A stretch of DNA of 64,000 nucleotides from Klebsiella variicola (GTDB lineage: Bacteria > Pseudomonadota > Gammaproteobacteria > Enterobacterales > Enterobacteriaceae): the NCBI RefSeq assembly GCF_000828055.2, contig NZ_CP010523.2:2976001-3040000 (forward strand). Direction: 5' to 3'. Both the position numbers and the translations under genes were made by a program. The notes beneath the pieces were generated by a model. That model was not told the DNA's origin and made no database searches. It worked only from the letters and a program-made list of their open reading frames with translations. Positions 1 through 64,000 of the stretch are shown piece by piece (position 1 is the stretch's first letter; each line of letters begins with the position of its first letter).

Positions 1-4
1 TGCG

Positions 5-2050
5 ATGCAGCAGTTAGCCAGTTACTTATCCGGCGCCTGGCAGACCGGCCGGGGCCGCGCCCGTACTATCCATCACGCCATTACCGGGGCGGCGCTGTGG
101 GAGGTGACCAGTGAAGGCCTGGATATGGCGCAGGCGCGCCGCTTCGCGATTGAGCGCGGCGGTAAAGCTCTGCAAGTCATGACCTTTATTGAACGCAGCG
201 CGATGTTAAAAGCGGTAGCAAAACGGCTACTGGAGAAGAAAGACGAGTTCTACGCCATCTCCGCGCAAACCGGCGCGACCCGCGCCGATAGCTGGGTGGA
301 TATTGAAGGCGGCATCGGCACCCTTTTCACCTATGCCGGGCTCGGTAGTCGCGAATTGCCGGACGATATCCTGTGGCCGGAGGACGAGCTGATCCCGCTC
401 TCCAAACAAGGGGGTTTTGCCGCGCGTCACGTGCTGACCTCGAAATCAGGCGTCGCCGTCCATATCAACGCCTTCAACTTCCCCTGTTGGGGAATGCTGG
501 AAAAACTGGCGCCGACCTGGCTTGCCGGCATGCCGGCGATCATTAAACCGGCCACCGCTACCGCCCAGCTTACCCAGGCGATGGTGAAAGCGATTGTCGA
601 CAGCGGCCTGGTGCCGGAAGGCGCCATCAGCCTGATTTGCGGCGGCGCGGGCGATCTTCTCGACCATCTCGATAGCCAGGACGTGGTGACCTTTACCGGC
701 TCAGCCGCCACCGGCCAGCAGCTACGGACCCACCCTAACCTGGTGGCCAAATCGATTCCCTTTACCATGGAAGCGGATTCGCTCAACTGCTGCGTATTAG
801 GTGAAGACGTCACGCCAGAGCAACCGGAATTCGCGCTGTTTATTCGGGAAGTGGTCCGCGAGATGACGGCGAAAGCCGGGCAAAAATGTACCGCTATCCG
901 CAGAATCATCGTACCACTGGCTCAGATTAATGCGGTTAGCGATGCACTGATCTCCCGCCTGCATAAAGTAACCGTCGGTGACCCTGCGCAGGAGGGCATT
1001 AAGATGGGGGCCCTGGTTAATCGCGAACAGCGTCAGGATGTGCAGGATAACGTCAATAAACTGATCGCCGCCGGCTGCGAAGCGCTGCTCGGCGGACAGG
1101 CAGATCTTAATGCTGATGGCGCGTTCTTCCCGCCGACCCTGCTGTACTGCCCGCAGCCGGATGAAACACCAGCGGTTCACGCCATTGAAGCCTTTGGCCC
1201 GGTAGCGACGCTGATGCCGTATCGCGACCGCCAGCATGCGCTGACGCTGGCGCGAGCCGGCGGCGGTAGCCTGGCCGGTACGCTGGTCACCGCCAGCGGC
1301 GAGCTGGCGCGCGAGTTTATCCTTGGCGCCGCGCGCGCCCATGGCCGAATTCAGATCCTTAACGAGGAGTCCTCGGCAGAGTCGACCGGCCACGGCTCGC
1401 CGCTGCCGCAGCTGGTACACGGCGGCCCTGGCCGCGCGGGCGGCGGAGAAGAGCTTGGCGGGCTGCGCTCGGTGAAACACTATATGCAGCGTACCGCGGT
1501 CCAGGGCAGCCCAACGATGCTGGCGACCATAAGCCAGCAGTGGGTGCGCGGCGCTCAGGTTAGCGAAGACCGCATTCACCCGTTCCGTAAATACTTCGAA
1601 GAGATCCAGCCTGGCGATAGCTTATTAACCCCGCGGAGAACCCTCACCGAAGCGGATATCGTTAATTTCGCCTGCCTGAGCGGCGATCATTTCTACGCGC
1701 ACATGGACAAAATCGCCGCCGCCGAGTCGATTTTCGGCGAGCGGGTGGTCCACGGTTATTTCCTGATCTCCGCTGCGGCCGGGCTGTTCGTCGATGCCGG
1801 CGTCGGGCCGGTTATCGCCAACTACGGCATGGAAAACCTGCGCTTTATTGAGCCGGTCAAACCGGGAGACACCATTCAGGTTCGCCTGACCTGTAAGCGG
1901 AAAACGGTTAAGCGTCAGCGTAGCGCCGATGAGAAAGCCACCGGTGTGGTGGAATGGGCTGTCGAGATTTTCAACCAGCACCAGCAGGCGGTGGCGCTGT
2001 ATTCCATTCTGACCCTGGTGGCGCGCCAGCAAGGGGATTTTCCGGCGTAA
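5..2050 (+). CDS. paaZ: PaaZ bifunctional oxepin-CoA hydrolase / semialdehyde dehydrogenase
   Basis: PaaZ opens the oxepin-CoA ring of aerobic phenylacetate catabolism and oxidises the resulting semialdehyde with NADP+. The 681 residues equal the E. coli length. The N-terminal part (about 1-520) is an aldehyde dehydrogenase with Glu256 and nucleophile Cys295 (KAGQKCTA context). The C-terminal part is a MaoC-type hydratase with Asp561 and His566 in the sequence GDHFYAH. All four residues fall at the numbers known for the E. coli enzyme. In Klebsiella aerogenes this gene was formerly called maoC, next to maoA (tynA), as here. The start lies 4 bases inside the window, so its ribosome binding site and promoter cannot be seen. 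Confidence 0.97.
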
Positions 2051-2221
2051 TAGCGGAAAATAGACCGCTGGCGCTCTGTTGGCCGATCCTTGAGCCATTG
2101 ATCCTGCAATCGGTTTGCAACGGTTTCGCCCCGGGAAGTCCTTTATGTTATCTGTGGCTTCAGCGCACATTGCGCTCCCGATTAATCGTCTGCGTTATGT
2201 CACTCATGGCGCAGGGAGCGC

Positions 2222-2253
2222 ACAGGGGGCGGCCAGTCGCCGCCGCCCCCTGT
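2222..2253. repeat. Perfect 12-bp inverted repeat
   Basis: ACAGGGGGCGGC (2222-2233) and GCCGCCCCCTGT (2242-2253) are exact reverse complements around an 8-base loop. The hairpin is very GC-rich and no T-run follows, so it is not an intrinsic terminator. It lies inside the non-coding mosaic between paaZ and tynA. Confidence 0.75.
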
Positions 2254-2480
2254 ACCCCCGGGCTCCGGCCAGCAAAATCGCCACTGCGTGGTGCCTTCGA
2301 CTTTTCCCTGCAGGCTGCGGGTCGGGCCGAGGCAGCGTCCCTGCAAAACACGGCCCTCAGCCCGCATCCATGCGGGCTGCCCCGGCCTTCCGGGAACGTC
2401 TCAGCGATTTTGAGGCCGCCAGCACCGGTAGTTTCAGCGGCCCCAGCGCCAGCGATGATTTGGATCTGTAGGGGCTGTAG

Positions 2481-2509
2481 GCCCGGTAAGGCGTCAGCCG
2501 CCACCCGGC
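2481..2509. repeat. REP-like palindromic unit
   Basis: The sequence starts GCCCGGTAAGGCG and ends CCGCCACCCGGC, forming an imperfect palindrome of the REP/PU type common in enterobacterial intergenic regions. It sits just before the terminator at 2532. Only one unit is visible here. Confidence 0.6.
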
Positions 2510-2531
2510 AAAAAAATCAGCGCACGTTCTC

Positions 2532-2555
2532 AATGCCTCTGCGGAGGCATTTTTT
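2532..2555 (+). terminator. Intrinsic terminator upstream of tynA
   Basis: AATGCCTC (2532-2539) pairs with GAGGCATT (2544-2551) around a TGCG loop and runs into T residues. It would end transcription coming from paaZ, so tynA probably has its own promoter between here and 2692. Confidence 0.75.
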
Positions 2556-2691
2556 ACGCCCGTCTGGCAAAACTGACAAACAAGCTGGCAAAAGCAAACA
2601 AACGCCCCGGCGCCGCTGGCTGGTAGCTTAAGGGTGACAAAGCCGACATTCGCAGCGGCAAGAGACAACACAACAATAAGATGAGGTCACA

Positions 2692-4959
2692 ATGGCAAAC
2701 GGCTTGAAATTTTCTCCTCGTAAAACCGCGCTGGCGCTGGCCGTGGCGGTGGTTTGCGCCTGGCAATCACCGGTCTTCGCCCACGGCAGCGAAGCCCACA
2801 TGGTACCGCTGGATAAAACGCTGCAGGCGTTCGGCGCCGATGTGCAGTGGGATGACTACGCGCAGATGTTTACCCTGATAAAAGACGGCGCTTACGTTAA
2901 AGTGAAGCCCGGCGCCAAAACCGCGATCGTCAACGGTAAAACCCTTGACCTGCAGGTGCCGGTGGTGATGAAGGAAGGAAAAGCCTGGGTCTCCGATACC
3001 TTTATCAACGATGTCTTCCAGTCCGGTCTCGATCAGACCTTCCAGGTGGAAAAGCGCCCTCACCCGTTAAACTCGCTCTCGGCGGCGGAAATCAGTGAAG
3101 CGGTGGCCATTGTTAAAGCCGCGCCGGAATTCCAGCCCAATACCCGCTTTACCGAAATTTCCCTGCACGAGCCGGATAAAGCGGCGGTGTGGGCCTTTGC
3201 CCTGCAGGGTACGCCGGTCGATTCACCGCGCACCGCCGATGTGGTGATGCTGGATGGCAAACACGTGATTGAAGCCGTCGTCGATCTGCAAAACAAAAAA
3301 ATCCTCTCCTGGACGCCAGTTAAAGGCGCCCACGGGATGGTACTGCTCGATGATTTTGTCAGCGTGCAGAACATCATCAACGCCAGCAGCGAATTCGCTG
3401 AGGTGCTGAAAAAGCACGGTATTACCGATCCCAGTAAAGTGGTCACCACCCCGCTCACCGTCGGCTATTTTGATGGCAAAGATGGCCTGCAGCAGGATGC
3501 GCGTCTGCTGAAGGTGGTCAGTTATCTCGATACCGGCGACGGCAACTACTGGGCGCACCCGATTGAAAACCTGGTGGCGGTGGTCGACCTTGAAGCGAAG
3601 AAAATTATCAAAATTGAGGAAGGCCCGGTGATCCCGGTACCGATGGAGCCCCGTCCGTATGATGGCCGCGACCGCAACGCCCCGGCGGTGAAACCGCTGG
3701 AGATAACCGAACCGGAAGGCAAAAACTACACAATCACCGGGGATACCATTCACTGGCAAAACTGGGATTTCCACCTGCGCCTGAACTCACGCGTCGGGCC
3801 AATTCTCTCGACGGTGACCTACAACGATAACGGCAAAAAACGCCAGGTGATGTATGAAGGTTCCCTCGGTGGGATGATCGTTCCCTACGGCGACCCGGAC
3901 GTCGGCTGGTATTTCAAAGCCTACCTCGACTCCGGCGATTACGGCATGGGCACCCTGACCTCGCCGATTGTCCGCGGCAAGGATGCGCCATCGAATGCGG
4001 TGCTGCTGGATGAAACCATCGCCGATTACACCGGCAAACCGACCACGATTCCAGGCGCGGTCGCCATATTCGAACGCTATGCCGGGCCGGAATATAAGCA
4101 CCTGGAGATGGGCAAGCCCAACGTCAGTACCGAACGCCGGGAACTGGTGGTACGCTGGATCAGTACCGTCGGGAACTATGATTATATCTTTGACTGGGTG
4201 TTCCACGACAACGGCACCATCGGTATCGACGCCGGCGCCACCGGGATTGAAGCCGTCAAAGGCGTGATGGCGAAGACCATGCACGACCCCAGCGCCAAAG
4301 AGGATACCCGCTACGGGACGCTGATCGACCATAATATTGTCGGCACCACCCACCAGCACATCTATAACTTCCGCCTCGACCTCGACGTGGACGGCGAAAA
4401 CAACACCCTGGTGGCGATGGATCCTGAAGTGAAGCCCAACACCGCCGGTGGCCCGCGCACCAGTACCATGCAGGTGAATCAGTACACCATTGACAGCGAG
4501 CAGAAAGCGGCGCAGAAATTCGACCCGGGAACCATTCGCCTGCTGAGCAACACCAGCAAAGAGAACCGCATGGGCAACCCGGTCTCTTATCAGATCATCC
4601 CGTATGCCGGCGGTACGCATCCGGCGGCGACCGGCGCGAAGTTCGCCCCGGACGAGTGGATCTACCATCGCCTGAGCTTTATGGATAAACAGCTGTGGGT
4701 GACGCGCTACCACCCGACAGAGCGTTATCCGGAAGGGAAATACCCGAACCGTTCCGCCCAGGATACCGGCTTAGGGCAGTACGCAAAGGATGATGAGTCG
4801 CTGACTAACCACGATGACGTCGTGTGGATCACCACCGGCACCACTCACGTGGCGCGCGCCGAAGAGTGGCCGATCATGCCGACCGAGTGGGCGCACGCCC
4901 TGCTGAAGCCGTGGAACTTCTTTGACGAAACCCCAACCCTTGGCGAGAAGAAAAAGTAA
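2692..4959 (+). CDS. tynA: TynA (MaoA) copper/TPQ primary-amine oxidase
   Basis: This periplasmic copper amine oxidase converts tyramine, phenethylamine and similar amines to aldehyde, ammonia and hydrogen peroxide. The 755-residue precursor has a signal peptide ending at Ala30 (SPVFA-HGSE). Tyr496 in the NYDY motif is the residue converted to topaquinone. His554, His556 and His719 are the copper ligands and Asp413 is the catalytic base; all four sites equal the E. coli mature numbers plus 30. A GAGG-type ribosome binding site precedes the ATG. The product aldehyde is the substrate of FeaB, here 12 kb downstream rather than adjacent. Expression is expected to depend on FeaR and tyramine or phenethylamine, as in relatives. 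Confidence 0.97.
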   Translation: MANGLKFSPRKTALALAVAVVCAWQSPVFAHGSEAHMVPLDKTLQAFGADVQWDDYAQMFTLIKDGAYVKVKPGAKTAIVNGKTLDLQVPVVMKEGKAWVSDTFINDVFQSGLDQTFQVEKRPHPLNSLSAAEISEAVAIVKAAPEFQPNTRFTEISLHEPDKAAVWAFALQGTPVDSPRTADVVMLDGKHVIEAVVDLQNKKILSWTPVKGAHGMVLLDDFVSVQNIINASSEFAEVLKKHGITDPSKVVTTPLTVGYFDGKDGLQQDARLLKVVSYLDTGDGNYWAHPIENLVAVVDLEAKKIIKIEEGPVIPVPMEPRPYDGRDRNAPAVKPLEITEPEGKNYTITGDTIHWQNWDFHLRLNSRVGPILSTVTYNDNGKKRQVMYEGSLGGMIVPYGDPDVGWYFKAYLDSGDYGMGTLTSPIVRGKDAPSNAVLLDETIADYTGKPTTIPGAVAIFERYAGPEYKHLEMGKPNVSTERRELVVRWISTVGNYDYIFDWVFHDNGTIGIDAGATGIEAVKGVMAKTMHDPSAKEDTRYGTLIDHNIVGTTHQHIYNFRLDLDVDGENNTLVAMDPEVKPNTAGGPRTSTMQVNQYTIDSEQKAAQKFDPGTIRLLSNTSKENRMGNPVSYQIIPYAGGTHPAATGAKFAPDEWIYHRLSFMDKQLWVTRYHPTERYPEGKYPNRSAQDTGLGQYAKDDESLTNHDDVVWITTGTTHVARAEEWPIMPTEWAHALLKPWNFFDETPTLGEKKK

Positions 4960-4961
4960 TC

Positions 4962-5912
4962 TTAGCCCGCGGTGAAATCGAGCAGGATTTTACCGCCTCT
5001 TCCCGGCTGGTCGGCGGCGGCAATCGCCTCCCGCCAGTCGTTCAACGCTATGCGCTGGGCCGGCGGCTGGGTGGTCGTTGGCAAGCGCAGCCAAATCTCG
5101 TCAAACGCCGCCCGCCACGCCGCCACGCTGAGTGTCGGCAACGCCTCCCGCAGATGAAACTTACGCACCGTCGCGCTACCGCGCGTCTGGGTCAGCGGCC
5201 GCCCGGATAACAGCCCATAGGAGATCAGGGTCGACGATGCGGGCAGCACCGACAGCAGCGTATTCGCCAGTTCGCCGCCCACCGCGTCAAACACCAGATC
5301 GCTGTGTTGGCTGACCTTCTCCATCAGCGCCCGGTCGGTATCGAGGATCGGATAGATCCCGGCCTGTTCCAGGCGCGCCCGGTGCTGCGGCGAGCGAATA
5401 ATCCCGCTCACCGAGCGGGCGCCCATCGCCAGCGCCCACTGTCCCAGCAGGCTGGCGCAGGAGGACGATGCCGCGGTCAGCACAAGGTGTTTTCCGGCAA
5501 CCGGCCAGCGCTTGAGCATCAGCATAGCCGTCAGCGGATTGATATACCCGCGGGCAGCCAGCAGATCGTCAACCGCTGGCGGCACCGGCACCAGCCAGGT
5601 CTCATCCAGATCGATAAACCGCTGCCAGGTGCCGCCCCCGCGAAGAGGTAGCACCCGCTGTCCCGCGGACAGCCGGCTGCCGTATGGCGCGGCGACCACC
5701 TCGCCAAGGCCTTCATAACCAGCGACGGCCGGCAGTCGGGTGCGGTGGCGATAGGCGCCGGTCACGGGGATCAGATCCGAGGGATTCACCGGGGCATAGC
5801 GCATCCTGACCCGCACCCGTCCGCCCGCCAGCGGCGCCAGCGGCAGGCGTTTCAGGGTCAGCACGGCGGCCGGCGGCCCGTAGCGGTCATAAACAATGGC
5901 GTCGTTGAACAT
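4962..5912 (-). CDS. MDR-family reductase (quinone/enoyl reductase-like)
   Basis: A zinc-independent medium-chain dehydrogenase/reductase of about 316 residues, resembling quinone oxidoreductases and trans-2-enoyl-CoA reductases. The N-terminal GroES-like part includes NPSDLIPVTG and PAVAGYEGLGEV. A Rossmann region follows (LTAASSSCASLLGQWA). The cysteine pattern of a structural zinc site is absent. I chose the ATG at 5912 because GGAG lies 8-9 bases upstream; an in-frame ATG at 5945 has no ribosome binding site. It is the last gene of the leftward operon, 55 bp after the PhyH gene, and converges on tynA with only 2 bp between the stop codons. The substrate is unknown. Confidence 0.8.
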   Translation of the reverse strand: MFNDAIVYDRYGPPAAVLTLKRLPLAPLAGGRVRVRMRYAPVNPSDLIPVTGAYRHRTRLPAVAGYEGLGEVVAAPYGSRLSAGQRVLPLRGGGTWQRFIDLDETWLVPVPPAVDDLLAARGYINPLTAMLMLKRWPVAGKHLVLTAASSSCASLLGQWALAMGARSVSGIIRSPQHRARLEQAGIYPILDTDRALMEKVSQHSDLVFDAVGGELANTLLSVLPASSTLISYGLLSGRPLTQTRGSATVRKFHLREALPTLSVAAWRAAFDEIWLRLPTTTQPPAQRIALNDWREAIAAADQPGRGGKILLDFTAG

Positions 5913-5967
5913 CGACAGGCTCCAGACAGCGAAAGGCGGGATCATAGCAGATCCCGCCGCCAGTGGC

Positions 5968-6786
5968 TCACGCCCGCGGCCAAACCTGGGGGAACAGCGG
6001 GGAATCCAGCGGGTCGCCGTCCCGCAGGGTCAGCTCGGGGAACGGTGGCGACGTCACGCCGCCGCGATCGGCAAACGCGGCGTCATCCCCCACCCAACGG
6101 GCGGAGAAGACCCGTCGCGCCCGCGCGCCGGGGTTGCCGCGGGCGCCATGGACGGTGCGGAAATGGAAGGCCACCGCATCCCCCGGCTCCAGCGCCCAGC
6201 TGACGATATCGTATTCGTCCTCATGGGCGTCGATATCCGGCAGGGTGCTGAACCGGGTGTGCTCGTAAAGCTTAGTGCCATTGAAACGGGTAGGACTGAA
6301 CTCCTCCTCCCAGCGATGCGACCCGCGAATGCAGCGCAGCGAGGTGGCCTCCGCCACCGGGTCCAGCGGGATCCAGAAGCTGACGTTCTGTCTGCCGGAG
6401 ACGCAATAGTAAGGCTGGTCATGATGCCAGGGAGTCACCGTGCTGCCTCCGGCCGGTTTGACCAGCGTATGTTCATGGAAAAATTTCGCCGTCTGCGACT
6501 GCATCAGCGCCGCCGCGATCTCGGCGGCCGCTGACTGAAAGACAAACTCGCTAAACGCCGGGATCCGCGACCAGTTGCAGTAGTCCTGAAAAAAAGGCGG
6601 CGAACCATCTTTGGGGATCACCGTGCGCGCATGACCATACTCGCTGGGGCTGGCCATCAGCGCCGTGACCCCCTCGGCGAGGCGATCGACCCAGGGGGTA
6701 AAGACGCCTTTTAATAACACCGCGCCATCCGCCTGCCAGCGGTCGATGGTCGCTTGATCGATGTGGGGAGAGTGTTGATTGTGCAT
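5968..6786 (-). CDS. PhyH-family Fe(II)/2-oxoglutarate dioxygenase
   Basis: A 272-residue member of the phytanoyl-CoA dioxygenase family, which hydroxylates small molecules using iron and 2-oxoglutarate. The facial triad is visible: His121-x-Asp123 (in WHHDQPY) and distal His213 (HFRTVHGA), with arginines around 222-225 as likely 2-oxoglutarate contacts. It lies 24 bp after the M20 deacetylase gene in the same leftward operon. A second, divergent family member (13469-14341) sits in the transporter operon, so the pathway probably has two separate oxidation steps. The substrate cannot be read from the sequence. The family also includes ectoine and amino-acid hydroxylases. Confidence 0.88.
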   Translation of the reverse strand: MHNQHSPHIDQATIDRWQADGAVLLKGVFTPWVDRLAEGVTALMASPSEYGHARTVIPKDGSPPFFQDYCNWSRIPAFSEFVFQSAAAEIAAALMQSQTAKFFHEHTLVKPAGGSTVTPWHHDQPYYCVSGRQNVSFWIPLDPVAEATSLRCIRGSHRWEEEFSPTRFNGTKLYEHTRFSTLPDIDAHEDEYDIVSWALEPGDAVAFHFRTVHGARGNPGARARRVFSARWVGDDAAFADRGGVTSPPFPELTLRDGDPLDSPLFPQVWPRA

Positions 6787-6810
6787 CGCTTGGGTTCCTG
6801 TGTTGAGGGA

Positions 6811-7968
6811 TCAGGTGAGCGGTTCCGCCGGTTCGGCACGCATCCACGCGCAAAGCTGTCTCAGCATCGTCATACAGCGCTCGGTCTGCGCGATGCTGAT
6901 GTACTCATCGGCCTTATGGCCCTGGGCCATGCTGCCCGGTCCGCAGACCAGGGTCGCGACGCCCATCTCATCGAACAGCCCTCCTTCGGTGCCGAACGCC
7001 ACGGTGGAGAAGCGATCGCTGCCGCACCACTGTGACAGCCAGCGGGCGAAGTCGGACTGCGGATCGCTGAGCAGCGGCGGATAGTGGCTTAACAGCTGGA
7101 ACTGGATGTCGCTCCCGCTGCCTACCCGGCGCATCTCCGGCAGCAGCTGGCGGCGGGCGTAGGCCGCCAGCGCCTCGGTGACCGCTTCGGGACGCATCCC
7201 CGGCAGGTAGCGGATCTCAAAATCAAAGCGGCAGGACTGCGGAACAATATTCAGCGCGGCCCCACCCTGAATAGTGCCCACCTGCAGCGTGCTGAAGGGC
7301 GGCGAAAAGCGGCTGTCCTGCTGCCGGGCCAGACGCACGCCCAGCCGATCCAGGTGGTTGATCAGCCTGGCCGCGTAGCGGATGGCGTTCACCCCCTGCG
7401 GGGCATAGGCCGAATGGCAGGCCTGCCCCTCGATGCAGCAGCGCATGGCCAGTTTGCCTTTATGACCGAACACCGGCTGCATCTCTGTCGGCTCGCCGAT
7501 GAGGCACAGCGCCGGTTTCTCCGGCGAGGCCTGCAGAAAATCCACCAGGCTGCGCACGCCGAGACAGCCGACCTCTTCGTCATAGGAGAAGGCCAGATGC
7601 AGTGGCATGCGCAGCGGCGCCGCCAGAAAGTCATCCACTGCCGCCAGCACGCAGGCGAGAAACCCCTTCATATCGGCGCTGCCGCGGCCATAGTAGCGGC
7701 CATCGCGCTCGGTGAGGCTGAAAGGCGGAACGCTCCAGGCCTGGCCGTCCACCGGGACCACGTCGGTGTGGCCCGAGAGCATCACCCCACCGCCGCCGGA
7801 CGGCCCCAGCCGGGCGTAGAGATTGGCCTTACCGCCCGACGGGTCATAAAAGCGGCGGGACGCCACGCCGCGGGCAGCGAGAAAATCGGCGATCCAGTCG
7901 ATCATCGCCAGGTTCGAATGGCGGCTGGTGGTGTCAAAAGCCAGCAGCGCGGCGAGGATGTTATTCAT
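6811..7968 (-). CDS. M20 metallo-deacetylase, ArgE-like
   Basis: An M20-family amidohydrolase resembling acetylornithine deacetylase. It has the metal-binding motifs SGHTDVVPVDG, GRGSADMKGF and DEEVGCLG and a dimerisation domain in the middle. The open frame extends to 8097, but the ATG at 7968 gives 385 residues, the usual ArgE length. It also overlaps the stop of the upstream DUF1028 gene by 8 bases (ATGAATAA), typical of translational coupling. The frame upstream of this ATG is simply the DUF1028 gene in another register. The genuine arginine-pathway argE is expected elsewhere with argCBH, so this copy probably removes an acyl group from a catabolic intermediate of this operon. Confidence 0.87.
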   Translation of the reverse strand: MNNILAALLAFDTTSRHSNLAMIDWIADFLAARGVASRRFYDPSGGKANLYARLGPSGGGGVMLSGHTDVVPVDGQAWSVPPFSLTERDGRYYGRGSADMKGFLACVLAAVDDFLAAPLRMPLHLAFSYDEEVGCLGVRSLVDFLQASPEKPALCLIGEPTEMQPVFGHKGKLAMRCCIEGQACHSAYAPQGVNAIRYAARLINHLDRLGVRLARQQDSRFSPPFSTLQVGTIQGGAALNIVPQSCRFDFEIRYLPGMRPEAVTEALAAYARRQLLPEMRRVGSGSDIQFQLLSHYPPLLSDPQSDFARWLSQWCGSDRFSTVAFGTEGGLFDEMGVATLVCGPGSMAQGHKADEYISIAQTERCMTMLRQLCAWMRAEPAEPLT

Positions 7969-8635
7969 CGCCGGGGACGCCATAGGCGGGCGCATCGCGA
8001 GGGTCGAGCGCCCGGGTAATATAGGCGTCCATTTGCGGCTCCCAGGCCAGCCACAGTTGCTCAAGGGCCGCCAGCGGATCCGTCTCCGCCCAGTCAATAC
8101 GCAGATCGACCACCGGCCACGGGTAATCGTCCACCACCTTCACCGCCGCCGAGTGGACCGGGCCGGCCTCGCCCCCGGCGGCAATCCCCGCGCGCAGCCC
8201 GGCCAGCAGCCGGCTGGCCAGTTCACCGCTCGCCGTCTCGAAGGCGGCCACCATCGCGGCGATCACCTCGTGACTGGCCAGCATGTTGCCCGCCGCCACG
8301 CAGTTATCTCCCGCCAGGGTGCCACCGATCCCGAGAGTATGTTCCCCGCTGAACGCCGCCACTTCACCGTTGGCATCAATCGCCGCGACCTGGCGATATT
8401 CGCGGAAGCGGTCCTCCGCCAGGGCCAGGTTCAGAGCCTGCTCAACGGAGGCCCCCGCCTCAAGCGCACCAAGAATATGCGGCCCCAGCGACGGTAAGGT
8501 TATGTTCTGACTGGCGACTGCGCCGACGCCGGGCAATAGCCACGGACAGCGCGATCCCACGGCCATGCTCGACGAACTAATGGCAATGCCCAACTGACCT
8601 GATTCCGGGCAGCGGGCGCTAATAGAGAGAGTCAT
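7961..8635 (-). CDS. DUF1028 family protein (Ntn-hydrolase-like)
   Basis: A 224-residue protein of the DUF1028 family. The family is predicted to have the Ntn-hydrolase fold but lacks a firmly assigned reaction. The family signature is clear at the N-terminus (MTLSISARCPESGQLGIAIS) and in VGAVASQN. If the initiator Met is removed, Thr2 becomes the N-terminal residue, as Ntn-hydrolases require; this is inference. It overlaps the RidA-like gene by 4 bases and the M20 gene by 8, so the three are translated together. DUF1028, Rid and M20 proteins together suggest amide or imine hydrolysis in a shared pathway. Confidence 0.85.
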   Translation of the reverse strand: MTLSISARCPESGQLGIAISSSSMAVGSRCPWLLPGVGAVASQNITLPSLGPHILGALEAGASVEQALNLALAEDRFREYRQVAAIDANGEVAAFSGEHTLGIGGTLAGDNCVAAGNMLASHEVIAAMVAAFETASGELASRLLAGLRAGIAAGGEAGPVHSAAVKVVDDYPWPVVDLRIDWAETDPLAALEQLWLAWEPQMDAYITRALDPRDAPAYGVPGDE

Positions 8636-9066
8636 TCTGCTGCCTCCCCCTGCCAGTCGTCAGGGATCACCGCCGTAACGTCAATCTCCATCAGCCACTG
8701 CGGCTGCGCGAGGGCCGACACCACCACCCCGGTGGAGATGGGAAAGACGCCTTTTAACCATTTGCCCACCTCCTGATAGACCGGCTCGCGATAGCGGGGA
8801 TCGATCAGATAAGTGGTGGTCTTGACGATATGCGAGAGGTCGCTTCCCGCCTCTTTCAGCAACTGTTCAACATTCTTCATTGCCTGCTCCGCCTGCGCCC
8901 GCGGGTCGCCGAGGCCAATCAGATTGCCGGCGAAATCGGTGCCAACCTGGCCGCGAACGTAGACGGTATTGCCGGCCCGCACCGCCTGGCACAGATCGTT
9001 GTTCAGCGCCTGGTTCGGGTAGGTCTCTTTGGTGTTAAACATGCGAATACGGGTATGAGTTGGCAT
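8632..9066 (-). CDS. RidA/YjgF-family protein lacking the catalytic arginine
   Basis: A 144-residue YjgF/YER057c/UK114-family protein. Canonical RidA hydrolyses reactive enamines and imines to 2-oxo acids and needs an arginine (Arg105 in E. coli, context PARS). The aligned segment here reads FPISTGVVVSAL (about residues 108-119), with Ser111 in place of that arginine. It is therefore probably not a classical imine deaminase but one of the arginine-less Rid subgroups. I chose the ATG at 9066, with AAGGAG 7 bases upstream; a TTG one codon earlier is less likely. It lies 24 bp after the FMO gene in the same operon. Confidence 0.88.
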   Translation of the reverse strand: MPTHTRIRMFNTKETYPNQALNNDLCQAVRAGNTVYVRGQVGTDFAGNLIGLGDPRAQAEQAMKNVEQLLKEAGSDLSHIVKTTTYLIDPRYREPVYQEVGKWLKGVFPISTGVVVSALAQPQWLMEIDVTAVIPDDWQGEAAE

Positions 9067-9090
9067 CAAAGCACTCCTTAAGGAAAACGG

Positions 9091-10350
9091 TTAACAGGAC
9101 GGCTGGTAACGCTGGTACTGGCGCTGAATGGCGATCTGGTCGGCAATATATTTGGCATCGTGCCAGACGCCCCAGATAAAGGTGGACCCGCGCCGCGAGA
9201 GCCAAGGCAGGCCGAGGAAATAGACGCCCGGCTCCGTCGATACGCCGCGGTGATGCTGTGGCCGCTGTGCGTCATCGAAGGCGTTGACCTTCAGCCAGCG
9301 ATAGTCGGTGGTGTAGCCCGTCGCCCAGATGATGGTGCCGATCCCGGCCTCAGCCAGATTGAGACTGAGCAGCGGGTCGGTAACGCAGGCCGGATCGGGC
9401 AGAAATTCTCGGGCGGAGGGCTCTTCGGGCAGGTCCATACCGTTGCGGGCCACCCACGCGTCCGCGGCGTCGAGCAGCGCAAGGTAGGAGGCATCGCCGC
9501 GGCGGATATTCTCCGCCAGGTCGTGGTGAAACAGTGCTTTGTCACCGTCAAAGCCGCGGGTCTGCCCCACTAACGTGACCCCCTGATGCGCCAGCTGGCG
9601 AAAATCGACGGTATGGCCGCCGCGCGCGCCGCTCACCGCGATAGTGACATGCTCTTTACCCGGCGCATTGGCCGCGGCATCCCACATTCCCAGCACCCCG
9701 AGCCACCAGCAAAAATCGCGCTGACGATAGCGACGCGGCGGGCGGTCGTGCGCTCCCACCGACAGCCACACCGCGCGTCCGGCTCGCTGTAGCTCATCGG
9801 CAATCTGCACGCCGGAGGAGCCTGCGCCAATCACCAGCACACCGCCCTCCGGTAGCTGCTGCGGGTTAAAATAGTGCGCGGAGTGGAGCTGCTGAATAGC
9901 CTGACTCTGTGGGGCGATGGCCGGGATCACTGGCCGCTGAAACGGCCCGGTGGCCGCTACGATCCGCTGCGCTTCAATCACCCCCTGCGAGGTGTCGATA
10001 CGAAAGCCCGGCCGTCCGACGAGGCGTTCGGCGCTGAAAACCTCCACCCCGGTACGGATCGGCGCATTGAAGCTGCGGGCATAGGCGGCAAAATAGTCTG
10101 CCACCTGCTCTTTGCCGACAAAGCTGTCTGCCGGGCAGTCCGGGAACACCATGCCCGGGAACCGATCGTGCCAGGCCGGGCCGTTGGCGACCAGCGAATC
10201 CCAGCGTCCGCTGCGCCAGGCCTGGGCAATACACTGCTTTTCCAGCACCAGGTGGGGGATATCCAGCCGGGTCAGATGCTCGCTCATGGCGACGCCCGCC
10301 TGCCCCGCGCCCACCACCAGGGTATCGATCTCGGTAATCTGTTCAGTCAT
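9091..10350 (-). CDS. FMO/CzcO-type NAD(P)H flavoprotein monooxygenase
   Basis: A 419-residue FAD- and NAD(P)H-binding protein of the flavin-containing monooxygenase/CzcO group. The first Rossmann motif is GAGQAG (residues 14-19). A second, GAGSSG, lies in the middle for NADPH. The canonical FMO fingerprint FxGxxxHxxxY is only partly present (LHSAHYFN). Such enzymes oxygenate N or S atoms, or act as Baeyer-Villiger enzymes. The ATG at 10350 has AAGGA 8 bases upstream; the frame extends only to an upstream TTG. It is the first catabolic gene of the leftward operon, about 170 bp after the LysR gene. Confidence 0.85.
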   Translation of the reverse strand: MTEQITEIDTLVVGAGQAGVAMSEHLTRLDIPHLVLEKQCIAQAWRSGRWDSLVANGPAWHDRFPGMVFPDCPADSFVGKEQVADYFAAYARSFNAPIRTGVEVFSAERLVGRPGFRIDTSQGVIEAQRIVAATGPFQRPVIPAIAPQSQAIQQLHSAHYFNPQQLPEGGVLVIGAGSSGVQIADELQRAGRAVWLSVGAHDRPPRRYRQRDFCWWLGVLGMWDAAANAPGKEHVTIAVSGARGGHTVDFRQLAHQGVTLVGQTRGFDGDKALFHHDLAENIRRGDASYLALLDAADAWVARNGMDLPEEPSAREFLPDPACVTDPLLSLNLAEAGIGTIIWATGYTTDYRWLKVNAFDDAQRPQHHRGVSTEPGVYFLGLPWLSRRGSTFIWGVWHDAKYIADQIAIQRQYQRYQPSC

Positions 10351-10518
10351 TTCGCTATCCTTCAAGCACAGTTGCCGACGACGTCGCCGGAATTGACGGC
10401 TTTCAGGTTATTTAACTGTGACGAATTGGTAAAATATTATAAAACGATCGACTGAATAGAATTTTACGAGGCTGAGTGACGACAAAAAATAATGCCTGCC
10501 GGATCGACAGGCGTTATT

Positions 10519-11433
10519 TCAGGCGTGAGTTGGGGTTAATTCGATGCTGCGACAATAATCCATAAACAGTTGCGTCGGCCGCGTGGGCTCATTATTCGCG
10601 AGATGCGCCATAATTAAGGTCGAGGCGGGCATCTCGTCGGCAATATCCCGCTGCACCACTCTTTCGCCATCGTAGGTCATATCGCAGCAGGGCCGGGTGA
10701 CCAGCACCGAAAAACCCAACCCCTGACCCACCATACAGCGCACCATTTCAATGGAGGGGGAACTGTAAGCCACTTCCGGGTGATAACCCTTTTCCTTAAA
10801 GATGGAGATAAAATAATTTTTACTGGGGACCGCATCGAGGAGGATCATCGGCTCGCGGCTCAGCTCCTGCAGCGTCACCTGCGCCTTCTGCGCCAGCGGA
10901 TGCGCGGCGGGCAGCAGCGCGTAGGGTTTATGCGGGGCATTGAGCCGCTCTTTATTGATCGAATGGCCGAGCTCCAGATCGTAAACCAGCGCGAGGTCGA
11001 AGCGGCCGCGGTGCAGGCCATGCATCAGCTCATGCTGTTCGCCGTCGTACAGATGCAGGGTGATTTCCGGATAGCATTTCTTAAACCCGGCCACCAGCTT
11101 CGGCATATACAGCGGAGCCACCGATTCGAAGCAACCGATGGAGATCATGCCAGAAACCAGCTCTTTATCCGCTCGCGAATTCTGTTCGAACTCCCAGGAC
11201 AGGCGCAGCAGCTCTTTCGCTTTATCGTAGATCCGCCGACCGCTGGAGGTGAGCGAAACGCCCTGCGCATGGTGGCGAATAAACAGCTGCTGGTCGAAGG
11301 TGCTCTCCAGATTCTTGATGGCAATCGAAATCGACGGCTGCGCAATGTGCAGCTGGCGGGAGGCCTCGGCGATACTCTCCGTCTCCACCACGGTGACGAA
11401 ATATTTGAGCTGCTTCAGGGTAAATCGGTTCAT
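10519..11433 (-). CDS. LysR-family transcriptional regulator
   Basis: A 304-residue LysR regulator. The winged helix-turn-helix occupies about residues 1-60 (LKQLKYFVTVVETESIAEASRQL) and a periplasmic-binding-protein-like effector domain follows. The frame is open to 11553, but the Met at 11433 starts the conserved domain and has GGTGAT upstream. It is divergent from the transporter operon across a 488-bp gap and sits at the head of the FMO operon, so it is the likely regulator of both. The effector would be the unknown substrate of the cluster. Confidence 0.9.
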   Translation of the reverse strand: MNRFTLKQLKYFVTVVETESIAEASRQLHIAQPSISIAIKNLESTFDQQLFIRHHAQGVSLTSSGRRIYDKAKELLRLSWEFEQNSRADKELVSGMISIGCFESVAPLYMPKLVAGFKKCYPEITLHLYDGEQHELMHGLHRGRFDLALVYDLELGHSINKERLNAPHKPYALLPAAHPLAQKAQVTLQELSREPMILLDAVPSKNYFISIFKEKGYHPEVAYSSPSIEMVRCMVGQGLGFSVLVTRPCCDMTYDGERVVQRDIADEMPASTLIMAHLANNEPTRPTQLFMDYCRSIELTPTHA

Positions 11434-11921
11434 AGCATCACCATTGATAAAATATGGTCCGGCGCACACGGGGAATAGTTTTCCTCTAAGTCCCAAGCAA
11501 TCCGCGTGCCACCCCAGGAAAAGAGCGGCGCATTGCCCGACAAGGGGCGACAATATTTATTATTGCTCTACGCCCGCGTGGTTTATTTCCACCATTGCAC
11601 CATCATGCGCCACGCTGCACGCCAGACTGGCAGCGTCTGCCCCAGTTTCGCGCAAAATAACCTGTCTGCGCAAAATAGCGTTATTGAATTACAGTCATTG
11701 TTTTTAAATTGTTTACGCAAAGTATCTTAACAATCACTTTAAATTCCATATCGTTAATATCGCTGTATAGTTTTTTTAAACTTAAAGGCCAAAAATTTAC
11801 TAATTGCCTCTGAAAGCATCCTGCCAGCATAGTGTATTCGCACGATGAATACCGGTGGCTCCCCATTACGGCACAGCCAAGCCACTTTCATTTTTGATAA
11901 TTATGACGAGTGAAATAGCCC
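11434..11921. promoter_or_regulatory. Divergent control region of the inserted cluster
   Basis: This AT-rich stretch holds no gene. It separates the LysR gene from the ABC-transporter operon. A perfect 10-bp direct repeat, GCGCAAAATA, occurs at 11650-11659 and 11668-11677 with an 18-bp period. A related CGCAAAGTA lies at 11716-11724. These are the best candidates for regulator binding sites, but I cannot assign them to LysR. Confidence 0.5.
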
Positions 11922-13442
11922 ATGACGTTTAACTGGAACTACATGTTAAGCCTGCTCAGCGATGCCGATTTTTGGTGGGCCACCTGGACCGTCATTAAAT
12001 TAAGTCTGCTGACCTGGGGCTGCAGTATTGTGCTCGGATTTATTCTGGCGCTGGCCAAACAGTCGCCGCGCGGCTGGTTATCCACCCCAGCCCGGCTGTA
12101 TATCTGGTTATTTCGCAGTATGCCGCTGCTGGTCCTGCTGATTTTTGTCTACAACATGCCGCAGGCGCTGCCCTCCTTCGCCCCGGTGCTGAACGATCCC
12201 TTCTGGGCCGGCCTGCTGGCGATGGTCCTCAGCGAAGCGGCTTATATCGCCGAGATCCACCGCGGCGGATTGCTCTCCATCCCTCGCGGGCAGAGCGAAG
12301 CCGCACGGGCCCTGGGGTTGCGCTACGCCGGGATCCAGTGGCGGGTGATCATCCCCCAGGCGCTGCGCGTCGCCCTGCCGGCGCTGGCCAATGAATATAT
12401 CGCCATCGTGAAGCTCAGTTCGCTGGTGTCGGTGATCTCCCTGACCGAAATATTGATGGTCGGCCAGCAGCTCTACTCGCAGAACTTTCTGGTCATGGAG
12501 ACGATGACGGCCGTGGCGTTTTATTACATCTTTATCGTCACGGTGTTCGATTTTCTGCTGAAACGGCTGGAGAACTACCTTGACGTAACCCAGCGCAATA
12601 CCGCTCGTCCGGTAGATGCCGAGATGCAGCGGCTGGCCAGCGCCCGCCGCCCGGCGATGGCGCGCAGCGTCGCCCAGAGTCATGAGCCGGCGCTGCAGGC
12701 CTCTAAGCTGCATAAGGCCTACAACAACGTCGAAGTGCTGGGGGCGGTGAGCCTGCAGATCCAGCCCGGCGAGGTGGTCTCGGTCATCGGTCCGTCAGGC
12801 TCGGGGAAAACCACCCTCATTCGCCTGCTGAACGGTCTTGAGCAGATCGATAACGGCGAAATTCAGATTAACGGCCAACCCTTTATTCACCTCGACCGCC
12901 AGGGGCAGCAGAAGCCGCGCTTTATGGAGAATGCCGAACATCGCCTGAACATCGGCATGGTGTTCCAGAGCTTTAACCTGTTCCCGCATCTGACCGTGTT
13001 CGGCAATCTGCTGCTGGCCCCGCGCTATCACCATCTGGCAAGTGACGCGGAGCTCCGCCAGCACGCCTGCGAACTGCTGCACAAAGTGGGCATGCTGGAG
13101 CACGCCTGGAAGTATCCGCACCAGCTCTCCGGCGGACAGCAGCAGCGGGTGGCGATCGCCCGCGCCCTGATGATGCGTCCGCAGATCATGCTGTTCGATG
13201 AGCCCACCTCGGCGCTGGATCCGGAAAAAGTGAATGAAGTGCTGCAGGTTATCGAATCCCTGGCCCACGAAGGCATCACCATGGTCATCGTCACCCACGA
13301 GATGAACTTCGCCTTCAAAGTGTCCGACCGGATCGTGTTTATGGAGAAAGGCCGGGTGGTGTGCGATGACACGCCGCAGGCGATGCGTAGCGGGCAACAC
13401 CCGCGGGTCGAGGCCTTTCTCAAAGATGTTTCTCTGGCTTAA
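11922..13442 (+). CDS. Fused polar amino-acid ABC permease/ATP-binding protein
   Basis: One 506-residue polypeptide joins two normally separate subunits. Residues about 1-225 are a HisM/GlnP-type inner-membrane permease with the EAA-type loop (SEAARALGLRYAGIQWRVIIPQA). Residues about 250-506 are the ATPase, with Walker A GPSGSGKTT at about 290, signature LSGGQQQR at about 402 and Walker B LFDEPTSALD. A homodimer would supply both permease and both ATPase subunits. The partner binding protein is encoded two genes downstream. It is the first gene of the rightward operon and is probably controlled by the divergent LysR. The family imports amino acids or related zwitterions. Confidence 0.92.
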   Translation: MTFNWNYMLSLLSDADFWWATWTVIKLSLLTWGCSIVLGFILALAKQSPRGWLSTPARLYIWLFRSMPLLVLLIFVYNMPQALPSFAPVLNDPFWAGLLAMVLSEAAYIAEIHRGGLLSIPRGQSEAARALGLRYAGIQWRVIIPQALRVALPALANEYIAIVKLSSLVSVISLTEILMVGQQLYSQNFLVMETMTAVAFYYIFIVTVFDFLLKRLENYLDVTQRNTARPVDAEMQRLASARRPAMARSVAQSHEPALQASKLHKAYNNVEVLGAVSLQIQPGEVVSVIGPSGSGKTTLIRLLNGLEQIDNGEIQINGQPFIHLDRQGQQKPRFMENAEHRLNIGMVFQSFNLFPHLTVFGNLLLAPRYHHLASDAELRQHACELLHKVGMLEHAWKYPHQLSGGQQQRVAIARALMMRPQIMLFDEPTSALDPEKVNEVLQVIESLAHEGITMVIVTHEMNFAFKVSDRIVFMEKGRVVCDDTPQAMRSGQHPRVEAFLKDVSLA

Positions 13443-13468
13443 CTATCGGAACGTGAAGAGGAAAAACT

Positions 13469-14341
13469 ATGATTGCGCAGTGGCAAATTGATCAGTTTCA
13501 TCAGCAGGGTTTTCTGGTGGTCGAAGAGGTGCTTTCCAGCGCCGACATCGCCGCCCTGCAGAGCGATTTCGACGGCTGGGTCGAGGAGAGCCGCGGTCAC
13601 GCGACGGTGTGGGGAGAAACCCTCGACGGGCGGCCACGCTTCGATATCGAGCGCGATCATGCTCCTGACCATCCGTCGCTGCGCCGGGTCGCCTCCCCGA
13701 CGGAGATCTCCGAGGCCTATCGCCATACTGCGCTGAACTCGCGGATGGCGACCATCGCCGCGCAATTGATCGGCGGCAGCGGCACCCGCTTTCATCACAG
13801 TAAAATTAACTCCAAGCTGCCGCACACCGCCACCGAGGTGAAATGGCATCAGGATTTCCTTTTCACCCCACACAGCAATGACGACATCATCACCGCCCTG
13901 CTGATGGTCAGCGAGGTGACGCCAGAGAATGGCCCGCTCAACGTGGTGCCGGGCAGTCATCAGGGGCCGCTGTGGTCCCACTGGCAGGAGGGGCGCTTCA
14001 CGGGGGCGGTGGATGATGAGGTGGTGGCGACGCACTGCCAGCAGCCGCAGGCCTGTTTTGGCCCGGCGGGCTCAGTCTGCTTTATGCATACCCGCCTGCT
14101 GCACGCCTCCAGCCCCAACGAGACCGCCCTGCCGCGCACCCTGTTCATCAGCGTCTACGCCGCGGAGGATGCGCTACCCTACGGCGAAAACCCGCTGCCG
14201 AGCCGCCATGCCGGCCACCTGGTCGCGGGAGAAGAGAGCGGTCTGGTGCGCAGCACCAATAACCAGCTTCGTCTGCCGCAGAAGCCGCGCGGCGCTTCGT
14301 TTTTTGTTCAGCAGGCCGGCGCCGATCGCGCCAGCATGTAA
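13469..14341 (+). CDS. PhyH-family Fe(II)/2-oxoglutarate dioxygenase (second copy)
   Basis: A 290-residue dioxygenase of the phytanoyl-CoA hydroxylase family, distinct from the copy at 5968-6786. Iron ligands are His127-x-Asp129 (KWHQDF) and His212 (LLHASS), with Arg223 (LPRT) positioned for 2-oxoglutarate. A GAGG ribosome binding site precedes the ATG, 26 bp after the transporter stop. Its place between the permease/ATPase and the binding-protein gene suggests that it acts directly on the imported compound. Confidence 0.9.
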   Translation: MIAQWQIDQFHQQGFLVVEEVLSSADIAALQSDFDGWVEESRGHATVWGETLDGRPRFDIERDHAPDHPSLRRVASPTEISEAYRHTALNSRMATIAAQLIGGSGTRFHHSKINSKLPHTATEVKWHQDFLFTPHSNDDIITALLMVSEVTPENGPLNVVPGSHQGPLWSHWQEGRFTGAVDDEVVATHCQQPQACFGPAGSVCFMHTRLLHASSPNETALPRTLFISVYAAEDALPYGENPLPSRHAGHLVAGEESGLVRSTNNQLRLPQKPRGASFFVQQAGADRASM

Positions 14342-14364
14342 TTTGCCCATACTCCGGAGGTTTT

Positions 14365-15195
14365 ATGACACGCATTTTCGCACCACGCCCGCTGCCCCTG
14401 CTGCTCTGCGCAGCGGCTGCTCTGACATCCTTTAGCGCACTGGCCTTTCAGCAAAGCGGTAAGATCACCGCCGGTTCGGACATGACCTTTTTTCCTTACG
14501 AGTACATGGAAAACAATAAGCCAGCCGGTTTTGACATCGAGCTGCTCGATGGTCTGGCGAAGACTATGGGCCGTGAAGCAGTGAATATCGATACCCGCTT
14601 CCCCAACCTGATCCCCGGGCTGCAGGGCGGGCGCTTCGATATCACCAACTCGTCGATGTACATTACCGCCGAACGCCTGAAGGTGATCGATATGGTGCCG
14701 TACCTGAAAAGTGGGGAAGCGATCCTCGCCCGCAAAGGCGGCGACTACCAGCCTAAGACCCCGGAAGACTTCTGCGGGCATAAAATCGGCTCGATGGGCG
14801 CCACCTCGTGGCTGGCGCAATTGCAGAAGCTTTCCGCCGACTACTGCGTGAAGAAGGGGTTGAAGCCGATTGCGCTGAGCGTTTATACCACCGACCCGCA
14901 GACCACCCAGGCGCTGTTGTCGCGCGCGGTGGATGCGCAGATCACCGACGCCGCCGTGGCGCGCGGGGTGGTGGAAAAACTGGGTGACCGGGTGGTTATC
15001 TCCTCTGATACGCTGATCTATCCGGTGCTGAACGGCTTTGGCGTTAAAAAAGGCAATACTGAGGTGAAAACCGCCCTCGAAGAGGCGCTGAAAAAATACA
15101 GCGCGACGCCGGAATATGCCGCCCTGCTGAAGAAATATCACTTCCAGGCGCCGACGGCGGACGATCTGCAGACCCTGATGCCGAAAGCGGAGTAA
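14365..15195 (+). CDS. Periplasmic solute-binding protein (family 3, amino-acid type)
   Basis: A 276-residue extracellular solute-binding protein of the polar amino-acid family. The signal peptide is cleaved after about Ala27 (FSALA-FQQS) and there is no lipobox, so it should be free in the periplasm. The start has an excellent GGAGG ribosome binding site. Family motifs include GSDMTFFPYEYMENNKPAGFD near the N-terminus and a fold-repeat at SMGATSWLAQL. It is expected to deliver ligand to the fused permease/ATPase encoded at the head of the same operon. The stop codon overlaps the next start (TAATG). Confidence 0.92.
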   Translation: MTRIFAPRPLPLLLCAAAALTSFSALAFQQSGKITAGSDMTFFPYEYMENNKPAGFDIELLDGLAKTMGREAVNIDTRFPNLIPGLQGGRFDITNSSMYITAERLKVIDMVPYLKSGEAILARKGGDYQPKTPEDFCGHKIGSMGATSWLAQLQKLSADYCVKKGLKPIALSVYTTDPQTTQALLSRAVDAQITDAAVARGVVEKLGDRVVISSDTLIYPVLNGFGVKKGNTEVKTALEEALKKYSATPEYAALLKKYHFQAPTADDLQTLMPKAE

Positions 15196-15932
15196 TGCCC
15201 ATGCGCGATTCCGATGAAGAGCAGATCCGCATCGACCTGGCGGCCACCTTTCGCATCATTGCCCATCTTGGCATGCATGAGGCGGTGGCCAACCATTTCA
15301 GCGCCGCGCTCTCCGCCGACGGGAAAACGTTTTTACTCAACCCGAAGTGGAAACACTTTTCGCGCATCCGCGCCAGCGATCTGCTGGTGCTGAACGCCGA
15401 TGATGAAGGTTGCGCCGCGCGCCCTGACGTCGATGCCACCGCGTGGGCTATTCACGGGCAGATCCATCAGCGGCTCCCGGACGTGCGGGTGGTTCTGCAT
15501 CTGCACCCGGTGTACACCACCAGCCTCGCCTGTCTGGCGACGCCGCAGATCCTGCCCATCGACCAGAACACGGCCCGCTATTTTAACCGGGTCGCCGTCG
15601 ATACCCTGTACGGCGGGATGGCGGACACCGCGGCAGAAGGCGCCCGGCTGGCGGGCCTGCTGGCGGACAAACGCCGCCTGCTGATGGGGAATCACGGGGT
15701 GCTGGTGACCGCCCCGACCATCGGCGAGGCGTTCGATGATATCTGGACCCTGGAGCGCGCCTGTCAGATCCTGATCACCGCCTGGTCCACCGGCCAGCCT
15801 CTGAAGGTTCTGTCAGACGCGGTAGCGGAAAAAACGGCCCAGGACTGGGAGAAGATTGCCGATTTCTCGCGGCAGCATTTTGCCGAAATGAAGCAGTTAA
15901 TGATCGACCTCGATCCCTCCCTGGTGGACTAA
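15195..15932 (+). CDS. Class II aldolase/adducin-family protein
   Basis: A 245-residue member of the class II aldolase/adducin fold. Zinc-ligand histidines are present at His102 and His104 (LHLHP) and His167 (GNHGV). The glutamate of the classical fuculose- and ribulose-phosphate aldolases (SSEW context) is missing; the equivalent stretch reads DATAWAIHGQIH. It may be a lyase or decarboxylase variant rather than a sugar-phosphate aldolase. The start is coupled to the binding-protein stop (TAATG); a second in-frame ATG lies 6 bases on. It is the last gene of the rightward operon. Confidence 0.85.
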   Translation: MPMRDSDEEQIRIDLAATFRIIAHLGMHEAVANHFSAALSADGKTFLLNPKWKHFSRIRASDLLVLNADDEGCAARPDVDATAWAIHGQIHQRLPDVRVVLHLHPVYTTSLACLATPQILPIDQNTARYFNRVAVDTLYGGMADTAAEGARLAGLLADKRRLLMGNHGVLVTAPTIGEAFDDIWTLERACQILITAWSTGQPLKVLSDAVAEKTAQDWEKIADFSRQHFAEMKQLMIDLDPSLVD

Positions 15933-15949
15933 CCCCGCGCCTGCCCGGG

Positions 15950-16840
15950 TCAGCCCGGGCCGTCGCTGGCTGCCGCCAGCAGCGGCACGATGATATCGCT
16001 GAGCGGTGTCGGAATGCCGTGCTGACGCCCGCGACGCTGCACCACGCCGTTACGAATATCCCACTCCAGCGGTCGGCCATTCAGGCGATCGATCAGAATA
16101 GAGGTGCTTAAGTCGGCAGGCGCCCGGTGAAAGCCGGCGATAATCTCCTCCGGCACGCTGTCGCCCAGGGCGGCCCCTTCCGCCCGCGCTACCTGCAGAC
16201 ATTCGCGCAAATAAGCCAGTCCGAGGGCAGTGATGTCTTCCCGGGCAAACATCCCGGCGCGGCGTCCGGTCAGCACCATCAGTCCGGCTACGGCGTTCTG
16301 CAACAGTTTACGCCAGGCCACGGTGGTAAAATCCGCCGCCAGGTCCACCGCGCAGCGGGTCCCCGCCAGCGCCTGCTGCACTCGCTCTGCCCCCGGCAGA
16401 TCCGGGAGGGTCAGGCGCGGCGTGGCGCGCAGCCAGACAGAGGCATCGGCATCGCGCTGCGCCGGAAACCAGACCACCGAGGGCAACACCGTCGCGCCGC
16501 CGGTCAGGGGGGCAAACTGCTGGCGCTGCTCAACGCCGTTTTGCAGCACGCACACCACGGTGTCCGTGGAACACAGGGCCGTCAGCCAGGAGGCGATGGC
16601 CTCCGTCTGGGTAGTTTTCACCGCGACAAAGACCAGGTCGAAGGGGGCGGCTATCGCCGTTGGGTCGGTGTGCACCGGGCCGGGCACCACGATCTCGCCC
16701 TCGTCAGTGCGCAGCACCAGCGCCGAATGGGCGGTACGCCCGCAGACCATCGGCGCCCTCCCCACCTCAAACAGGGCGGCGGCGATAGTCGTGCCGATGG
16801 CGCCGGGACCAATAAGTGCAACCTTAGGAAATGCTGTCAT
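15950..16840 (-). CDS. Ketopantoate reductase-like (PanE/ApbA family) oxidoreductase
   Basis: A 296-residue NAD(P)-dependent reductase of the 2-dehydropantoate 2-reductase family. It has the Rossmann motif GPGAIG near the N-terminus and the catalytic-lysine segment AWRKLLQNAV. The ATG at 16840 has AGGAGG 8 bases upstream; a longer frame to 16894 has no such signal. It converges on the aldolase-like gene with 17 bp between stops and lies upstream of nothing on its own strand except feaB (125 bp). It is unlikely to be the housekeeping panE and probably reduces a 2-oxo acid made by the neighbouring pathway. Confidence 0.85.
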   Translation of the reverse strand: MTAFPKVALIGPGAIGTTIAAALFEVGRAPMVCGRTAHSALVLRTDEGEIVVPGPVHTDPTAIAAPFDLVFVAVKTTQTEAIASWLTALCSTDTVVCVLQNGVEQRQQFAPLTGGATVLPSVVWFPAQRDADASVWLRATPRLTLPDLPGAERVQQALAGTRCAVDLAADFTTVAWRKLLQNAVAGLMVLTGRRAGMFAREDITALGLAYLRECLQVARAEGAALGDSVPEEIIAGFHRAPADLSTSILIDRLNGRPLEWDIRNGVVQRRGRQHGIPTPLSDIIVPLLAAASDGPG

Positions 16841-16964
16841 GCCGAAGACCTCCTGGTGATTCACCGCCCTGGTTGGGCAAAGATTGCCCTCCACAGTAGC
16901 GAGAAAGACCGGAGGTCGGCAAGCGGCGCGTCGGGAAAAGCCATTCGCTTTCCCCGACAGCGGT

Positions 16965-18464
16965 CTAGTAACGCACGCAGACGGATTTGGTTTCGCACCA
17001 GCCGTCGAGCCAGTCAGGGCCGAAATCGCGGCCGGTACCAGACTGCTTCATGCCGCCGAAAGGCAGGTTGGCGTCAATCAGGGTATGGCTGTTGACCCAT
17101 ACCGTCCCAGCCTGCAGACGGTCGGTGTAGTTCAGGGCCTGGGTCAGATCGCGGGTCCAGACGCTGGCGGTCAGGCCATAATCGCTGTCGTTGGCCAGAC
17201 GCAGCGCCTCCTCGCCGTCGGCCACCCGCACCAGGTTCACCACCGGGCCAAACACCTCCTCACGGGTGAGGCGCAGCCCGGCGTCGGGGTTAACCACCAG
17301 CGTCGGCGGAATATAATACCCCCCCGCATCCGGTCCGGCGCTGCCGCTGATGAGCTCTGCCTTCTGCTGGCGAGCCTCTTCGAGGTAGGCCGCCACCTTG
17401 TCGCAGTGGGCCCGGGAGACCACCGGGTTGATCTGCGCCGTCTCCTGCATCCCCGGCCCCACCTGCAGCGATTTTACCGCCTGCTCGAAACCGCTGACCA
17501 GGGTGTCAAACAGCGGCGCTTCGATGTAGATCCGCGAGCTGGCGGCGCAGACCTGCCCCTGATTGAGGAAGCTACCGGTCATCAGCCCCTCAATAACCCA
17601 CTGGGGATCGGCATCTTTGAGCACAATCGCCGGGTTCTTGCCGCCCAGCTCCAGCGTCACGCGAGTCAGGCGGTCGGCGGCCACGCGGGCGATCTGTTTC
17701 CCGGTCGCCGTCGAGCCGGTAAAGCTGACCTTCGCTACCTGCGGATGGGCGGTCAGCGCCGCGCCGCAGCCCGCGCCGCTGCCGGTGACCACGTTGAATA
17801 CCCCGTCAGGTATTCCCGCCAGGGTCGCCAGCTCCGCCACCCGCAGCAGGGTCAGCGGGGTGGTTTCAGAAGGTTTGATGACGATCGAACAGCCTGCCGC
17901 CAGGGCCGGCATGACCTTCCACATGCCGATCATCAGCGGGAAATTCCACGGGACGATGCCCGCCACCACCCCGACCGGCTCTTTTTTGGTCCACGCCTGG
18001 TAACGCGCCCCTTGCGGGAACGGGATCGACACGTCCAGCGTCCGGCCGCTGATCTTGGTGGTCAGCCCCGCGGTGTAGCGCATCCAGTTCAGGGTGCAGC
18101 CGACCTCAAAGGCGCGAGAGATCGCAATGGATTTGCCCTGCTCAAGGGTTTCCAGTTGCGCCAGCTCTTCGCCGTGCTGCTCCACCAGGTCGGCAAAACG
18201 CAGCAGGATGCGTTCACGGTCGGCCGGGGTGCGCCCGGCCCAGCGGCGATCGACAAAAGCGCGCCAGGCGGACATTACCGCCCGGTCAACATCCGCCGGG
18301 CTGGCGTCGGCGGTGGTGGCAATCGCCTGCCCGGTGGCCGGATCCCAGACGGTTAACCGGTTTTCGCTCTGCGCGGCGCAGGGAGCGCCGTCGATATACA
18401 GGCCATGCTGACGGTCTAAAAACTGCTGGACGCTGGCAAGCAGCGCTATCTGAGAGGTGGACAT
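16965..18464 (-). CDS. feaB: FeaB phenylacetaldehyde dehydrogenase
   Basis: NAD-dependent aldehyde dehydrogenase that turns phenylacetaldehyde and 4-hydroxyphenylacetaldehyde into the corresponding acids. At 499 residues it equals the E. coli length and matches it closely throughout as I remember it. Catalytic residues are Asn173 (PWNF), Glu272 (LELGGK) and Cys306 (GQVCAAS). It is divergent from feaR across about 235 bp, as in E. coli. In E. coli tynA follows feaB directly; here about 12 kb intervenes. FeaR activation is expected from E. coli. Confidence 0.97.
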
Positions 18465-18699
18465 ACCCTTTCCTTATTCTTCGCGGATAGTGCTTTCAGT
18501 CTATGTCCGGTTGGCGGCTGGCGCTTTTTTCTCTGTGACATTCGTTTGCGCCGCTGTGACAGTCGCCGCAAATCCGCGGCTTACCCTGGCAGAAATGTGC
18601 CGCAGGTAATAGTTCTTTCATATACCCGCCATCGCGGCCTTGCCTGAGGCGGCATAAATGCAACAATGCGGAAACATTGTTATTACAGGAGAAGGGCGA

Positions 18700-19602
18700 A
18701 TGATGACCACGGCAGAGGGGGGGCTGGCGTACCAGCGCTGGCTGGCGACGATCAATCAGGTCTGCGGCCATTTCGCCGCCCGGCCGCTGGAGGGGCGCTT
18801 CCACGGCGAGATTGACGCCCGCTACGCCGGTAACCTCAAGGTCAGCACGGTCACCGCCGCCGGCGTTAATCTCTACCGCACACACAATGAGATAAAACGC
18901 GATAACGACGCCTGGTTCTACACCGTATTTCAGCTTGCCGGCGAAGCCATCATCGAACAGGACGATCGCCAGGTGACGCTGGCGGCAGGCGATATCACGT
19001 TAATCGACGCCGCCCGCCCCTGCTCGATTGTCTGGCAGCAGACCTCGCGTCAGGCCTCCCTGCTGCTGCCGCGCCAGCGGGTGGCGCCATCAGGCAACAT
19101 CGCCACCGCCTGCCGGCTGGACAAATCCCTGCCAATGGTGCAGCTCAGCCAGCGACTGCTGCTGGAAAGCATGGGCGGCACGGCGCTCTCCGCCAGCGAG
19201 AGTGAAGCGGCGCTGGAGGCGATCGCCTGCCTGTTACGCCCGGTGCTGCATCAGCGCGAGCCTGCCCCTTCCCGGCGGGAAAAGCAGTTTCAAAAGATTA
19301 TTGCCTTAATCGATGCGTCCATTCAGTCGGAGCATTTGCGCCCGGAGTGGCTGGCCAGCGAGGCGGGGATGTCGGTACGCAGCCTGTACCGGCTGTTTGC
19401 CGACAAAGGGCTGGTGGTGGCGCAGTATATTAAGAACCGGCGGTTGGATCTGTGCGCCCGGGCGCTACAGAATGCCCATGACGACGAAAAGCTGGCGGGG
19501 ATCGGCTACCGCTGGGGCTTCAGCGACCACAGCCATTTCTCCACCGCCTTTAAGCAGCGCTTTGGCGTCTCGCCGGGCGAATACCGCAAGCGCTGCCGCT
19601 GA
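18700..19602 (+). CDS. feaR: FeaR AraC-family activator
   Basis: AraC/XylS-type activator of tynA and feaB that responds to aromatic amines or aldehydes. About 300 residues, like E. coli FeaR. The N-terminal effector domain includes DAWFYTVFQLAGEAIIEQDDRQV, and the C-terminal double helix-turn-helix ends in SDHSHFSTAFKQRFGVSPGEYRK. I chose the ATG at 18700 because AGGAG lies 8 bases upstream; an adjacent ATG at 18703 is possible and the frame is open from 18658. It converges on ydbL. Confidence 0.95.
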   Translation: MMTTAEGGLAYQRWLATINQVCGHFAARPLEGRFHGEIDARYAGNLKVSTVTAAGVNLYRTHNEIKRDNDAWFYTVFQLAGEAIIEQDDRQVTLAAGDITLIDAARPCSIVWQQTSRQASLLLPRQRVAPSGNIATACRLDKSLPMVQLSQRLLLESMGGTALSASESEAALEAIACLLRPVLHQREPAPSRREKQFQKIIALIDASIQSEHLRPEWLASEAGMSVRSLYRLFADKGLVVAQYIKNRRLDLCARALQNAHDDEKLAGIGYRWGFSDHSHFSTAFKQRFGVSPGEYRKRCR

Positions 19603-19926
19603 TCATTTACGCCGCCACTGGCCGTTCAGCCCCTGGACGTACTCCCCGGGCTGAGCCCGGGCCACCAGCTTCTGCCCGGCCATTTTCGCCACTTCATCTA
19701 CCGGCAGATTGTTGTCATCCGCCAGCTGCTGGTAGCTTTCGCTGCGCGCGGCGTTGATCTGCTTCACCAGCGCTAAGGTCTCTTTATCCTGGCGCAGCGG
19801 CGCCAGATAGCCATTCAGCGTTTCCCCCACCCGCCCCTGCTGCCGCGCTTCGCTCAGGGTCAACGCCAGCGCGGGCGCGCTGAGTAAGGTCAGCGCCAGC
19901 GCTGCGCTTAACAGTCGTTTTCTCAT
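19603..19926 (-). CDS. ydbL: YdbL, DUF1318 periplasmic protein
   Basis: A 107-residue exported protein with a signal peptide (cleavage near LSAPALA) and a DUF1318 domain (EARQQGRVGETLNGYLAPL). It closely resembles E. coli YdbL. It is the last gene of the ydbH-ynbE-ydbL operon, 7 bp after ynbE. In E. coli, YdbL modulates the YdbH-YnbE bridge that moves phospholipid between the membranes. GAGG precedes the start. Confidence 0.95.
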   Translation of the reverse strand: MRKRLLSAALALTLLSAPALALTLSEARQQGRVGETLNGYLAPLRQDKETLALVKQINAARSESYQQLADDNNLPVDEVAKMAGQKLVARAQPGEYVQGLNGQWRRK

Positions 19927-19933
19927 CGTCGCC

Positions 19934-20119
19934 TCAGAACAGATCGCTGCGGGATTTCAGCAGATTTTCCACATCCTTATCGACCTTGATATGGATCTCA
20001 TGCTCAATTTTGACATTCATATTAATGGTGATGGGCTCTTTCGATGCCGCAATTTCGATACGCGGCGTACAGCCGGCGAGCAGCATCGGCGCCACCATGG
20101 CCAGTAGCAACTTCTTCAT
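19934..20119 (-). CDS. ynbE: YnbE outer-membrane lipoprotein
   Basis: A 61-residue lipoprotein with lipobox LAGC (Cys17) and a short beta-strand-rich mature part (ITINMNVKIEHEIHIKVDKD). In E. coli, YnbE multimers extend the beta-sheet groove of YdbH and complete an intermembrane lipid bridge. The start overlaps the ydbH stop by 4 bases, so the two are translationally coupled. Confidence 0.95.
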   Translation of the reverse strand: MKKLLLAMVAPMLLAGCTPRIEIAASKEPITINMNVKIEHEIHIKVDKDVENLLKSRSDLF

Positions 20120-22755
20120 TTAGGTTCCTTACATGTCTTACCGTCCGTACAGCGCCGCACGGGCAGCATGGCATTCTGTTCGAGCCACGCCTGTAAATTG
20201 TCGCCGAAGCGTAAACTGCGCCACAGGTCGAAAATATTCTCTTCATGAGCGTAGTTTAAATGCACGGTACTGCTTTTCCCGTCCACCCGGCTGGTACCGT
20301 TGATGGTGGCCTTAAGCGTCAATACGCCCAGATTGTCGAGGTTAATCCGCGTCCACGAGCGGGAGATCTCCATATAGCGCAGCCAGTTAATCGCCGCCCC
20401 GGCGGAGACATTGTCCGCCACCAGCGCATCGGCAGTGTCTTTATCCAGCCGCAGGGTCATCGGCCCGTCATTACGCAGCCAGCCGTCGTGGATGATCCAT
20501 TGGTTGTTTTCCAGCCACAGCGGCAGCGCGCCGCTCACCGCCCCGGACATGGCGAACTGCTTCACCTTGACGGCGCTGGTGAGTTCGCTGCTGGAGATAT
20601 GTTGCAGACGGATCAGCGCCGGGTCGCGCTGCGGCATGCGCAGCTGCAGCAGGGTCAGTTTTCCGCCTAACAGATCGACGCTGACGTCGCTGAGCTGCAG
20701 CGGATTGGCCTCACTCCACGGCCAGGTGCCCTGCAGGTCCGCCGTCAGATTGCGCGCGGTAACCTGGTTGACGATTTCGCCAATACGCAGGGAGACCGGA
20801 CGGCGGGTGCCCAGCTGCCAGTGTCCGTCGCTGAAACGGAATGGCAGCACGAAGTCGACGCCGTTAATCTGGTTATCCGGCATCCAGGCGCTGCCGCCCT
20901 TCAGCACGCCGTGGCCGCCCGCCTCAAATCCCTGCCCGGCTGCTGCCGAAAAGGCCACCTGCGCATAGAGACTCCCTTCCCGCAGATTCATCTTCCAGTC
21001 CGGTGGCACCAGCGGCTGGAACACCGTCAGCGACTGTTTTGGCCACCACGCCTGGCCGCGCAGCCGTTCGCCGTCCCAACGCCCGGTCAGCCGCACCGGG
21101 CCAATGGCATCGGCGTGCAGGGCGCCGGTGAACTGGAACCACGTCGGGTCCCGGCCGTCGAGGGCAAATTTCAGCGTTGACGCCGGGAGATAGCTGCCGC
21201 CGGAGAAGGTGGTTTTGGCCGCGTCCAGCGACAGCGCGCCGGTCAACCGCGGGTGCTGGGCATCACGCAGCCAGCGGATCGGCTGCTCGAGCGTCAGACG
21301 CGGCGTACTGACCCGCATCGTGCCGTACTCGAGCTTATCGAAGCCGGTGGAGAGGCTGCTCAGGGTAATAGCATTGTCGCGCCACTCCCCGCTGCCCTTC
21401 ACATCCCAGCGCGCCTGCATCGGGGTGAAGTGTCCCTCACCCCAGTAGCGCCATTGCCAGCGGCCGCTGTCAGGCAGAAAATCGCTCGCCTGACCGTCCA
21501 GATGCAGCGTAAAGTCGCCCATCTGCTGCTCATGGGCGCGGAGGATCGCCTGCAGGCGGCCATCGACGCCCTGCTGGGTCACTTTCACCCCAGCCAGCGG
21601 CCAGCGAATTTCATCAATATTCAGCGCATCGATCACTCGTCCGCGCGAACGCAGCAGCGCCCCGGGATGAAACGCCAGCTGCGGGCTGACCAGCGACCCG
21701 CTGAGCTGCGCCGGCAGCGCCGCGTAGAAGATCATCTCCCCCAGCTTGGCCTCGCCGGTGAGCCGCAGCGGCATGTCGCTGTTATCCATGCTTAGCTTGC
21801 CCGGACCGATATTCAGCACCGCGTTGCCTTTGCCGGCATGCCCCTCGGTGAGGACATTTAAGCGACCGCTGACGGTCATCTGCTCGGTCCCCTGCTGCCA
21901 GTTACCCACCGACAATGCGACGCGCCCGCTGAGCGGGTAGTTCTGGTAGCGGGTGCGCCAGCGGCCGTCGCTGATGGTGATCCGCTCCGGGGTGATCTCC
22001 CACGGCAGGTCCAGGATCGGCTCTACCTCGCCGCGCGGCGTCACCAGCAGCTGGCCGCGATTGTGCTGCCACTCGAGCTCGGCATCGATCCATTCCGCGG
22101 TTTGTGGAAATTCAAAGGTGCCCTGCATCTGGCCGTCGACCGGCAGACCATCCGGTACCAGCGGCAGGTGGAAGGTTCCCACCAGCTTCACCGGCGGCTG
22201 ATCGTCAGTCAGCCGGGCGCTGAACTGGCTGACGGTGAGGGCCTGGCCGCGCAGGCGCGCCTGCAGACTCAGTTCCTTACCGGCAAAGCCGATGTCCTGC
22301 TGCACTGGCGTCAACGACATCACCAGCCGCCCCTGCCATTTCTCCCACGGCGACAGCCGCAGGTTATCAATCGTTAACCAACTGTAGGGCAACATCGATT
22401 GCCATTCGGCGAGGGTGCGCGGCGATCCCGGCGTGGGCTCGCTGGCCGGCAGTTTGCTCAGACAAGCGCTGTTGATGTCCAGCTGGCCAATATGCAGCCG
22501 CCAGCGGCTGGGACGCGAAAGGCGGGTATCGGTCACCCGGGCGAGTTCACAGTCGCCCACCAGATAGCGCAGGTCGGGGATCAGCAGAGCCGACCGCGTC
22601 AGACGCGGGCTCTCCTGCAACGAGATACGAGTGCCCACAGGCAGCCAGATGCCCGCCAGCGTCGGCACCCAGTGGGTCAGCGTCAACAGCAGCGTTAGCG
22701 GCAATAACACCAGCACTAACACCAGCGCGATGGCGGCTTTATATTTACCCTTCAT
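20116..22755 (-). CDS. ydbH: YdbH AsmA-like intermembrane phospholipid transport protein
   Basis: An 879-residue AsmA-like protein, functionally redundant with TamB and YhdP in phospholipid transport to the outer membrane in E. coli. The N-terminal membrane anchor is at about residues 8-30 (LVLVLVLLPLTLLLTL), followed by a long periplasmic beta-rich domain expected to form a hydrophobic groove. It is the first gene of a three-gene operon with ynbE and ydbL. Its length matches the E. coli protein. Confidence 0.96.
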   Translation of the reverse strand: MKGKYKAAIALVLVLVLLPLTLLLTLTHWVPTLAGIWLPVGTRISLQESPRLTRSALLIPDLRYLVGDCELARVTDTRLSRPSRWRLHIGQLDINSACLSKLPASEPTPGSPRTLAEWQSMLPYSWLTIDNLRLSPWEKWQGRLVMSLTPVQQDIGFAGKELSLQARLRGQALTVSQFSARLTDDQPPVKLVGTFHLPLVPDGLPVDGQMQGTFEFPQTAEWIDAELEWQHNRGQLLVTPRGEVEPILDLPWEITPERITISDGRWRTRYQNYPLSGRVALSVGNWQQGTEQMTVSGRLNVLTEGHAGKGNAVLNIGPGKLSMDNSDMPLRLTGEAKLGEMIFYAALPAQLSGSLVSPQLAFHPGALLRSRGRVIDALNIDEIRWPLAGVKVTQQGVDGRLQAILRAHEQQMGDFTLHLDGQASDFLPDSGRWQWRYWGEGHFTPMQARWDVKGSGEWRDNAITLSSLSTGFDKLEYGTMRVSTPRLTLEQPIRWLRDAQHPRLTGALSLDAAKTTFSGGSYLPASTLKFALDGRDPTWFQFTGALHADAIGPVRLTGRWDGERLRGQAWWPKQSLTVFQPLVPPDWKMNLREGSLYAQVAFSAAAGQGFEAGGHGVLKGGSAWMPDNQINGVDFVLPFRFSDGHWQLGTRRPVSLRIGEIVNQVTARNLTADLQGTWPWSEANPLQLSDVSVDLLGGKLTLLQLRMPQRDPALIRLQHISSSELTSAVKVKQFAMSGAVSGALPLWLENNQWIIHDGWLRNDGPMTLRLDKDTADALVADNVSAGAAINWLRYMEISRSWTRINLDNLGVLTLKATINGTSRVDGKSSTVHLNYAHEENIFDLWRSLRFGDNLQAWLEQNAMLPVRRCTDGKTCKEPK

Positions 22756-22961
22756 GGGCAGTTAATATCCTGATTCAACATAAGTAAAAGCCGAATGGCG
22801 CCCATTGTGACACGTTCGACCAGTGAGTGAAAGTTTGCGACCTGTTAAAGCATAGTTGCCAGCCGGTATCGCGGCGCGGCGATCGGCCGTCATCATTTAG
22901 CTTTTGTTTAAGCAGCGCCTGCCACACTCCAGCCAGACAGAAATGGCTTGCGGGAGAGACC

Positions 22962-23462
22962 GTGTCGTTAATTATCTCGCTCTTTGAGAGCGCACAGGGC
23001 CACTATCCATTGGTATTACTAATGGTTTTCCTGCTCACCTTCACTAAATCCTGCGCGCTGGTGTCGCTGGCGATCCCGGGCACCTCCGGCCTGCTGCTGT
23101 TGGGGACATTCGCTTCCGCCAGTCTCGGTCATTTCCTGTTAATGTGGTCCAGCGCCAGCCTCGGCGCCATCGGCGGATTCTGGCTCTCGTGGTGGTTAGG
23201 CGTTCGCTATCGTCACCGCCTCACACAGTTACGCTGGCTCACCGCCGAGCGGCTGGCCCGCAGCCGACTCTTTTTTCAGCGCCGCGGGCTGTGGGCGGTC
23301 TTTTTCAGTCGCTTCCTCTCTCCCCTGCGCGCCACCCTGCCCCTGGTCAGCGGCGCCAGCGGCCTGCCGCTGTGGTCGTTTCAGCTGGCTAACGTCAGCT
23401 CCGGTCTGCTGTGGCCGTTTCTGCTGCTCTCCCCCGGCGCTTTAAGCCTCAGTTTGTGGTGA
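22962..23462 (+). CDS. DedA/VTT-family membrane protein
   Basis: A 166-residue inner-membrane protein with a SNARE-associated/VTT-type domain. The typical conserved segment is FFSRFLSPLRATLPLVSGASGLP, preceded by ALVSLAIPGTSGLLLLG. I chose a GTG start at 22962 because GGGAG lies 6-7 bases upstream; the longer frame from 22827 begins with an implausible cysteine- and proline-rich stretch. DedA proteins are linked to undecaprenyl-phosphate or phospholipid recycling. It lies between ydbH and ldhA, where E. coli has no gene. It is shorter than typical DedA proteins (about 200-220). Confidence 0.75.
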   Translation: MSLIISLFESAQGHYPLVLLMVFLLTFTKSCALVSLAIPGTSGLLLLGTFASASLGHFLLMWSSASLGAIGGFWLSWWLGVRYRHRLTQLRWLTAERLARSRLFFQRRGLWAVFFSRFLSPLRATLPLVSGASGLPLWSFQLANVSSGLLWPFLLLSPGALSLSLW

Positions 23463-23609
23463 AAAAACTTTGTCTTTCAAAGAGATTCCGCAAATCCGCG
23501 ATATGCTCTAGAATTAGCATAAGCACCTGCCAATTAAACTATTTTTTAATAATTGTATGATTATTTTAAATATGCTACCGTGACGTTATAATCACTGGAG
23601 AAAAGTCTT

Positions 23610-24599
23610 ATGAAAATCGCGGTTTACAGTACGAAGCAGTACGATAAAAAGTACCTGCAGCACGTGAATGATACCTACGGCTTTGAACTGGAATTCTTCG
23701 ACTTCCTGCTGACAGCGAAGACCGCTAAAACCGCCAACGGTTGCGAAGCGGTGTGTATCTTCGTCAATGACGACGGCAGCCGCCCGGTGCTGGAAGAGCT
23801 GAAGGCCCACGGCGTGAAGTATATCGCTCTGCGCTGCGCCGGATTTAACAACGTCGACCTCGAGGCGGCAAAAGAGCTTGGCCTGCGCGTGGTCCGCGTC
23901 CCGGCGTACTCGCCGGAAGCCGTCGCTGAGCATGCGATCGGTATGATGATGTCGCTCAACCGTCGCATCCACCGCGCCTATCAGCGTACCCGTGATGCCA
24001 ACTTCTCCCTCGAAGGCCTCACCGGTTTCACCATGTATGGTAAAACCGCCGGGGTGATCGGCACCGGGAAAATTGGCGTGGCGATGCTGCGGATCCTCAA
24101 AGGTTTCGGCATGCGCCTGCTGGCGTTCGACCCGTACCCAAGCGCCGCCGCGCTGGAGCTGGGGGTGGAATATGTCGACCTCGCTACACTGTACAAGGAG
24201 TCGGACGTGATCTCCCTGCACTGCCCGCTGACCGACGAAAACTACCATCTGCTCAATCGCGAGGCGTTTGACCAGATGAAGGACGGGGTGATGGTGATTA
24301 ACACCAGCCGCGGCGCGCTGATCGACTCCCAGGCGGCCATCGACGCCCTGAAGCACCAGAAAATTGGCGCGCTGGGGCTGGATGTTTATGAGAACGAACG
24401 CGATCTGTTCTTTGAAGACAAATCCAACGATGTGATCCAGGACGACGTTTTCCGCCGCCTCTCCGCCTGTCACAACGTGCTGTTCACCGGCCACCAGGCG
24501 TTCCTCACCGCTGAGGCGCTGATCAGCATTTCGGAGACCACCCTGGGCAACCTGCAGCAGGTCGCCAACGGCGAAACCTGCCCGAACGCCATCGTCTGA
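23610..24599 (+). CDS. ldhA: LdhA fermentative D-lactate dehydrogenase
   Basis: Cytoplasmic NADH-dependent reduction of pyruvate to D-lactate during fermentation. The 329 residues equal E. coli LdhA. The NAD-binding motif is GTGKIG (151-156). The catalytic triad of the D-2-hydroxyacid dehydrogenases is Arg234 (TSRG), Glu263 (YENE) and His295 (GHQA). GGAG lies upstream of the ATG. A GC-rich hairpin at 24613-24639 follows the stop. Confidence 0.97.
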   Translation: MKIAVYSTKQYDKKYLQHVNDTYGFELEFFDFLLTAKTAKTANGCEAVCIFVNDDGSRPVLEELKAHGVKYIALRCAGFNNVDLEAAKELGLRVVRVPAYSPEAVAEHAIGMMMSLNRRIHRAYQRTRDANFSLEGLTGFTMYGKTAGVIGTGKIGVAMLRILKGFGMRLLAFDPYPSAAALELGVEYVDLATLYKESDVISLHCPLTDENYHLLNREAFDQMKDGVMVINTSRGALIDSQAAIDALKHQKIGALGLDVYENERDLFFEDKSNDVIQDDVFRRLSACHNVLFTGHQAFLTAEALISISETTLGNLQQVANGETCPNAIV

Positions 24600-24612
24600 T
24601 TCCTTTCCCTTT

Positions 24613-24639
24613 TGTGCTCCTCTCCCGGGGGGGAGCACA
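24613..24639 (+). terminator. Hairpin after ldhA
   Basis: TGTGCTCC and GGAGCACA pair around a GC-rich loop just after the ldhA stop. Only a short T pair follows, so as an intrinsic terminator it is weak. Confidence 0.45.
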
Positions 24640-24722
24640 TTCAGATAATCCCCACAGATCCCCGCTGCGATACCGTTACACTGGCTTGGTTTTATTAGTA
24701 ATGTGAATGTTTTGGAGTGAAA

Positions 24723-25163
24723 ATGAACAAATTGGCGGCGCTACTGGCGGCAGGTATGCTGTTGTCCGGCTGTGTCTATAACAGTAAGGTGTCCACCGGC
24801 GCGGAACAGCTGCAGCATCATCGCTTCGTGCTGACCAGCGTCAACGGCCAGGCGGTCAACGCCGGCGACCGGCCGCTGGAGCTGAGCTTCGGCGAGAAGA
24901 TGGCTATTACGGGCAAGATGTATGTTTCGGGCAATATGTGCAACGGTTTTAGCGGGGAAGGCAAGGTGTCGGACGGCGAGCTGAAGGTGAAGTCGCTGGC
25001 GATGACCCGGATGCTGTGCCACGATGCCCAGCTTAATACCCTTGACGCGACGATCGGCAAGATGTTGCGCGAAGGCGCGCAGGTCGATCTGACGGAAAAC
25101 CAGTTGACGCTGGCGACCGCCGACCAGACGCTGGTCTATAAGCTCGCCGACCTGATGCATTAG
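24723..25163 (+). CDS. hslJ: HslJ heat-inducible META-domain lipoprotein
   Basis: A 146-residue outer-membrane-type lipoprotein with lipobox LSGC and a META domain (QLQHHRFVLTSVNGQ, SFGEKMAITGKM, LAMTRMLC). It is a clear homologue of E. coli HslJ, linked to heat shock and novobiocin resistance. I chose the ATG at 24723 with TGGAG upstream; a GTG two codons earlier is also in frame. It converges on ydbJ. Confidence 0.93.
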   Translation: MNKLAALLAAGMLLSGCVYNSKVSTGAEQLQHHRFVLTSVNGQAVNAGDRPLELSFGEKMAITGKMYVSGNMCNGFSGEGKVSDGELKVKSLAMTRMLCHDAQLNTLDATIGKMLREGAQVDLTENQLTLATADQTLVYKLADLMH

Positions 25164-25208
25164 CCGGCCTTGAGGTGCCGCTGACGCTGCCCCGCGATGG
25201 GGCCGCCG

Positions 25209-25472
25209 TTAGTAGCCGCAGCTGCCGCCCGCCAGCGCCTGCTCGCTGCAGCGTTTGCCGTTCGGCAGCGCGCACATGCCAATCGCCGAACCATCGAGCT
25301 GACGAGCCACCGATAACGAGCCGCCTATCATGGCGCAGTTGGCCTGACCGGCGTCGCTCATCGCCGCCCGCATGCCTGGCGTGACGTGCGCCGCCGTGGC
25401 CTGCTGAACGGGTTCACTACTGCACGCCGACAGCAACAGCGCCGCACAACCAACTAATATCGCAGCTCGCAT
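25209..25472 (-). CDS. ydbJ: YdbJ-like DUF333 lipoprotein
   Basis: An 87-residue putative lipoprotein: signal sequence with lipobox LSAC, then a DUF333-type domain with the pattern CAMIGGSL and cysteines at MCALPNGKRCSEQALAGGSC. Position between hslJ and nifJ matches E. coli ydbJ. The function is unknown. Confidence 0.88.
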   Translation of the reverse strand: MRAAILVGCAALLLSACSSEPVQQATAAHVTPGMRAAMSDAGQANCAMIGGSLSVARQLDGSAIGMCALPNGKRCSEQALAGGSCGY

Positions 25473-25834
25473 TCTCTCTCCCCTCGGAAACGTCTTAAAA
25501 AAGCAAACCCCAGAATAATAGGCAGCGTGGCGGGCGGCGTCGAGGGGGGAAGTACGTATTTATGCGCCTCATTAACATTTTCTAGCAAATTTTCGCCGAA
25601 AGCTTGATCTGCTCCGGCCTGGTCGCCGGGCGCACGTGACTCGACACTCGGCAGGAAGCCATTTTCTCCGCGAACCATGCAAAATATTGATCTGGTCACG
25701 GGTGGCCGGCGCATTGAGGACACAAATGCAAAAATGGCCGCGCCAACGGTTTGCTAAACTACCCCTTATATAATTACAGGGCGCGTCGCGGTTTCACGTG
25801 TCCATTCTTTTGCGCAATGTAAGGGTGTCTTCAT
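25473..25834. promoter_or_regulatory. nifJ/ydbJ divergent intergenic region
   Basis: About 360 bases without a supported gene; the short frames here are not convincing. A TATAAT hexamer lies at 25769-25774, about 60 bases before the nifJ start, but no good -35 element is at the right distance. In E. coli the equivalent gene (ydbK) is part of the SoxS response; I could not identify a clear soxbox. Confidence 0.4.
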
Positions 25835-28800
25835 ATGATTACGATTGATGGTAATGGCGCGGTCGCTTCCGTCGCGTTTCGCACCAGTGAAGTTATCGCC
25901 ATCTACCCGATCACGCCCAGTTCAACGATGGCGGAACAGGCCGACGCCTGGGCCGGCAATGGGCTGAAAAACGTCTGGGGCGATGTTCCCCGCGTGGTCG
26001 AAATGCAGTCGGAGGCAGGCGCCATTGGCGCCGTACATGGCGCGCTGCAGACCGGCGCCCTCTCCACCTCCTTTACCTCATCGCAGGGTCTGCTGCTGAT
26101 GATCCCCACGCTGTACAAACTGGCCGGCCAGCTGATGCCGTTTGTGCTGCACGTCGCCGCCCGCACCGTCGCCACCCACGCGCTATCGATCTTCGGCGAT
26201 CATTCCGACGTCATGGCCGTGCGGCAGACCGGTTGCGCCATGCTGTGCGCCAGCAGCGTCCAGGAGGCGCAGGATTTTGCGCTGATCTCGCATATCGCCA
26301 CCCTGCAAAGCCGGGTGCCGTTTATTCATTTCTTTGATGGTTTCCGCACCTCGCACGAAATCAACAAAATCGCCCCGCTGGCGGATGACACCATTCGCGC
26401 CCTGCTACCGCAGGATAAAATCGCCGAGCATCGCCAGCGCGCGCTCAATCCGGAACACCCGGTGATCCGCGGAACCTCGGCCAACCCCGACACTTACTTC
26501 CAGTCCCGGGAGGCCACCAATCCGTGGTACGACGCGGTCTATAACCATGTTGAGACGGCGATGAACGACTTCGCCGCCGCCACCGGCCGTCAGTACAAAC
26601 CGTTTGAGTTTTACGGCCACCCGCAGGCAGAGCGCGTGATCGTCATTATGGGTTCGGCCATCGGTACCTGCGAAGAGGTGGTTGATGAACTGCTGAGCCG
26701 CGGCGAGAAAGTCGGCGTGCTGAAAGTGCGCCTCTATCGCCCATTCTCCGCCGCCCACCTGCTGGCAGCGCTGCCGGAAAGCGCCCGGGCGGTAGCGGTG
26801 CTCGATCGCACCAAAGAGCCTGGCGCGCTTGCCGAGCCGCTGTATCTCGATGTGATGACCGCCCTGGCGGAAGCCTTTAACCGCGGCGAGCGCGAGACGC
26901 TGCCGCGCACCATCGGCGGCCGCTATGGCCTCTCCTCCAAGGAGTTCGGCCCGGAATGCGTGCTGGCGGTATTTAGTGAACTGCAGTCCGCTCAGCCGAA
27001 GCCACGCTTTACCGTCGGTATCTATGATGACGTGACCAATCTGTCGCTGCCGCTGGGAGAAAATACCCTGCCAGCAGAGGCCAAGCTCGAGGCCCTGTTC
27101 TACGGTCTCGGCAGCGATGGCAGCGTGTCAGCCACCAAAAACAACATCAAAATCATCGGCAACTCGACCCCGTGGTTCTCGCAGGGCTATTTTGTCTATG
27201 ACTCGAAGAAAGCGGGCGGCCTCACCGTCTCGCATCTGCGCGTCAGCGAAAAACCGATTCGTTCTTCGTATCTGATTTCGCAGGCTGATTTCGTCGGCTG
27301 CCACCAGCTACAGTTTATCGATAAATACCAGATGGCCGAGCGGCTGAAGCCCGGCGGTATTTTCCTGCTTAACACGCCTTACGGCGCCGATGAGGTCTGG
27401 TCTCGCTTGCCGCAGGAAGTCCAGGCCACTCTGAATCAGAAAAAAGCGCGTTTTTACGTGGTCAACGCGGCGAAAATCGCCCGCGAGTGCAGCCTCGGCG
27501 CGCGCATTAATACCGTGATGCAGATGGCGTTCTTCCATCTCACCCGCATCCTGCCGGGCGACAGCGCGCTGGCGGAACTGCAGGCGGCGATCGCCAAAAG
27601 CTACAGCAGCAAAGGCCAGGAGCTGGTGGAACGCAACTGGCAGGCGCTGGCCCTGGCCCGGGAATCGCTGGCGGAAGTGCCGCTCCAGCCAGTGAACGCC
27701 AGCAGTCCGAACCGCCCGCCGGTCGTCTCCGACGCCGCGCCGGATTTCGTCAAAACAGTCACCGCCGCGATGCTGGCCGGCCTCGGCGATGCGCTGCCGG
27801 TCTCCGCCCTGCCGCCGGACGGCACCTGGCCCATGGGCACCACGCGCTGGGAGAAACGCAATATCGCCGAAGAGATCCCCATCTGGAAGGAAGCGCTGTG
27901 TACGCAGTGCAACCACTGCGTCGCCGCCTGCCCGCACTCGGCGATCCGCGCCAAAGTGGTCGCGCCGGAAGAGATGGAGAACGCCCCTGCCAGTCTGCAC
28001 TCGCTGGACGTCAAATCCCGCGATATGCGCGGACAAAAATACGTTCTGCAGGTCGCCCCGGAAGACTGCACCGGCTGCAACCTGTGCGTTGAAGTGTGCC
28101 CGGCGAAAGATCGCCAGAACCCGGAGATCAAGGCCATCAATATGATGTCGCGCCTGGAGCATGTGGAAGAGGAGAAGGTCAATTACGATTACTTCCTCAA
28201 CCTGCCGGAAATCGACCGCACAAAACTGGAGCGGATAGATATTCGTACCTCGCAGCTGATCAGCCCGCTGTTTGAATACTCCGGTGCCTGCTCCGGCTGT
28301 GGCGAAACGCCGTATATCAAACTGCTGACCCAGCTGTATGGCGATCGGATGTTGATTGCCAATGCTACCGGCTGCTCCTCCATTTACGGCGGCAACCTGC
28401 CCTCGACGCCGTATACGACCGACGCCAACGGCCGCGGCCCGGCATGGGCCAACTCGCTGTTTGAGGATAACGCTGAATTCGGGCTCGGCTTCCGCTTAAC
28501 CGTCGACCAGCACCGTCAGCGCGTGATGCGCCTGCTGAGCGAATTTGCCGACAAACTGCCGGCAGAGTTGAACGCGGCGTTACATGCCGAGGCGACGCCG
28601 GAAGTACGCCGCGAACAGGTGGCGGCCCTGCGCCAGGCGCTGGCCGGCGTGGACGGCGCTGAAGAGCTGCTGACCGATGCTGACGCGCTGGTGGAGAAAT
28701 CCGTCTGGCTGATCGGTGGCGACGGCTGGGCCTACGATATTGGCTTCGGCGGTCTGGATCATGTGCTGAGCCTGACGGAAAACGTCAACATTCTGGTGCT

Positions 28801-29362
28801 GGATACCCAGTGTTACTCCAACACCGGCGGCCAGGCGTCAAAAGCCACCCCGCTGGGGGCGGTCACTAAGTTTGGCGAACACGGTAAACGCAAGGCGCGC
28901 AAAGATCTGGGCGTCAGCATGATGATGTACGGTCATGTCTATGTGGCGCAGATTTCGCTGGGCGCGCAGCTGAACCAGACGGTGAAAGCGATTCAGGAAG
29001 CGGAAGCCTATCCGGGACCGTCGCTGATCATCGCCTACAGTCCTTGCGAAGAGCACGGCTACGATCTGGCGCTCAGCCACGATCAGATGCGTCAGCTGAC
29101 CGCCACTGGATTCTGGCCGCTCTACCGCTTCGACCCGCGTCGCGCTGACGAAGGCAAACTGCCGCTGGCGCTGGATTCTCGTCCGCCGTCCGACGCGCTG
29201 GCCGAGACGCTGCTCAACGAGCAACGCTTCCGTCGCCTGAACGCCCAGCAGCCGGAGGTGGCGGAGCAGTTGTGGAAAGACGCCGCCGCCGATCTGCAGA
29301 AACGGTATGACTTCCTCGCCCAGCTGGCCGGCAAAGCGGAGAAATCACCGAGCGAAAGCTAA
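25835..29362 (+). CDS. nifJ: Pyruvate:ferredoxin/flavodoxin oxidoreductase
   Basis: A 1175-residue single-chain enzyme that oxidises pyruvate to acetyl-CoA and CO2 with reduction of ferredoxin or flavodoxin. It corresponds to E. coli YdbK (1174 residues). Two ferredoxin-type 4Fe-4S motifs begin at Cys689 (CTQCNHCVAACPHS) and Cys745 (CTGCNLCVEVCP). A third cluster uses CSGCGETPY, and the thiamine-diphosphate site is GGDGWAYDIGFGGLDH. No other nif genes are near, so this is the chromosomal oxidoreductase rather than the copy in a nitrogen-fixation cluster. A terminator, which is also the end of MicC on the other strand, follows. Confidence 0.96.
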   Translation: MITIDGNGAVASVAFRTSEVIAIYPITPSSTMAEQADAWAGNGLKNVWGDVPRVVEMQSEAGAIGAVHGALQTGALSTSFTSSQGLLLMIPTLYKLAGQLMPFVLHVAARTVATHALSIFGDHSDVMAVRQTGCAMLCASSVQEAQDFALISHIATLQSRVPFIHFFDGFRTSHEINKIAPLADDTIRALLPQDKIAEHRQRALNPEHPVIRGTSANPDTYFQSREATNPWYDAVYNHVETAMNDFAAATGRQYKPFEFYGHPQAERVIVIMGSAIGTCEEVVDELLSRGEKVGVLKVRLYRPFSAAHLLAALPESARAVAVLDRTKEPGALAEPLYLDVMTALAEAFNRGERETLPRTIGGRYGLSSKEFGPECVLAVFSELQSAQPKPRFTVGIYDDVTNLSLPLGENTLPAEAKLEALFYGLGSDGSVSATKNNIKIIGNSTPWFSQGYFVYDSKKAGGLTVSHLRVSEKPIRSSYLISQADFVGCHQLQFIDKYQMAERLKPGGIFLLNTPYGADEVWSRLPQEVQATLNQKKARFYVVNAAKIARECSLGARINTVMQMAFFHLTRILPGDSALAELQAAIAKSYSSKGQELVERNWQALALARESLAEVPLQPVNASSPNRPPVVSDAAPDFVKTVTAAMLAGLGDALPVSALPPDGTWPMGTTRWEKRNIAEEIPIWKEALCTQCNHCVAACPHSAIRAKVVAPEEMENAPASLHSLDVKSRDMRGQKYVLQVAPEDCTGCNLCVEVCPAKDRQNPEIKAINMMSRLEHVEEEKVNYDYFLNLPEIDRTKLERIDIRTSQLISPLFEYSGACSGCGETPYIKLLTQLYGDRMLIANATGCSSIYGGNLPSTPYTTDANGRGPAWANSLFEDNAEFGLGFRLTVDQHRQRVMRLLSEFADKLPAELNAALHAEATPEVRREQVAALRQALAGVDGAEELLTDADALVEKSVWLIGGDGWAYDIGFGGLDHVLSLTENVNILVLDTQCYSNTGGQASKATPLGAVTKFGEHGKRKARKDLGVSMMMYGHVYVAQISLGAQLNQTVKAIQEAEAYPGPSLIIAYSPCEEHGYDLALSHDQMRQLTATGFWPLYRFDPRRADEGKLPLALDSRPPSDALAETLLNEQRFRRLNAQQPEVAEQLWKDAAADLQKRYDFLAQLAGKAEKSPSES

Positions 29363-29386
29363 GGTTATTTTCCATCCTGCAGCCAT

Positions 29387-29424
29387 AAAAAAAGCCCGAA
29401 CATGTTGTTCGGGCTTGTCGTTTT
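29387..29424. terminator. Shared terminator of nifJ and micC
   Basis: AAGCCCGAACA (29392-29402) pairs with TGTTCGGGCTT (29406-29416). On the minus strand the hairpin is followed by seven U residues and ends MicC. On the plus strand the tail is TTGTCGTTTT, so it can also end the nifJ transcript. Confidence 0.85.
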
Positions 29425-29498
29425 ACCGATAAACAAAATCATTCCGCAGAATGAGACGGCAACAATAAATAATTGGCATGACAATAAAGGCATATAAC
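29387..29498 (-). ncRNA. micC: MicC small regulatory RNA
   Basis: Read on the minus strand, the transcript begins GTTATATGCCTTTATTGTCA, the same as my recollection of the E. coli MicC 5' end. That segment pairs with the ompC leader. The transcript ends in AAGCCCGAACA-loop-TGTTCGGGCTT and a U-run, also as in E. coli. The length is about 112 nt against 109. The middle portion diverges. The genomic position between nifJ(ydbK) and ompN is the same. MicC is an Hfq-dependent repressor of OmpC-type porins; in Klebsiella the expected target is the OmpC homologue OmpK36, encoded outside this window. Confidence 0.92.
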
Positions 29499-29504
29499 GT
29501 GCGA

Positions 29505-29533
29505 ATAATACGTGATTACCCTGGGCATGTATA
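29505..29533 (-). promoter_or_regulatory. micC promoter
   Basis: On the minus strand, TATTAT (29510-29505) lies 6 bases before the predicted MicC start. TATACA (29533-29528) lies 17 bases further upstream as a 4/6 match to the -35 consensus. Confidence 0.65.
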
Positions 29534-29720
29534 ATTTTTATTTTGTATATTATCCACGGATATATTCAGCATAATTATCACCATTTCTTTGGTATTATTT
29601 ATTTTAGATTTTACTTATATCGTAACAATTGAGTCTTACCATATCTCAGACCGCTCCTTTAGCATGAGTTCACTTCCTTCCCGGAAGCTAAAACATAAAA
29701 ACAGTTAAAGGAATTTCTTC

Positions 29721-30845
29721 ATGAAAAGAAAAGTACTGGCCCTCGTTATTCCGGCTTTATTAGCCGCCGGTGCCGTCCATGCGGCGGAAATTTATAATAA
29801 AGACGGAAATAAATTAGATCTCTATGGCAAGGTAGACGGTCTGCACTATTTCTCCAGCGACTCGAAAAAAGACGGCGATCAAACTTATTTGCGTTTCGGC
29901 TTTAAAGGCGAAACCCAGATCAACGATATGCTTACCGGCTATGGTCAGTGGGAATATAACGTTCAGGCCAACAACACCGAGAGCTCCAGCGATCAGGCGT
30001 GGACCCGTCTGGCATTCGCGGGTATCAAAGTCGGCGATTACGGCTCCTTCGACTACGGTCGTAACTACGGCGTGCTGTACGACGTCGAAGGCTGGACCGA
30101 TATGCTGCCGGAGTTCGGCGGCGACTCCTACACCTATGCGGATAACTTTATGGCAGGCCGCGCCAACGGCGTCGCGACCTACCGCAACAGCGATTTCTTT
30201 GGCCTGGTGGAGGGTCTGAACTTTGCCCTGCAGTATCAGGGTAAAAACGAAGGTCAGAACGCGCAGGATATCAACGTCGGCACCAATAACCGCAGCAGCG
30301 ACAGCGATGTTCGCTTCGACAATGGCGATGGCTTCGGTCTCTCCACCTCTTATGACTTCGGCATGGGCATCAGCGCGGCAGCGGCCTACACCTCTTCTGA
30401 CCGTACCAACGATCAGATGACCCAGACCAACGCCCGCGGCGATAAAGCCGAAGCCTGGACCGCCGGCCTGAAGTACGACGCCAACGATATCTACCTGGCG
30501 ACCATGTACTCAGAAACCCGCAATATGACCCCGTACGGCAATGACGGCGTGGCCAACAAAACGCAAAACTTCGAAGTCACCGCGCAGTATCAGTTCGACT
30601 TCGGCCTGCGTCCGGCCATCTCCTACCTGCAGTCCAAAGGCAAAGATCTCTATAATAACGGCCGCTACGCCGATAAAGATCTGGTCAAATATATGGACGT
30701 TGGCGCTACCTATTACTTCAACCGTAATATGTCTACCTACGTTGATTACAAAATCAACCTGCTGGATGACAACGACAGCTTCTACAAAGACAACGGTATC
30801 TCTACCGACAACATCGTCGCCCTGGGCCTGGTTTACCAGTTCTGA
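29721..30845 (+). CDS. ompN: OmpN-type general porin
   Basis: A 374-residue trimeric outer-membrane porin of the OmpC/OmpF family. The signal peptide ends at GAVHA-AEIY. The mature part begins as in OmpN ([23 protein letters not shown]), has the loop 3 constriction region [17 protein letters not shown], and ends in the porin-typical YQF. Position next to micC and uspF identifies it as ompN; it probably corresponds to what Klebsiella workers call OmpK38, though I recall this only uncertainly. It is usually poorly expressed. An AT-rich 220-bp upstream region is shared with the micC promoter. Confidence 0.93.
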
Positions 30846-30851
30846 TGCGCC

Positions 30852-30877
30852 AGCCCGCCGGTTCCGGCGGGCTTCTT
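30852..30877 (+). terminator. ompN terminator
   Basis: AGCCCGCCG pairs with CGGCGGGCT around a GTTC loop, followed by TCTTCC, starting 7 bases after the ompN stop. Confidence 0.8.
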
Positions 30878-30987
30878 CCTCCCGCCGTACAGTAGATAAA
30901 ACAAAACAATATATCCCGCTGGTTAAAATAGCCGTCCATTTAGTGATATAGTCGTGCTCAGTCAGTGCTTGCCCGAGGACGTCCACC

Positions 30988-31200
30988 ATGCATCATCACC
31001 CGGTAAAATCATCCCGAATTATCTCTGTCGCCTACGATGACGCCTCCGCCACACTGGAAATCTATTTTTATCACCAGCCGCCGTTGCAATATACCGGCGT
31101 GCCACCGCGTATTTTCCGCGATTTTTTACAGGTGGTGTCAAAAGGACGATTTTATGACGGCGTGATCAAAGGGAAATTCCCCGAACGCAAGCCACGTTAA
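30988..31200 (+). CDS. KTSC-domain protein
   Basis: A 70-residue protein with a KTSC domain: VKSSRIISVAYDDASATLEIYF, then a YTGVPPRIFRDFLQVVSKGRFYDGVIKG core. The family is named for its Lys-Thr-Ser-Cys motif and may bind RNA or associate with lysyl-tRNA synthetases; its role is not established. GAGG lies 8 bases before the ATG. It sits alone between ompN and uspF. Confidence 0.85.
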   Translation: MHHHPVKSSRIISVAYDDASATLEIYFYHQPPLQYTGVPPRIFRDFLQVVSKGRFYDGVIKGKFPERKPR

Positions 31201-31282
31201 TGTCAAAGTGTGACCACGGTCATGATACAAAACGTGCTCTAATGCCGTACAATGTGAGGGGATACTTAAACAGGAGGTTTTT

Positions 31283-31717
31283 ATGAGCAGAATGATTCTT
31301 GTCCCTATCGATATCTCTGATAAAGAATTTACTGAACGCATTATCAGTCACGTTGAATCGGAAGCACGGATTGACGACGCCGAGGTCCATTTCCTCTCCG
31401 TGATCCCTTCCCTGCCCTATTATGCCTCACTGGGAATGGCTTACACCGCTGAACTGCCGGGTATGGATGAGCTGCGCGAAGGAACGGAAACGCAGCTTAA
31501 AGAGATCGCCAAACAATTTTCCATCCCGGAAGATCGGATGCATTTTCACGTCGCCGAAGGGTCGCCAAAAGATAAGATCCTCGCGCTGGCCAAGTCGCTA
31601 CCCGCCGACCTGGTGATCATCGCGTCGCACCGGCCAGATATCACCACCTATCTGCTGGGCTCCAACGCCGCCGCGGTGGTCCGCCACGCCGAGTGCTCAG
31701 TCCTGGTGGTGCGTTAA
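31283..31717 (+). CDS. uspF: UspF universal stress protein
   Basis: A 144-residue single-domain universal stress protein, the same length as E. coli UspF and near-identical over [20 protein letters not shown] and the C-terminal [20 protein letters not shown]. The C-terminal glycine/serine segment is the nucleotide-binding loop. CAGGAGG precedes the ATG. A terminator follows directly. Confidence 0.96.
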
Positions 31718-31723
31718 CGCCAC

Positions 31724-31747
31724 AGCCCGCCGCCCGGCGGGCTTTTT
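31724..31747 (+). terminator. uspF terminator
   Basis: AGCCCGCC (31724-31731) pairs with GGCGGGCT (31736-31743) around a GCCC loop, then a T-run. Confidence 0.88.
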
Positions 31748-31948
31748 ATTTCCGCTTACACCGCCTCCGCCTGCCTGCCCGCAGCGGAAAGTGCCGGAAA
31801 GATGCTGACATTCTGCCCCTGAATCCGTACCATACACGCCACGGTTGTCTGTCAGACCTCATTAATTGCTACGCGCCAGCGCCACGTTGTCCAGGCTGGC
31901 AGAACGCGTGCTCTTCTGATGCCACACTATGAATTGAGCCACTATTAC

Positions 31949-32884
31949 ATGCTGCAAAATCAAGAAATCAGTAAAAAAGAAAAATACAACATCGATAAGC
32001 TGCAGAAACGTCTGCGCCGCAACGTCGGTGAGGCGATTGCCGACTTCAATATGATTGAAGAGGGCGACCGCATTATGGTTTGTCTTTCTGGCGGCAAGGA
32101 CAGCTATACCATGCTGGAGATCCTGCGTAATCTGCAGAAAAGCGCGCCCATCTCCTTCTCGCTGGTGGCGGTGAACCTCGATCAGAAACAGCCTGGGTTC
32201 CCGGAGCATATTCTGCCGGCGTATCTTGAGCAGCTGGGCGTGGAATACAAGATTGTCGAAGAGAATACCTACGGCATCGTCAAAGAGAAGATCCCGGAAG
32301 GGAAAACCACCTGCTCGCTGTGCTCTCGCCTGCGTCGCGGTATCCTCTACCGTACCGCCACCGAGCTCGGGGCGACCAAGATCGCCCTCGGCCATCATCG
32401 CGATGACATCCTGCAGACGCTGTTCCTGAATATGTTCTACGGCGGAAAAATGAAAGGGATGCCGCCGAAGCTAATGAGCGACGACGGCAAACACATCGTC
32501 ATCCGCCCGCTGGCGTACTGCCGCGAAAAGGACATCGAGCGCTTCTCCCAGGCCAAAGGCTTCCCGATTATTCCGTGCAACCTGTGCGGTTCGCAGCCAA
32601 ATCTGCAGCGTCAGGTGATCGCCGATATGCTCCGCGACTGGGATAAGCGTTATCCTGGGCGCATTGAAACCATGTTCAGCGCGATGCAGAACGTGGTGCC
32701 TTCACATCTGAGCGATGTCAATCTGTTTGATTTTAAAGGCATCACCCACGGCTCCGAGGTGGTGGACGGTGGCGATCTGGCGTTTGACCGGGAAGAGATT
32801 CCCCTGCAACCTGCCGGCTGGCAGCCGGAAGAAGAAGACGCCCGTCTCGATGAACTGCGTCTGAACGTGGTGGAAGTGAAGTAA
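31949..32884 (+). CDS. ttcA: TtcA tRNA 2-thiocytidine synthetase
   Basis: Adds sulphur to C32 of a subset of tRNAs using ATP and an iron-sulphur cluster. PP-loop motif SGGKDS and the cysteine pairs CSLC and CNLC are present, as in E. coli TtcA. The frame opens at 31919, but the ATG at 31949 gives about 311 residues beginning [14 protein letters not shown], matching the E. coli start; neither start has a strong ribosome binding site. In E. coli K-12 the Rac prophage is integrated at this gene; here it is intact and unoccupied. Confidence 0.95.
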
Positions 32885-32891
32885 CCCTCAC

Positions 32892-32917
32892 GCGTCTCAG
32901 GCAGCCGCCTGAGACGC
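32892..32917. terminator. Hairpin between convergent ttcA and dbpA
   Basis: An 11-bp perfect stem, GCGTCTCAGGC and GCCTGAGACGC with an AGCC loop, lies between the two converging stop codons. No T-run follows on either side, so termination here may be Rho-aided. Confidence 0.55.
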
Positions 32918-32929
32918 ACTAACCTGCCC

Positions 32930-34306
32930 TTACTTCAGCAGTCGAACGCGGCAGGCTTTGCCCTTAATCTTGCCATTTTGTAACTGCTTATACGCCTTCT
33001 GCGCCATATTCTGGCGGATCGCCACATAGACATGAGCCGGATGGACGGTAATTTTACCGATATCGGCGCCATCAAAACCCATATCCCCGGTCAGGGCTCC
33101 CAGCACATCTCCCGGGCGCATTTTCGCCTTTTTACCGCCGTCGATACACAGCGTGGCCATCTCCGCCGTCAGCGGCGCGATGGTGGTGTTGCCCGTCGGC
33201 GCCGGCAGCCAGTTCAGGGAGAGCTGCAGCATGTCGGCCAGGATCGTGGCGCGCTGCGCCTCTTCCGGCGCACAGAAGCTGATGGCCAGCCCTTGTTCGC
33301 CGGCGCGGGCGGTACGGCCGATGCGGTGAACATGCACCTCCGGATCCCAGGCCAGCTCGAAGTTCACCACCAGCGCGAGGGATTTGATGTCGAGGCCGCG
33401 GGCGGCGACGTCGGTCGCCACCAGAACCCGGACGCTGCCGTTGGCGAAGCGCACCAGCGTCTGATCGCGGTCGCGCTGCTCGAGATCACCGTGCAGCGAC
33501 AAGGCGCTCTGCCCGGCGGCGTTGAGCGCATCGCAGACCGCCTGGCAATCGCGTTTGGTGTTGCAGAACACCACACAGGAGGCGGGTTGATGCTGGCTGA
33601 GCAGGCGCTGCAGCAGGGCAATCTTACCGTGGCGGGAAACTTCAAAGAACTGCTGCTCAATCGCCGGGAGCGCATCGACAGTGTCGATCTCAATTGTCTG
33701 CGGATTGCGCTGTACCCGGCCGCTGATCGCCGCGATTGCCGCGGGCCAGGTGGCGGAAAACAGCAGGGTCTGCCGGTCAGCCGGCGCGAAGCGGATCACC
33801 TCGTCGATGGCGTCGCTGAAGCCCATATCGAGCATGCGGTCCGCTTCATCCATCACCAGGGTCTGCAACGCGTCAAGGGAGACGGTCCCCTTCTGCAGAT
33901 GATCGAGCAGACGGCCCGGGGTGGCGACGATGATATGCGGGGCGTGCTGGAGTGAATCTCGCTGGGCGCCAAAGGGCTGCCCGCCGCAGAGCACCAGAAT
34001 CTTGATGTTCGGCAGGCAGCGCGCCAGGCGACGCAGCTCACCGGCAACCTGATCGGCCAGCTCGCGGGTCGGACACAGGACCAGCGACTGGGTTTCAAAG
34101 CGCGCCGGATCGATATGCTGCAGCAGACCCAGCCCAAATGCGGCCGTTTTTCCGCTGCCGGTTTTTGCCTGCACGCGCACATCTTTCCCCGCAAGGATCG
34201 CCGGCAGGGCGGCGGCCTGAACCGGGGTCATCGACAGATAACCCAGCTCATTAAGGTTGGCTAATTGGGCGGCAGGTAAAACAGTCAGGGTAGAAAAAGC
34301 GGTCAC
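32930..34306 (-). CDS. dbpA: DbpA DEAD-box RNA helicase
   Basis: ATP-dependent helicase that acts in large-subunit ribosome assembly and is activated by hairpin 92 of 23S rRNA. 458 residues, typical for the family. Motifs in order: Q motif (TPVQ), Walker A AKTGSGKT, DEAD (MDEADRMLD), SAT (FSATWP), HRIGRTAR, then the C-terminal DbpA RNA-binding domain (about residues 385-458). It follows a small proline-rich ORF by 14 bp on the same strand. Confidence 0.96.
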   Translation of the reverse strand: MTAFSTLTVLPAAQLANLNELGYLSMTPVQAAALPAILAGKDVRVQAKTGSGKTAAFGLGLLQHIDPARFETQSLVLCPTRELADQVAGELRRLARCLPNIKILVLCGGQPFGAQRDSLQHAPHIIVATPGRLLDHLQKGTVSLDALQTLVMDEADRMLDMGFSDAIDEVIRFAPADRQTLLFSATWPAAIAAISGRVQRNPQTIEIDTVDALPAIEQQFFEVSRHGKIALLQRLLSQHQPASCVVFCNTKRDCQAVCDALNAAGQSALSLHGDLEQRDRDQTLVRFANGSVRVLVATDVAARGLDIKSLALVVNFELAWDPEVHVHRIGRTARAGEQGLAISFCAPEEAQRATILADMLQLSLNWLPAPTGNTTIAPLTAEMATLCIDGGKKAKMRPGDVLGALTGDMGFDGADIGKITVHPAHVYVAIRQNMAQKAYKQLQNGKIKGKACRVRLLK

Positions 34307-34320
34307 AATGTATTCTCGTA

Positions 34321-34515
34321 TTAAAGGACGGACAATCTGCAGGCGCGTATCCTCGCAGATCTCCGCGCCTGATGCGACAATTTAATCGGCTCTTCGTCAG
34401 GCGGCGGATCGGGCTGCGGCTGCGGACGCGGTCGTGGGTCGGGTAAAGGAGCCGGATCGTTCGGCTCGGGTGAGATGGGGATAGACTGGGCTGTCAGCCC
34501 TGAAGCGTAATGCAT
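34321..34515 (-). CDS. Small proline-rich protein upstream of dbpA
   Basis: A 64-residue predicted protein. Residues about 14-43 are rich in Pro, Asp and Gln (PDPRPRPQPQPDPPPDEEP) and the C-terminus is basic (ARRSARIRACRLSVL). It has a strong ribosome binding site (GGGAGG, 5 bases before the ATG) and ends 14 bp before dbpA. The stretch lies between the FnrS terminator and dbpA, so it could be a leader peptide for dbpA or an independent small gene. I recognise no domain and assign no function. Confidence 0.6.
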   Translation of the reverse strand: MHYASGLTAQSIPISPEPNDPAPLPDPRPRPQPQPDPPPDEEPIKLSHQARRSARIRACRLSVL

Positions 34516-34613
34516 AGAGGCCTCCCGGAGAGTAATACGGGCGTACCCGCAGGCTTAACGGCCTGAAGACCGTCGGGTGTCTTAGTAAGCGTAGAAGCTG
34601 GTCCGGAGAGCGC

Positions 34614-34642
34614 AAAAAAAAAGCCGACTCAACAAAGTCGGC
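34614..34642 (-). terminator. fnrS terminator
   Basis: Stem GCCGACT/AGTCGGC (34642-34623 on the minus strand) with a 6-base loop and a run of nine U residues. Confidence 0.9.
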
Positions 34643-34736
34643 GTCGTACGAATCAATTGTGCTATGCAGTAATTCAAAAAAGGAAGTAAGACAATATGGA
34701 GCGCAACGCCCATCGCTTGACGTTGCATTCACCTGC
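34614..34736 (-). ncRNA. fnrS: FnrS anaerobically induced small RNA
   Basis: On the minus strand the transcript starts GCAGGTGAATGCAACG and ends with the hairpin GCCGACT-loop-AGTCGGC and nine U residues. About 123 nt, and nearly identical to my recollection of E. coli FnrS (about 122 nt), including the internal segment GATGGGCGTTGCGCTCCATA. The position between dbpA and zntB is conserved. FnrS, with Hfq, represses aerobic metabolism genes such as sodB and maeA under FNR control. Confidence 0.95.
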
Positions 34737-34743
34737 GAGAGAG

Positions 34744-34785
34744 ATATTGCCCTGAATGGGTAGGTGGTTTATTGATTTCGCTCAA
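34744..34785 (-). promoter_or_regulatory. fnrS promoter with FNR box
   Basis: An FNR-type palindrome lies at 34772-34785; on the minus strand it reads TTGAG-CGAA-ATCAA against the consensus TTGAT-N4-ATCAA. Its centre is about 42 bases upstream of the predicted FnrS start at 34736, the class II activator position. A -10 candidate CAATAT is at 34749-34744, 7 bases before the start. Confidence 0.85.
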
Positions 34786-34786
34786 A

Positions 34787-34810
34787 CATTGCCGGGTTTT
34801 CCCGGCAATG
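34787..34810 (-). terminator. zntB terminator hairpin
   Basis: CATTGCCGGG (34787-34796) pairs with CCCGGCAATG (34801-34810) around a 4-base loop, directly after the zntB stop and against the FNR box of fnrS. The T-run is short. Confidence 0.6.
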
Positions 34811-34831
34811 CGGCCGCTAAAAGGCGATTCT

Positions 34832-35815
34832 TTACAACCATTTACTGCGATGTAACCACCACGCAACACCACCGATGACAACAACTAACATCAGGCAGAA
34901 GAGGCTAAACCCCAGATGCCAGCTGTTTCCCGGGATCCCGCCAAGGTTGACGCCGAACAGGCCGGTTAAAAAGGTGCTGGGCAGAAACACCATCGCCATC
35001 AACGACATCGTGTAGGTCCGCCGCGCCAGCGACTCCTGCATAATCTGGGCGATCTCGTCGCTCATGATCGCCGTCCGGGCGATACAGCTGTCGATCTCAT
35101 CCAGACCGCGCCCCAGCCGCTCAGCGATATCCTGCATCCGCCGCCGCTGATCGTCACTCATCCACGGCAGCCGCTCGCTGGCCAGTCGGGCGTAAACGTC
35201 GCGCTGCGGCGCCATATAGCGTCGCATCACAATCAGTTGCTTACGCAGCAGCGCGAGAAAACCGCGCGGTGGCACCTGTTGGTCAAGCAGGTCATCTTCC
35301 AGGTCGATAATGCGGTCGTGCAGCTGTTCGATAAACTCGCTGGCATGATCGGTCAGCGCATCGCAGACTTCCACCAGCCAGCTGCCGCCGTCCGTCGGGC
35401 CATTGCCCTCCTTCAGGTCACCCAGCACATCGTCCAGCGCCAGCACCTTGCGCTGACGGGTGGAGACGATCAGCCGCTCGTCCATATACAGACGCATCGC
35501 CACCAGCTGGTCGGGACGCTCATCGGTACTGCCGTTAATACAGCGCAGGGTGATCAGCGCCCCGTCGCCGATCCGCGTCACCCGTGGCCGGGTGCTCTCT
35601 CCCGCCAGGGCGTCACGCACGTTATTGGGCAGCAACGGGGTGGCCGCCAGCCAGTCGGCGCTGTCGCTGTGGGTATAATTCAGATGCAGCCAGCAGGGCT
35701 TGTCTTTGTCGATAATATCGTTATCGGTGAGCGGCTTCACGCCCCCCTGCCCGTCGAGCACCCACGCGAAGATCGCGTCCGGTATTTGCAACTCCGAGCC
35801 TTTAATCGCGTCCAC
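34832..35815 (-). CDS. zntB: ZntB zinc transporter (CorA family)
   Basis: A 327-residue CorA-superfamily zinc transporter. A long cytoplasmic N-terminal domain is followed by two C-terminal membrane helices ([21 protein letters not shown] and [21 protein letters not shown]). The selectivity-loop motif is GVN, as expected for ZntB, rather than the GMN of CorA. The length equals E. coli ZntB. The upstream 277 bp to the divergent DeoR gene show nothing I can assign. Confidence 0.96.
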
Positions 35816-36092
35816 TCAACCTCCGTTAATCCATACCTGTCACATTGCGCGCACTCTCTAAAGGTACGCGAAAGCGCGCTTTTTCGCTTTTTATTGCCCG
35901 GTAAGTAGGGCTAATAGCTTCATTAAAAAGCGCTTTCGCCCCGGGTCGCGCTGCACTCCTCATTTAACGTTAAAGCGTAGTGAAATCAAGTTCTTCCCGT
36001 TTTGCCGATCTCAATGCGTCTTTTTGCGGTTTATTTTGCCACTCATTGCTGTATTATGCTGTTTATTGCGTTAATTTGCGGAATCGCTTGCC

Positions 36093-36836
36093 ATGCATAA
36101 GCTCGCCAGACAAAAACACATCCTCGACAGGCTGAGTGAAAACGGCCAGCTAAGCATCAGCGAACTGGTCGAAGGGCTACAGGTCTCCGCCGATACCATT
36201 CGCCGGGATCTGAGCGAGCTGGAAAAACAGGGTGTCCTGCAGAAAAGCCACGGCGGCGCCATCGCTCTTAACGTCCCGGCGATGACGCGCCAGGGTCGAA
36301 ACGCCTTGCTCCCCCAGACCAAGCAGCGCCTGGGTCAGCAGGTCGCCGCGCGCATCCCCCTCGGCTCGACGCTGTTTCTCGACGCCGGAAGCACGGTGCT
36401 GGCGGTCGCCGCCCAGCTTAAAGGGCCAATGACCGTGATCACGCCTTCGCTGGATATCGCCCAGCTGTTTAGCGACCGTGCGGATATCCAGCTGATCCTG
36501 CTCGGCGGCCAGTGGGATAGTGAACAGCGACTGTTCGCCGGCAGCGCTACGCTGTCGCTTGTCGCCCGCTACCGCGCCGACATCGCCATTCTCGGCGCCT
36601 GCGCGCTTCATGCCGGGCTGGGGCTGAGCGCCAGCCAGGAGGCCGATGCTGACGTGAAGCGCGCCATGCTGGCCGCCAGCGCAGAGCACTGGCTGGTGGC
36701 AGACCATACCAAAGTCAACCATTGCGAGCCGTGGCTGGTGGCCGGGCTCAGCGATATTCACCATCTTTTTCTTGATCGTCCCTGGGCTGAGCTGGGGGAT
36801 GACCCCGCCCTCTCTGTACACATTGCTGACGCTTAA
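36093..36836 (+). CDS. DeoR-family transcriptional regulator
   Basis: A 247-residue DeoR/GlpR-type regulator. The N-terminal winged helix-turn-helix is RQKHILDRLSENGQLSISELVEGLQVSADTIRRDL in outline (residues 5-40). The C-terminal sugar-phosphate sensor domain contains LFLDAGSTVLAVA. It lies 16 bp before a Gfo/Idh/MocA oxidoreductase on the same strand and probably autoregulates the pair in response to a phosphorylated sugar or similar ligand. Confidence 0.9.
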   Translation: MHKLARQKHILDRLSENGQLSISELVEGLQVSADTIRRDLSELEKQGVLQKSHGGAIALNVPAMTRQGRNALLPQTKQRLGQQVAARIPLGSTLFLDAGSTVLAVAAQLKGPMTVITPSLDIAQLFSDRADIQLILLGGQWDSEQRLFAGSATLSLVARYRADIAILGACALHAGLGLSASQEADADVKRAMLAASAEHWLVADHTKVNHCEPWLVAGLSDIHHLFLDRPWAELGDDPALSVHIADA

Positions 36837-36852
36837 CCGCGTGGAGAACCTG

Positions 36853-37917
36853 ATGAGTAACAACACAATAAATATCGCCCTGATTGGCTATGGCTTCGTC
36901 GGTAAGACCTTCCACGCGCCGCTTATCCGTTCAGTGCCGGGTCTGAATCTGGCGTTCGTCGCCTCGCGCGATGAAGAGAAAGTCAAACGCGACCTGCCGG
37001 ATGTCACGGTCATCGCTTCCCCGGAGGCAGCGGTTCAGCATCCGGATGTCGATCTGGTGGTCATCGCCTCCCCCAACGCCACCCACGCGCCGCTGGCCCG
37101 CCTGGCGCTGAACGCCGGCAAGCATGTGGTGGTGGACAAACCTTTTACCCTCGATATGCAGGAAGCCCGGGAGCTGATCGCCCTGGCTGAGGAGAGACAG
37201 CGCCTGCTCTCCGTCTTCCATAACCGCCGCTGGGACAGCGACTACCTGGGGATCCGTCAGGTCATTGAGCAGGGCGCCATCGGCACGGTGAAACACTTCG
37301 AGTCGCATTTTGACCGCTTCCGTCCGGAAGTCCGCGTCCGCTGGCGTGAGCAGAACGTCCCGGGCAGTGGTTTATGGTTCGATCTGGGGCCCCACCTGAT
37401 CGACCAGGCGCTGCAGCTGTTTGGTTTGCCGCAGTCGGTACAAGGCAATATCGCCACCCTGCGCAACGGCGCGGAGATCAACGACTGGGCGCATGTGGTA
37501 TTAAACTACCCGGCGCATAAAGCGATCCTGCACTGCAGCATGCTGGTCGCGGGCGGCTCCTCGCGCTTCACCGTGCACGGCGATAAAGGCAGCGTGATCA
37601 AAGCGCGGGCCGACCAGCAGGAGAGCCAGTTGCTGGCGGGCGTGGAGCCGGGAAGTGCCGGCTGGGGTCAGGATGATGACAAGCTGGTGATCTATGACGC
37701 CTCGCTGCAGACCCACTCTCAGGCCACCCCGCAGGGCGATCAGCGCCAGTACTATATGCAGATCCGCGACGCGCTGAACGGTCAGATCGCCAATCCGGTG
37801 CCGCCGATTGAAGCGCTGGCGGTAATGGCCGTTCTGGAAGCGGCGGTGCGCGCTGCAGAAAGCGGCATGGTGCAGACCCTGGACCTGACCGACGACGAGC
37901 GCCACGCGCTGCGCTAA
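36853..37917 (+). CDS. Gfo/Idh/MocA-family oxidoreductase
   Basis: A 354-residue NAD(P)-dependent oxidoreductase resembling E. coli YdgJ. The Rossmann start is IALIGYGFVGKTFHAPLI, the catalytic-lysine motif is VVVDKPFT, and FHNRRWDSDYL follows, typical of this subgroup. The ATG at 36853 has GTGGAG upstream; a longer frame to 36772 overlaps the DeoR gene and is rejected. Likely substrates are inositols or sugar derivatives, by family only. It forms a two-gene unit with the DeoR regulator. Confidence 0.9.
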   Translation: MSNNTINIALIGYGFVGKTFHAPLIRSVPGLNLAFVASRDEEKVKRDLPDVTVIASPEAAVQHPDVDLVVIASPNATHAPLARLALNAGKHVVVDKPFTLDMQEARELIALAEERQRLLSVFHNRRWDSDYLGIRQVIEQGAIGTVKHFESHFDRFRPEVRVRWREQNVPGSGLWFDLGPHLIDQALQLFGLPQSVQGNIATLRNGAEINDWAHVVLNYPAHKAILHCSMLVAGGSSRFTVHGDKGSVIKARADQQESQLLAGVEPGSAGWGQDDDKLVIYDASLQTHSQATPQGDQRQYYMQIRDALNGQIANPVPPIEALAVMAVLEAAVRAAESGMVQTLDLTDDERHALR

Positions 37918-38153
37918 TCCTGCCTGCTCTCCGGTTATCTGCGCATCCCGCAGGTAACCGGTTCTTCCAATCCACTTCAGAAAAAATCACTACTCGTCCG
38001 CAATATAACCATCCTTTATCCTGCTTTATAGCGCAAAGCACCGCTGGAAATTTCAGCCAATTGGGAGGAGGATAGAGAGCAGTTCGATCGTGATGAGAAA
38101 AGGGTTGCTGACGCTGTGGACGCCGCGACCGCATTAATGGACAGGAGAAGCTC

Positions 38154-38348
38154 ATGTACTACACGTTAGGAGATACCACTCTCCATTTTTATCGCTATCA
38201 GTGCAAATTTTACGTCGCCCACTGGGACGGGGGTAACGTGATGGACGAAAAATTTAAACCGTTTATCGAACAGATCACTGAGAAGACCGGGCTGGATGCG
38301 AAACGCGTCGAGACCGCCGCGCGCGATTATTTTACCAACGTGGATTAA
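38154..38348 (+). CDS. Small hypothetical protein
   Basis: A 64-residue predicted protein with a good ribosome binding site (AGGAG, 6-7 bases before the ATG). The N-terminal half is aromatic-rich (HFYRYQCKFYVAHWDGG) and the C-terminal half is a charged helix-like segment (FIEQITEKTGLDAKRVETAARD). A second in-frame Met at residue 30 could give a 35-residue form. I recognise no family. It is followed by two GC-rich hairpins. Confidence 0.55.
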   Translation: MYYTLGDTTLHFYRYQCKFYVAHWDGGNVMDEKFKPFIEQITEKTGLDAKRVETAARDYFTNVD

Positions 38349-38369
38349 CATGCAACCTGGTGTTGTAGG

Positions 38370-38445
38370 GCGTGGGTGCAGGCTGGCGCGATGAACGCGC
38401 ATGCTAACCCACGCTTTCGCCGCCAGGTGTTTCTCTCCTGGCGGC
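38370..38445. repeat. Two adjacent hairpins after the small ORF
   Basis: GCGTGGGT (38370-38377) pairs with ACCCACGC (38407-38414) and encloses a smaller GCGCG/CGCGC stem. A second hairpin, GCCGCCAGG/CCTGGCGGC (38419-38445), follows and runs into a pyrimidine tract. The second may terminate the small ORF or, on the other strand, the membrane-protein gene. Confidence 0.5.
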
Positions 38446-38463
38446 TTCCCTTCCCCGTCGGCC

Positions 38464-39213
38464 TTAAACCGTGGACAGTTTGGCCAGAATGGCGGCGAAG
38501 GCGTCATTAACGTTATCGCCGGCGAGCAGTTTTTTACGCAACGTGAAGCTTCTGCCGCTGGAACGGATCCGTAGCCGAACTTTCGCATCATTATTCCCGC
38601 GCTCAGCCAGCACAACGTCACCTAACGGAATAACGTAGGTATCGGCATAGAGCCCCGGTGTAAATATCATCGACTCGCCGCTCACGCCAATCACCACCCG
38701 ATTCTGCAGACGATAGCCATTGCACAGCGCAACAATGCCGGCGGCAATAAATACCCCGCCAATACCCATGCCAATCATTAAGATAATAATGCCGGCGATG
38801 AGCGCCAGCGCCCCCTGCGGATAAAAACCGGATGCATTAAAGGTTAATAGCTGGTGATTATCGTCGCGGCCCATCGCCCCGGTTGTTGACCGCCACGGGG
38901 TAAAACCGGCGTTAATCCGCGTTTGAAAGCTGAACATACAGCCAACCAGAAAGATCATGCTGGCGGGCACCATCACGATACCGCCAATAAACGCCAGCAC
39001 GATGGCCAGATAAGGATAGCGGCCCGACAACATAATACTGACGGCCTGAACCACCACGGCGATAAACAGAGCGAGCACCAGCCAGGACCACATGCTGTCC
39101 GCCCGATGATGAAAGTTCAGCTGTCCATCATCGAGTAATAAATTTCGCGCGACAAAACAGATAATAATATTGACGAACAGGCCTATCCAGACCAGTTTAT
39201 GAACATGTTTCAT
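38464..39213 (-). CDS. Predicted membrane protein of unknown function
   Basis: A 249-residue protein with four probable membrane helices in the first two thirds (around WIGLFVNIIICFVARNLLL, WLVLALFIAVVVQAVSI, IVLAFIGGIVMVPASMIFL and LIAGIIILMIGMGIGG). A soluble C-terminal domain of about 80 residues follows, possibly PH-like (VIGVSGESMIFTPGLYADTYVIPL). The ATG at 39213 has GGAG upstream; the frame extends to 39255 without a better signal. I cannot assign a family. Confidence 0.75.
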   Translation of the reverse strand: MKHVHKLVWIGLFVNIIICFVARNLLLDDGQLNFHHRADSMWSWLVLALFIAVVVQAVSIMLSGRYPYLAIVLAFIGGIVMVPASMIFLVGCMFSFQTRINAGFTPWRSTTGAMGRDDNHQLLTFNASGFYPQGALALIAGIIILMIGMGIGGVFIAAGIVALCNGYRLQNRVVIGVSGESMIFTPGLYADTYVIPLGDVVLAERGNNDAKVRLRIRSSGRSFTLRKKLLAGDNVNDAFAAILAKLSTV

Positions 39214-39419
39214 CCCATACTCCATTATGTATTTTACTATTCCATTCGGTGGCATTATAAAATAAACCTGAATGCCGTCGGGATATTACCAAAGCGCCAC
39301 GCAAGATCAATAAAAAGCATGTTCATGTCATCTATTCCCAGATTAACATGTCCGGTTATCATTTATAGGAATTATAAAATCCACTAGAAGTATTGACGTT
39401 ATTTTCACGATGAGAATAT

Positions 39420-39441
39420 CACCCTGCCGCCCGGCAGGGTG
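39420..39441 (-). terminator. Hairpin after the AroP-like permease
   Basis: CACCCTGCC and GGCAGGGTG pair around GCCC, 8 bp beyond the permease stop on the minus strand. The following bases are not T-rich. Confidence 0.5.
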
Positions 39442-39448
39442 TTGGCGA

Positions 39449-40825
39449 TTAACCTTCTTTCATCGCCACCAGCGCCGGGGCGCTTTTCTTCCGCAGCAGA
39501 TAGCCTGCGGCGAGGATGAGCAGCCATACCGGGATCAGGCAGACGGAGATGCGGATGTCGGGAGTCAGATACATCACCACGAGGATCCCGGCGAGAAACA
39601 GCAGGCACAGCCAGTTAGTCAGGGGATAGCCGAGGCTTTGGAAGGCCGTTACCTTCCCGGCCCGCTGCATAGCGCGACGAAACTTGAGATGGGTGATGCA
39701 GATCATCGCCCAGTTAATCACCAGGGCCGCCACCACCAGCGCCATCAGCAGGCCAAACGCTTTACCAGGCATCACATAGTTAATCACCACGCAAAGCGCC
39801 GTGGCGACGGCAGATACCGCCAGCGCGGTCAACGGGATCCCCCGGCGGTTAACCCGCAGCAGCGCCCGCGGAGCATTGCCCTGCTGAGCCAGGCCGAACA
39901 GCATCCGGCTGTTGCAGTACACACAGCTGTTGTAGACCGACAGCGCGGCGGTGAGCACCACCAGATTGAGAGCGTTGGCCACAATATTGCTGTCAATGGC
40001 ATGAAAGATCAGCACAAAGGGGCTACCCCCCTCCACGACGTTACGCCAGGGATAGAGTGACAGCAGGACCGCCAGCGACCCCACATAAAACAGCAGAATA
40101 CGGTAGATCACCTGGTTGGTGGCTTTGGGAATGGTTTTATGCGGTTCGTCGGCTTCCGCCGCGGTGATCCCCACCAGCTCAAGCCCGCCGAAGGAGAACA
40201 TGATTACCGCCATCGCCATTACTAAGCCCGTGATACCGTTAGGGAAAAATCCCCCGTCCTGCCACAGGTTGGCCACCGTCGCCGCCGGGCCGCCGTGGCC
40301 GCTAAATAACAGATAGCTGCCAAAGGCGATCATGCTGATGATGGCGGCCACTTTGACAATCGAGAACCAAAACTCCAGCTCGCCATACACTTTGACATTC
40401 GTCAGGTTGATGGCGTTGATCGCCACGAAGAAGATCGCCGCCGACAGCCAGGCGGGTACTTCCGGCCACCAGTACTGAATATAGATCCCCACCGCCGTCA
40501 GCTCCGCCATGCTCACCAGCACATACAACACCCAGTAATTCCAGCCGGACATAAACCCGGCGAAAGGCCCCCAGTAGCGGTTGGCGAAATGGCTGAACGA
40601 CCCCGCCACCGGCTCCTCTACCACCATCTCGCCAAGTTGTCGCATGATGAAGAAGGCGATCGCTCCGGCGATGGCGTAGCCCAGCAGGACCGAGGGGCCT
40701 GCCATACGGATCGTCTGCGCGATACCTAAAAACAGTCCGGTGCCGACCGCGCCCCCGAGGGCGATCAACTGGATGTGGCGGTTTTTTAACCCACGTTTTA
40801 ACTGATGCTCTTGCTGCGTTGTCAT
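39449..40825 (-). CDS. AroP/PheP-like aromatic amino-acid permease
   Basis: A 458-residue APC-superfamily proton symporter with about 12 membrane segments. It is close to E. coli AroP and PheP over LKRGLKNRHIQLIALGGAVG, EEPVAGSFSHFANRYWGPFAGF and YNSCVYCNSRMLFGLAQQGNAP. It is probably a paralogue, because aroP proper lies near the pdh genes in relatives. I chose the ATG at 40825 (AGGT upstream) rather than the longer frame to 40894. It is divergent from an Lrp-type regulator that may control it. Confidence 0.9.
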   Translation of the reverse strand: MTTQQEHQLKRGLKNRHIQLIALGGAVGTGLFLGIAQTIRMAGPSVLLGYAIAGAIAFFIMRQLGEMVVEEPVAGSFSHFANRYWGPFAGFMSGWNYWVLYVLVSMAELTAVGIYIQYWWPEVPAWLSAAIFFVAINAINLTNVKVYGELEFWFSIVKVAAIISMIAFGSYLLFSGHGGPAATVANLWQDGGFFPNGITGLVMAMAVIMFSFGGLELVGITAAEADEPHKTIPKATNQVIYRILLFYVGSLAVLLSLYPWRNVVEGGSPFVLIFHAIDSNIVANALNLVVLTAALSVYNSCVYCNSRMLFGLAQQGNAPRALLRVNRRGIPLTALAVSAVATALCVVINYVMPGKAFGLLMALVVAALVINWAMICITHLKFRRAMQRAGKVTAFQSLGYPLTNWLCLLFLAGILVVMYLTPDIRISVCLIPVWLLILAAGYLLRKKSAPALVAMKEG

Positions 40826-41159
40826 CTCTGACCTGCCCCTGTCTGTAAAAAAGTCACCTTCGGCGATAGCAACTTTCAGGCCAGGGCGCAGCATCCCGCC
40901 ATAAGAGCAAGAGCAATATATTGAATTTTATTAAAATATTATTTATCCGTCTGCTCTGTGGAGTAAGCCATGCGCCGCCACGCCAAACATAACGCGCAAT
41001 AAACCGCCTGAAATCGCACAGTTCATGAGAAAAATAGCCTCCTCATGCATAAAGCTGACCCGTTTTGGTGCGCCGGCGTCGCCGCCCTGTCGTCAGACTT
41101 CACGGCGGGCAAAAAGCTGTTAGGCTGTTAACCACTCTGACGTTCCATTAGTGGCCACC
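40826..41159. promoter_or_regulatory. Divergent region, permease and Lrp-type regulator
   Basis: About 330 bases with no gene. I looked for TyrR boxes (TGTAAA-N6-TTTACA) and found only a half-site, TGTAAA, near 40845. No other motif can be assigned. Confidence 0.4.
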
Positions 41160-41639
41160 ATGTACAACATCGACGACTATGATTTGAAAATTCTCACCCT
41201 GCTGCAGGCCAATGGCCGTTTGACCAATCAGGAACTGAGCGATCTCATCGGCCTGTCCGCCTCCCAGTGTTCACGGCGCCGCATCGCCCTTGAACAGGCG
41301 CAGCTTATCCTCGGCTATCACGCGCGGCTGGCGCCGGATGCTGCCGGACAGGAAATGCTGGGTCTGATAGAAGTGCGCTTGCTGAATCACACCCCGCAAT
41401 GCGTGGAGAGCTTTCACCAGATGCTCAGTGAAGTGGACGCCATCCTGGACGCCTGGAAAACCACCGGCGACGCCGATTATCTGCTGCGGGTGACGGTCCC
41501 GGACCTGCCCGGTCTGAGCCATTTGATCAGCCATATTCTGGCGCAAAACAAAGGGGTCGCCCACCTGAAAACCGCGGTGATACTCAACCGCCTTAAAGAG
41601 AATGGCCAACTGATGCCGGGCCCGGATCGGCTGCGCTGA
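41160..41639 (+). CDS. Lrp/AsnC-family transcriptional regulator
   Basis: A 159-residue feast/famine regulator. The helix-turn-helix is DYDLKILTLLQANGRLTNQ in outline (residues about 5-50) and is followed by the RAM ligand-binding domain (HTPQCVESFHQMLSEVDAILDAW and TGDADYLLRVTVPD). A GTG three codons upstream is an alternative start. It is divergent from the AroP-like permease and upstream of the YitT and TyrB-like genes, all plausibly its targets, with an aromatic or branched amino acid as effector. Confidence 0.9.
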   Translation: MYNIDDYDLKILTLLQANGRLTNQELSDLIGLSASQCSRRRIALEQAQLILGYHARLAPDAAGQEMLGLIEVRLLNHTPQCVESFHQMLSEVDAILDAWKTTGDADYLLRVTVPDLPGLSHLISHILAQNKGVAHLKTAVILNRLKENGQLMPGPDRLR

Positions 41640-41889
41640 ATCAGGGCATGATGCCCTGCGCTGGTGCAAACGCAGGGTTAGTTAATGCATCACAGTGTGA
41701 TAATTTGCACGGTTTGCGCAATGGATTGCAGAAAATCGCATGACTTGTGCAATTTTCTCTTTTCGGCATAACAATACGTTAGGCTGAATAGCGTCTGTTT
41801 TTTCCGCAAACGATCGCCAGGCCCTCTCCTCTGGTGCGATTTTTGCAAATAAGGACTTATCCTTGTTAACGAAAAGATAGTGCTTATTT

Positions 41890-42504
41890 ATGGATAATAT
41901 CCTTTCCCCTGAAAAACTGACCCACACCTGGCTGGAGGATACCCTGGCGCTGCTGTTCGGCACGCTGATGATCTCCTTTGGCATTATTTTATTTCGCCAG
42001 GCCGGCGCCCTGACCGGCGGAACGGCAGGTATGGCCTTTCTGATCCACTATGCCACCCACCTGCCGTTTGGCGTGGTCTTCTTCGTCATTAACCTGCCTT
42101 TCTATTGGCTCTCCGTCCGGCGGATGGGCGCCGCCTTCACGCTGAAAACCTTCTGCGCGGTCGGACTGGTGTCCCTGTTCTCTGACCTGCACGGTTACTT
42201 TATCCATGTCGATCGCCTGAACCCCTATTACGCCACTCTCTTCGGCAACATCATGGTCGGCATTGGCTTTGTGGTGCTGTTTCGCCATAAAGCGAGCCTC
42301 GGCGGCGTTAATATTCTGGCCCTCTATCTGCAGGACAAAAGCGGCATTCGCGCCGGTAAATTCCAGATGGTGGTTGACGCCTGCATCGTCACCGCCTCGC
42401 TATGGGTAGTAAGCCTGCCGATGCTGCTGGTCTCTATCCTCGGCGCCGTGATTTTGAATTCGATTATCGCCATGAACCACCGTCCCGGACGCTACGCGGT
42501 GTAA
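41890..42504 (+). CDS. YitT-family membrane protein
   Basis: A 204-residue integral membrane protein of the YitT (DUF161) type, with about five hydrophobic segments. The family hallmark [18 protein letters not shown] lies near the N-terminus and [18 protein letters not shown] in the second half. Members are suspected transporters, without a defined substrate. The stop codon is 38 bases before the aminotransferase start, so the two are probably co-transcribed, and a transport role connected to amino-acid use is plausible. Confidence 0.85.
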
Positions 42505-42542
42505 TGGCTTCACCTTTGACGGTCATTTCAGGAGTAACCACT

Positions 42543-43742
42543 GTGTTTCAGAACGTTGACGCCTATGCGGGCGATCCTATCCTGTCGCTGATGGAAGCCT
42601 TTCAACAGGATCCCCGGGCAGACAAAGTTAACCTCAGCATCGGGCTGTACTATAACGAGCAGGCCATTATTCCCCAGCTGGAGGCGGTCCGTCAGGCCGC
42701 TTACCGGCTGCAGAGTCAGCAGCAAAAGGCCAGCCTTTATCTGCCGATGGAGGGGCTGGCGCCCTATCGCCGTGCGGTCCAGACCCTGCTGTTTGGCGAC
42801 AATCATCCGGCGTTGCGTGCCGGACGCATCGCCACCATCCAGACGCTGGGGGGCTCCGGCGCGCTGAAGGTGGGCGCTGATTTCCTCAAGCGCTACTTCC
42901 CCGACTCCGCGGTCTGGGTCAGCGATCCAACCTGGGAGAACCACGTTGCCATCTTTGCCGGCGCCGGCTTTGAGGTACATACCTATCCCTGGTTCGACAG
43001 CGCCACCCGCGGGGTGAATTTCCCCGCTATGCTCGCCGCCCTCCAGCAACTGCCGCCGCGCAGCATTGTGCTGCTTCACCCTTGCTGCCATAACCCGACG
43101 GGGGCCGATCTCACCCGCGAGCAGTGGGATCGCGTGATTGAGGTGCTGATCGCCCGGGAGCTGATCCCATTCCTTGATATCGCCTACCAGGGCTTCGGCC
43201 GCGGACTGGACGAGGATGCCTATGCCATTCGCGCCATCGCCAGCGCCGGGCTGACGGCGCTGGTCAGCAACTCGTTTTCCAAGATATTTTCGCTGTATGG
43301 CGAGCGGGTTGGCGGCCTGTCAGTGGTCTGTGACAATGCCGATATCGCCGGGCGCGTGCTGGGCCAGCTGAAAGCCACCGTGCGGCGCAACTACTCCAGC
43401 CCGCCGGGGTTTGGCGCCCAGGTGGTATCGCAGGTGCTCAACGCTCCCGCGCTGAACGCCTTGTGGCAGGAAGAAGTGGAAGCCATGCGCACCCGCATCA
43501 GCGCCATGCGCGTCGCGCTGGTGACGGCCCTGCAGGCCGCCCAGCCGGAGGGTGATTTTTCCTATCTGCTGACCCAGCGCGGCATGTTCAGTTATACTGG
43601 CTTTAGCACCCGGCAGGTGGACATCCTGCGTGAAGAGCACGGCATTTACCTGATCGCCAGCGGTCGGGTCTGCGTGGCCGGGCTCAACCACGGGAATATT
43701 GCGCGAGTCGCCCATGCCTTTGCCGCGGTCTCCACGCGCTAA
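42543..43742 (+). CDS. TyrB-like aromatic aminotransferase
   Basis: A 399-residue PLP-dependent class I aminotransferase very similar to E. coli TyrB, including [18 protein letters not shown] at the N-terminus, [23 protein letters not shown] in the middle and the PLP-lysine segment [16 protein letters not shown]. The GTG start at 42543, with GGAG about 8 bases upstream, matches the TyrB N-terminus; longer frames overlap the YitT gene. Probably a paralogue of tyrB acting on aromatic 2-oxo acids, given the AroP-like permease nearby. Confidence 0.92.
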
Positions 43743-43748
43743 GCCGCT

Positions 43749-43781
43749 GTCCCGCGAACCGCGGTTACCCCGCGGCGGGAC
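43749..43781. terminator. Hairpin between convergent genes
   Basis: GTCCCGC (43749-43755) and GCGGGAC (43775-43781) enclose a further CCGCGG/CCGCG stem between the TyrB-like and MetI-like stops. No clear T-run. Confidence 0.5.
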
Positions 43782-43786
43782 GACGG

Positions 43787-44455
43787 TTATTCGCGACGCA
43801 GTCGGCGAGCCAGGCGTGTGCCCAGCGTCTGAATGAGCTGGACAATCACAATCAGCACCAGGGCGGTGGTGAGGGTGGCAAAGGCGTCGAAGCGCTGATA
43901 GCCATAGGTGATCGCCAGGTCGCCAATTCCGCCGCCGCCCACCGTTCCTGCCATGGCGGTCGCACCAAGCAGGCCGATGGTCGCCGTGGTAAGGGCCAGA
44001 ATCAGCGACGCTGCCGCCTCCGGCAGCATAAAATGCCAGACCGTCTGCAGGGGGGTCGCGCCCATCGCATCCGCGGCTTCGAGGATCCCCTCATCCACCT
44101 CCAGCAGTGAGCTCTCCACCAGCCGGGCAATGTAGGGGGCGACAAAAACGATCAGCGGCACGATGGCCCCCGCGGTGCCGATAGTGGTGCCCACCAGCAG
44201 TCGGGTAAAGGGCAGGATCACAATCAGCAAAATGATAAACGGCAGCGAACGCAGCACGTTAATCAGCGGATTCAGCGCCTGATGCACCACCGGGTTGGCC
44301 ACGATGCCGCCGGGACGGCAAACCACCAGCACAATCCCTAACGGTACGCCGATCAGCGCGCCAAAGCCCAGCGAGACGGCGACCATAATCAGCGTGTCAT
44401 GCAGCGCCAGCAGAAACTGATCGCCGGTAATGGCGGTATCAATAAGATCAAACAT
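43787..44455 (-). CDS. MetI-type ABC transporter permease
   Basis: A 222-residue inner-membrane permease of the methionine (MUT) ABC family, with five or so helices and the coupling loop EAADAMGATPLQTVWHFMLPEA. It overlaps the upstream ATPase gene by 8 bases. It is the last gene of a metQ-metN-metI-type operon. The standard metNIQ locus is expected elsewhere, so this is likely a paralogous importer. Confidence 0.92.
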   Translation of the reverse strand: MFDLIDTAITGDQFLLALHDTLIMVAVSLGFGALIGVPLGIVLVVCRPGGIVANPVVHQALNPLINVLRSLPFIILLIVILPFTRLLVGTTIGTAGAIVPLIVFVAPYIARLVESSLLEVDEGILEAADAMGATPLQTVWHFMLPEAAASLILALTTATIGLLGATAMAGTVGGGGIGDLAITYGYQRFDAFATLTTALVLIVIVQLIQTLGTRLARRLRRE

Positions 44456-45473
44456 GGGTGATTTTCACTCCTGCATCGGCCAGATGGGTGATGGCGCGGT
44501 CGGTTTCGTCAGGCTCGCCGAGGAGTTGCACAATCATAAATCCCAGAATCCGGCCCTGAACTTCAGACATGCTGGCAAACAGGATATTCACCTCGACAGC
44601 ATACTCGCGGATCAGGTGGTTAATGATCGGCTGCTGCGCCGTCGCGCCGATAAATTCGAGGCGTATAGCCCGGGCGCCGTTATCGCGCTGCAGGAGCGAC
44701 GCCACCCGCTGCGGCAGACGATCGTGCACCACCGACTGCACGAAACTGGCCGTTACCGGATGCTGCGGCTGGGCAAAGAGGTCGAAAACCGTCCCCTGCT
44801 CAACGATACGGCCCGCCTGCATCACCGCCACCTTGTGACAGATTTTCTGGATCACCGACATCTCATGGGTGATCAGTACGATGGTGATGCCATAGCGGCG
44901 ATTAATCTCCTGCAAGAGCAGTAAGATCTGCACCGTGGTGTGGGGATCGAGCGCCGAGGTGGCTTCATCGCACAGCAGCACCGACGGGTTGGTGGCCAGT
45001 GCCCGGGCAATACCGACCCGCTGCTTTTGTCCACCCGACAGCTCATTAGGGTAGCTGTGGATTTTGTCGCTCAGATCGACGAACGCCAGCAGTTCCGCCA
45101 CCCGCGCCTGGATAAAGGCCTTGTCGCGGCCTTGTAAAATCAGCGGGATGGCGATGTTATGGAAAACGGTTTTCGAATTCAGCAGATTAAAATTCTGAAA
45201 GATCATGCCGATATCTTTTTTGATGGCCTGCAGGCGCTGGCCGCTGCAGGCCTGTAGCGGCTCGCCGTTTAACAGCACCTCGCCCTCGCCAGGCGTTTCC
45301 AGACGATTAATCAGCCGTAATAAGGTGCTTTTTCCTGCCCCGCTGTAGCCAATAATGCCGAAAATATCGCCTCGTTCAATGCTGAGATTAATATCCTGCA
45401 AGGCCAGAACCGGATGTCCTTTCCTGAAAAAGCTTTTACTGACGTGGCGAAACTCTATCATCGCGCTATTCAT
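44448..45473 (-). CDS. MetN-type ABC ATPase with NIL domain
   Basis: A 341-residue ATPase with Walker A GYSGAGKST, signature LSGGQKQR and Walker B LLCDEATSALD. The C-terminal about 90 residues (from RVASLLQRDNGARAIRLEF) form the NIL domain that in E. coli MetN binds methionine and inhibits transport. It overlaps the MetQ-like gene by 4 bases and MetI by 8. Substrate is therefore likely methionine or an analogue. Confidence 0.93.
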   Translation of the reverse strand: MNSAMIEFRHVSKSFFRKGHPVLALQDINLSIERGDIFGIIGYSGAGKSTLLRLINRLETPGEGEVLLNGEPLQACSGQRLQAIKKDIGMIFQNFNLLNSKTVFHNIAIPLILQGRDKAFIQARVAELLAFVDLSDKIHSYPNELSGGQKQRVGIARALATNPSVLLCDEATSALDPHTTVQILLLLQEINRRYGITIVLITHEMSVIQKICHKVAVMQAGRIVEQGTVFDLFAQPQHPVTASFVQSVVHDRLPQRVASLLQRDNGARAIRLEFIGATAQQPIINHLIREYAVEVNILFASMSEVQGRILGFMIVQLLGEPDETDRAITHLADAGVKITHV

Positions 45474-46276
45474 TTTAAATAATCAGGGAGCAGGTAACCA
45501 TCATACTGCGGATGGCTGAGAATATATTTTTTGAAATCGGCAGAGTGGTAGCCATCGATAATATCTTTGGCAAACTGCGCCTTCTGATTTTTACCGGCGA
45601 CGGTCACGACATTAATAAAATGGCTGGTGGCTGCCTCCAGCTTTAATGCCGAGGTCAGGGACATACCGCTGGAGACGGCGAAATTGCCCTGAATCAGGCC
45701 ATAGTCGACATCCGGCAGAGCGCGAACCTGCTGGGCATTATCCATCTCTTTAAGGACAATTTTGTACGGATTGTCAACGATATTGCGCTGCGAAAAAGTG
45801 GCGGGGTCGCTGTCCGGTTTGACTTTCACCCAGCCCAGACTCTGGAGCACCAGCACCGCGCGATATTCGTTCGACGGCTGGTTCGGTACCGACACGACGG
45901 TCCCTGCCGCCGGAGTGCCCAGGGTGGTCAGTTTACCGCCGTACAGCCCCATCGGCGGCGTGGGGACCTGCACAATGCCCACGTTATCGATCCCCAGCCG
46001 CTCATTGATCGCTTTCAGATATACCGGATGCTGCATAATATTCGCTTCGATATCCCCGCGGGCTACTGCATCATTCACCTGAATACCGTCGCTGAAATCC
46101 TTATATTCGATTTTATATCCTTTACTCAATAAATAGGGCGCGACGCCTTTCTCAAATTGCTCTTTATACGGCCCGGGGTTAAAGCCGACGCGAATAAGAT
46201 GTTCGTCGGCGGCGGCATAAAAAGAGGTGGCCGACAACAGGGCGAGAGTCATCCCGAGCGCAACTGACTTGTTCAT
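45470..46276 (-). CDS. MetQ/NlpA-family substrate-binding protein
   Basis: A 268-residue methionine-type binding protein (RVGFNPGPYKEQFEKGVAPYL, NIMQHPVYLKAIN and VPNQPSNEYRAVLVLQSLG motifs). Unlike MetQ of E. coli, it has no lipobox cysteine: the signal peptide reads LLSATSFYAAA-DEH and looks like a signal peptidase I site, so the protein is probably soluble in the periplasm. It is the first gene of the importer operon and is divergent from an aminotransferase across 220 bp. No MetJ box (AGACGTCT repeats) is visible in that gap. Confidence 0.92.
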   Translation of the reverse strand: MNKSVALGMTLALLSATSFYAAADEHLIRVGFNPGPYKEQFEKGVAPYLLSKGYKIEYKDFSDGIQVNDAVARGDIEANIMQHPVYLKAINERLGIDNVGIVQVPTPPMGLYGGKLTTLGTPAAGTVVSVPNQPSNEYRAVLVLQSLGWVKVKPDSDPATFSQRNIVDNPYKIVLKEMDNAQQVRALPDVDYGLIQGNFAVSSGMSLTSALKLEAATSHFINVVTVAGKNQKAQFAKDIIDGYHSADFKKYILSHPQYDGYLLPDYLK

Positions 46277-46496
46277 AAGGTATTTTCCTGGAAGGTTGGC
46301 GATATTGAGCGATTAAATCACAGCCGACTGTGGGTTGTAAGCCAGAACGCCGGATTTCATTTTGCTAATTCCTCATTAACTTTTGCTATATCGACATATC
46401 CTAAAAACAAGAATCCTTTGCGTTTTTTGTTATTTAGCCAGGCGCAATAAATCCCTTAAAGATGGCTAATTATTCGTGACTTAAACCGGGAATGTT

Positions 46497-47672
46497 ATGC
46501 CTGATTTTACTGCTTCGCCGCTGGTGGACGCGCTGGAAGAGAATCTGTTCAGCCTGCTGGAAAAACTGGCCGCGGAGGTTAACACCGAAGCGCTACCGCT
46601 GATCGATCTTTCCAGCGGCAGTCCGGATCAACCCACCCCGCCGGAAGTGATTGACTCGCTGCAGAGCGCCATTCATCGTCGTGAAAACCATGGCTACCCG
46701 TCGTTCTGGGGCAAACCACAGGTACGCGAGGCGATCGCCCAGTTCTATCGCCGGCAGTATGATGTGGAACTCGATCCGCACAGCGAAGTCGCCGTGTTTC
46801 AGGGTTCGCATATCGGCATTGGCGGCATCCCGCGGGCGCTGCTCAGCCCCGGTCAATATCTGATCTCCACCGATCCCTGCTATCCGATTTACCGCTCGGC
46901 GGCGCTGCAGTCCCAGGCCGCGTTTTATGGCCTGCCGCTCAGGGCGGAGAACCATTTCCTCCCGGATTTTAACGACCTCCCCCGGGAGGTGGCTGACAAG
47001 GCCGGGCTGGTGGTGCTTAACTACCCGCATAATCCAACCGGCGCCCTCGCCACGCCGGCGCTGTTCGCCAGCGCTCTGCAATTTGCCCGTCGTCACCAGG
47101 TGCCGATCCTCCATGATTTTGCCTATGCGGCCATCGGCAGCGCAGCCAGCGATGCGCCGCTGAGCCTCTTCTCCCAGCCCGACGCGAAAGCATGGGGAGT
47201 GGAAACCTATACTTTTTCCAAGACCTTTAATATGGCCGGCTGGCGCTTCGGCTTCGCGGTCGGCAACGCCTCGATTATCCGGGCGTTTAAAAAGCTGCAC
47301 ACCCATAGCTACAGCACGGTGTTTGGCGCGATTCAGGATGCGGCGATCGCCGCGCTCAACCTGCCGGCCGAACGGATTGCGCAGCTGACGGCGGTCTATC
47401 ATCAACGTCGGGAGTGGGTTCTGCGTCGACTGGCTGCGCTGCGCTGGCCGGCGCGTGCCGCACAAGGCACTTTCTTCCTCTGGCTCGGCGTGCCGCCCGG
47501 CTACCGTTCGCAGGAGTTTGCCCGCCTGCTGCTGCAGGAAGCGCATATTCTGGTGGCGCCGGGCACTGGTTTTGGCGAAGGGGGTGAAGGGTTTATTCGC
47601 ATCAGCCTCACGGCAGGCGACGACGCGCTGAGCAACGCGCTGGACCGTCTTGCGCGGCTGGCGCTGTTTTAG
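46497..47672 (+). CDS. PLP-dependent class I/II aminotransferase
   Basis: A 391-residue aminotransferase of the fold-type I group related to LL-diaminopimelate and alanine aminotransferases. The PLP-lysine motif is TFSKTFNMAGWRFGF. Cofactor-contact segments are NYPHNPTG and LHDFAYA. Divergent from the MetQNI-like importer, it may transaminate the imported amino acid. The exact substrate cannot be read from the sequence. The following 46 bp contain a small GTAACCC/GGGTTAC hairpin. Confidence 0.88.
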   Translation: MPDFTASPLVDALEENLFSLLEKLAAEVNTEALPLIDLSSGSPDQPTPPEVIDSLQSAIHRRENHGYPSFWGKPQVREAIAQFYRRQYDVELDPHSEVAVFQGSHIGIGGIPRALLSPGQYLISTDPCYPIYRSAALQSQAAFYGLPLRAENHFLPDFNDLPREVADKAGLVVLNYPHNPTGALATPALFASALQFARRHQVPILHDFAYAAIGSAASDAPLSLFSQPDAKAWGVETYTFSKTFNMAGWRFGFAVGNASIIRAFKKLHTHSYSTVFGAIQDAAIAALNLPAERIAQLTAVYHQRREWVLRRLAALRWPARAAQGTFFLWLGVPPGYRSQEFARLLLQEAHILVAPGTGFGEGGEGFIRISLTAGDDALSNALDRLARLALF

Positions 47673-47718
47673 TCCGTCGCCGGGAGAAGTGAAAACACGT
47701 AACCCTGGCCGCCGGGGG

Positions 47719-48753
47719 TTACTCCGCTGACGAGTCCATCACCGACAGCACAATTTTGCCCTGCAGACGACCTTGCACCGCTCGCTCGTGCGCCATCTGC
47801 GCCTGCGCAAGGGGGAAAACGCTGTCAATCGCCACCCGGATGACCCCGGCGTCCAGCAGGTCGGCAAGCCGGGCGAGCTGCGCGCCGCTGGAGCGTACCT
47901 GGGTGGTCGAGACCGTCACTCCGCGCTGTCGCGCCTCTTCCGCCCCGGCAAAACCGAGCGGAAAGACCGGGTACAGCGCGCCGCCGGGCCGCAGGGTACG
48001 CAGAAAACGGCCGCTGGCCGGCCCGCCCGGCGCATCAATGACCAGATCCAGGTCACGCACCGCCTCCTCAACGGCAGTGGTCGTATAGTCGATAAAAGCA
48101 TCGGCGCCGAGCTGACGCAAAAAGGCTTCATGGCGCCCCGCGGCGACGGCAATCACCTCAGCGCCCTGCCACTTCGCCAGCTGTACGGTGAAATGACCAA
48201 CGCCGCCCGCCGCGCCGTTGACCAGGACGCGTTTACCCGCCAGCGGCGCAGGCCGATGCGGCCCCGGCTGCAGCGGATTCGCCACCTCATGCCCGGGATC
48301 GATCATGAACTGCCAGGCGGTGAGGAGTGACATCGGCACCGCGGCGGCCTGCTGATGGCTCAGGGTTAGGGGCTTGCGGGCCAGATCGCTGACCGGTACG
48401 CTAACGTACTCGGCGTAAGCGCGGCTGCCCCCTGCCGCCCCTTCGGGAAAACGCGCCATGGCGTACACTTCGTCGCCGACCGCCACCTCCCGGACGTCAT
48501 CCGCCCGCGCCACCACCACCCCGGAGAGATCGGTCCCGAGGATCAAGGGAAAGCGGACCTCGGGCCGCCATTCCGGGGGCAGCTGTTGATAGCCATCGCG
48601 CAGATAGCTGTCCGGTGGGTTCACGCCCACCGCGTGCACCTGCACCAGCACCTCGCCAGCCTGCAACACCGGCAGTGGCGCATCGTCATAGCTCAGGACT
48701 TCCGGCCCGCCAAAGGCGTGCTGTTGAACAGCCTTCATCATCTGCGTCGACAT
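47719..48753 (-). CDS. Zinc-independent MDR alcohol dehydrogenase / quinone reductase
   Basis: A 344-residue NADPH-dependent reductase of the quinone oxidoreductase type, with VNPPDSYLRDG, GTDLSGVVVARADDV and the nucleotide motif VNGAAGGVGHFTVQLAKWQG. AGGAG precedes the ATG. It is divergent from a TetR regulator, with two palindromic operator candidates in the shared space, so the regulator very probably represses it. Likely role is reduction of quinones or reactive carbonyls. Confidence 0.9.
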   Translation of the reverse strand: MSTQMMKAVQQHAFGGPEVLSYDDAPLPVLQAGEVLVQVHAVGVNPPDSYLRDGYQQLPPEWRPEVRFPLILGTDLSGVVVARADDVREVAVGDEVYAMARFPEGAAGGSRAYAEYVSVPVSDLARKPLTLSHQQAAAVPMSLLTAWQFMIDPGHEVANPLQPGPHRPAPLAGKRVLVNGAAGGVGHFTVQLAKWQGAEVIAVAAGRHEAFLRQLGADAFIDYTTTAVEEAVRDLDLVIDAPGGPASGRFLRTLRPGGALYPVFPLGFAGAEEARQRGVTVSTTQVRSSGAQLARLADLLDAGVIRVAIDSVFPLAQAQMAHERAVQGRLQGKIVLSVMDSSAE

Positions 48754-48789
48754 CGCTTTCTCCTCATATGGAAATGCGTTATATTTAAC

Positions 48790-48823
48790 GGAGCACTGTT
48801 CCGAATATATGGAGCAGTGCTCC
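48790..48823. promoter_or_regulatory. Tandem TetR-type operators
   Basis: GGAGCACTGTTCC (48790-48802) and GGAGCAGTGCTCC (48811-48823) are separated by 8 bases. The second is a perfect palindrome around its central base, the first has one mismatch, and the pair together also form an inverted repeat. They lie in the 88-bp gap between the divergent reductase and TetR genes and are the obvious binding sites for that TetR protein. Confidence 0.8.
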
Positions 48824-48841
48824 GATTGTCAAGGAACGCCA

Positions 48842-49390
48842 ATGAGAGCTGATGCCAGAAAAAATTATGATCTGTTAATCGACGTGGCCCGGGACGTCTT
48901 CGTGGAGCAAGGCGCCGAGGCCTCGCTGCGCGATATCGCCCGCCGGGCGGGCGTCGGAATGGGAACCCTCTACCGCCACTTTCCCAACCGCGACAGCCTG
49001 CTGGAAGCCCTGCTCCGCAGCCGCTTTGCGGCGCTAACCGCCCGGGCTGAGTCGCTTCTGCTCGCCGCCGATCCTGCCGCGGCGCTGCTGGAGTGGCTGG
49101 CCGAGAGCGTGGCGTTTACCCATCAGCATCGCGGGATCATCGCCCCGCTGATGAGCGCCATCGACGATCCTGAGTCCGCCCTGCACAGCGCCTGCGTTGC
49201 CCTGCGCGCCGCCGGTACGTCGCTGCTGACCCGCGCGCAGCAGGCCGGGCAGGCACGGCCAGATCTCAGCGGAGACGAACTGTTCGATCTGATTGCCGCG
49301 CTTGCCTGGCTACGGGAGCAGCCCTCCCATGCCCCGCGCGCAGAGCGGATTTTAGCGGTGCTGGCCGACGCGATCCTGACTGCCGCCTAG
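48842..49390 (+). CDS. TetR-family regulator
   Basis: A 182-residue TetR-type repressor. The N-terminal helix-turn-helix is DVFVEQGAEASLRDIARRAG followed by GMGTLYRHFPNRD. AAGGA lies before the ATG at 48842; the frame extends upstream to 48809 through the operator, which is unlikely to be coding. It is divergent from the MDR reductase and probably controls it and itself through the tandem operators. Confidence 0.9.
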   Translation: MRADARKNYDLLIDVARDVFVEQGAEASLRDIARRAGVGMGTLYRHFPNRDSLLEALLRSRFAALTARAESLLLAADPAAALLEWLAESVAFTHQHRGIIAPLMSAIDDPESALHSACVALRAAGTSLLTRAQQAGQARPDLSGDELFDLIAALAWLREQPSHAPRAERILAVLADAILTAA

Positions 49391-49446
49391 CGGCGGCCAG
49401 CCACCGACGAGACAGCACGCCTCGAGAGTGACCGGTACGCCCGCCT

Positions 49447-50358
49447 TTAACGATTAAACGCCCAGTTGGCCCCGCTGGTCAGCGCCCGCTCGAAGGCGGG
49501 ACGGCCAGGGCCGGACAGCCAGCCGGCGAAGGTGTGCAGCTGCGGGTGCAGCTGGCGCATGGCGTCGAGGTCGGCGTGCCCGGCCAGCCGCCCGTCGTCC
49601 ACCAGCCCGGTCAGCTTGTGCAGAAAAGGGCTGGCGGCCAGCACCTCATCGGAAAATCGCGAATAGGGGATCGGCCGTCCCGCCGCCGCGGAGAATAACG
49701 CCTCCAGTTGACGGCCGGTCACGCTGTCGCTGGCGATCTCAAACGTCTTGCCGGCAAACCGCGCTGGCGCGGCAAAAACTGCCGCGACTAGATGGCCGAT
49801 ATCCTCCACCGCCAGCACCTGCATCCTCCCCTCCGGCAGCATAAAAAAATGAAAATGACCTTCATCAAGGCCAAAACCGGGCATCACCAACAGCTCCATA
49901 AAGGTGGCGGGACGCACGATGGTCGCCGCCAGCGGCAGGCGGCGGATATGCCGTTCAATTTCCGCTTTGGTGTCATAATGCGCTACGCCGGTGGGCGTCT
50001 CCCCCGCCGCGCTGCCGGAGCTGTACACCAGATGCTTCACCCCGCACTCGACGGCGAGATCGGCGATGGTTATCCCGTAGCGTACCTCCTGCTCATCGGT
50101 CACCGTCCCTCCCGGCGAACTGGGCTGGACGCTGAAGACGCCGTCGACCCCGGCCATTGCCGATCGCATTGCCGCCCGGTCTTCAAAGGTACCCACCACC
50201 AGCTCGGCTCCCCGTGCCGCCAGCGCAGCGGCCCCGGCGGAGAAAGGATCCCTGACCAGCGCCCGAACCCGCCAGCCGCGGTGCAGCAGCGCCCGCGCCA
50301 CCGAGCCGCCCTGCTGACCGGTCGCGCCAAAAACCAACACGCTTTGCGCATTATTCAT
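49447..50358 (-). CDS. NmrA-type NAD(P)-binding protein
   Basis: A 303-residue atypical short-chain dehydrogenase of the NmrA/HSCARG type, with the glycine-rich motif VFGATGQQGGSVARAL. Such proteins sense NADP(H) or reduce quinones. The ATG at 50358 shares a base with the stop of the upstream metallo-hydrolase gene (TGATG), with AAGGGG as ribosome binding site, so the two genes are coupled. The pair is divergent from a LysR regulator. Confidence 0.87.
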   Translation of the reverse strand: MNNAQSVLVFGATGQQGGSVARALLHRGWRVRALVRDPFSAGAAALAARGAELVVGTFEDRAAMRSAMAGVDGVFSVQPSSPGGTVTDEQEVRYGITIADLAVECGVKHLVYSSGSAAGETPTGVAHYDTKAEIERHIRRLPLAATIVRPATFMELLVMPGFGLDEGHFHFFMLPEGRMQVLAVEDIGHLVAAVFAAPARFAGKTFEIASDSVTGRQLEALFSAAAGRPIPYSRFSDEVLAASPFLHKLTGLVDDGRLAGHADLDAMRQLHPQLHTFAGWLSGPGRPAFERALTSGANWAFNR

Positions 50359-51218
50359 CACTGTTTCCCCTTATCTGCAGCTTGTTGCCCGGCCTCTCGC
50401 CAGCGATAGTCACCTTGCTTATCCTCCTCCAGCCAGCCGCAGGAAGACCCGGCAAAATGCCCGGTGAACCATTGAGCATGATGGCTTGCCCCCCACGCCA
50501 TCATCTCCCGTCGGGAGGCTTCCGCCTGTCGGGGATCGCCGCAGAACGCTGAATTCCACTGCGGATGGGCAAACTGGAGCGGGGAATGAAGGAGATCGCC
50601 GGAGAAACAGGCGTAATCATCTCCGGCGGCGAGGATCAGCGCGGCATGGTCCGGACTGTGGCCGGGGGTGGGCACAAAGGCGATCCGCCCGCCGACCCGC
50701 GGCCGGGCCGCCACATCGACGGTTTCCAGCAGGCCGGCCTCGATCACCGGCAGCAGGCTGTCGAGCCACAGCGCCCGGTAGCGTTCGCTGTTTTTCACCC
50801 GCGTCAGCTCTTTTGCCGAGCACAGGTAGCGGGCGTTGGGGAACAGCGGCACCCAGCGATCGTCCTGCCAGACGGTATTCCATCCGACATGGTCGGTATG
50901 CAGGTGGGTCAGTAGCACCAGGGTCACGTCCTCCGGGTTCACTCCCGCGGCGCGGAGATTCTCCAGATACGGCGTGTTAAGTTGATGATAGAGCGGATTG
51001 CCGCCGCGCTCCCGACCGTTGCCGGTGGCGGTATCGATAACAATCAGATCGTGGGGAGTCTGCACCACCCAGCTGTGGATCGACAGCGCAATCGGCTGAA
51101 TAACGGCCTCCGCCTCCGCTACCGGGAACGCCTGTGGATAGAGCGCCGCCGGCTGCAGGGTAATCTCGCGCTCCGGCACTTTGAAAATCAGGCTATCGCC
51201 TGTCTGGTAAGTTTGCAT
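50358..51218 (-). CDS. MBL-fold metallo-hydrolase
   Basis: A 286-residue metallo-beta-lactamase-fold hydrolase with the zinc motif HLHTDHVGW, downstream PGHSPDH and the GDLLHSP aspartate. The family includes lactonases and other hydrolases. The ATG at 51218 has GGAGG upstream; the frame runs on to 51653, but that part is antisense to the LysR gene and is rejected. It is the first gene of a two-gene unit with the NmrA-type gene and is divergent from the LysR gene by 90 bp. Confidence 0.88.
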   Translation of the reverse strand: MQTYQTGDSLIFKVPEREITLQPAALYPQAFPVAEAEAVIQPIALSIHSWVVQTPHDLIVIDTATGNGRERGGNPLYHQLNTPYLENLRAAGVNPEDVTLVLLTHLHTDHVGWNTVWQDDRWVPLFPNARYLCSAKELTRVKNSERYRALWLDSLLPVIEAGLLETVDVAARPRVGGRIAFVPTPGHSPDHAALILAAGDDYACFSGDLLHSPLQFAHPQWNSAFCGDPRQAEASRREMMAWGASHHAQWFTGHFAGSSCGWLEEDKQGDYRWREAGQQAADKGKQ

Positions 51219-51308
51219 CACACCCTCCGCGCGCATTGCGCTGGTTGATTTATCGGGGTGAGATTCACTATGCTGCCGGGATAACCCACATTCAAATTGA
51301 TTATCATA

Positions 51309-52232
51309 ATGAAGAAAATCATTGAAAATGATTTTAGTCGTATCGATCTGAATCTGTTGACGGTCTTGATGGTGCTGTACCGCGAAGCGAGCGTCACCCG
51401 CACCGCAGAGGTGTTGCACCTTGGCCAGCCGGCTATCAGCGGGGCGCTGAAGCGGCTGCGCGAGATGTTTGACGACCCGCTGTTCGTGCGCAGCGCCAGA
51501 GGCATGCTGCCGACGCCGCGGGCGCAAGCGCTGATGACCGACCTGCAGCCGCTGATGGAAAACCTGCATTCGGCGATGTTTGGCGCCGGGGAGTTCGTCC
51601 CGGCGCGCGCACAGCAGCTTTTTCGCATCGGCCTCAGCGACTGGAGCGAACACTGGCTGATGCCCCAGCTGTTACCCGGGCTGATGCAGGAGGCGCCCGG
51701 GGTCTCACTGCAGTCGATAGCCGCCGACCCCTTCCAGGTTCGCCAGCTGCTGGAGGAGGAGCGCATTGATGTCGCGGTGTCTGTCAACAAACAGAGCCGC
51801 GGGGAGGTGGTCAGCGAGCCAGTGATGACCATGGGAGTCACCACTCTGTGGTCGCCGCAGCAGATCCCCTGTCGCGGGCCGCTGTCGGTGAGCGACTTTG
51901 TCGCCTGGGAACATGTGATGGTGGCCTATCGTGAAACCGGCCACGGGGAAATAGACCGCCAGCTCGCCAGCCAGGGACTCGCGCGGCGCGTGCGCTTTGC
52001 CACGCAGAATTTCTCCACCTTTCCCCTGCTGCTGACCACCCTGCCGCTGTTCGCCACCGTCCCGCAGGGGCTGGCGCAGCGCTGGCAGGCGCAGTACGCG
52101 TTGCGTGCGGACGCTCCGCCGGTAGCGTATCCGGAATTTACGCTGTGCATTTTGCGGCACAAACGCCGGGCGCAGGATCCGGCGCTGAACTGGCTGGTGG
52201 CGAAGTTAAAACAGGCCATGCGCGGTCAATAA
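51309..52232 (+). CDS. LysR-family regulator
   Basis: A 307-residue LysR regulator of the NodD/NahR-like group (FSRIDLNLLTVLMVLYREASVTRTAE at the N-terminus, then AISGALKRLREMFDDPLFVR). I chose the ATG at 51309; a Met four codons earlier is possible. It is divergent from the MBL hydrolase/NmrA unit, its probable target. It converges on a second LysR gene 19 bp away. Confidence 0.9.
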   Translation: MKKIIENDFSRIDLNLLTVLMVLYREASVTRTAEVLHLGQPAISGALKRLREMFDDPLFVRSARGMLPTPRAQALMTDLQPLMENLHSAMFGAGEFVPARAQQLFRIGLSDWSEHWLMPQLLPGLMQEAPGVSLQSIAADPFQVRQLLEEERIDVAVSVNKQSRGEVVSEPVMTMGVTTLWSPQQIPCRGPLSVSDFVAWEHVMVAYRETGHGEIDRQLASQGLARRVRFATQNFSTFPLLLTTLPLFATVPQGLAQRWQAQYALRADAPPVAYPEFTLCILRHKRRAQDPALNWLVAKLKQAMRGQ

Positions 52233-52251
52233 CCGGGCCGATGCCCCGGGA

Positions 52252-53157
52252 TCAGGCCTCGCTGAGCGGGGGTTGCAGAACGCGCCTGCTCCAGTCATAA
52301 AACGCGCGCACCGCCGGCGGCAGATAGCGGTTTTGCGGATAGACCAGCGACAAGGGAAGATCAGAAGCGGCCTGCTCCAGACAGGCGACCAGCGCGCCGC
52401 TCTGCAGATAAGGTTGCGCCAGATAGCTGGCGACGCGGATCAGGCCCAGCCCCTGAATGCCCGCCTGAATGTAGGCATCGGTATCGTCGACCACCAGCGT
52501 CTCCTGCATACGGATCGCGCAGTCGCCGTCATCGAGGGAGAAAAGCCAGTCGATGGTCCGCCCGGTACGGTGGTTCAGGTAGCCCACCGCCCGGTGGTGG
52601 TGCAGATCGTCGATGCTCTGCGGCCGGCCGTGGGCCGCGAGCCAGGCCGGCGAGGCGAGGACCATCCAGCGGTAGCGAGCCAGAGGACGCGCCACCAGGG
52701 TGGTGGAATCTTCGATCCGCCCGGTACGGATCACGCAGTCGAATCCCTCCTGAATAATATCTTCCACGTTGTCGCTTGAGCAGAGGATCAGCTCCAGGTC
52801 GGGATACTGCTGCAAAAACTCGCCGATCCTCGGCAGAATGCAGTGGCGGGCAAGGGATTGCGGCATCCCTACCTTGAACCGCCCGGCGGGCTGAGCCGAG
52901 CGCCCGGGAAAGGAAGCTTCCATCGCCGCCATCTCGGCCAGCAGCCTTTTACACTCCTCATAATACCGGCGACCCTCCGCCGTCACGCTGAGCTTGCGGG
53001 TGGTGCGCTGGAGAAGCTGCGCCCCGAGCCAGGCTTCCAGCTCCTTCACCACCCGCGATACCGTGGAGCGCGGCTGCCCGAGCACCTCCGCCGCACGGGC
53101 GAAGCTGTGGGCATCCACAACCGCAACATACAACTGCATGGCATCCAGTCTGTCCAT
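52252..53157 (-). CDS. LysR-family regulator
   Basis: A 301-residue LysR regulator of the AaeR/DmlR-like group (MDRLDAMQLYVAVVDAHSF, then GQPRSTVSRVVKELEAWLGAQLL). The ATG at 53157 has GGGGGAG upstream; the frame is open six codons further. It is divergent from an NAD(P)-dependent reductase gene at 53296 across about 140 bp and is its likely regulator. Confidence 0.9.
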   Translation of the reverse strand: MDRLDAMQLYVAVVDAHSFARAAEVLGQPRSTVSRVVKELEAWLGAQLLQRTTRKLSVTAEGRRYYEECKRLLAEMAAMEASFPGRSAQPAGRFKVGMPQSLARHCILPRIGEFLQQYPDLELILCSSDNVEDIIQEGFDCVIRTGRIEDSTTLVARPLARYRWMVLASPAWLAAHGRPQSIDDLHHHRAVGYLNHRTGRTIDWLFSLDDGDCAIRMQETLVVDDTDAYIQAGIQGLGLIRVASYLAQPYLQSGALVACLEQAASDLPLSLVYPQNRYLPPAVRAFYDWSRRVLQPPLSEA

Positions 53158-53295
53158 TTCGTACTCCCCCGGCAATTATTATCCCATTATTACGAACAGT
53201 CTAACCCGAAATCCTGTTCTTATCGAATGATGCCCGCCCCCCTACACTGAGCCTGTAGCCAGTCAGTACAAGGCTTAACTGAGCAAGGAGTCAAA

Positions 53296-54225
53296 ATGAA
53301 AACTGATAATCTTAATCATGAGGAAAAGGTATTGGTGCTGGGAGCAGGACAACTGGGCGCCGCCGTTCTCGATGCGTTGGTGCCTGCGGTGATCCAGCGC
53401 CAGGGCACGGTCTCGGTTATCGTCTCGCCGGCGGCCAGGGATGAAGCCGGCCAGCTGCGGTCGGCAAACCATCAGGCGCTGGCCGACGCCGGAGCCACCT
53501 TCCTCGCCGTCGACATCGCCGGTAGCGCCATGGAGACGCTGGCCGATCAGTTTCGCGGATTCACCACCGTGATTAACTGCATGGGGTTTGTCGCCGGTCC
53601 GGGGACACAGCTGAAAATTACCCGCGCGGTGCTGGCGGCCGGGGTACCCCGCTATTTTCCCTGGCAGTTTGGCGTCAATTACGATGTGGTCGGCAAAGGC
53701 AGCGGTCAGCCGGTCTGGGACGAGCAGTACGATGTCCGGACCCTGCTGCGCGCGCAGCGGGCCACGGAGTGGGTCATTGTCTCCACCGGGATGTTTACCA
53801 GCTTTCTCTTCGAATCAGACTTCGATGTAGTGAATTTATCCAACCGAACCCTTCACGCCCTTGGCAGCTGGGATACCCAGGTGACCGTCACCTCACCGGC
53901 GGATATTGGCCGCCTGACCACGGCGATTTATCTGCATCAGCCGCGGATCGTCAACGAGGTGGTGTTTGTTGCCGGCGAAACGACCTCTTACCGGCAGCTG
54001 GCAGATACCGTGGAGCGCGTAACGCAGCAGACGTTCAGCAAAGCCCTCCACACCCTGCCCGCCCTGCTGGAGCAGCTACGGACAGACCCGGATGACGCCA
54101 TGCTGCGCTATCGCGCCGCCTTCGCCCGGGGGGATGGCGTGTGGTGGCCGATGGGCGACACCTGGAATGCCCGCCACCAGCTGCCGACCCAGGACATTGC
54201 CGGCTGGCTGCAGACCGCGCGCTGA
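53296..54225 (+). CDS. NmrA/isoflavone-reductase-like NAD(P) oxidoreductase
   Basis: A 309-residue atypical short-chain dehydrogenase. The nucleotide motif is VLGAGQLGAAVLDAL and conserved segments PRYFPWQFGVNYD and VIVSTGMFTSFLFE resemble aromatic-alcohol or isoflavone reductases. AAGGAG precedes the ATG. Divergent from a LysR gene. The next gene, a DUF1471 protein, follows by 19 bp. Confidence 0.87.
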   Translation: MKTDNLNHEEKVLVLGAGQLGAAVLDALVPAVIQRQGTVSVIVSPAARDEAGQLRSANHQALADAGATFLAVDIAGSAMETLADQFRGFTTVINCMGFVAGPGTQLKITRAVLAAGVPRYFPWQFGVNYDVVGKGSGQPVWDEQYDVRTLLRAQRATEWVIVSTGMFTSFLFESDFDVVNLSNRTLHALGSWDTQVTVTSPADIGRLTTAIYLHQPRIVNEVVFVAGETTSYRQLADTVERVTQQTFSKALHTLPALLEQLRTDPDDAMLRYRAAFARGDGVWWPMGDTWNARHQLPTQDIAGWLQTAR

Positions 54226-54244
54226 TTTTCTCTCACAGGACAGA

Positions 54245-54457
54245 ATGACGATGAACAAGTTAATTCCACTGATCGTATTGAGTTGTCTGCTGCCTCTGGC
54301 GGCAAATGCCAGAACCATCACCGCCACCGGCGATACCCTGGACCATGCGGAGAGCAAAATCCGCCAGCAGGCCGCCCGCGAGGGCGCGACTACCTATCGC
54401 ATCACTGAAGCGCGAATGGGCAACAAAGTGCATATCACGGCGAAAATCGCGGACTAA
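54245..54457 (+). CDS. DUF1471 (YdgH/BhsA/McbA-like) periplasmic protein
   Basis: A small exported protein of about 70 residues: signal peptide LIPLIVLSCLLPLAANA, then a DUF1471 domain (TITATGDTLDHAESKIRQQA and GATTYRITEARMGNKVHITAKI). The family has stress- and biofilm-linked members in enterobacteria. ATG codons at 54245 and 54251 are both possible; AGGA lies upstream. It is probably co-transcribed with the reductase 19 bp upstream. Confidence 0.82.
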   Translation: MTMNKLIPLIVLSCLLPLAANARTITATGDTLDHAESKIRQQAAREGATTYRITEARMGNKVHITAKIAD

Positions 54458-54507
54458 ACGACCGGCGTCAGGCTCAGGGATGAGCTGCCGCCTGCCCGCG
54501 CGCCAGG

Positions 54508-55386
54508 TCAGGCGCTCATTTTTTCCCGTCGACGATCGCGGCCCGGCGGCGCGCCGTACAGGCGAGCGTATTCCCGGGTGAACTGCGACACGCTGATATA
54601 GCCCACCTCCCCGGCAGCCTGGGCAATGCTCATCCCTTCCGCCAACATCAGGCGGCGGGCGTGGATCAGGCGTAACTGCTTCTGAAATTGCAGCGGCGAC
54701 AGCGTGGTCATGGCGCGGAAATGACGGTGAAAGACAGAGACGCTCATCCCGGCGGCGTCGGCCAGGGCGTCGACGCTGACTGGCTGCATAAAATCCCGGC
54801 GCAGCATCGCCACCGCCCGGCGGATCCGCGCCGAATAGCTGTCTACGGCGCCCAGCGCCCGAATGGCCGGCCCATGGACACTCTGCAACAGCCAGTAATG
54901 CAGCTCCCGCCGCAGACCTTCCCCCAGCACCGCCAGCGCCCCCGGTTGTTCAAACAGCCTTGCCAGCCGGTAAGCGGCATCCGTCACATCGGCGTTCATC
55001 GGTTCGATACCAACGCGGGGCGCCTCATCCGGCCCTGACGGCCCGGCCTCCTGCAGCTCGCGCAGGATAGCCAGGTCCAGCTCCAGCACCAGCGCGTAAT
55101 AGGGAAAACGCTGACTGGCCTCGGTGATCTGGCTGGTGGTGGGGACATCCGCGGCAATCACCATCGCCTCGCCCGGGCCATAGTCAAAGCTCGCCAGGCC
55201 GGTGGTCACGCTCTTGCGCCCCTGGAGCAGCATGGCCACCAGCGGCCTGGCGATGGCCGCCTGCAGGTCGCCAGGATGCAGGGCCCGCACCAGGGTGATG
55301 CCGGGAACCGGGGTAACCGCCACCCCGCTGCTATCGACATGAGCATCGGCAAACCGGCGGCAGAGATCGAACAGGGCGTCGCGCAT
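54508..55386 (-). CDS. AraC-family regulator
   Basis: A 292-residue regulator with an N-terminal AraC_N-type domain (RPLVAMLLQGRKSVTTG, YYALVLELD) and two C-terminal helix-turn-helix motifs (ADAAGMSVSVFHRHFRAMTTLSPLQFQKQ; GEVGYISVSQFTREYARLYG). AAGGA precedes the ATG. It is divergent from an SDR oxidoreductase (158 bp apart), as is common for this regulator group. Confidence 0.9.
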   Translation of the reverse strand: MRDALFDLCRRFADAHVDSSGVAVTPVPGITLVRALHPGDLQAAIARPLVAMLLQGRKSVTTGLASFDYGPGEAMVIAADVPTTSQITEASQRFPYYALVLELDLAILRELQEAGPSGPDEAPRVGIEPMNADVTDAAYRLARLFEQPGALAVLGEGLRRELHYWLLQSVHGPAIRALGAVDSYSARIRRAVAMLRRDFMQPVSVDALADAAGMSVSVFHRHFRAMTTLSPLQFQKQLRLIHARRLMLAEGMSIAQAAGEVGYISVSQFTREYARLYGAPPGRDRRREKMSA

Positions 55387-55544
55387 AAGATCCTTTCAGG
55401 CAAGTTTTAAAGCCTGAGTATGCGCTATTTCCCGGGAAAAGGGAGTGAACGGAGAGAAATGGGCAAAAAATAACAAGGATTGGGCAACCCGGTCTGACGC
55501 GCGGCCCCTATTGTAGAGCCTCAACATACCAGAGAGGACCGAAC

Positions 55545-56300
55545 ATGACTAAGATTGCACTTATTACCGGCGCCAACCGCGGCCTTGGCCGTCAGACTGC
55601 ACTGGATATCGCCCGCCAGGGTGGGGATGTCATCGTCACCTGCCGCGGCAATCTCGAACAGGCGGAAGAGGTGGTCGCCGACATCCGCGCCCTGGGGCGC
55701 AAGGCCATCGCCCTGCCGCTGGATATGGCGCAAACCGCCAGCTTCCCGGCCTTCGCCGACAGCCTCGGCAGCGCGCTGGCCAGCGTCTGGGGGCGGGCCA
55801 CTTTCGACCACCTGATCAATAACGCAGGGCACGGCGAATTCGCCCCGCTGGCCGAAACGCGCGAAGCGCAGTTCGACGGGCTGTTTAACGTCCACGTTAA
55901 GGGGGTATTTTTCCTCGTACAAACCCTGCTGCCGCTGCTGGCAGACGGCGGACGGATCGTTAACTTCTCCTCCGGGCTGACCCGCGTCTCCTATCCTGGC
56001 TTCTCCGCCTACGCTGCGGCCAAAGCGGCCGTGGAGATGCTGAGCGTGTACATGGCCCGCGAGCTGGGCGGGCGCGGCATCACCGTCAATACCATCGCCC
56101 CCGGGGCTATCGCCACCGATTTTGGCGGCGGGCTGGTGCGGGACGACGCGGGGGTTAACGCGCAGTTTGCCGCCATGACGGCGCTGGGACGGGTGGGCGT
56201 TCCTGAGGATATTGGGCCAATGATCGCCAGCCTGCTGCGCGACGATAACCGCTGGGTGACCGCCCAGCGGATCGAGGTGTCGGGCGGACAAACCATCTGA
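55545..56300 (+). CDS. SDR-family oxidoreductase
   Basis: A 251-residue classical short-chain dehydrogenase: cofactor motif TGANRGLG (residues 7-14), NNAGHG, and the active-site YAAAK (after SSGLTRVSYPGFSA). GAGAGGA is the ribosome binding site. It is divergent from the AraC regulator and converges on bdcR with 4 bp between stops. Substrate unknown. Confidence 0.9.
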   Translation: MTKIALITGANRGLGRQTALDIARQGGDVIVTCRGNLEQAEEVVADIRALGRKAIALPLDMAQTASFPAFADSLGSALASVWGRATFDHLINNAGHGEFAPLAETREAQFDGLFNVHVKGVFFLVQTLLPLLADGGRIVNFSSGLTRVSYPGFSAYAAAKAAVEMLSVYMARELGGRGITVNTIAPGAIATDFGGGLVRDDAGVNAQFAAMTALGRVGVPEDIGPMIASLLRDDNRWVTAQRIEVSGGQTI

Positions 56301-56304
56301 CGAC

Positions 56305-56898
56305 TCAGGCTGGCAGGATGTGCTCCAGCGCCAGGCCTGCCAGCCGCACGGTCTCCAGGAGACGCGGCAGACTATCCCCTTCCCGCGCTTTCGCCGACAG
56401 GCCAAGCATCAGCGTATCCATATAGTCAGTCACCCGCAGCGCGTCCTGCGGGCGATGGCGGGCGATATACTGCTGGATTTTGGCTCTTGCCGCGGCATGC
56501 CATTCGCCAGCCGCCCCTCGGGCGTCGGCATCCTGGCAATGTACCCCCTCCAGCACCAGACAGCCGGCGGCGGCCGGATCGGCCACATAGCGGCGAGCCG
56601 CCTCCTGCAGCACGGCGATGAGCGACGCCGCCACCGGCTGGTCGTCTCGCAGCAGGGCGTCGATGGGAATGGCCCCGGTCTGGCTGTAGCGCTGCAGGAC
56701 GCGGGTATACAGCCCGAGCTTGCTGCCGAAAGCGGCATAAAAACTCGGGGGATTGATACCGAAAGCCTGGGTCAGATCAGCCACGCTCACCGCGTCATAG
56801 CCTCGCGCGTGAAAGAGGCGTTGCGCCGTTTCAATGGCCTGTTCCGCATCAAACTGGCGAGGACGTCCCGGAGTACGCCCTGATTTTGTAGTAGTCAC
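56305..56898 (-). CDS. bdcR: BdcR TetR-family repressor
   Basis: A 197-residue TetR regulator, the same length as E. coli BdcR and similar along GRPRQFDAEQAIETAQRLFHARGYDAVSVAD in outline and SFYAAFGSKLGLYTRVL. The start is GTG at 56898 with AAGGA 8 bases upstream; no ATG fits. Divergent from bdcA. In E. coli, BdcR represses bdcA. The operator candidate at 56933-56956 is in the shared 73-bp gap. Confidence 0.88.
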   Translation of the reverse strand: MTTTKSGRTPGRPRQFDAEQAIETAQRLFHARGYDAVSVADLTQAFGINPPSFYAAFGSKLGLYTRVLQRYSQTGAIPIDALLRDDQPVAASLIAVLQEAARRYVADPAAAGCLVLEGVHCQDADARGAAGEWHAAARAKIQQYIARHRPQDALRVTDYMDTLMLGLSAKAREGDSLPRLLETVRLAGLALEHILPA

Positions 56899-56932
56899 TA
56901 TATTAATCCTTGACAGCCTGTTTTGCCGCAGC

Positions 56933-56956
56933 ATATTGTAATCGTCACTACAATAT
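56933..56956. promoter_or_regulatory. Operator palindrome between bdcR and bdcA
   Basis: ATATTGTA (56933-56940) and TACAATAT (56949-56956) are perfect reverse complements around the 8-base spacer ATCGTCAC. It ends 15 bases before the bdcA start and is the likely BdcR binding site. A related half-site, TTGTAG, lies at 56886-56891 inside bdcR. Confidence 0.75.
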
Positions 56957-56971
56957 CATGAGGTACGGGAT

Positions 56972-57685
56972 ATGACAGCCTTTCACAACAAATCAGTGCT
57001 GGTTTTAGGCGGGAGTCGGGGAATTGGCGCGGCGATTGTCAGGCGTTTTGTCGCCGATGGCGCATCGGTGGTGTTTAGCTATTCCGGTTCGCCGGAAGCG
57101 GCCGAGCGGCTGGCGGCGGAGACCGGCAGCACGGCGGTGCAGGCGGATAGCGCCGATCGTGATGCGGTGATAAGCCTGGTCCGCGACAGCGGCCCGCTGG
57201 ACGTGTTAGTGGTCAATGCCGGGATCGCCATTTTCGGCGATGCCCTCGAGCAGGACAGCGATGCCATCGATCGCCTGTTCCGCATCAATATTCATGCCCC
57301 CTACCATGCCTCCGTGGAAGCGGCGCGCCGCATGCCGGAAGGCGGGCGCATTATTGTCATCGGTTCGGTCAATGGCGATCGCATGCCGGTGCCGGGAATG
57401 GCGGCCTATGCGGTCAGCAAATCGGCCCTGCAGGGGCTGGCGCGTGGCCTGGCGCGGGATTTTGGCCCGCGCGGCATCACGGTCAACGTCGTCCAGCCCG
57501 GCCCTGTTGATACCGACGCCAACCCGGAGAACGGTCCGATGAAAGAGCTGATGCACAGCTTTATGGCCATTAAGCGCCACGGCCGCCCGGAAGAGGTGGC
57601 GGGAATGGTGGCGTGGCTGGCCGGTCCGGAGGCGTCGTTTGTCACGGGCGCCATGCACACCATCGACGGCGCGTTTGGCGCCTGA
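56972..57685 (+). CDS. bdcA: BdcA SDR-family oxidoreductase / c-di-GMP-linked protein
   Basis: A 237-residue short-chain dehydrogenase, the same length as E. coli BdcA and nearly identical over LGGSRGIGAAIVRRF, NIHAPYHASVEAARRMPEGGRI, GSVNGDRMPVPGMAAYAVSKSALQG and the C-terminus EASFVTGAMHTIDGAFGA. BdcA promotes biofilm dispersal in E. coli and was reported to bind c-di-GMP. GAGG lies before the ATG. In E. coli, bdcAR is beside yjgI/yjgH at another locus; here it borders a type VI secretion cluster. Confidence 0.92.
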   Translation: MTAFHNKSVLVLGGSRGIGAAIVRRFVADGASVVFSYSGSPEAAERLAAETGSTAVQADSADRDAVISLVRDSGPLDVLVVNAGIAIFGDALEQDSDAIDRLFRINIHAPYHASVEAARRMPEGGRIIVIGSVNGDRMPVPGMAAYAVSKSALQGLARGLARDFGPRGITVNVVQPGPVDTDANPENGPMKELMHSFMAIKRHGRPEEVAGMVAWLAGPEASFVTGAMHTIDGAFGA

Positions 57686-57751
57686 TATCCCCGGGCGGCG
57701 ATGCGCGCTTTGCACCGCCGCCGCGGGAACGTCATCGCCTGTCAGGGATCT

Positions 57752-58246
57752 TCAGGCCAGGCTGTCGACCGCCATAAAAAAGCGATCTTCGGTAAGCATC
57801 AGCCGCGCTTGCGGGGACTGGTGCGCCTTGCGGATCATCCAGCCCTCCTCCGGGGCCAGGCTAAGATAAAACACCTCCCGGGAGCCCGTACCGCCGGGTG
57901 TCTCGAGACTCAGCGTCACGATCCCCTTTTCCACACCATCCAACAGCTGCTGCGGCACGATATTGACGCTGCGCTCGCCGTTTTGCAGGCGGATGGTCGG
58001 GATATCGTAGCGGCAGATACCGCTGTTGAGACTGTAGCCAAGAGTGCTCAGGTCGTGGAGGTGGCGGGTCGACATCACCACCTCGATACCGGTTCCATCA
58101 AACCACTGACTTACCTGCTGAGCCAGCGCCGCCATTTGCTGGCGAAACCTGGCGATATCCGCGGCGGCCGACCCGTCGAGGGCCGCTGTCCGCCGCGGAT
58201 TTTGCTGTTGCTGCAGTTTCTTAAAAAAACGTTCCCTCGCTGTCAC
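57752..58246 (-). CDS. T6SS-cluster protein of unknown function
   Basis: A 164-residue protein with no signal peptide or membrane segment. The GTG start at 58246 has GGGAG 6 bases upstream; the frame runs further but has no other start signal. It lies about 106 bp after tssJ on the same strand as the last gene of the cluster visible here. The sequence (for example STLGYSLNSGICRYDIPTIRL and REVFYLSLAPEEGW) does not show the gp25-like NTR motif of TssE, so I do not call it TssE. It may be an accessory or baseplate-associated component. Confidence 0.7.
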   Translation of the reverse strand: MTARERFFKKLQQQQNPRRTAALDGSAAADIARFRQQMAALAQQVSQWFDGTGIEVVMSTRHLHDLSTLGYSLNSGICRYDIPTIRLQNGERSVNIVPQQLLDGVEKGIVTLSLETPGGTGSREVFYLSLAPEEGWMIRKAHQSPQARLMLTEDRFFMAVDSLA

Positions 58247-58352
58247 GTTATCTCCCTGTACTGTGGTGAAGATGGTTATCGCCCGTTCGCTGGTTACGAA
58301 GATTGAGGGCGAACTGGCGCGATGGCCCCGCCGCAAATGTTTGTTTTCGACG

Positions 58353-58895
58353 TTACTTCGCCGCTTCAGGCCTGAGCCGTAGCTGGTTGCGTTCGGCAGT
58401 AAAAATGCGCGGCTTGTACGGATCCAATTCCTCACGCCCCAGCACCTGCTTCCAGGTATTTCTTTCGGTGTCCGGATGGCGGAACAGGCCGACAACCGCC
58501 ACGAACGTCGCCTCCGCTTCCAGCGGCATATTCAGACTGGCATCCCCTCCGGGACTGATCACCACATCGCGACTGGCGAGGAGATCGGCGGCGAGCAGAA
58601 TATCCCCCTCCTCCAGCAGCTGCTGGTAAACCAGCCGGTCAAAGGTCTGGCGATCTTTAAGCTGATAGATGCGCACCACCACCGGTTCAGAGAGCGAGTG
58701 ATTCTCTCTGGCATCGGTGTTGAGCGCTTCACGCGCGGTAAAGTCCAGATGCAGCGTAGTAATTTTCTTATAAAAAACGGCGTTGAAGGCATTTTTGGTC
58801 CCCTCCGAGACGCGCTGGGTGAGCCCGCACCCGCTCAGACAAAGCGCAAGCAGGGGCAGCAGGCAGGCGGTTTTAGTCAAACTTGTACGTAACAC
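58353..58895 (-). CDS. tssJ: TssJ outer-membrane lipoprotein of the T6SS
   Basis: A 180-residue TssJ/SciN-type lipoprotein that anchors the TssJLM membrane complex at the outer membrane. Lipobox LSGC (LALCLSGC) follows a hydrophobic signal. Domain features include LHLDFTAREALNTDARENHSLSEP in outline and VVRIYQLKDRQTF. The GTG start at 58895 has AAGGA 7 bases upstream and overlaps the tssG end by 23 bases; the frame to 59000 is otherwise antisense-free but lacks a signal. Confidence 0.92.
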   Translation of the reverse strand: MLRTSLTKTACLLPLLALCLSGCGLTQRVSEGTKNAFNAVFYKKITTLHLDFTAREALNTDARENHSLSEPVVVRIYQLKDRQTFDRLVYQQLLEEGDILLAADLLASRDVVISPGGDASLNMPLEAEATFVAVVGLFRHPDTERNTWKQVLGREELDPYKPRIFTAERNQLRLRPEAAK

Positions 58896-59958
58896 GTCGG
58901 TTTCCTTGTAGAAAGGTGGCAGGCTGCAGGCCCGTATAGGTACCCAGCTCGGTGGTAAAGGTCTGAGGAATATCGTCCTGACTCTCGCCCTCCCCCACAC
59001 CCAGCACGCCGTTCATACCGAGCCAGAACGGCTCGTCCCCCAGCGGCGGGGCAGCCAGCAGTCGGGTCGGCGCGGTCAGGGTGATGTTGGCCCGGAATCG
59101 CCAGCCGAGGTATACCCGCAGCAGGATGAGAAAGTCCCGAAACAGCGGGCCGTCAGGCTTCCAGCCCTGCGCCTCCGCGGGATTGTCGGTGGTAAGGGCG
59201 ACGAGGAGCTGGCTGCTGGCGTCCATCGCTTCGTCACCCAGCGGCGTGTTGCCGTCCAGTAAGAAGTCATCATCGCCGTAAAACCCCAGCGGCTGGCTGA
59301 TCGCCACCGGACGCAGACTGTACGGGCTCACCCTGACGGTGGTCTCCGGGGCCAGCAGGGTGACCAGCGCCTGGATCCCCTGCTGGGTTTGGCCAGGCTG
59401 CCGCAGCACGCCAGTTAGCGCCAGAAAGCGCGACGCCGGCGAAGCGATATGCTGCGTCGTGCCGGGGATGCCCAACCCCGCCAGGCCCAGCAGCGACTGC
59501 GAGAGACGATCGGTGCCGCCAGGCTCAAAGGTGGCGGGCCAGGAGTATTTCCGCCAGATGCGGTAAAACTGCGTCATGATCCGGTGGCTGAAGATATCCA
59601 GTAAGCCCTGCAGCGCTTCATGCCCTTCCCTGCGCTGGGCGATATCATCGAGATATGCCGTCGGGAGCGGCGAATCGACACCGTACAACCCCATAAAGGT
59701 GGTGCGAATGACCGGCGGCCTGCTGTCATCGGCCTCATCGTATTCCACGGCTTTCAGTTCGCTGGCGGGAAATCCCATTCCCGGATGCGGGTAAAAACGC
59801 ACCGGATCGTCAGTTGGATGGCTGGTTCCCCCCATCAGCGGTTGGCCGGGACGCCGCTTTTCCAGAAGCTGGCAGAAGCGGTAAAAATTGATCCGCGGCA
59901 GGTCGGCTTCCAGCCGCGGGTTCAGCCGGGAATGCGTCGGCTGTGCTTCTCTTCCCAT
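58873..59958 (-). CDS. tssG: TssG T6SS baseplate protein
   Basis: A 361-residue TssG (ImpH/VasB) protein that forms the baseplate wedge with TssF and TssE. Conserved elements are the N-terminal INFYRFCQLLEKRRPGQPLMG, VRFYPHPGMGFPASELKAVEY and LYGVDSPLPTAY. It overlaps tssF by 37 bases and tssJ by 23, typical of T6SS operons. GGAG precedes the ATG. Confidence 0.94.
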   Translation of the reverse strand: MGREAQPTHSRLNPRLEADLPRINFYRFCQLLEKRRPGQPLMGGTSHPTDDPVRFYPHPGMGFPASELKAVEYDEADDSRPPVIRTTFMGLYGVDSPLPTAYLDDIAQRREGHEALQGLLDIFSHRIMTQFYRIWRKYSWPATFEPGGTDRLSQSLLGLAGLGIPGTTQHIASPASRFLALTGVLRQPGQTQQGIQALVTLLAPETTVRVSPYSLRPVAISQPLGFYGDDDFLLDGNTPLGDEAMDASSQLLVALTTDNPAEAQGWKPDGPLFRDFLILLRVYLGWRFRANITLTAPTRLLAAPPLGDEPFWLGMNGVLGVGEGESQDDIPQTFTTELGTYTGLQPATFLQGNRRVTYKFD

Positions 59959-61676
59959 TCCAGTCGTTCTCCGGTTGGTTGCAGAATGATAATCAGGCGG
60001 TTGAACAAGTAGATGTCGGTGTAGAGCGCAAAGAAGCGGCTAAGCATCTCGCCAAACAGGCATATGTCGCCTCGTCCGGCAAAGCCGTGACTGTCGAGGG
60101 TGACTTCAATCTGCACGCCGCGCACCAGATGGCCCTGCGCAAAGCGCTCTGTTGCGCGGTGATTCACGTCGAGGATGGCTTCCAGACGCCGACGATTCAT
60201 CTCGCTGTCGGTCCATTCATACAGCGCCAGGGTGCCGCGCAGGACTTCAGCGTTGTCCATCAGGGAAAGAAAACTGCTGCCCAGATGGCTCAGCACCCGC
60301 CAGTGAAAGCGGTCCTGGGCCGGGGGATAGCACGGCAGCGTTGGTGCGCAGAGGTTACGCACCGCGACGCTGGCGGAAGTGGTTTTCATCACCGTATCGA
60401 GCACGGTGCTCTGCAGCGCGCGACGCGGCAGCTGGCCGTTGGTTCCGGTGAGGGTCAGCGACAGGCTTTCGTCTTCCGGTACGGTATGATTGTCGAAGGC
60501 TTCTCCGCCGACGATAAGCCAGGTGTTGTACAGCCCGGAGGGGCCACGGCGCACCCGGGTATGATAGTAATAGTCCGCCGCGTCATGACGCATCATGCCG
60601 CCTTTGTGGCGAAAACTTGAGAACGGCGCGTAAACCTGCTGGTGCGAGGAGATCACGGAATCGACGGTGTAAATTTCGGTGTGGCCGTCCTGCACGCGCA
60701 TCGGGCGCAGCGGGTATTCGGTCTGCAGGGAATTGATGGTCAGCGGATCGGACTCCAGCGGAAACAGGTTGATCACTGGCACGCAGTGCAGGCGCAGCTG
60801 CTTTTCGCTGAAGCGGAAGTCATGTTCCCAGCGTTCCGCCAGCACGACGTCGATTTCAAACCACGCCAGTCCGGCCGGAAAAGCCACCGTCTCCAGCCCG
60901 CGCAGATCGATGAACATGAACTTTTCGCGGAAGGTAAAATACTCCAGCAGCAGCTGGTAACCGCGAAAACTGCGGCCATCTTCAGGCCAGAGGCTGTCCT
61001 CCTCGCCAAATCCCAGCGCGCTGAAATACCCGTCCAGCGGCCTTCTGTCCACCTCATCGGACATGCGCAGCCACATCCGGGCCACATTGAGGGTAAAGGC
61101 CTCGTGCATGGCGCAGGCCAGCGGTGCATCGGCGTTGCAGTAGAGCGGGATATGACTGAGATCGACCCGGCTCCAGTCCGTCAGCTGGCTGCAGGTAAAG
61201 CGCAGCGTGATCACCGACCGGCCATCCGTATCGGTGGCCAGCCGGGCGTGCTCAAGAGATAACGGCTGCAGAGCGATCGCTTTGGTGGTGGTGTACCGGC
61301 AGCGCGTGCCCTTTTCACCGATCGGCCGGGAAAGCACTTCAAAGCCTTTGGCCATCGTCATCGGCTCTTTCATTTCCGGCCAGTCGGGGGTGAACTCCAC
61401 GACCGACATCGAGGGAATGGTACGTAAATAATGTGGCCACAGCAGACTGACCACGCCTTCGGTCAGCTCAGGCAGATCGTCATCGAGCTTCTCGCGCATG
61501 CGCCCCATCAGGAAGGCAAAACCTTCAAACAGGCGCTCGACAAAGGGGTCGCGGGCGCCCGCTTTGTCGAGATTGAGCATTGCCGCCTGCTCAGGATGAG
61601 CACGGGCAAACTCTTCACCCGCTTCCAGCAGGTAGCGCATTTCAGCGTCGTAATAACGCAGGGTTAAATCGTCCAT
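59922..61676 (-). CDS. tssF: TssF T6SS baseplate protein
   Basis: A 584-residue TssF (ImpG/VasA) wedge protein. The N-terminus is characteristic (LTLRYYDAEMRYLLEAGEEFARAHPEQA, then DPFVERLFEGFAFLMGR), as is the C-terminal GDICLFGEMLSRFFALY. It is 79 bp after tssA. No strong ribosome binding site is visible before the ATG. Confidence 0.95.
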   Translation of the reverse strand: MDDLTLRYYDAEMRYLLEAGEEFARAHPEQAAMLNLDKAGARDPFVERLFEGFAFLMGRMREKLDDDLPELTEGVVSLLWPHYLRTIPSMSVVEFTPDWPEMKEPMTMAKGFEVLSRPIGEKGTRCRYTTTKAIALQPLSLEHARLATDTDGRSVITLRFTCSQLTDWSRVDLSHIPLYCNADAPLACAMHEAFTLNVARMWLRMSDEVDRRPLDGYFSALGFGEEDSLWPEDGRSFRGYQLLLEYFTFREKFMFIDLRGLETVAFPAGLAWFEIDVVLAERWEHDFRFSEKQLRLHCVPVINLFPLESDPLTINSLQTEYPLRPMRVQDGHTEIYTVDSVISSHQQVYAPFSSFRHKGGMMRHDAADYYYHTRVRRGPSGLYNTWLIVGGEAFDNHTVPEDESLSLTLTGTNGQLPRRALQSTVLDTVMKTTSASVAVRNLCAPTLPCYPPAQDRFHWRVLSHLGSSFLSLMDNAEVLRGTLALYEWTDSEMNRRRLEAILDVNHRATERFAQGHLVRGVQIEVTLDSHGFAGRGDICLFGEMLSRFFALYTDIYLFNRLIIILQPTGERLEWEEKHSRRIPG

Positions 61677-61755
61677 AAATCACCAGAAGAAGTAATATCT
61701 TTCAGATATGCAGAGAACCGCAGGTGCAGGGAGTGCAATGTGAATGATGCGTGAA

Positions 61756-63348
61756 TTATGCGCACAGCACCGCAGCGCGAGCGGGATCCAGAGCGATAAG
61801 CCCGGCAAGCAATGACTCCATTTCTGGCAGCAAGCGATTTTTTTCTGCCTCACTGCGCCCGGCCTTGCCTCTGAGCAGCCGGAGTCGGCGGGCTTTGACC
61901 TCAAAGATAAGCTCCGGCTTCCATTGTTCGAGCGTCATTTCCCGGGCGCGGCTGTCGAGTTCCGCCAGCAGATGCAGCGCCATTTCATTTTTTCCGTACT
62001 GCTCGCTGACCCGCGCCATCAATAAGCGCATCAGCCACCGATTGCGGCTGGTGGTATAGCCCGGCTGCGCCTGTAACCAGTTCAGCGCCGACTCAATACC
62101 TTCATCGTCCGCGCGGGTGAGCACTTCTGGCTCCAGCGACAGCACCTCATCAGCGCTGGTCGCCGCCATTACCGGCTCATCTTGCCATCCGGCCATCTCA
62201 TCCAGAACACGCTCGTTAAGCCAGTTGAGCGTTACTTCATCGGCGAATGGCGTACCATCGTTAAACGCCAGGGTTTCCAGCCCCGGCAGACGAGCCAGCA
62301 GCCCTTTCATATCCCGGCACAGGATATCGGCACGTACACTGTCAGCATCCAGTTTCAGCAGCGCCTGCCAGGCGTACCACTGCACATCCAGCCACAGATG
62401 GTTGACGCCTTGCGCCAACAGCGTGTCCGTATGCTCCAGCAGTTCCGACCAGCTTTTCTGTAAATACAACCGCTTAAGATGGGCTTTACTCTCAGGCTTG
62501 GGAGGCAATAGCCGTGTCCGGCCGGAGGCATCCAGCGGCGGTAACTCCGTTAACGTATCCCAACGCACACTCTTCATCAGATGATGACCTGCCAGCCATC
62601 CGCCGGGACACTCACGCAGATATTTCGCCAACACCTTAGCCTGATCGAGCAAATCACGACCTGACGTGACGGTATGCATTACCGGCGCGGTGTCTGCATG
62701 TTGGGGTAGCAGATCGTGTTCTTCGCGGCTGGTCTGCGGCACCAGACTGTGGGCTCCGCCGCTTTGCACCAGGCGATTCTCCAGTATCTGATATAGCCCG
62801 GAAAGATCGGGGCGAGATGCTTCAGCCAATCCGGCAAAAGAGGCTTCCGTCAGCAATAACGCCCCGATAATGACCTGCATAGTGGTCATGTCGACTTCCG
62901 GATAAAGAGACAGACTGTCCGACATCCGGCGACTGCCAAGCCATTCCAGTGCCGATTTACAGCTACGTTCACGCTGGGGATGGAGCATAGCCCCAAACCG
63001 CTCAAGCATTGCCGCCAGCAGCGTAACGCCCTCCGCCAGACCGGTTTCGCCATCCCGCTGCAGACGCGCCCACACGTAAAAGGTGATCACGCGCAGATCC
63101 TTGCAGGTCTGAGTCAGCAGTTTTTCTGCCAGCTGGCAAATCAGCTCGGTATCGACACCGGAGATCTTATTGACCTCCTCGCGGATACGCTGAAAATCAT
63201 CGTCATAGCCCGGATCGCTCCCGGTGGGCTGGGTGTCACTGATTGGCGCAAGCCAGGACTGCCACTGCGCCTGGCGTGACCGGGCCTGCTGGCGCAGTAC
63301 GCTTTCATCCAACTGACTGGCGGCAACCAAATTTTGTAAAATACTCAT
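61756..63348 (-). CDS. tssA: TssA (ImpA_N/VasJ-type) T6SS sheath-assembly protein
   Basis: A 530-residue TssA-family protein. The ImpA N-terminal domain (WLAPISDTQPTGSDPGYDDDF) is followed by a long helical region and a C-terminal VasJ-like domain (ALNWLQAQPGYTTSRNRWLMRLLMARV). TssA proteins prime or cap polymerisation of the tail sheath. It overlaps the tssM stop by 4 bases (ATGA). Confidence 0.93.
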   Translation of the reverse strand: MSILQNLVAASQLDESVLRQQARSRQAQWQSWLAPISDTQPTGSDPGYDDDFQRIREEVNKISGVDTELICQLAEKLLTQTCKDLRVITFYVWARLQRDGETGLAEGVTLLAAMLERFGAMLHPQRERSCKSALEWLGSRRMSDSLSLYPEVDMTTMQVIIGALLLTEASFAGLAEASRPDLSGLYQILENRLVQSGGAHSLVPQTSREEHDLLPQHADTAPVMHTVTSGRDLLDQAKVLAKYLRECPGGWLAGHHLMKSVRWDTLTELPPLDASGRTRLLPPKPESKAHLKRLYLQKSWSELLEHTDTLLAQGVNHLWLDVQWYAWQALLKLDADSVRADILCRDMKGLLARLPGLETLAFNDGTPFADEVTLNWLNERVLDEMAGWQDEPVMAATSADEVLSLEPEVLTRADDEGIESALNWLQAQPGYTTSRNRWLMRLLMARVSEQYGKNEMALHLLAELDSRAREMTLEQWKPELIFEVKARRLRLLRGKAGRSEAEKNRLLPEMESLLAGLIALDPARAAVLCA

Positions 63349-64000
63349 AATTCCATCTCATCCATGTCACTATTCCCTACCCCCGTCGTCAGGGCCTGTG
63401 CGCTCTCAGCCGCATCGACACTAAAAATCTGATCCGGCAGGGTCAATCCGCGCAGCGCCAGAAGCGCCAGCGGGCCGCTCCCAAGCTGGGAGCGCAATAC
63501 CCACTGCAGGGTGCGGCCATCCGGAGCGGTGAAGCTCATCATCCACTGGCTGCGTTCGAGTTGCTGGCGTTTACCCTGCTCCAGCCAGCGAATAAAGCCC
63601 CAGGTACCGCTGTAGTCACCAAACAGACGCGTGCCCGCATTGACGGTGGTCCAGGTCAGCAGAGTGCCGGGTTTATACGTCTCCCCCGGCCAGCGGAAAG
63701 TCTGCCAGTCGGCAATCTGATTGAAATAGCGCAGCTTTTGGCCGTCTATCGTCAGCTGTGTCTCCACAACCTCCGGGGCAGGCCTGGCCTGTAACTCAAA
63801 GCTGATCCCCTGGCTGCCGTCGGTAAAAAGAATGTCGGACAGCTGGCTTAGCTGGTTGATGGCGCGCAGAAAGGCCGGATTAAAGACCAGGCCGTGGCTG
63901 TTGACCTTATCCGGCACCCACTGACTGCCTTCTTTATGCAGGACACCGTTCAGCTCCGTCGTGAGAAAACGTTCGATCCGCCCGCTGTCCTTGCGCACAA
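63345..64000 (-). CDS. tssM: TssM (IcmF/VasK) C-terminal part, cut by the window edge
   Basis: The last about 218 residues of an inner-membrane/periplasmic IcmF-type protein, here the C-terminal periplasmic domain (GLVFNPAFLRAINQLSQLSDILF, DWQTFRWPGETYKPGTLLTWTTV, WGFIRWLEQGK). It spans the envelope and contacts TssJ. The frame continues beyond the right end of the window, so the start and the rest of the cluster are not visible. Confidence 0.92.
   Translation of the reverse strand, partial: VRKDSGRIERFLTTELNGVLHKEGSQWVPDKVNSHGLVFNPAFLRAINQLSQLSDILFTDGSQGISFELQARPAPEVVETQLTIDGQKLRYFNQIADWQTFRWPGETYKPGTLLTWTTVNAGTRLFGDYSGTWGFIRWLEQGKRQQLERSQWMMSFTAPDGRTLQWVLRSQLGSGPLALLALRGLTLPDQIFSVDAAESAQALTTGVGNSDMDEMEL

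Follow-up and report, generated by a model that had tools for sequence, protein, structure and literature searches.

Twelve genes separate tynA from feaB in the window (the whole stretch of 64,000 nucleotides of Klebsiella variicola DNA that was analysed), all of them intact open reading frames (Table 1): the 11 listed in a preliminary description of this DNA, and the gene of a LysR-type regulator. The gene families named in that description were all borne out by intact frames and profile matches. FMO, Rid, DUF1028, M20, PhyHA and MDR read leftward, as does LysR, and ABC, PhyHB, SBP and ALD read rightward. The earlier picture of two divergent operons around the LysR gene thus holds as to the divergence, but not as to PanE, which is a separate leftward gene downstream of feaB.

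Table 1. Features of the tynA-feaB region, with positions in the window
Feature	Position	Strand	Basis or location
tynA	2692-4959	+	left flank of the cluster
MDR reductase, older tynA-feaB junction gene, outside the module	4962..5912	-	junctions of other Klebsiella
PhyHA, predicted Fe(II)/2-oxoglutarate oxygenase, PhyH family, Klebsiella member	5968..6786	-	PF05721, 98 bits
M20, hinG-like amidohydrolase (predicted N-formylaspartate deformylase, EC 3.5.1.8)	6811..7968	-	homology
DUF1028, hinH-like amidase, probably an N-terminal-threonine (Ntn) hydrolase	7961..8635	-	PF06267
Rid, hinL-like protein (predicted enamine/imine deaminase)	8632..9066	-	homology
FMO, hinF-like FAD monooxygenase (predicted imidazole-4-acetate 4-monooxygenase, EC 1.14.13.5)	9091..10350	-	homology
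Promoter element TTTATAATATTTTAC, 78 bp before hinF	10429..10443	-	motif hits
LysR resembling HinK	10519..11433	-	PDB matches, tree
ABC, fused amino-acid-type permease-ATPase	11922..13442	+	BPD_transp_1 and ABC_tran in one frame
PhyHB, predicted Fe(II)/2-oxoglutarate oxygenase, PhyH family	13469..14341	+	PF05721
SBP, SBP_bac_3 periplasmic binding protein	14365..15195	+	profile match
ALD, class II aldolase fold, predicted non-haem iron oxidative decarboxylase	15195..15932	+	fold comparison
PanE-like reductase, older tynA-feaB junction gene	15950..16840	-	junctions of other Klebsiella; downstream of feaB
feaB	16965-18464	-	right flank of the cluster
feaR	18658-19602	+	beyond feaB

Position of the cluster relative to tynA and feaB

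In E. coli K-12, feaB and tynA are adjacent, as had been stated; they are convergent, with 57 bp between them. Measured against E. coli, the insertion is thus genuine. The gene block is composite, its genes themselves being real. MDR stands alone between tynA and feaB in two Klebsiella genomes (74-76% identity) and is accompanied by PanE in a third, G018; PanE is present in the junction without the hin block (see below) in G018 and five other genomes. Neither gene had a match at 45% identity in the stretches of 80 compared loci (the 80 top-ranking ones among at least 586 relatives). A single unit of 11 genes including MDR and PanE was rejected, since both occur at Klebsiella junctions without the block; the remaining genes are conserved together.

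The cluster is flanked by the tynA-feaB-feaR aromatic amine locus of enterobacteria but is separable from it. Among 18 hin-bearing Klebsiella genomes, only three (those of the window, G013 and G019) have the hin genes between tynA and feaB; in the other 15 these genes either adjoin feaB alone or are not close to either of the two. K. indica retains the cluster with no match to tynA (E 1e-100) or feaB (E 1e-200). Control by FeaR by virtue of position, which had been proposed, is not supported by these distributions, nor by the presence of a LysR gene and a promoter element belonging to the cluster itself.

Genes corresponding to hinFLHG and their regulator

FMO, Rid, DUF1028 and M20 (6811-10350) have the gene order of the hinFLHG operon of Pseudomonas. 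Published accounts of Pseudomonas give HinF as EC 1.14.13.5, HinL as an enamine deaminase, HinH as an amidase and HinG as EC 3.5.1.8, and place the conversion of imidazole acetate to aspartate by these four enzymes in the second half of histamine degradation; the hin gene content of P. putida is given here as it appears in a review and a Brevibacterium paper. The FMO protein is 71-74% identical to the product of the first gene of hinFLHG-type operons at four Pseudomonas loci, including that of P. aeruginosa PA7, and resembles TIGR04046 with a score under the cut-off of that model. At these four loci, the counterparts of the Rid protein are 89-92% identical and those of the M20 protein 60-66%. 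Compared with P. aeruginosa PA7, a comparator distinct from the characterised P. putida U proteins, identities are 74, 92, 63 and 66% for FMO, Rid, DUF1028 and M20, respectively.

The Rid protein does lack the arginine, as had been noticed: Arg is replaced by Ala relative to E. coli RidA (VARL there, VSAL in the window). In the DUF1028 protein Met1-Thr2 is invariant (15 of 15 aligned sequences), and its PDB fold matches begin with its own family (2imh), followed among the 50 listed by HslV, proteasome, Anbu and BPH chains, all of these being weak (E 7e-5 and above). The M20 protein matches the PRK07522/AcOrn-deacetyl models and is alignable with E. coli ArgE; a role in arginine or ornithine metabolism, taken from the name "acetylornithine deacetylase", was rejected on the basis of the cluster context.

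All four genes are present in 77 of 80 loci. These loci rank highest among at least 586 relatives, are in some cases cut by contig ends, and contain FMO by construction because they were retrieved with it. The order FMO-Rid-DUF1028-M20 holds across these loci except for a few that are split or rearranged, on gene calls made, as for the other loci compared, with simple scripts by which small genes may be missed or misplaced. The hinFLHG-type copy of P. aeruginosa PA7 adjoins genes resembling those of the carnitine cluster (neighbours named by eye), as do PA5390-PA5393 in strain PAO1.

The best PDB matches of the LysR protein, over 294 residues, are 3fzv (374 bits, E 4e-111) and 6m5f (373 bits, E 6.9e-111), labelled only "Probable transcriptional regulator" in the PDB table, which we take to be PA0218/HinK. 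In a tree of 74 rows (65 different, some genomes having been entered twice), the window LysR clusters with other PhyHB-linked LysRs and lies outside a 27-row, mostly Pseudomonas clade that includes the HinC-linked LysRs of Pseudomonas, and thus differs in clade from the Pseudomonas HinK system. A LysR of at least 45% identity is found in only 5 of 24 Pseudomonas loci with PhyHB, most of which have one at 36-38%. A T-N11-A LysR box was found by a simple dyad scan in one of nine upstream regions and in none of the three in the window. The response of HinK to imidazole acetate has been reported for P. aeruginosa only.

Thus FMO, Rid, DUF1028, M20 and LysR, previously called uncharacterised, have counterparts in the published pathway for histamine and imidazole acetate, namely hinF, hinL, hinH, hinG and a HinK-type regulator, so that about half of the genes belong to a pathway described under another name. 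From this likeness we infer that the Klebsiella proteins would act as those of Pseudomonas do. The cluster shares with the hin system of P. putida U and P. aeruginosa the four enzymes, their order and a HinK-like LysR, but is without HinA, HinC and HinD and has ABC-PhyHB-SBP-ALD and PhyHA instead.

The putative import and oxygenase cassette

The ABC-PhyHB-SBP-ALD cassette, with PhyHA in Klebsiella, is new here; no description of this module, or of hin genes in Klebsiella, was recognised in listings of the open-licence literature. ABC is a true permease-ATPase fusion, as had been described. PhyHB displays in alignment an HxD, a distal His and an Arg, which we take to be the oxygenase motif. The binding protein retains the Arg (ITAER) and Asp (QITD) equivalent to those of HisJ, presumably an amino-acid site in which Asp holds the alpha-amino group and Arg the carboxylate; this Asp would suit imidazole propionate less well than a ligand resembling histidine. 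Ectoine hydroxylase (EctD/ThpD) is both the best solved relative of PhyHB (4mhr, E 1.8e-12) and its best NCBIfam match, but the score of 65 bits is far under the ThpD cut-off of 336.5 bits. No ectoine gene was recognised among the 12 genes between tynA and feaB. PhyHB relatives at 53-54% identity adjoin ectoine-type genes (assigned by eye), a point against the imidazole reading. Use of ectoine was rejected, as the EhuA and GlnQ models score alike on the ATPase, both under cut-off. A plasmid search with PhyHB gave no match at E 1e-60.

The closest solved folds to ALD are TqaM and NovR, ahead of FucA. The catalytic Glu73 of FucA, a Zn-dependent class II aldolase, is Ala in ALD, and retro-aldol chemistry was rejected for this reason. 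Three metal histidines are retained, and a Thr-Ala-Trp is invariant in 24 of 24 aligned sequences, that of the window included. ALD has its fold and three histidines in common with TqaM and NovR/CloR, non-haem iron oxidative decarboxylases of the class II aldolase fold, but is only 23-25% identical to TqaM and NovR, a common fold not by itself establishing function; these enzymes act in antibiotic or amino-acid biosynthesis, whereas ALD is found in a catabolic cluster. The comparison suggests that proteins like ALD, annotated "class II aldolase", may be iron oxygenases. TqaM is reported to decarboxylate a 2-hydroxy acid. One TqaM structure contains, according to its title, 3-phenyllactic acid, which corresponds to imidazole lactate with phenyl in place of the imidazole.

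Of 298 genomes in the genus to which Pseudomonas sp. PDM04 belongs, 24 have PhyHB, at 78-82% identity. All four cassette genes occur together at each of these 24 Pseudomonas loci, and at 20 of them the stretch of about 20 kb also contains FMO. Genomes with PhyHB also have hinF: 16 of 16 in Klebsiella, and 23 of 24 in Pseudomonas compared with 181 of 274 without PhyHB (Fisher p 0.002, kinship being ignored). One genome has the cassette with no FMO match at E 1e-150, and PhyHB is in two pieces in G019. The PhyH/ALD branch is conserved in Klebsiella, Pantoea, Mangrovibacter, Chimaeribacter and Pseudomonas, and one Marinomonas has it without ALD in view. Of the 20 Pseudomonas clusters with FMO, 17 encode a divergent form of it (59-61%); a gene resembling class II dehydroquinase is found at 18 of the 24 loci, and two FMO matches are present in 10 of the 24 genomes. 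The compound handled by the Pseudomonas clusters may therefore be other than plain imidazole acetate.

A promoter element of 15 bases is common to hinF and PhyHA. Across 20 Klebsiella genomes the sequence TTTATAATAWTTTAC is matched 26 times: 19 matches precede hinF, seven precede PhyHA and none lies elsewhere. There were no control matches, and none in the two hin-less Klebsiella genomes. Since TTTATAATA contains what we take to be the sigma-70 -10 consensus, any strong promoter could be expected to show partial conservation, and it is the restriction of the element to hinF and PhyHA that counts as evidence. PhyHA carries this hinF-type element even in the seven Klebsiella genomes where it lies at a separate locus from hinFLHG; the cassette is apart from hinFLHG in seven genomes also. 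The motif search recovered mainly the hinF and ABC promoter cores. Because the cassette promoter, before ABC, differs from that of hinF and PhyHA, we only infer that control of the cassette is common with hinF. The element was not seen before FMO in two Pseudomonas loci tried.

Proposed pathway and its alternatives

We think it reasonably probable that the block serves the catabolism of imidazole acids and consists of two modules, hinFLHG and an import and oxidation module that feeds it. The earlier proposal that the block imports and degrades one zwitterionic nitrogen-containing compound would probably hold for most of it, but not for MDR and PanE. In the first module, FMO would oxidise imidazole-4-acetate on the ring; the imidazolone would be opened, the imine nitrogen released and the formyl group removed to give aspartate, the order of the middle steps being presumed. 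In the second, the fused ABC protein and binding protein would import a related imidazole compound, the PhyH enzyme(s) would hydroxylate its side chain, which is the likeliest chemistry, and ALD would then remove one carbon by O2-dependent oxidative decarboxylation to yield imidazole-4-acetate. The HinK-like LysR would control both modules, presumably binding the common element and also acting on the cassette promoter. The first substrate would be a compound convertible to imidazole-4-acetate, perhaps a C3 imidazole acid; an example is the route from imidazole propionate through imidazole lactate to imidazole-4-acetate. It is possible, and is put forward only tentatively, that ABC-PhyHB-SBP-ALD (with PhyHA) would encode the aerobic alpha-oxidation of imidazole propionate (or lactate) and be the first gene set for this process, with PhyH hydroxylating next to the carboxylate and ALD releasing CO2.

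The histamine aminotransferase HinC has a match at E 1e-200 in seven of 20 Klebsiella genomes and none in 11 of the 18 that bear hin genes, including that of the window; all 11 carry PhyHB, in favour of the two-module reading. A histamine oxidase has been proposed in place of HinC in Brevibacterium; this, the lack of a HinC match in the genome of the window and the reported place of hinFLHG in histamine degradation would suit a plain histamine pathway in which TynA oxidises histamine, FeaB produces imidazole acetate and HinFLHG finishes, under FeaR control, the importer taking up histamine and PhyH and ALD being bystanders. This is improbable in view of K. indica, which keeps the whole cluster without a tynA or feaB match, and of two HinC-less genomes in which hinFLHG and tynA are separated by over 2 Mb or lie on different contigs; four other genomes have over 20 kb between tynA and hinF, and one has them on different contigs. 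PhyHA is unlikely to be a bystander because it has the hinF promoter element even where unlinked, and the carboxylate-binding Arg kept by the binding protein is not needed for histamine.

Two Cedecea loci contain the importer, SBP (52-53%), LysR and hinFLHG without PhyHB or ALD, and a search of their genomes for PhyHB at E 1e-30 gave no match. Imidazole acetate itself may thus be what the importer carries. PhyHB, PhyHA and ALD would then be a side branch, for example clearing a dead-end or toxic analogue. We give this little weight, since ABC-PhyHB-SBP-ALD is a nearly fixed four-gene cassette in Enterobacterales and Pseudomonas, as would be expected of a main step.

A GbcA-like Rieske oxygenase (far under cut-off) is found near hinFLHG in six Burkholderia-type loci, three of which have a second Rieske oxygenase and a reductase. 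Rieske oxygenases of the GbcA type are typically demethylases. With the two PhyH oxygenases of Klebsiella, and the divergent FMO of Pseudomonas, which would suit a modified ring, this could indicate that PhyH oxygenases demethylate methylimidazole acetate or methylhistidines to imidazole acetate or to a substrate of ALD. N-demethylation alone would leave the TqaM/NovR-like ALD of all 24 Pseudomonas loci unexplained, however, and no formaldehyde-handling gene was recognised by eye in the clusters, making this reading unlikely as well.

With the two-module reading preferred, the supposedly unknown pathway is probably half solved, the hinFLHG half being known and the import and oxidation half undescribed. 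An unknown cluster thereby becomes a concrete hypothesis, with a substrate that could be found from a short list of compounds. Imidazole propionate, a metabolite of the gut, has been linked to diabetes and arterial disease, and the cluster, if it does act on this compound, would be a bacterial sink for it. More generally, imidazole acetate appears to have its hub in hinFLHG, with different modules feeding it in different bacteria: an aminotransferase, a GMC oxidoreductase with a cytosine-type permease, Rieske oxygenases, or the PhyH/ALD cassette.

The hinFLHG core between tynA and feaB

In the window's genome (5.52 Mb), the interval between tynA and feaB holds 12 genes, all intact: MDR, PhyHA, M20, DUF1028, Rid, FMO, LysR and also PanE on the minus strand, and a fused ABC importer, PhyHB, a binding protein (SBP) and a class II aldolase-fold protein (ALD) on the plus strand. 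By comparison, feaB and tynA of E. coli K-12 are convergent with 57 bp between them, which bears out the insertion reported in the preliminary description.

Coordinates of features in the window (nt)
Feature	Position	Strand
tynA	2692-4959	
FMO-Rid-DUF1028-M20	6811-10350	minus
Rid	8632-9066	minus
feaB	16965-18464	
feaR	18658-19602	

Of the 80 loci retrieved with FMO (the best 80 of at least 586 relatives), 77 contain all of FMO, Rid, DUF1028 and M20, the exceptions being L032, L048 and L083. Some Pseudomonas FMO loci also contain LysR, aldehyde dehydrogenase, APC permease and class III aminotransferase genes, and this set, together with the core, constitutes the histamine (hin) genes. According to a review (PMC8231116), histamine is converted to imidazole-4-acetate by HinCD, and imidazole-4-acetate to aspartate by HinFLHG, whose operon is controlled by HinK, a LysR-type regulator that responds to imidazole-4-acetate; according to PMC6467879, HinF is an FAD monooxygenase (EC 1.14.13.5), HinL an enamine deaminase, HinH an amidase and HinG is assigned EC 3.5.1.8. 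The gene order hinF-L-H-G is that of FMO-Rid-DUF1028-M20 in the window, and identities to the copies of P. aeruginosa PA7 are 74, 92, 63 and 66%, respectively. In PA7, genes resembling a carnitine cluster (by eye) come next, and PA5390-PA5393 of PAO1 are likewise followed by carnitine-cluster genes. The LysR of the window matches PDB 3fzv and 6m5f, named as a probable regulator, which we take to be HinK of P. aeruginosa. Half of the block, which had been called uncharacterised as a whole, corresponds to a pathway already described under a different name; the core is known, and the feeder module is new.

The absence of the RidA arginine from Rid was confirmed in the window, and the PA7 copy lacks it likewise. 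Rid is the most conserved core member, with 89-92% identity in four Pseudomonas loci versus 59-74% for its operon partners, which hints that its intermediate or partner is under strong constraint. The structure of DUF1028 was predicted with confidence (pLDDT 86.9); the 50 fold matches listed comprise its own family (2imh) and subunits of HslV, the proteasome, Anbu and BPH, those beyond 2imh being weak (E 7e-5 and above). Threonine directly follows the initiator methionine in 15 of 15 aligned sequences, and DUF1028 is predicted to act as an N-terminal-threonine amidohydrolase, catalysing the ring-opening or amide step.

The reductase genes MDR and PanE had been counted as members of the block; both are present at tynA-feaB junctions of other Klebsiella, and neither has a match at 45% identity in the fetched stretches of the best 80 of at least 586 FMO loci. 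They do not belong to the cluster. The junction holds MDR only in G001 and G005, MDR and PanE in G018, both with a DUF2235-like gene (named by eye) in G008, G011 and G017, PanE with other genes and no recognised MDR in G009 and G016, and no called gene in G004; in G003 and G010, both without hin genes, unrelated genes occupy the stretch adjoining feaB. Across 11 Klebsiella genomes (loci L147-L157) the junction is a variable insertion site: it measures approximately 0.3 kb in G004 and reaches tens of kb in others, and its genes, named partly by eye, are MDR, PanE, DUF2235-like, MFS/LysR or RND-efflux-like.

A second module tied to the core

ABC, PhyHB, SBP and ALD make up an almost invariant cassette. 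The first three are all present in 9 of the 80 FMO loci (best 80 of at least 586); 8 of these also have ALD (Klebsiella, Pantoea, Erwinia, Mangrovibacter and Chimaeribacter), the remaining one being from Marinomonas. Every one of the 24 Pseudomonas loci collected with PhyHB has the complete cassette. Nine Klebsiella genomes (G000, the window's own, G002, G006, G007, G012-G015 and G019) have a single cluster, with hinFLHG between LysR and PhyHA alongside the cassette; in seven others (G004, G008, G009, G011, G016-G018) the cassette, LysR and PhyHA are separate and hinFLHG is elsewhere, and in six of these seven a second ABC importer is present at the cassette locus. In G019, a close relative, PhyHB is broken into two reading frames (C1:2083636-2084504), possibly through module decay or assembly error. 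Elsewhere, the one PhyHA relative seen (51%) is in G352. In G494, where the cluster is otherwise complete, M20 is followed by the gene of a HalD-type Fe/2OG oxygenase (L158, 15028-15801), a possible stand-in for PhyHA. PhyHB relatives of 53-54% identity in three loci (L135, L136, L137) adjoin genes resembling those of ectoine use (EutA, EutB and DoeA types, by eye).

Of the 20 Klebsiella genomes, 16 have both PhyHB and hinF, two have hinF without PhyHB and two have neither. Among 298 Pseudomonas genomes, hinF (E 1e-150) was found in 23 of the 24 with PhyHB, G883 being the exception, versus 181 of the 274 without it (p 0.002, not corrected for kinship). In 394 sampled genomes of the order, including the window's own, hinF occurs in eight and PhyHB in two, both with hinF.

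The 15-mer TTTATAATAWTTTAC has 26 matches in the 20 Klebsiella genomes, 19 of them 60-81 bp before hinF and 7 of them 84-111 bp before PhyHA, and none beyond these upstream regions; it is absent from the two hin-less genomes, and its reversed pattern has no match in the 20. Because TTTATAATAWTTTAC, the flanks of which are also alike, precedes both genes, PhyHA and hinF have a promoter element in common even where they are on different contigs or more than 1 Mb apart. The cassette has a conserved promoter of its own before ABC, which differs from that of hinF and PhyHA, and a search upstream of FMO in two Pseudomonas loci did not find the element. The second module is real, conserved, and tied to the core by presence and, in Klebsiella, by a shared promoter.

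The histamine aminotransferase HinC (E 1e-200) was found in 7 of the 20 Klebsiella genomes and in none of the nine with the fused cluster, and all 11 hin-bearing Klebsiella without it have PhyHB. In K. indica (G014), which retains the whole cluster, neither tynA (E 1e-100) nor feaB (E 1e-200) has a match. The range of candidate substrates of the second module is now bounded.

In a tree of LysR proteins, 33 PhyHB-linked rows (some genomes entered twice), Pseudomonas and Marinomonas ones among them, form a group that also takes in L023 and L117; eight HinC-linked Klebsiella rows and a mostly Pseudomonas clade of 27 rows fall outside it. Within this group, regulator and cassette travel together, but such a LysR is present at 45% identity or more in only 5 of the 24 Pseudomonas PhyHB loci, most of which have one at 36-38%.

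Divergent clusters and other inputs to hinFLHG

FMO is part of 20 Pseudomonas PhyHB loci, and in 17 of these it is only 59-61% identical to that of the window. A class II dehydroquinase-like gene (approximately 148 codons) is present in 18 of the 24 PhyHB loci (L193-L214), usually adjoining the divergent FMO and Rid, and 10 of the 24 PhyHB-positive Pseudomonas genomes have two FMO matches. The substrate of the Pseudomonas PhyHB clusters may differ from that of Klebsiella.

An NCS1-type permease gene accompanies hinFLHG in 25 of the best 80 of at least 586 FMO loci (cluster c5). The K. variicola plasmid pJNQH579-1 (L164, NZ_CP078147.1) encodes ALDH, a GMC oxidoreductase, a "cytosine permease" and all four core proteins. 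FMO relatives were matched in 234 plasmid records (E 1e-100), 105 of them from Klebsiella, all below 80% identity and 131 below 60%, the latter possibly other FMO families. Six Burkholderia-type loci (Paraburkholderia/Caballeronia; L032, L037, L051, L068, L084 and L090) have GbcA-like Rieske oxygenases near hinFLHG, beside importers that look PotABCD-like by eye, and three of them (L037, L051, L090) have a second Rieske oxygenase with a reductase. Through the Rieske oxygenases there may be another oxygenase entry to the hinFLHG pathway, which we read as a hub with exchangeable inputs.
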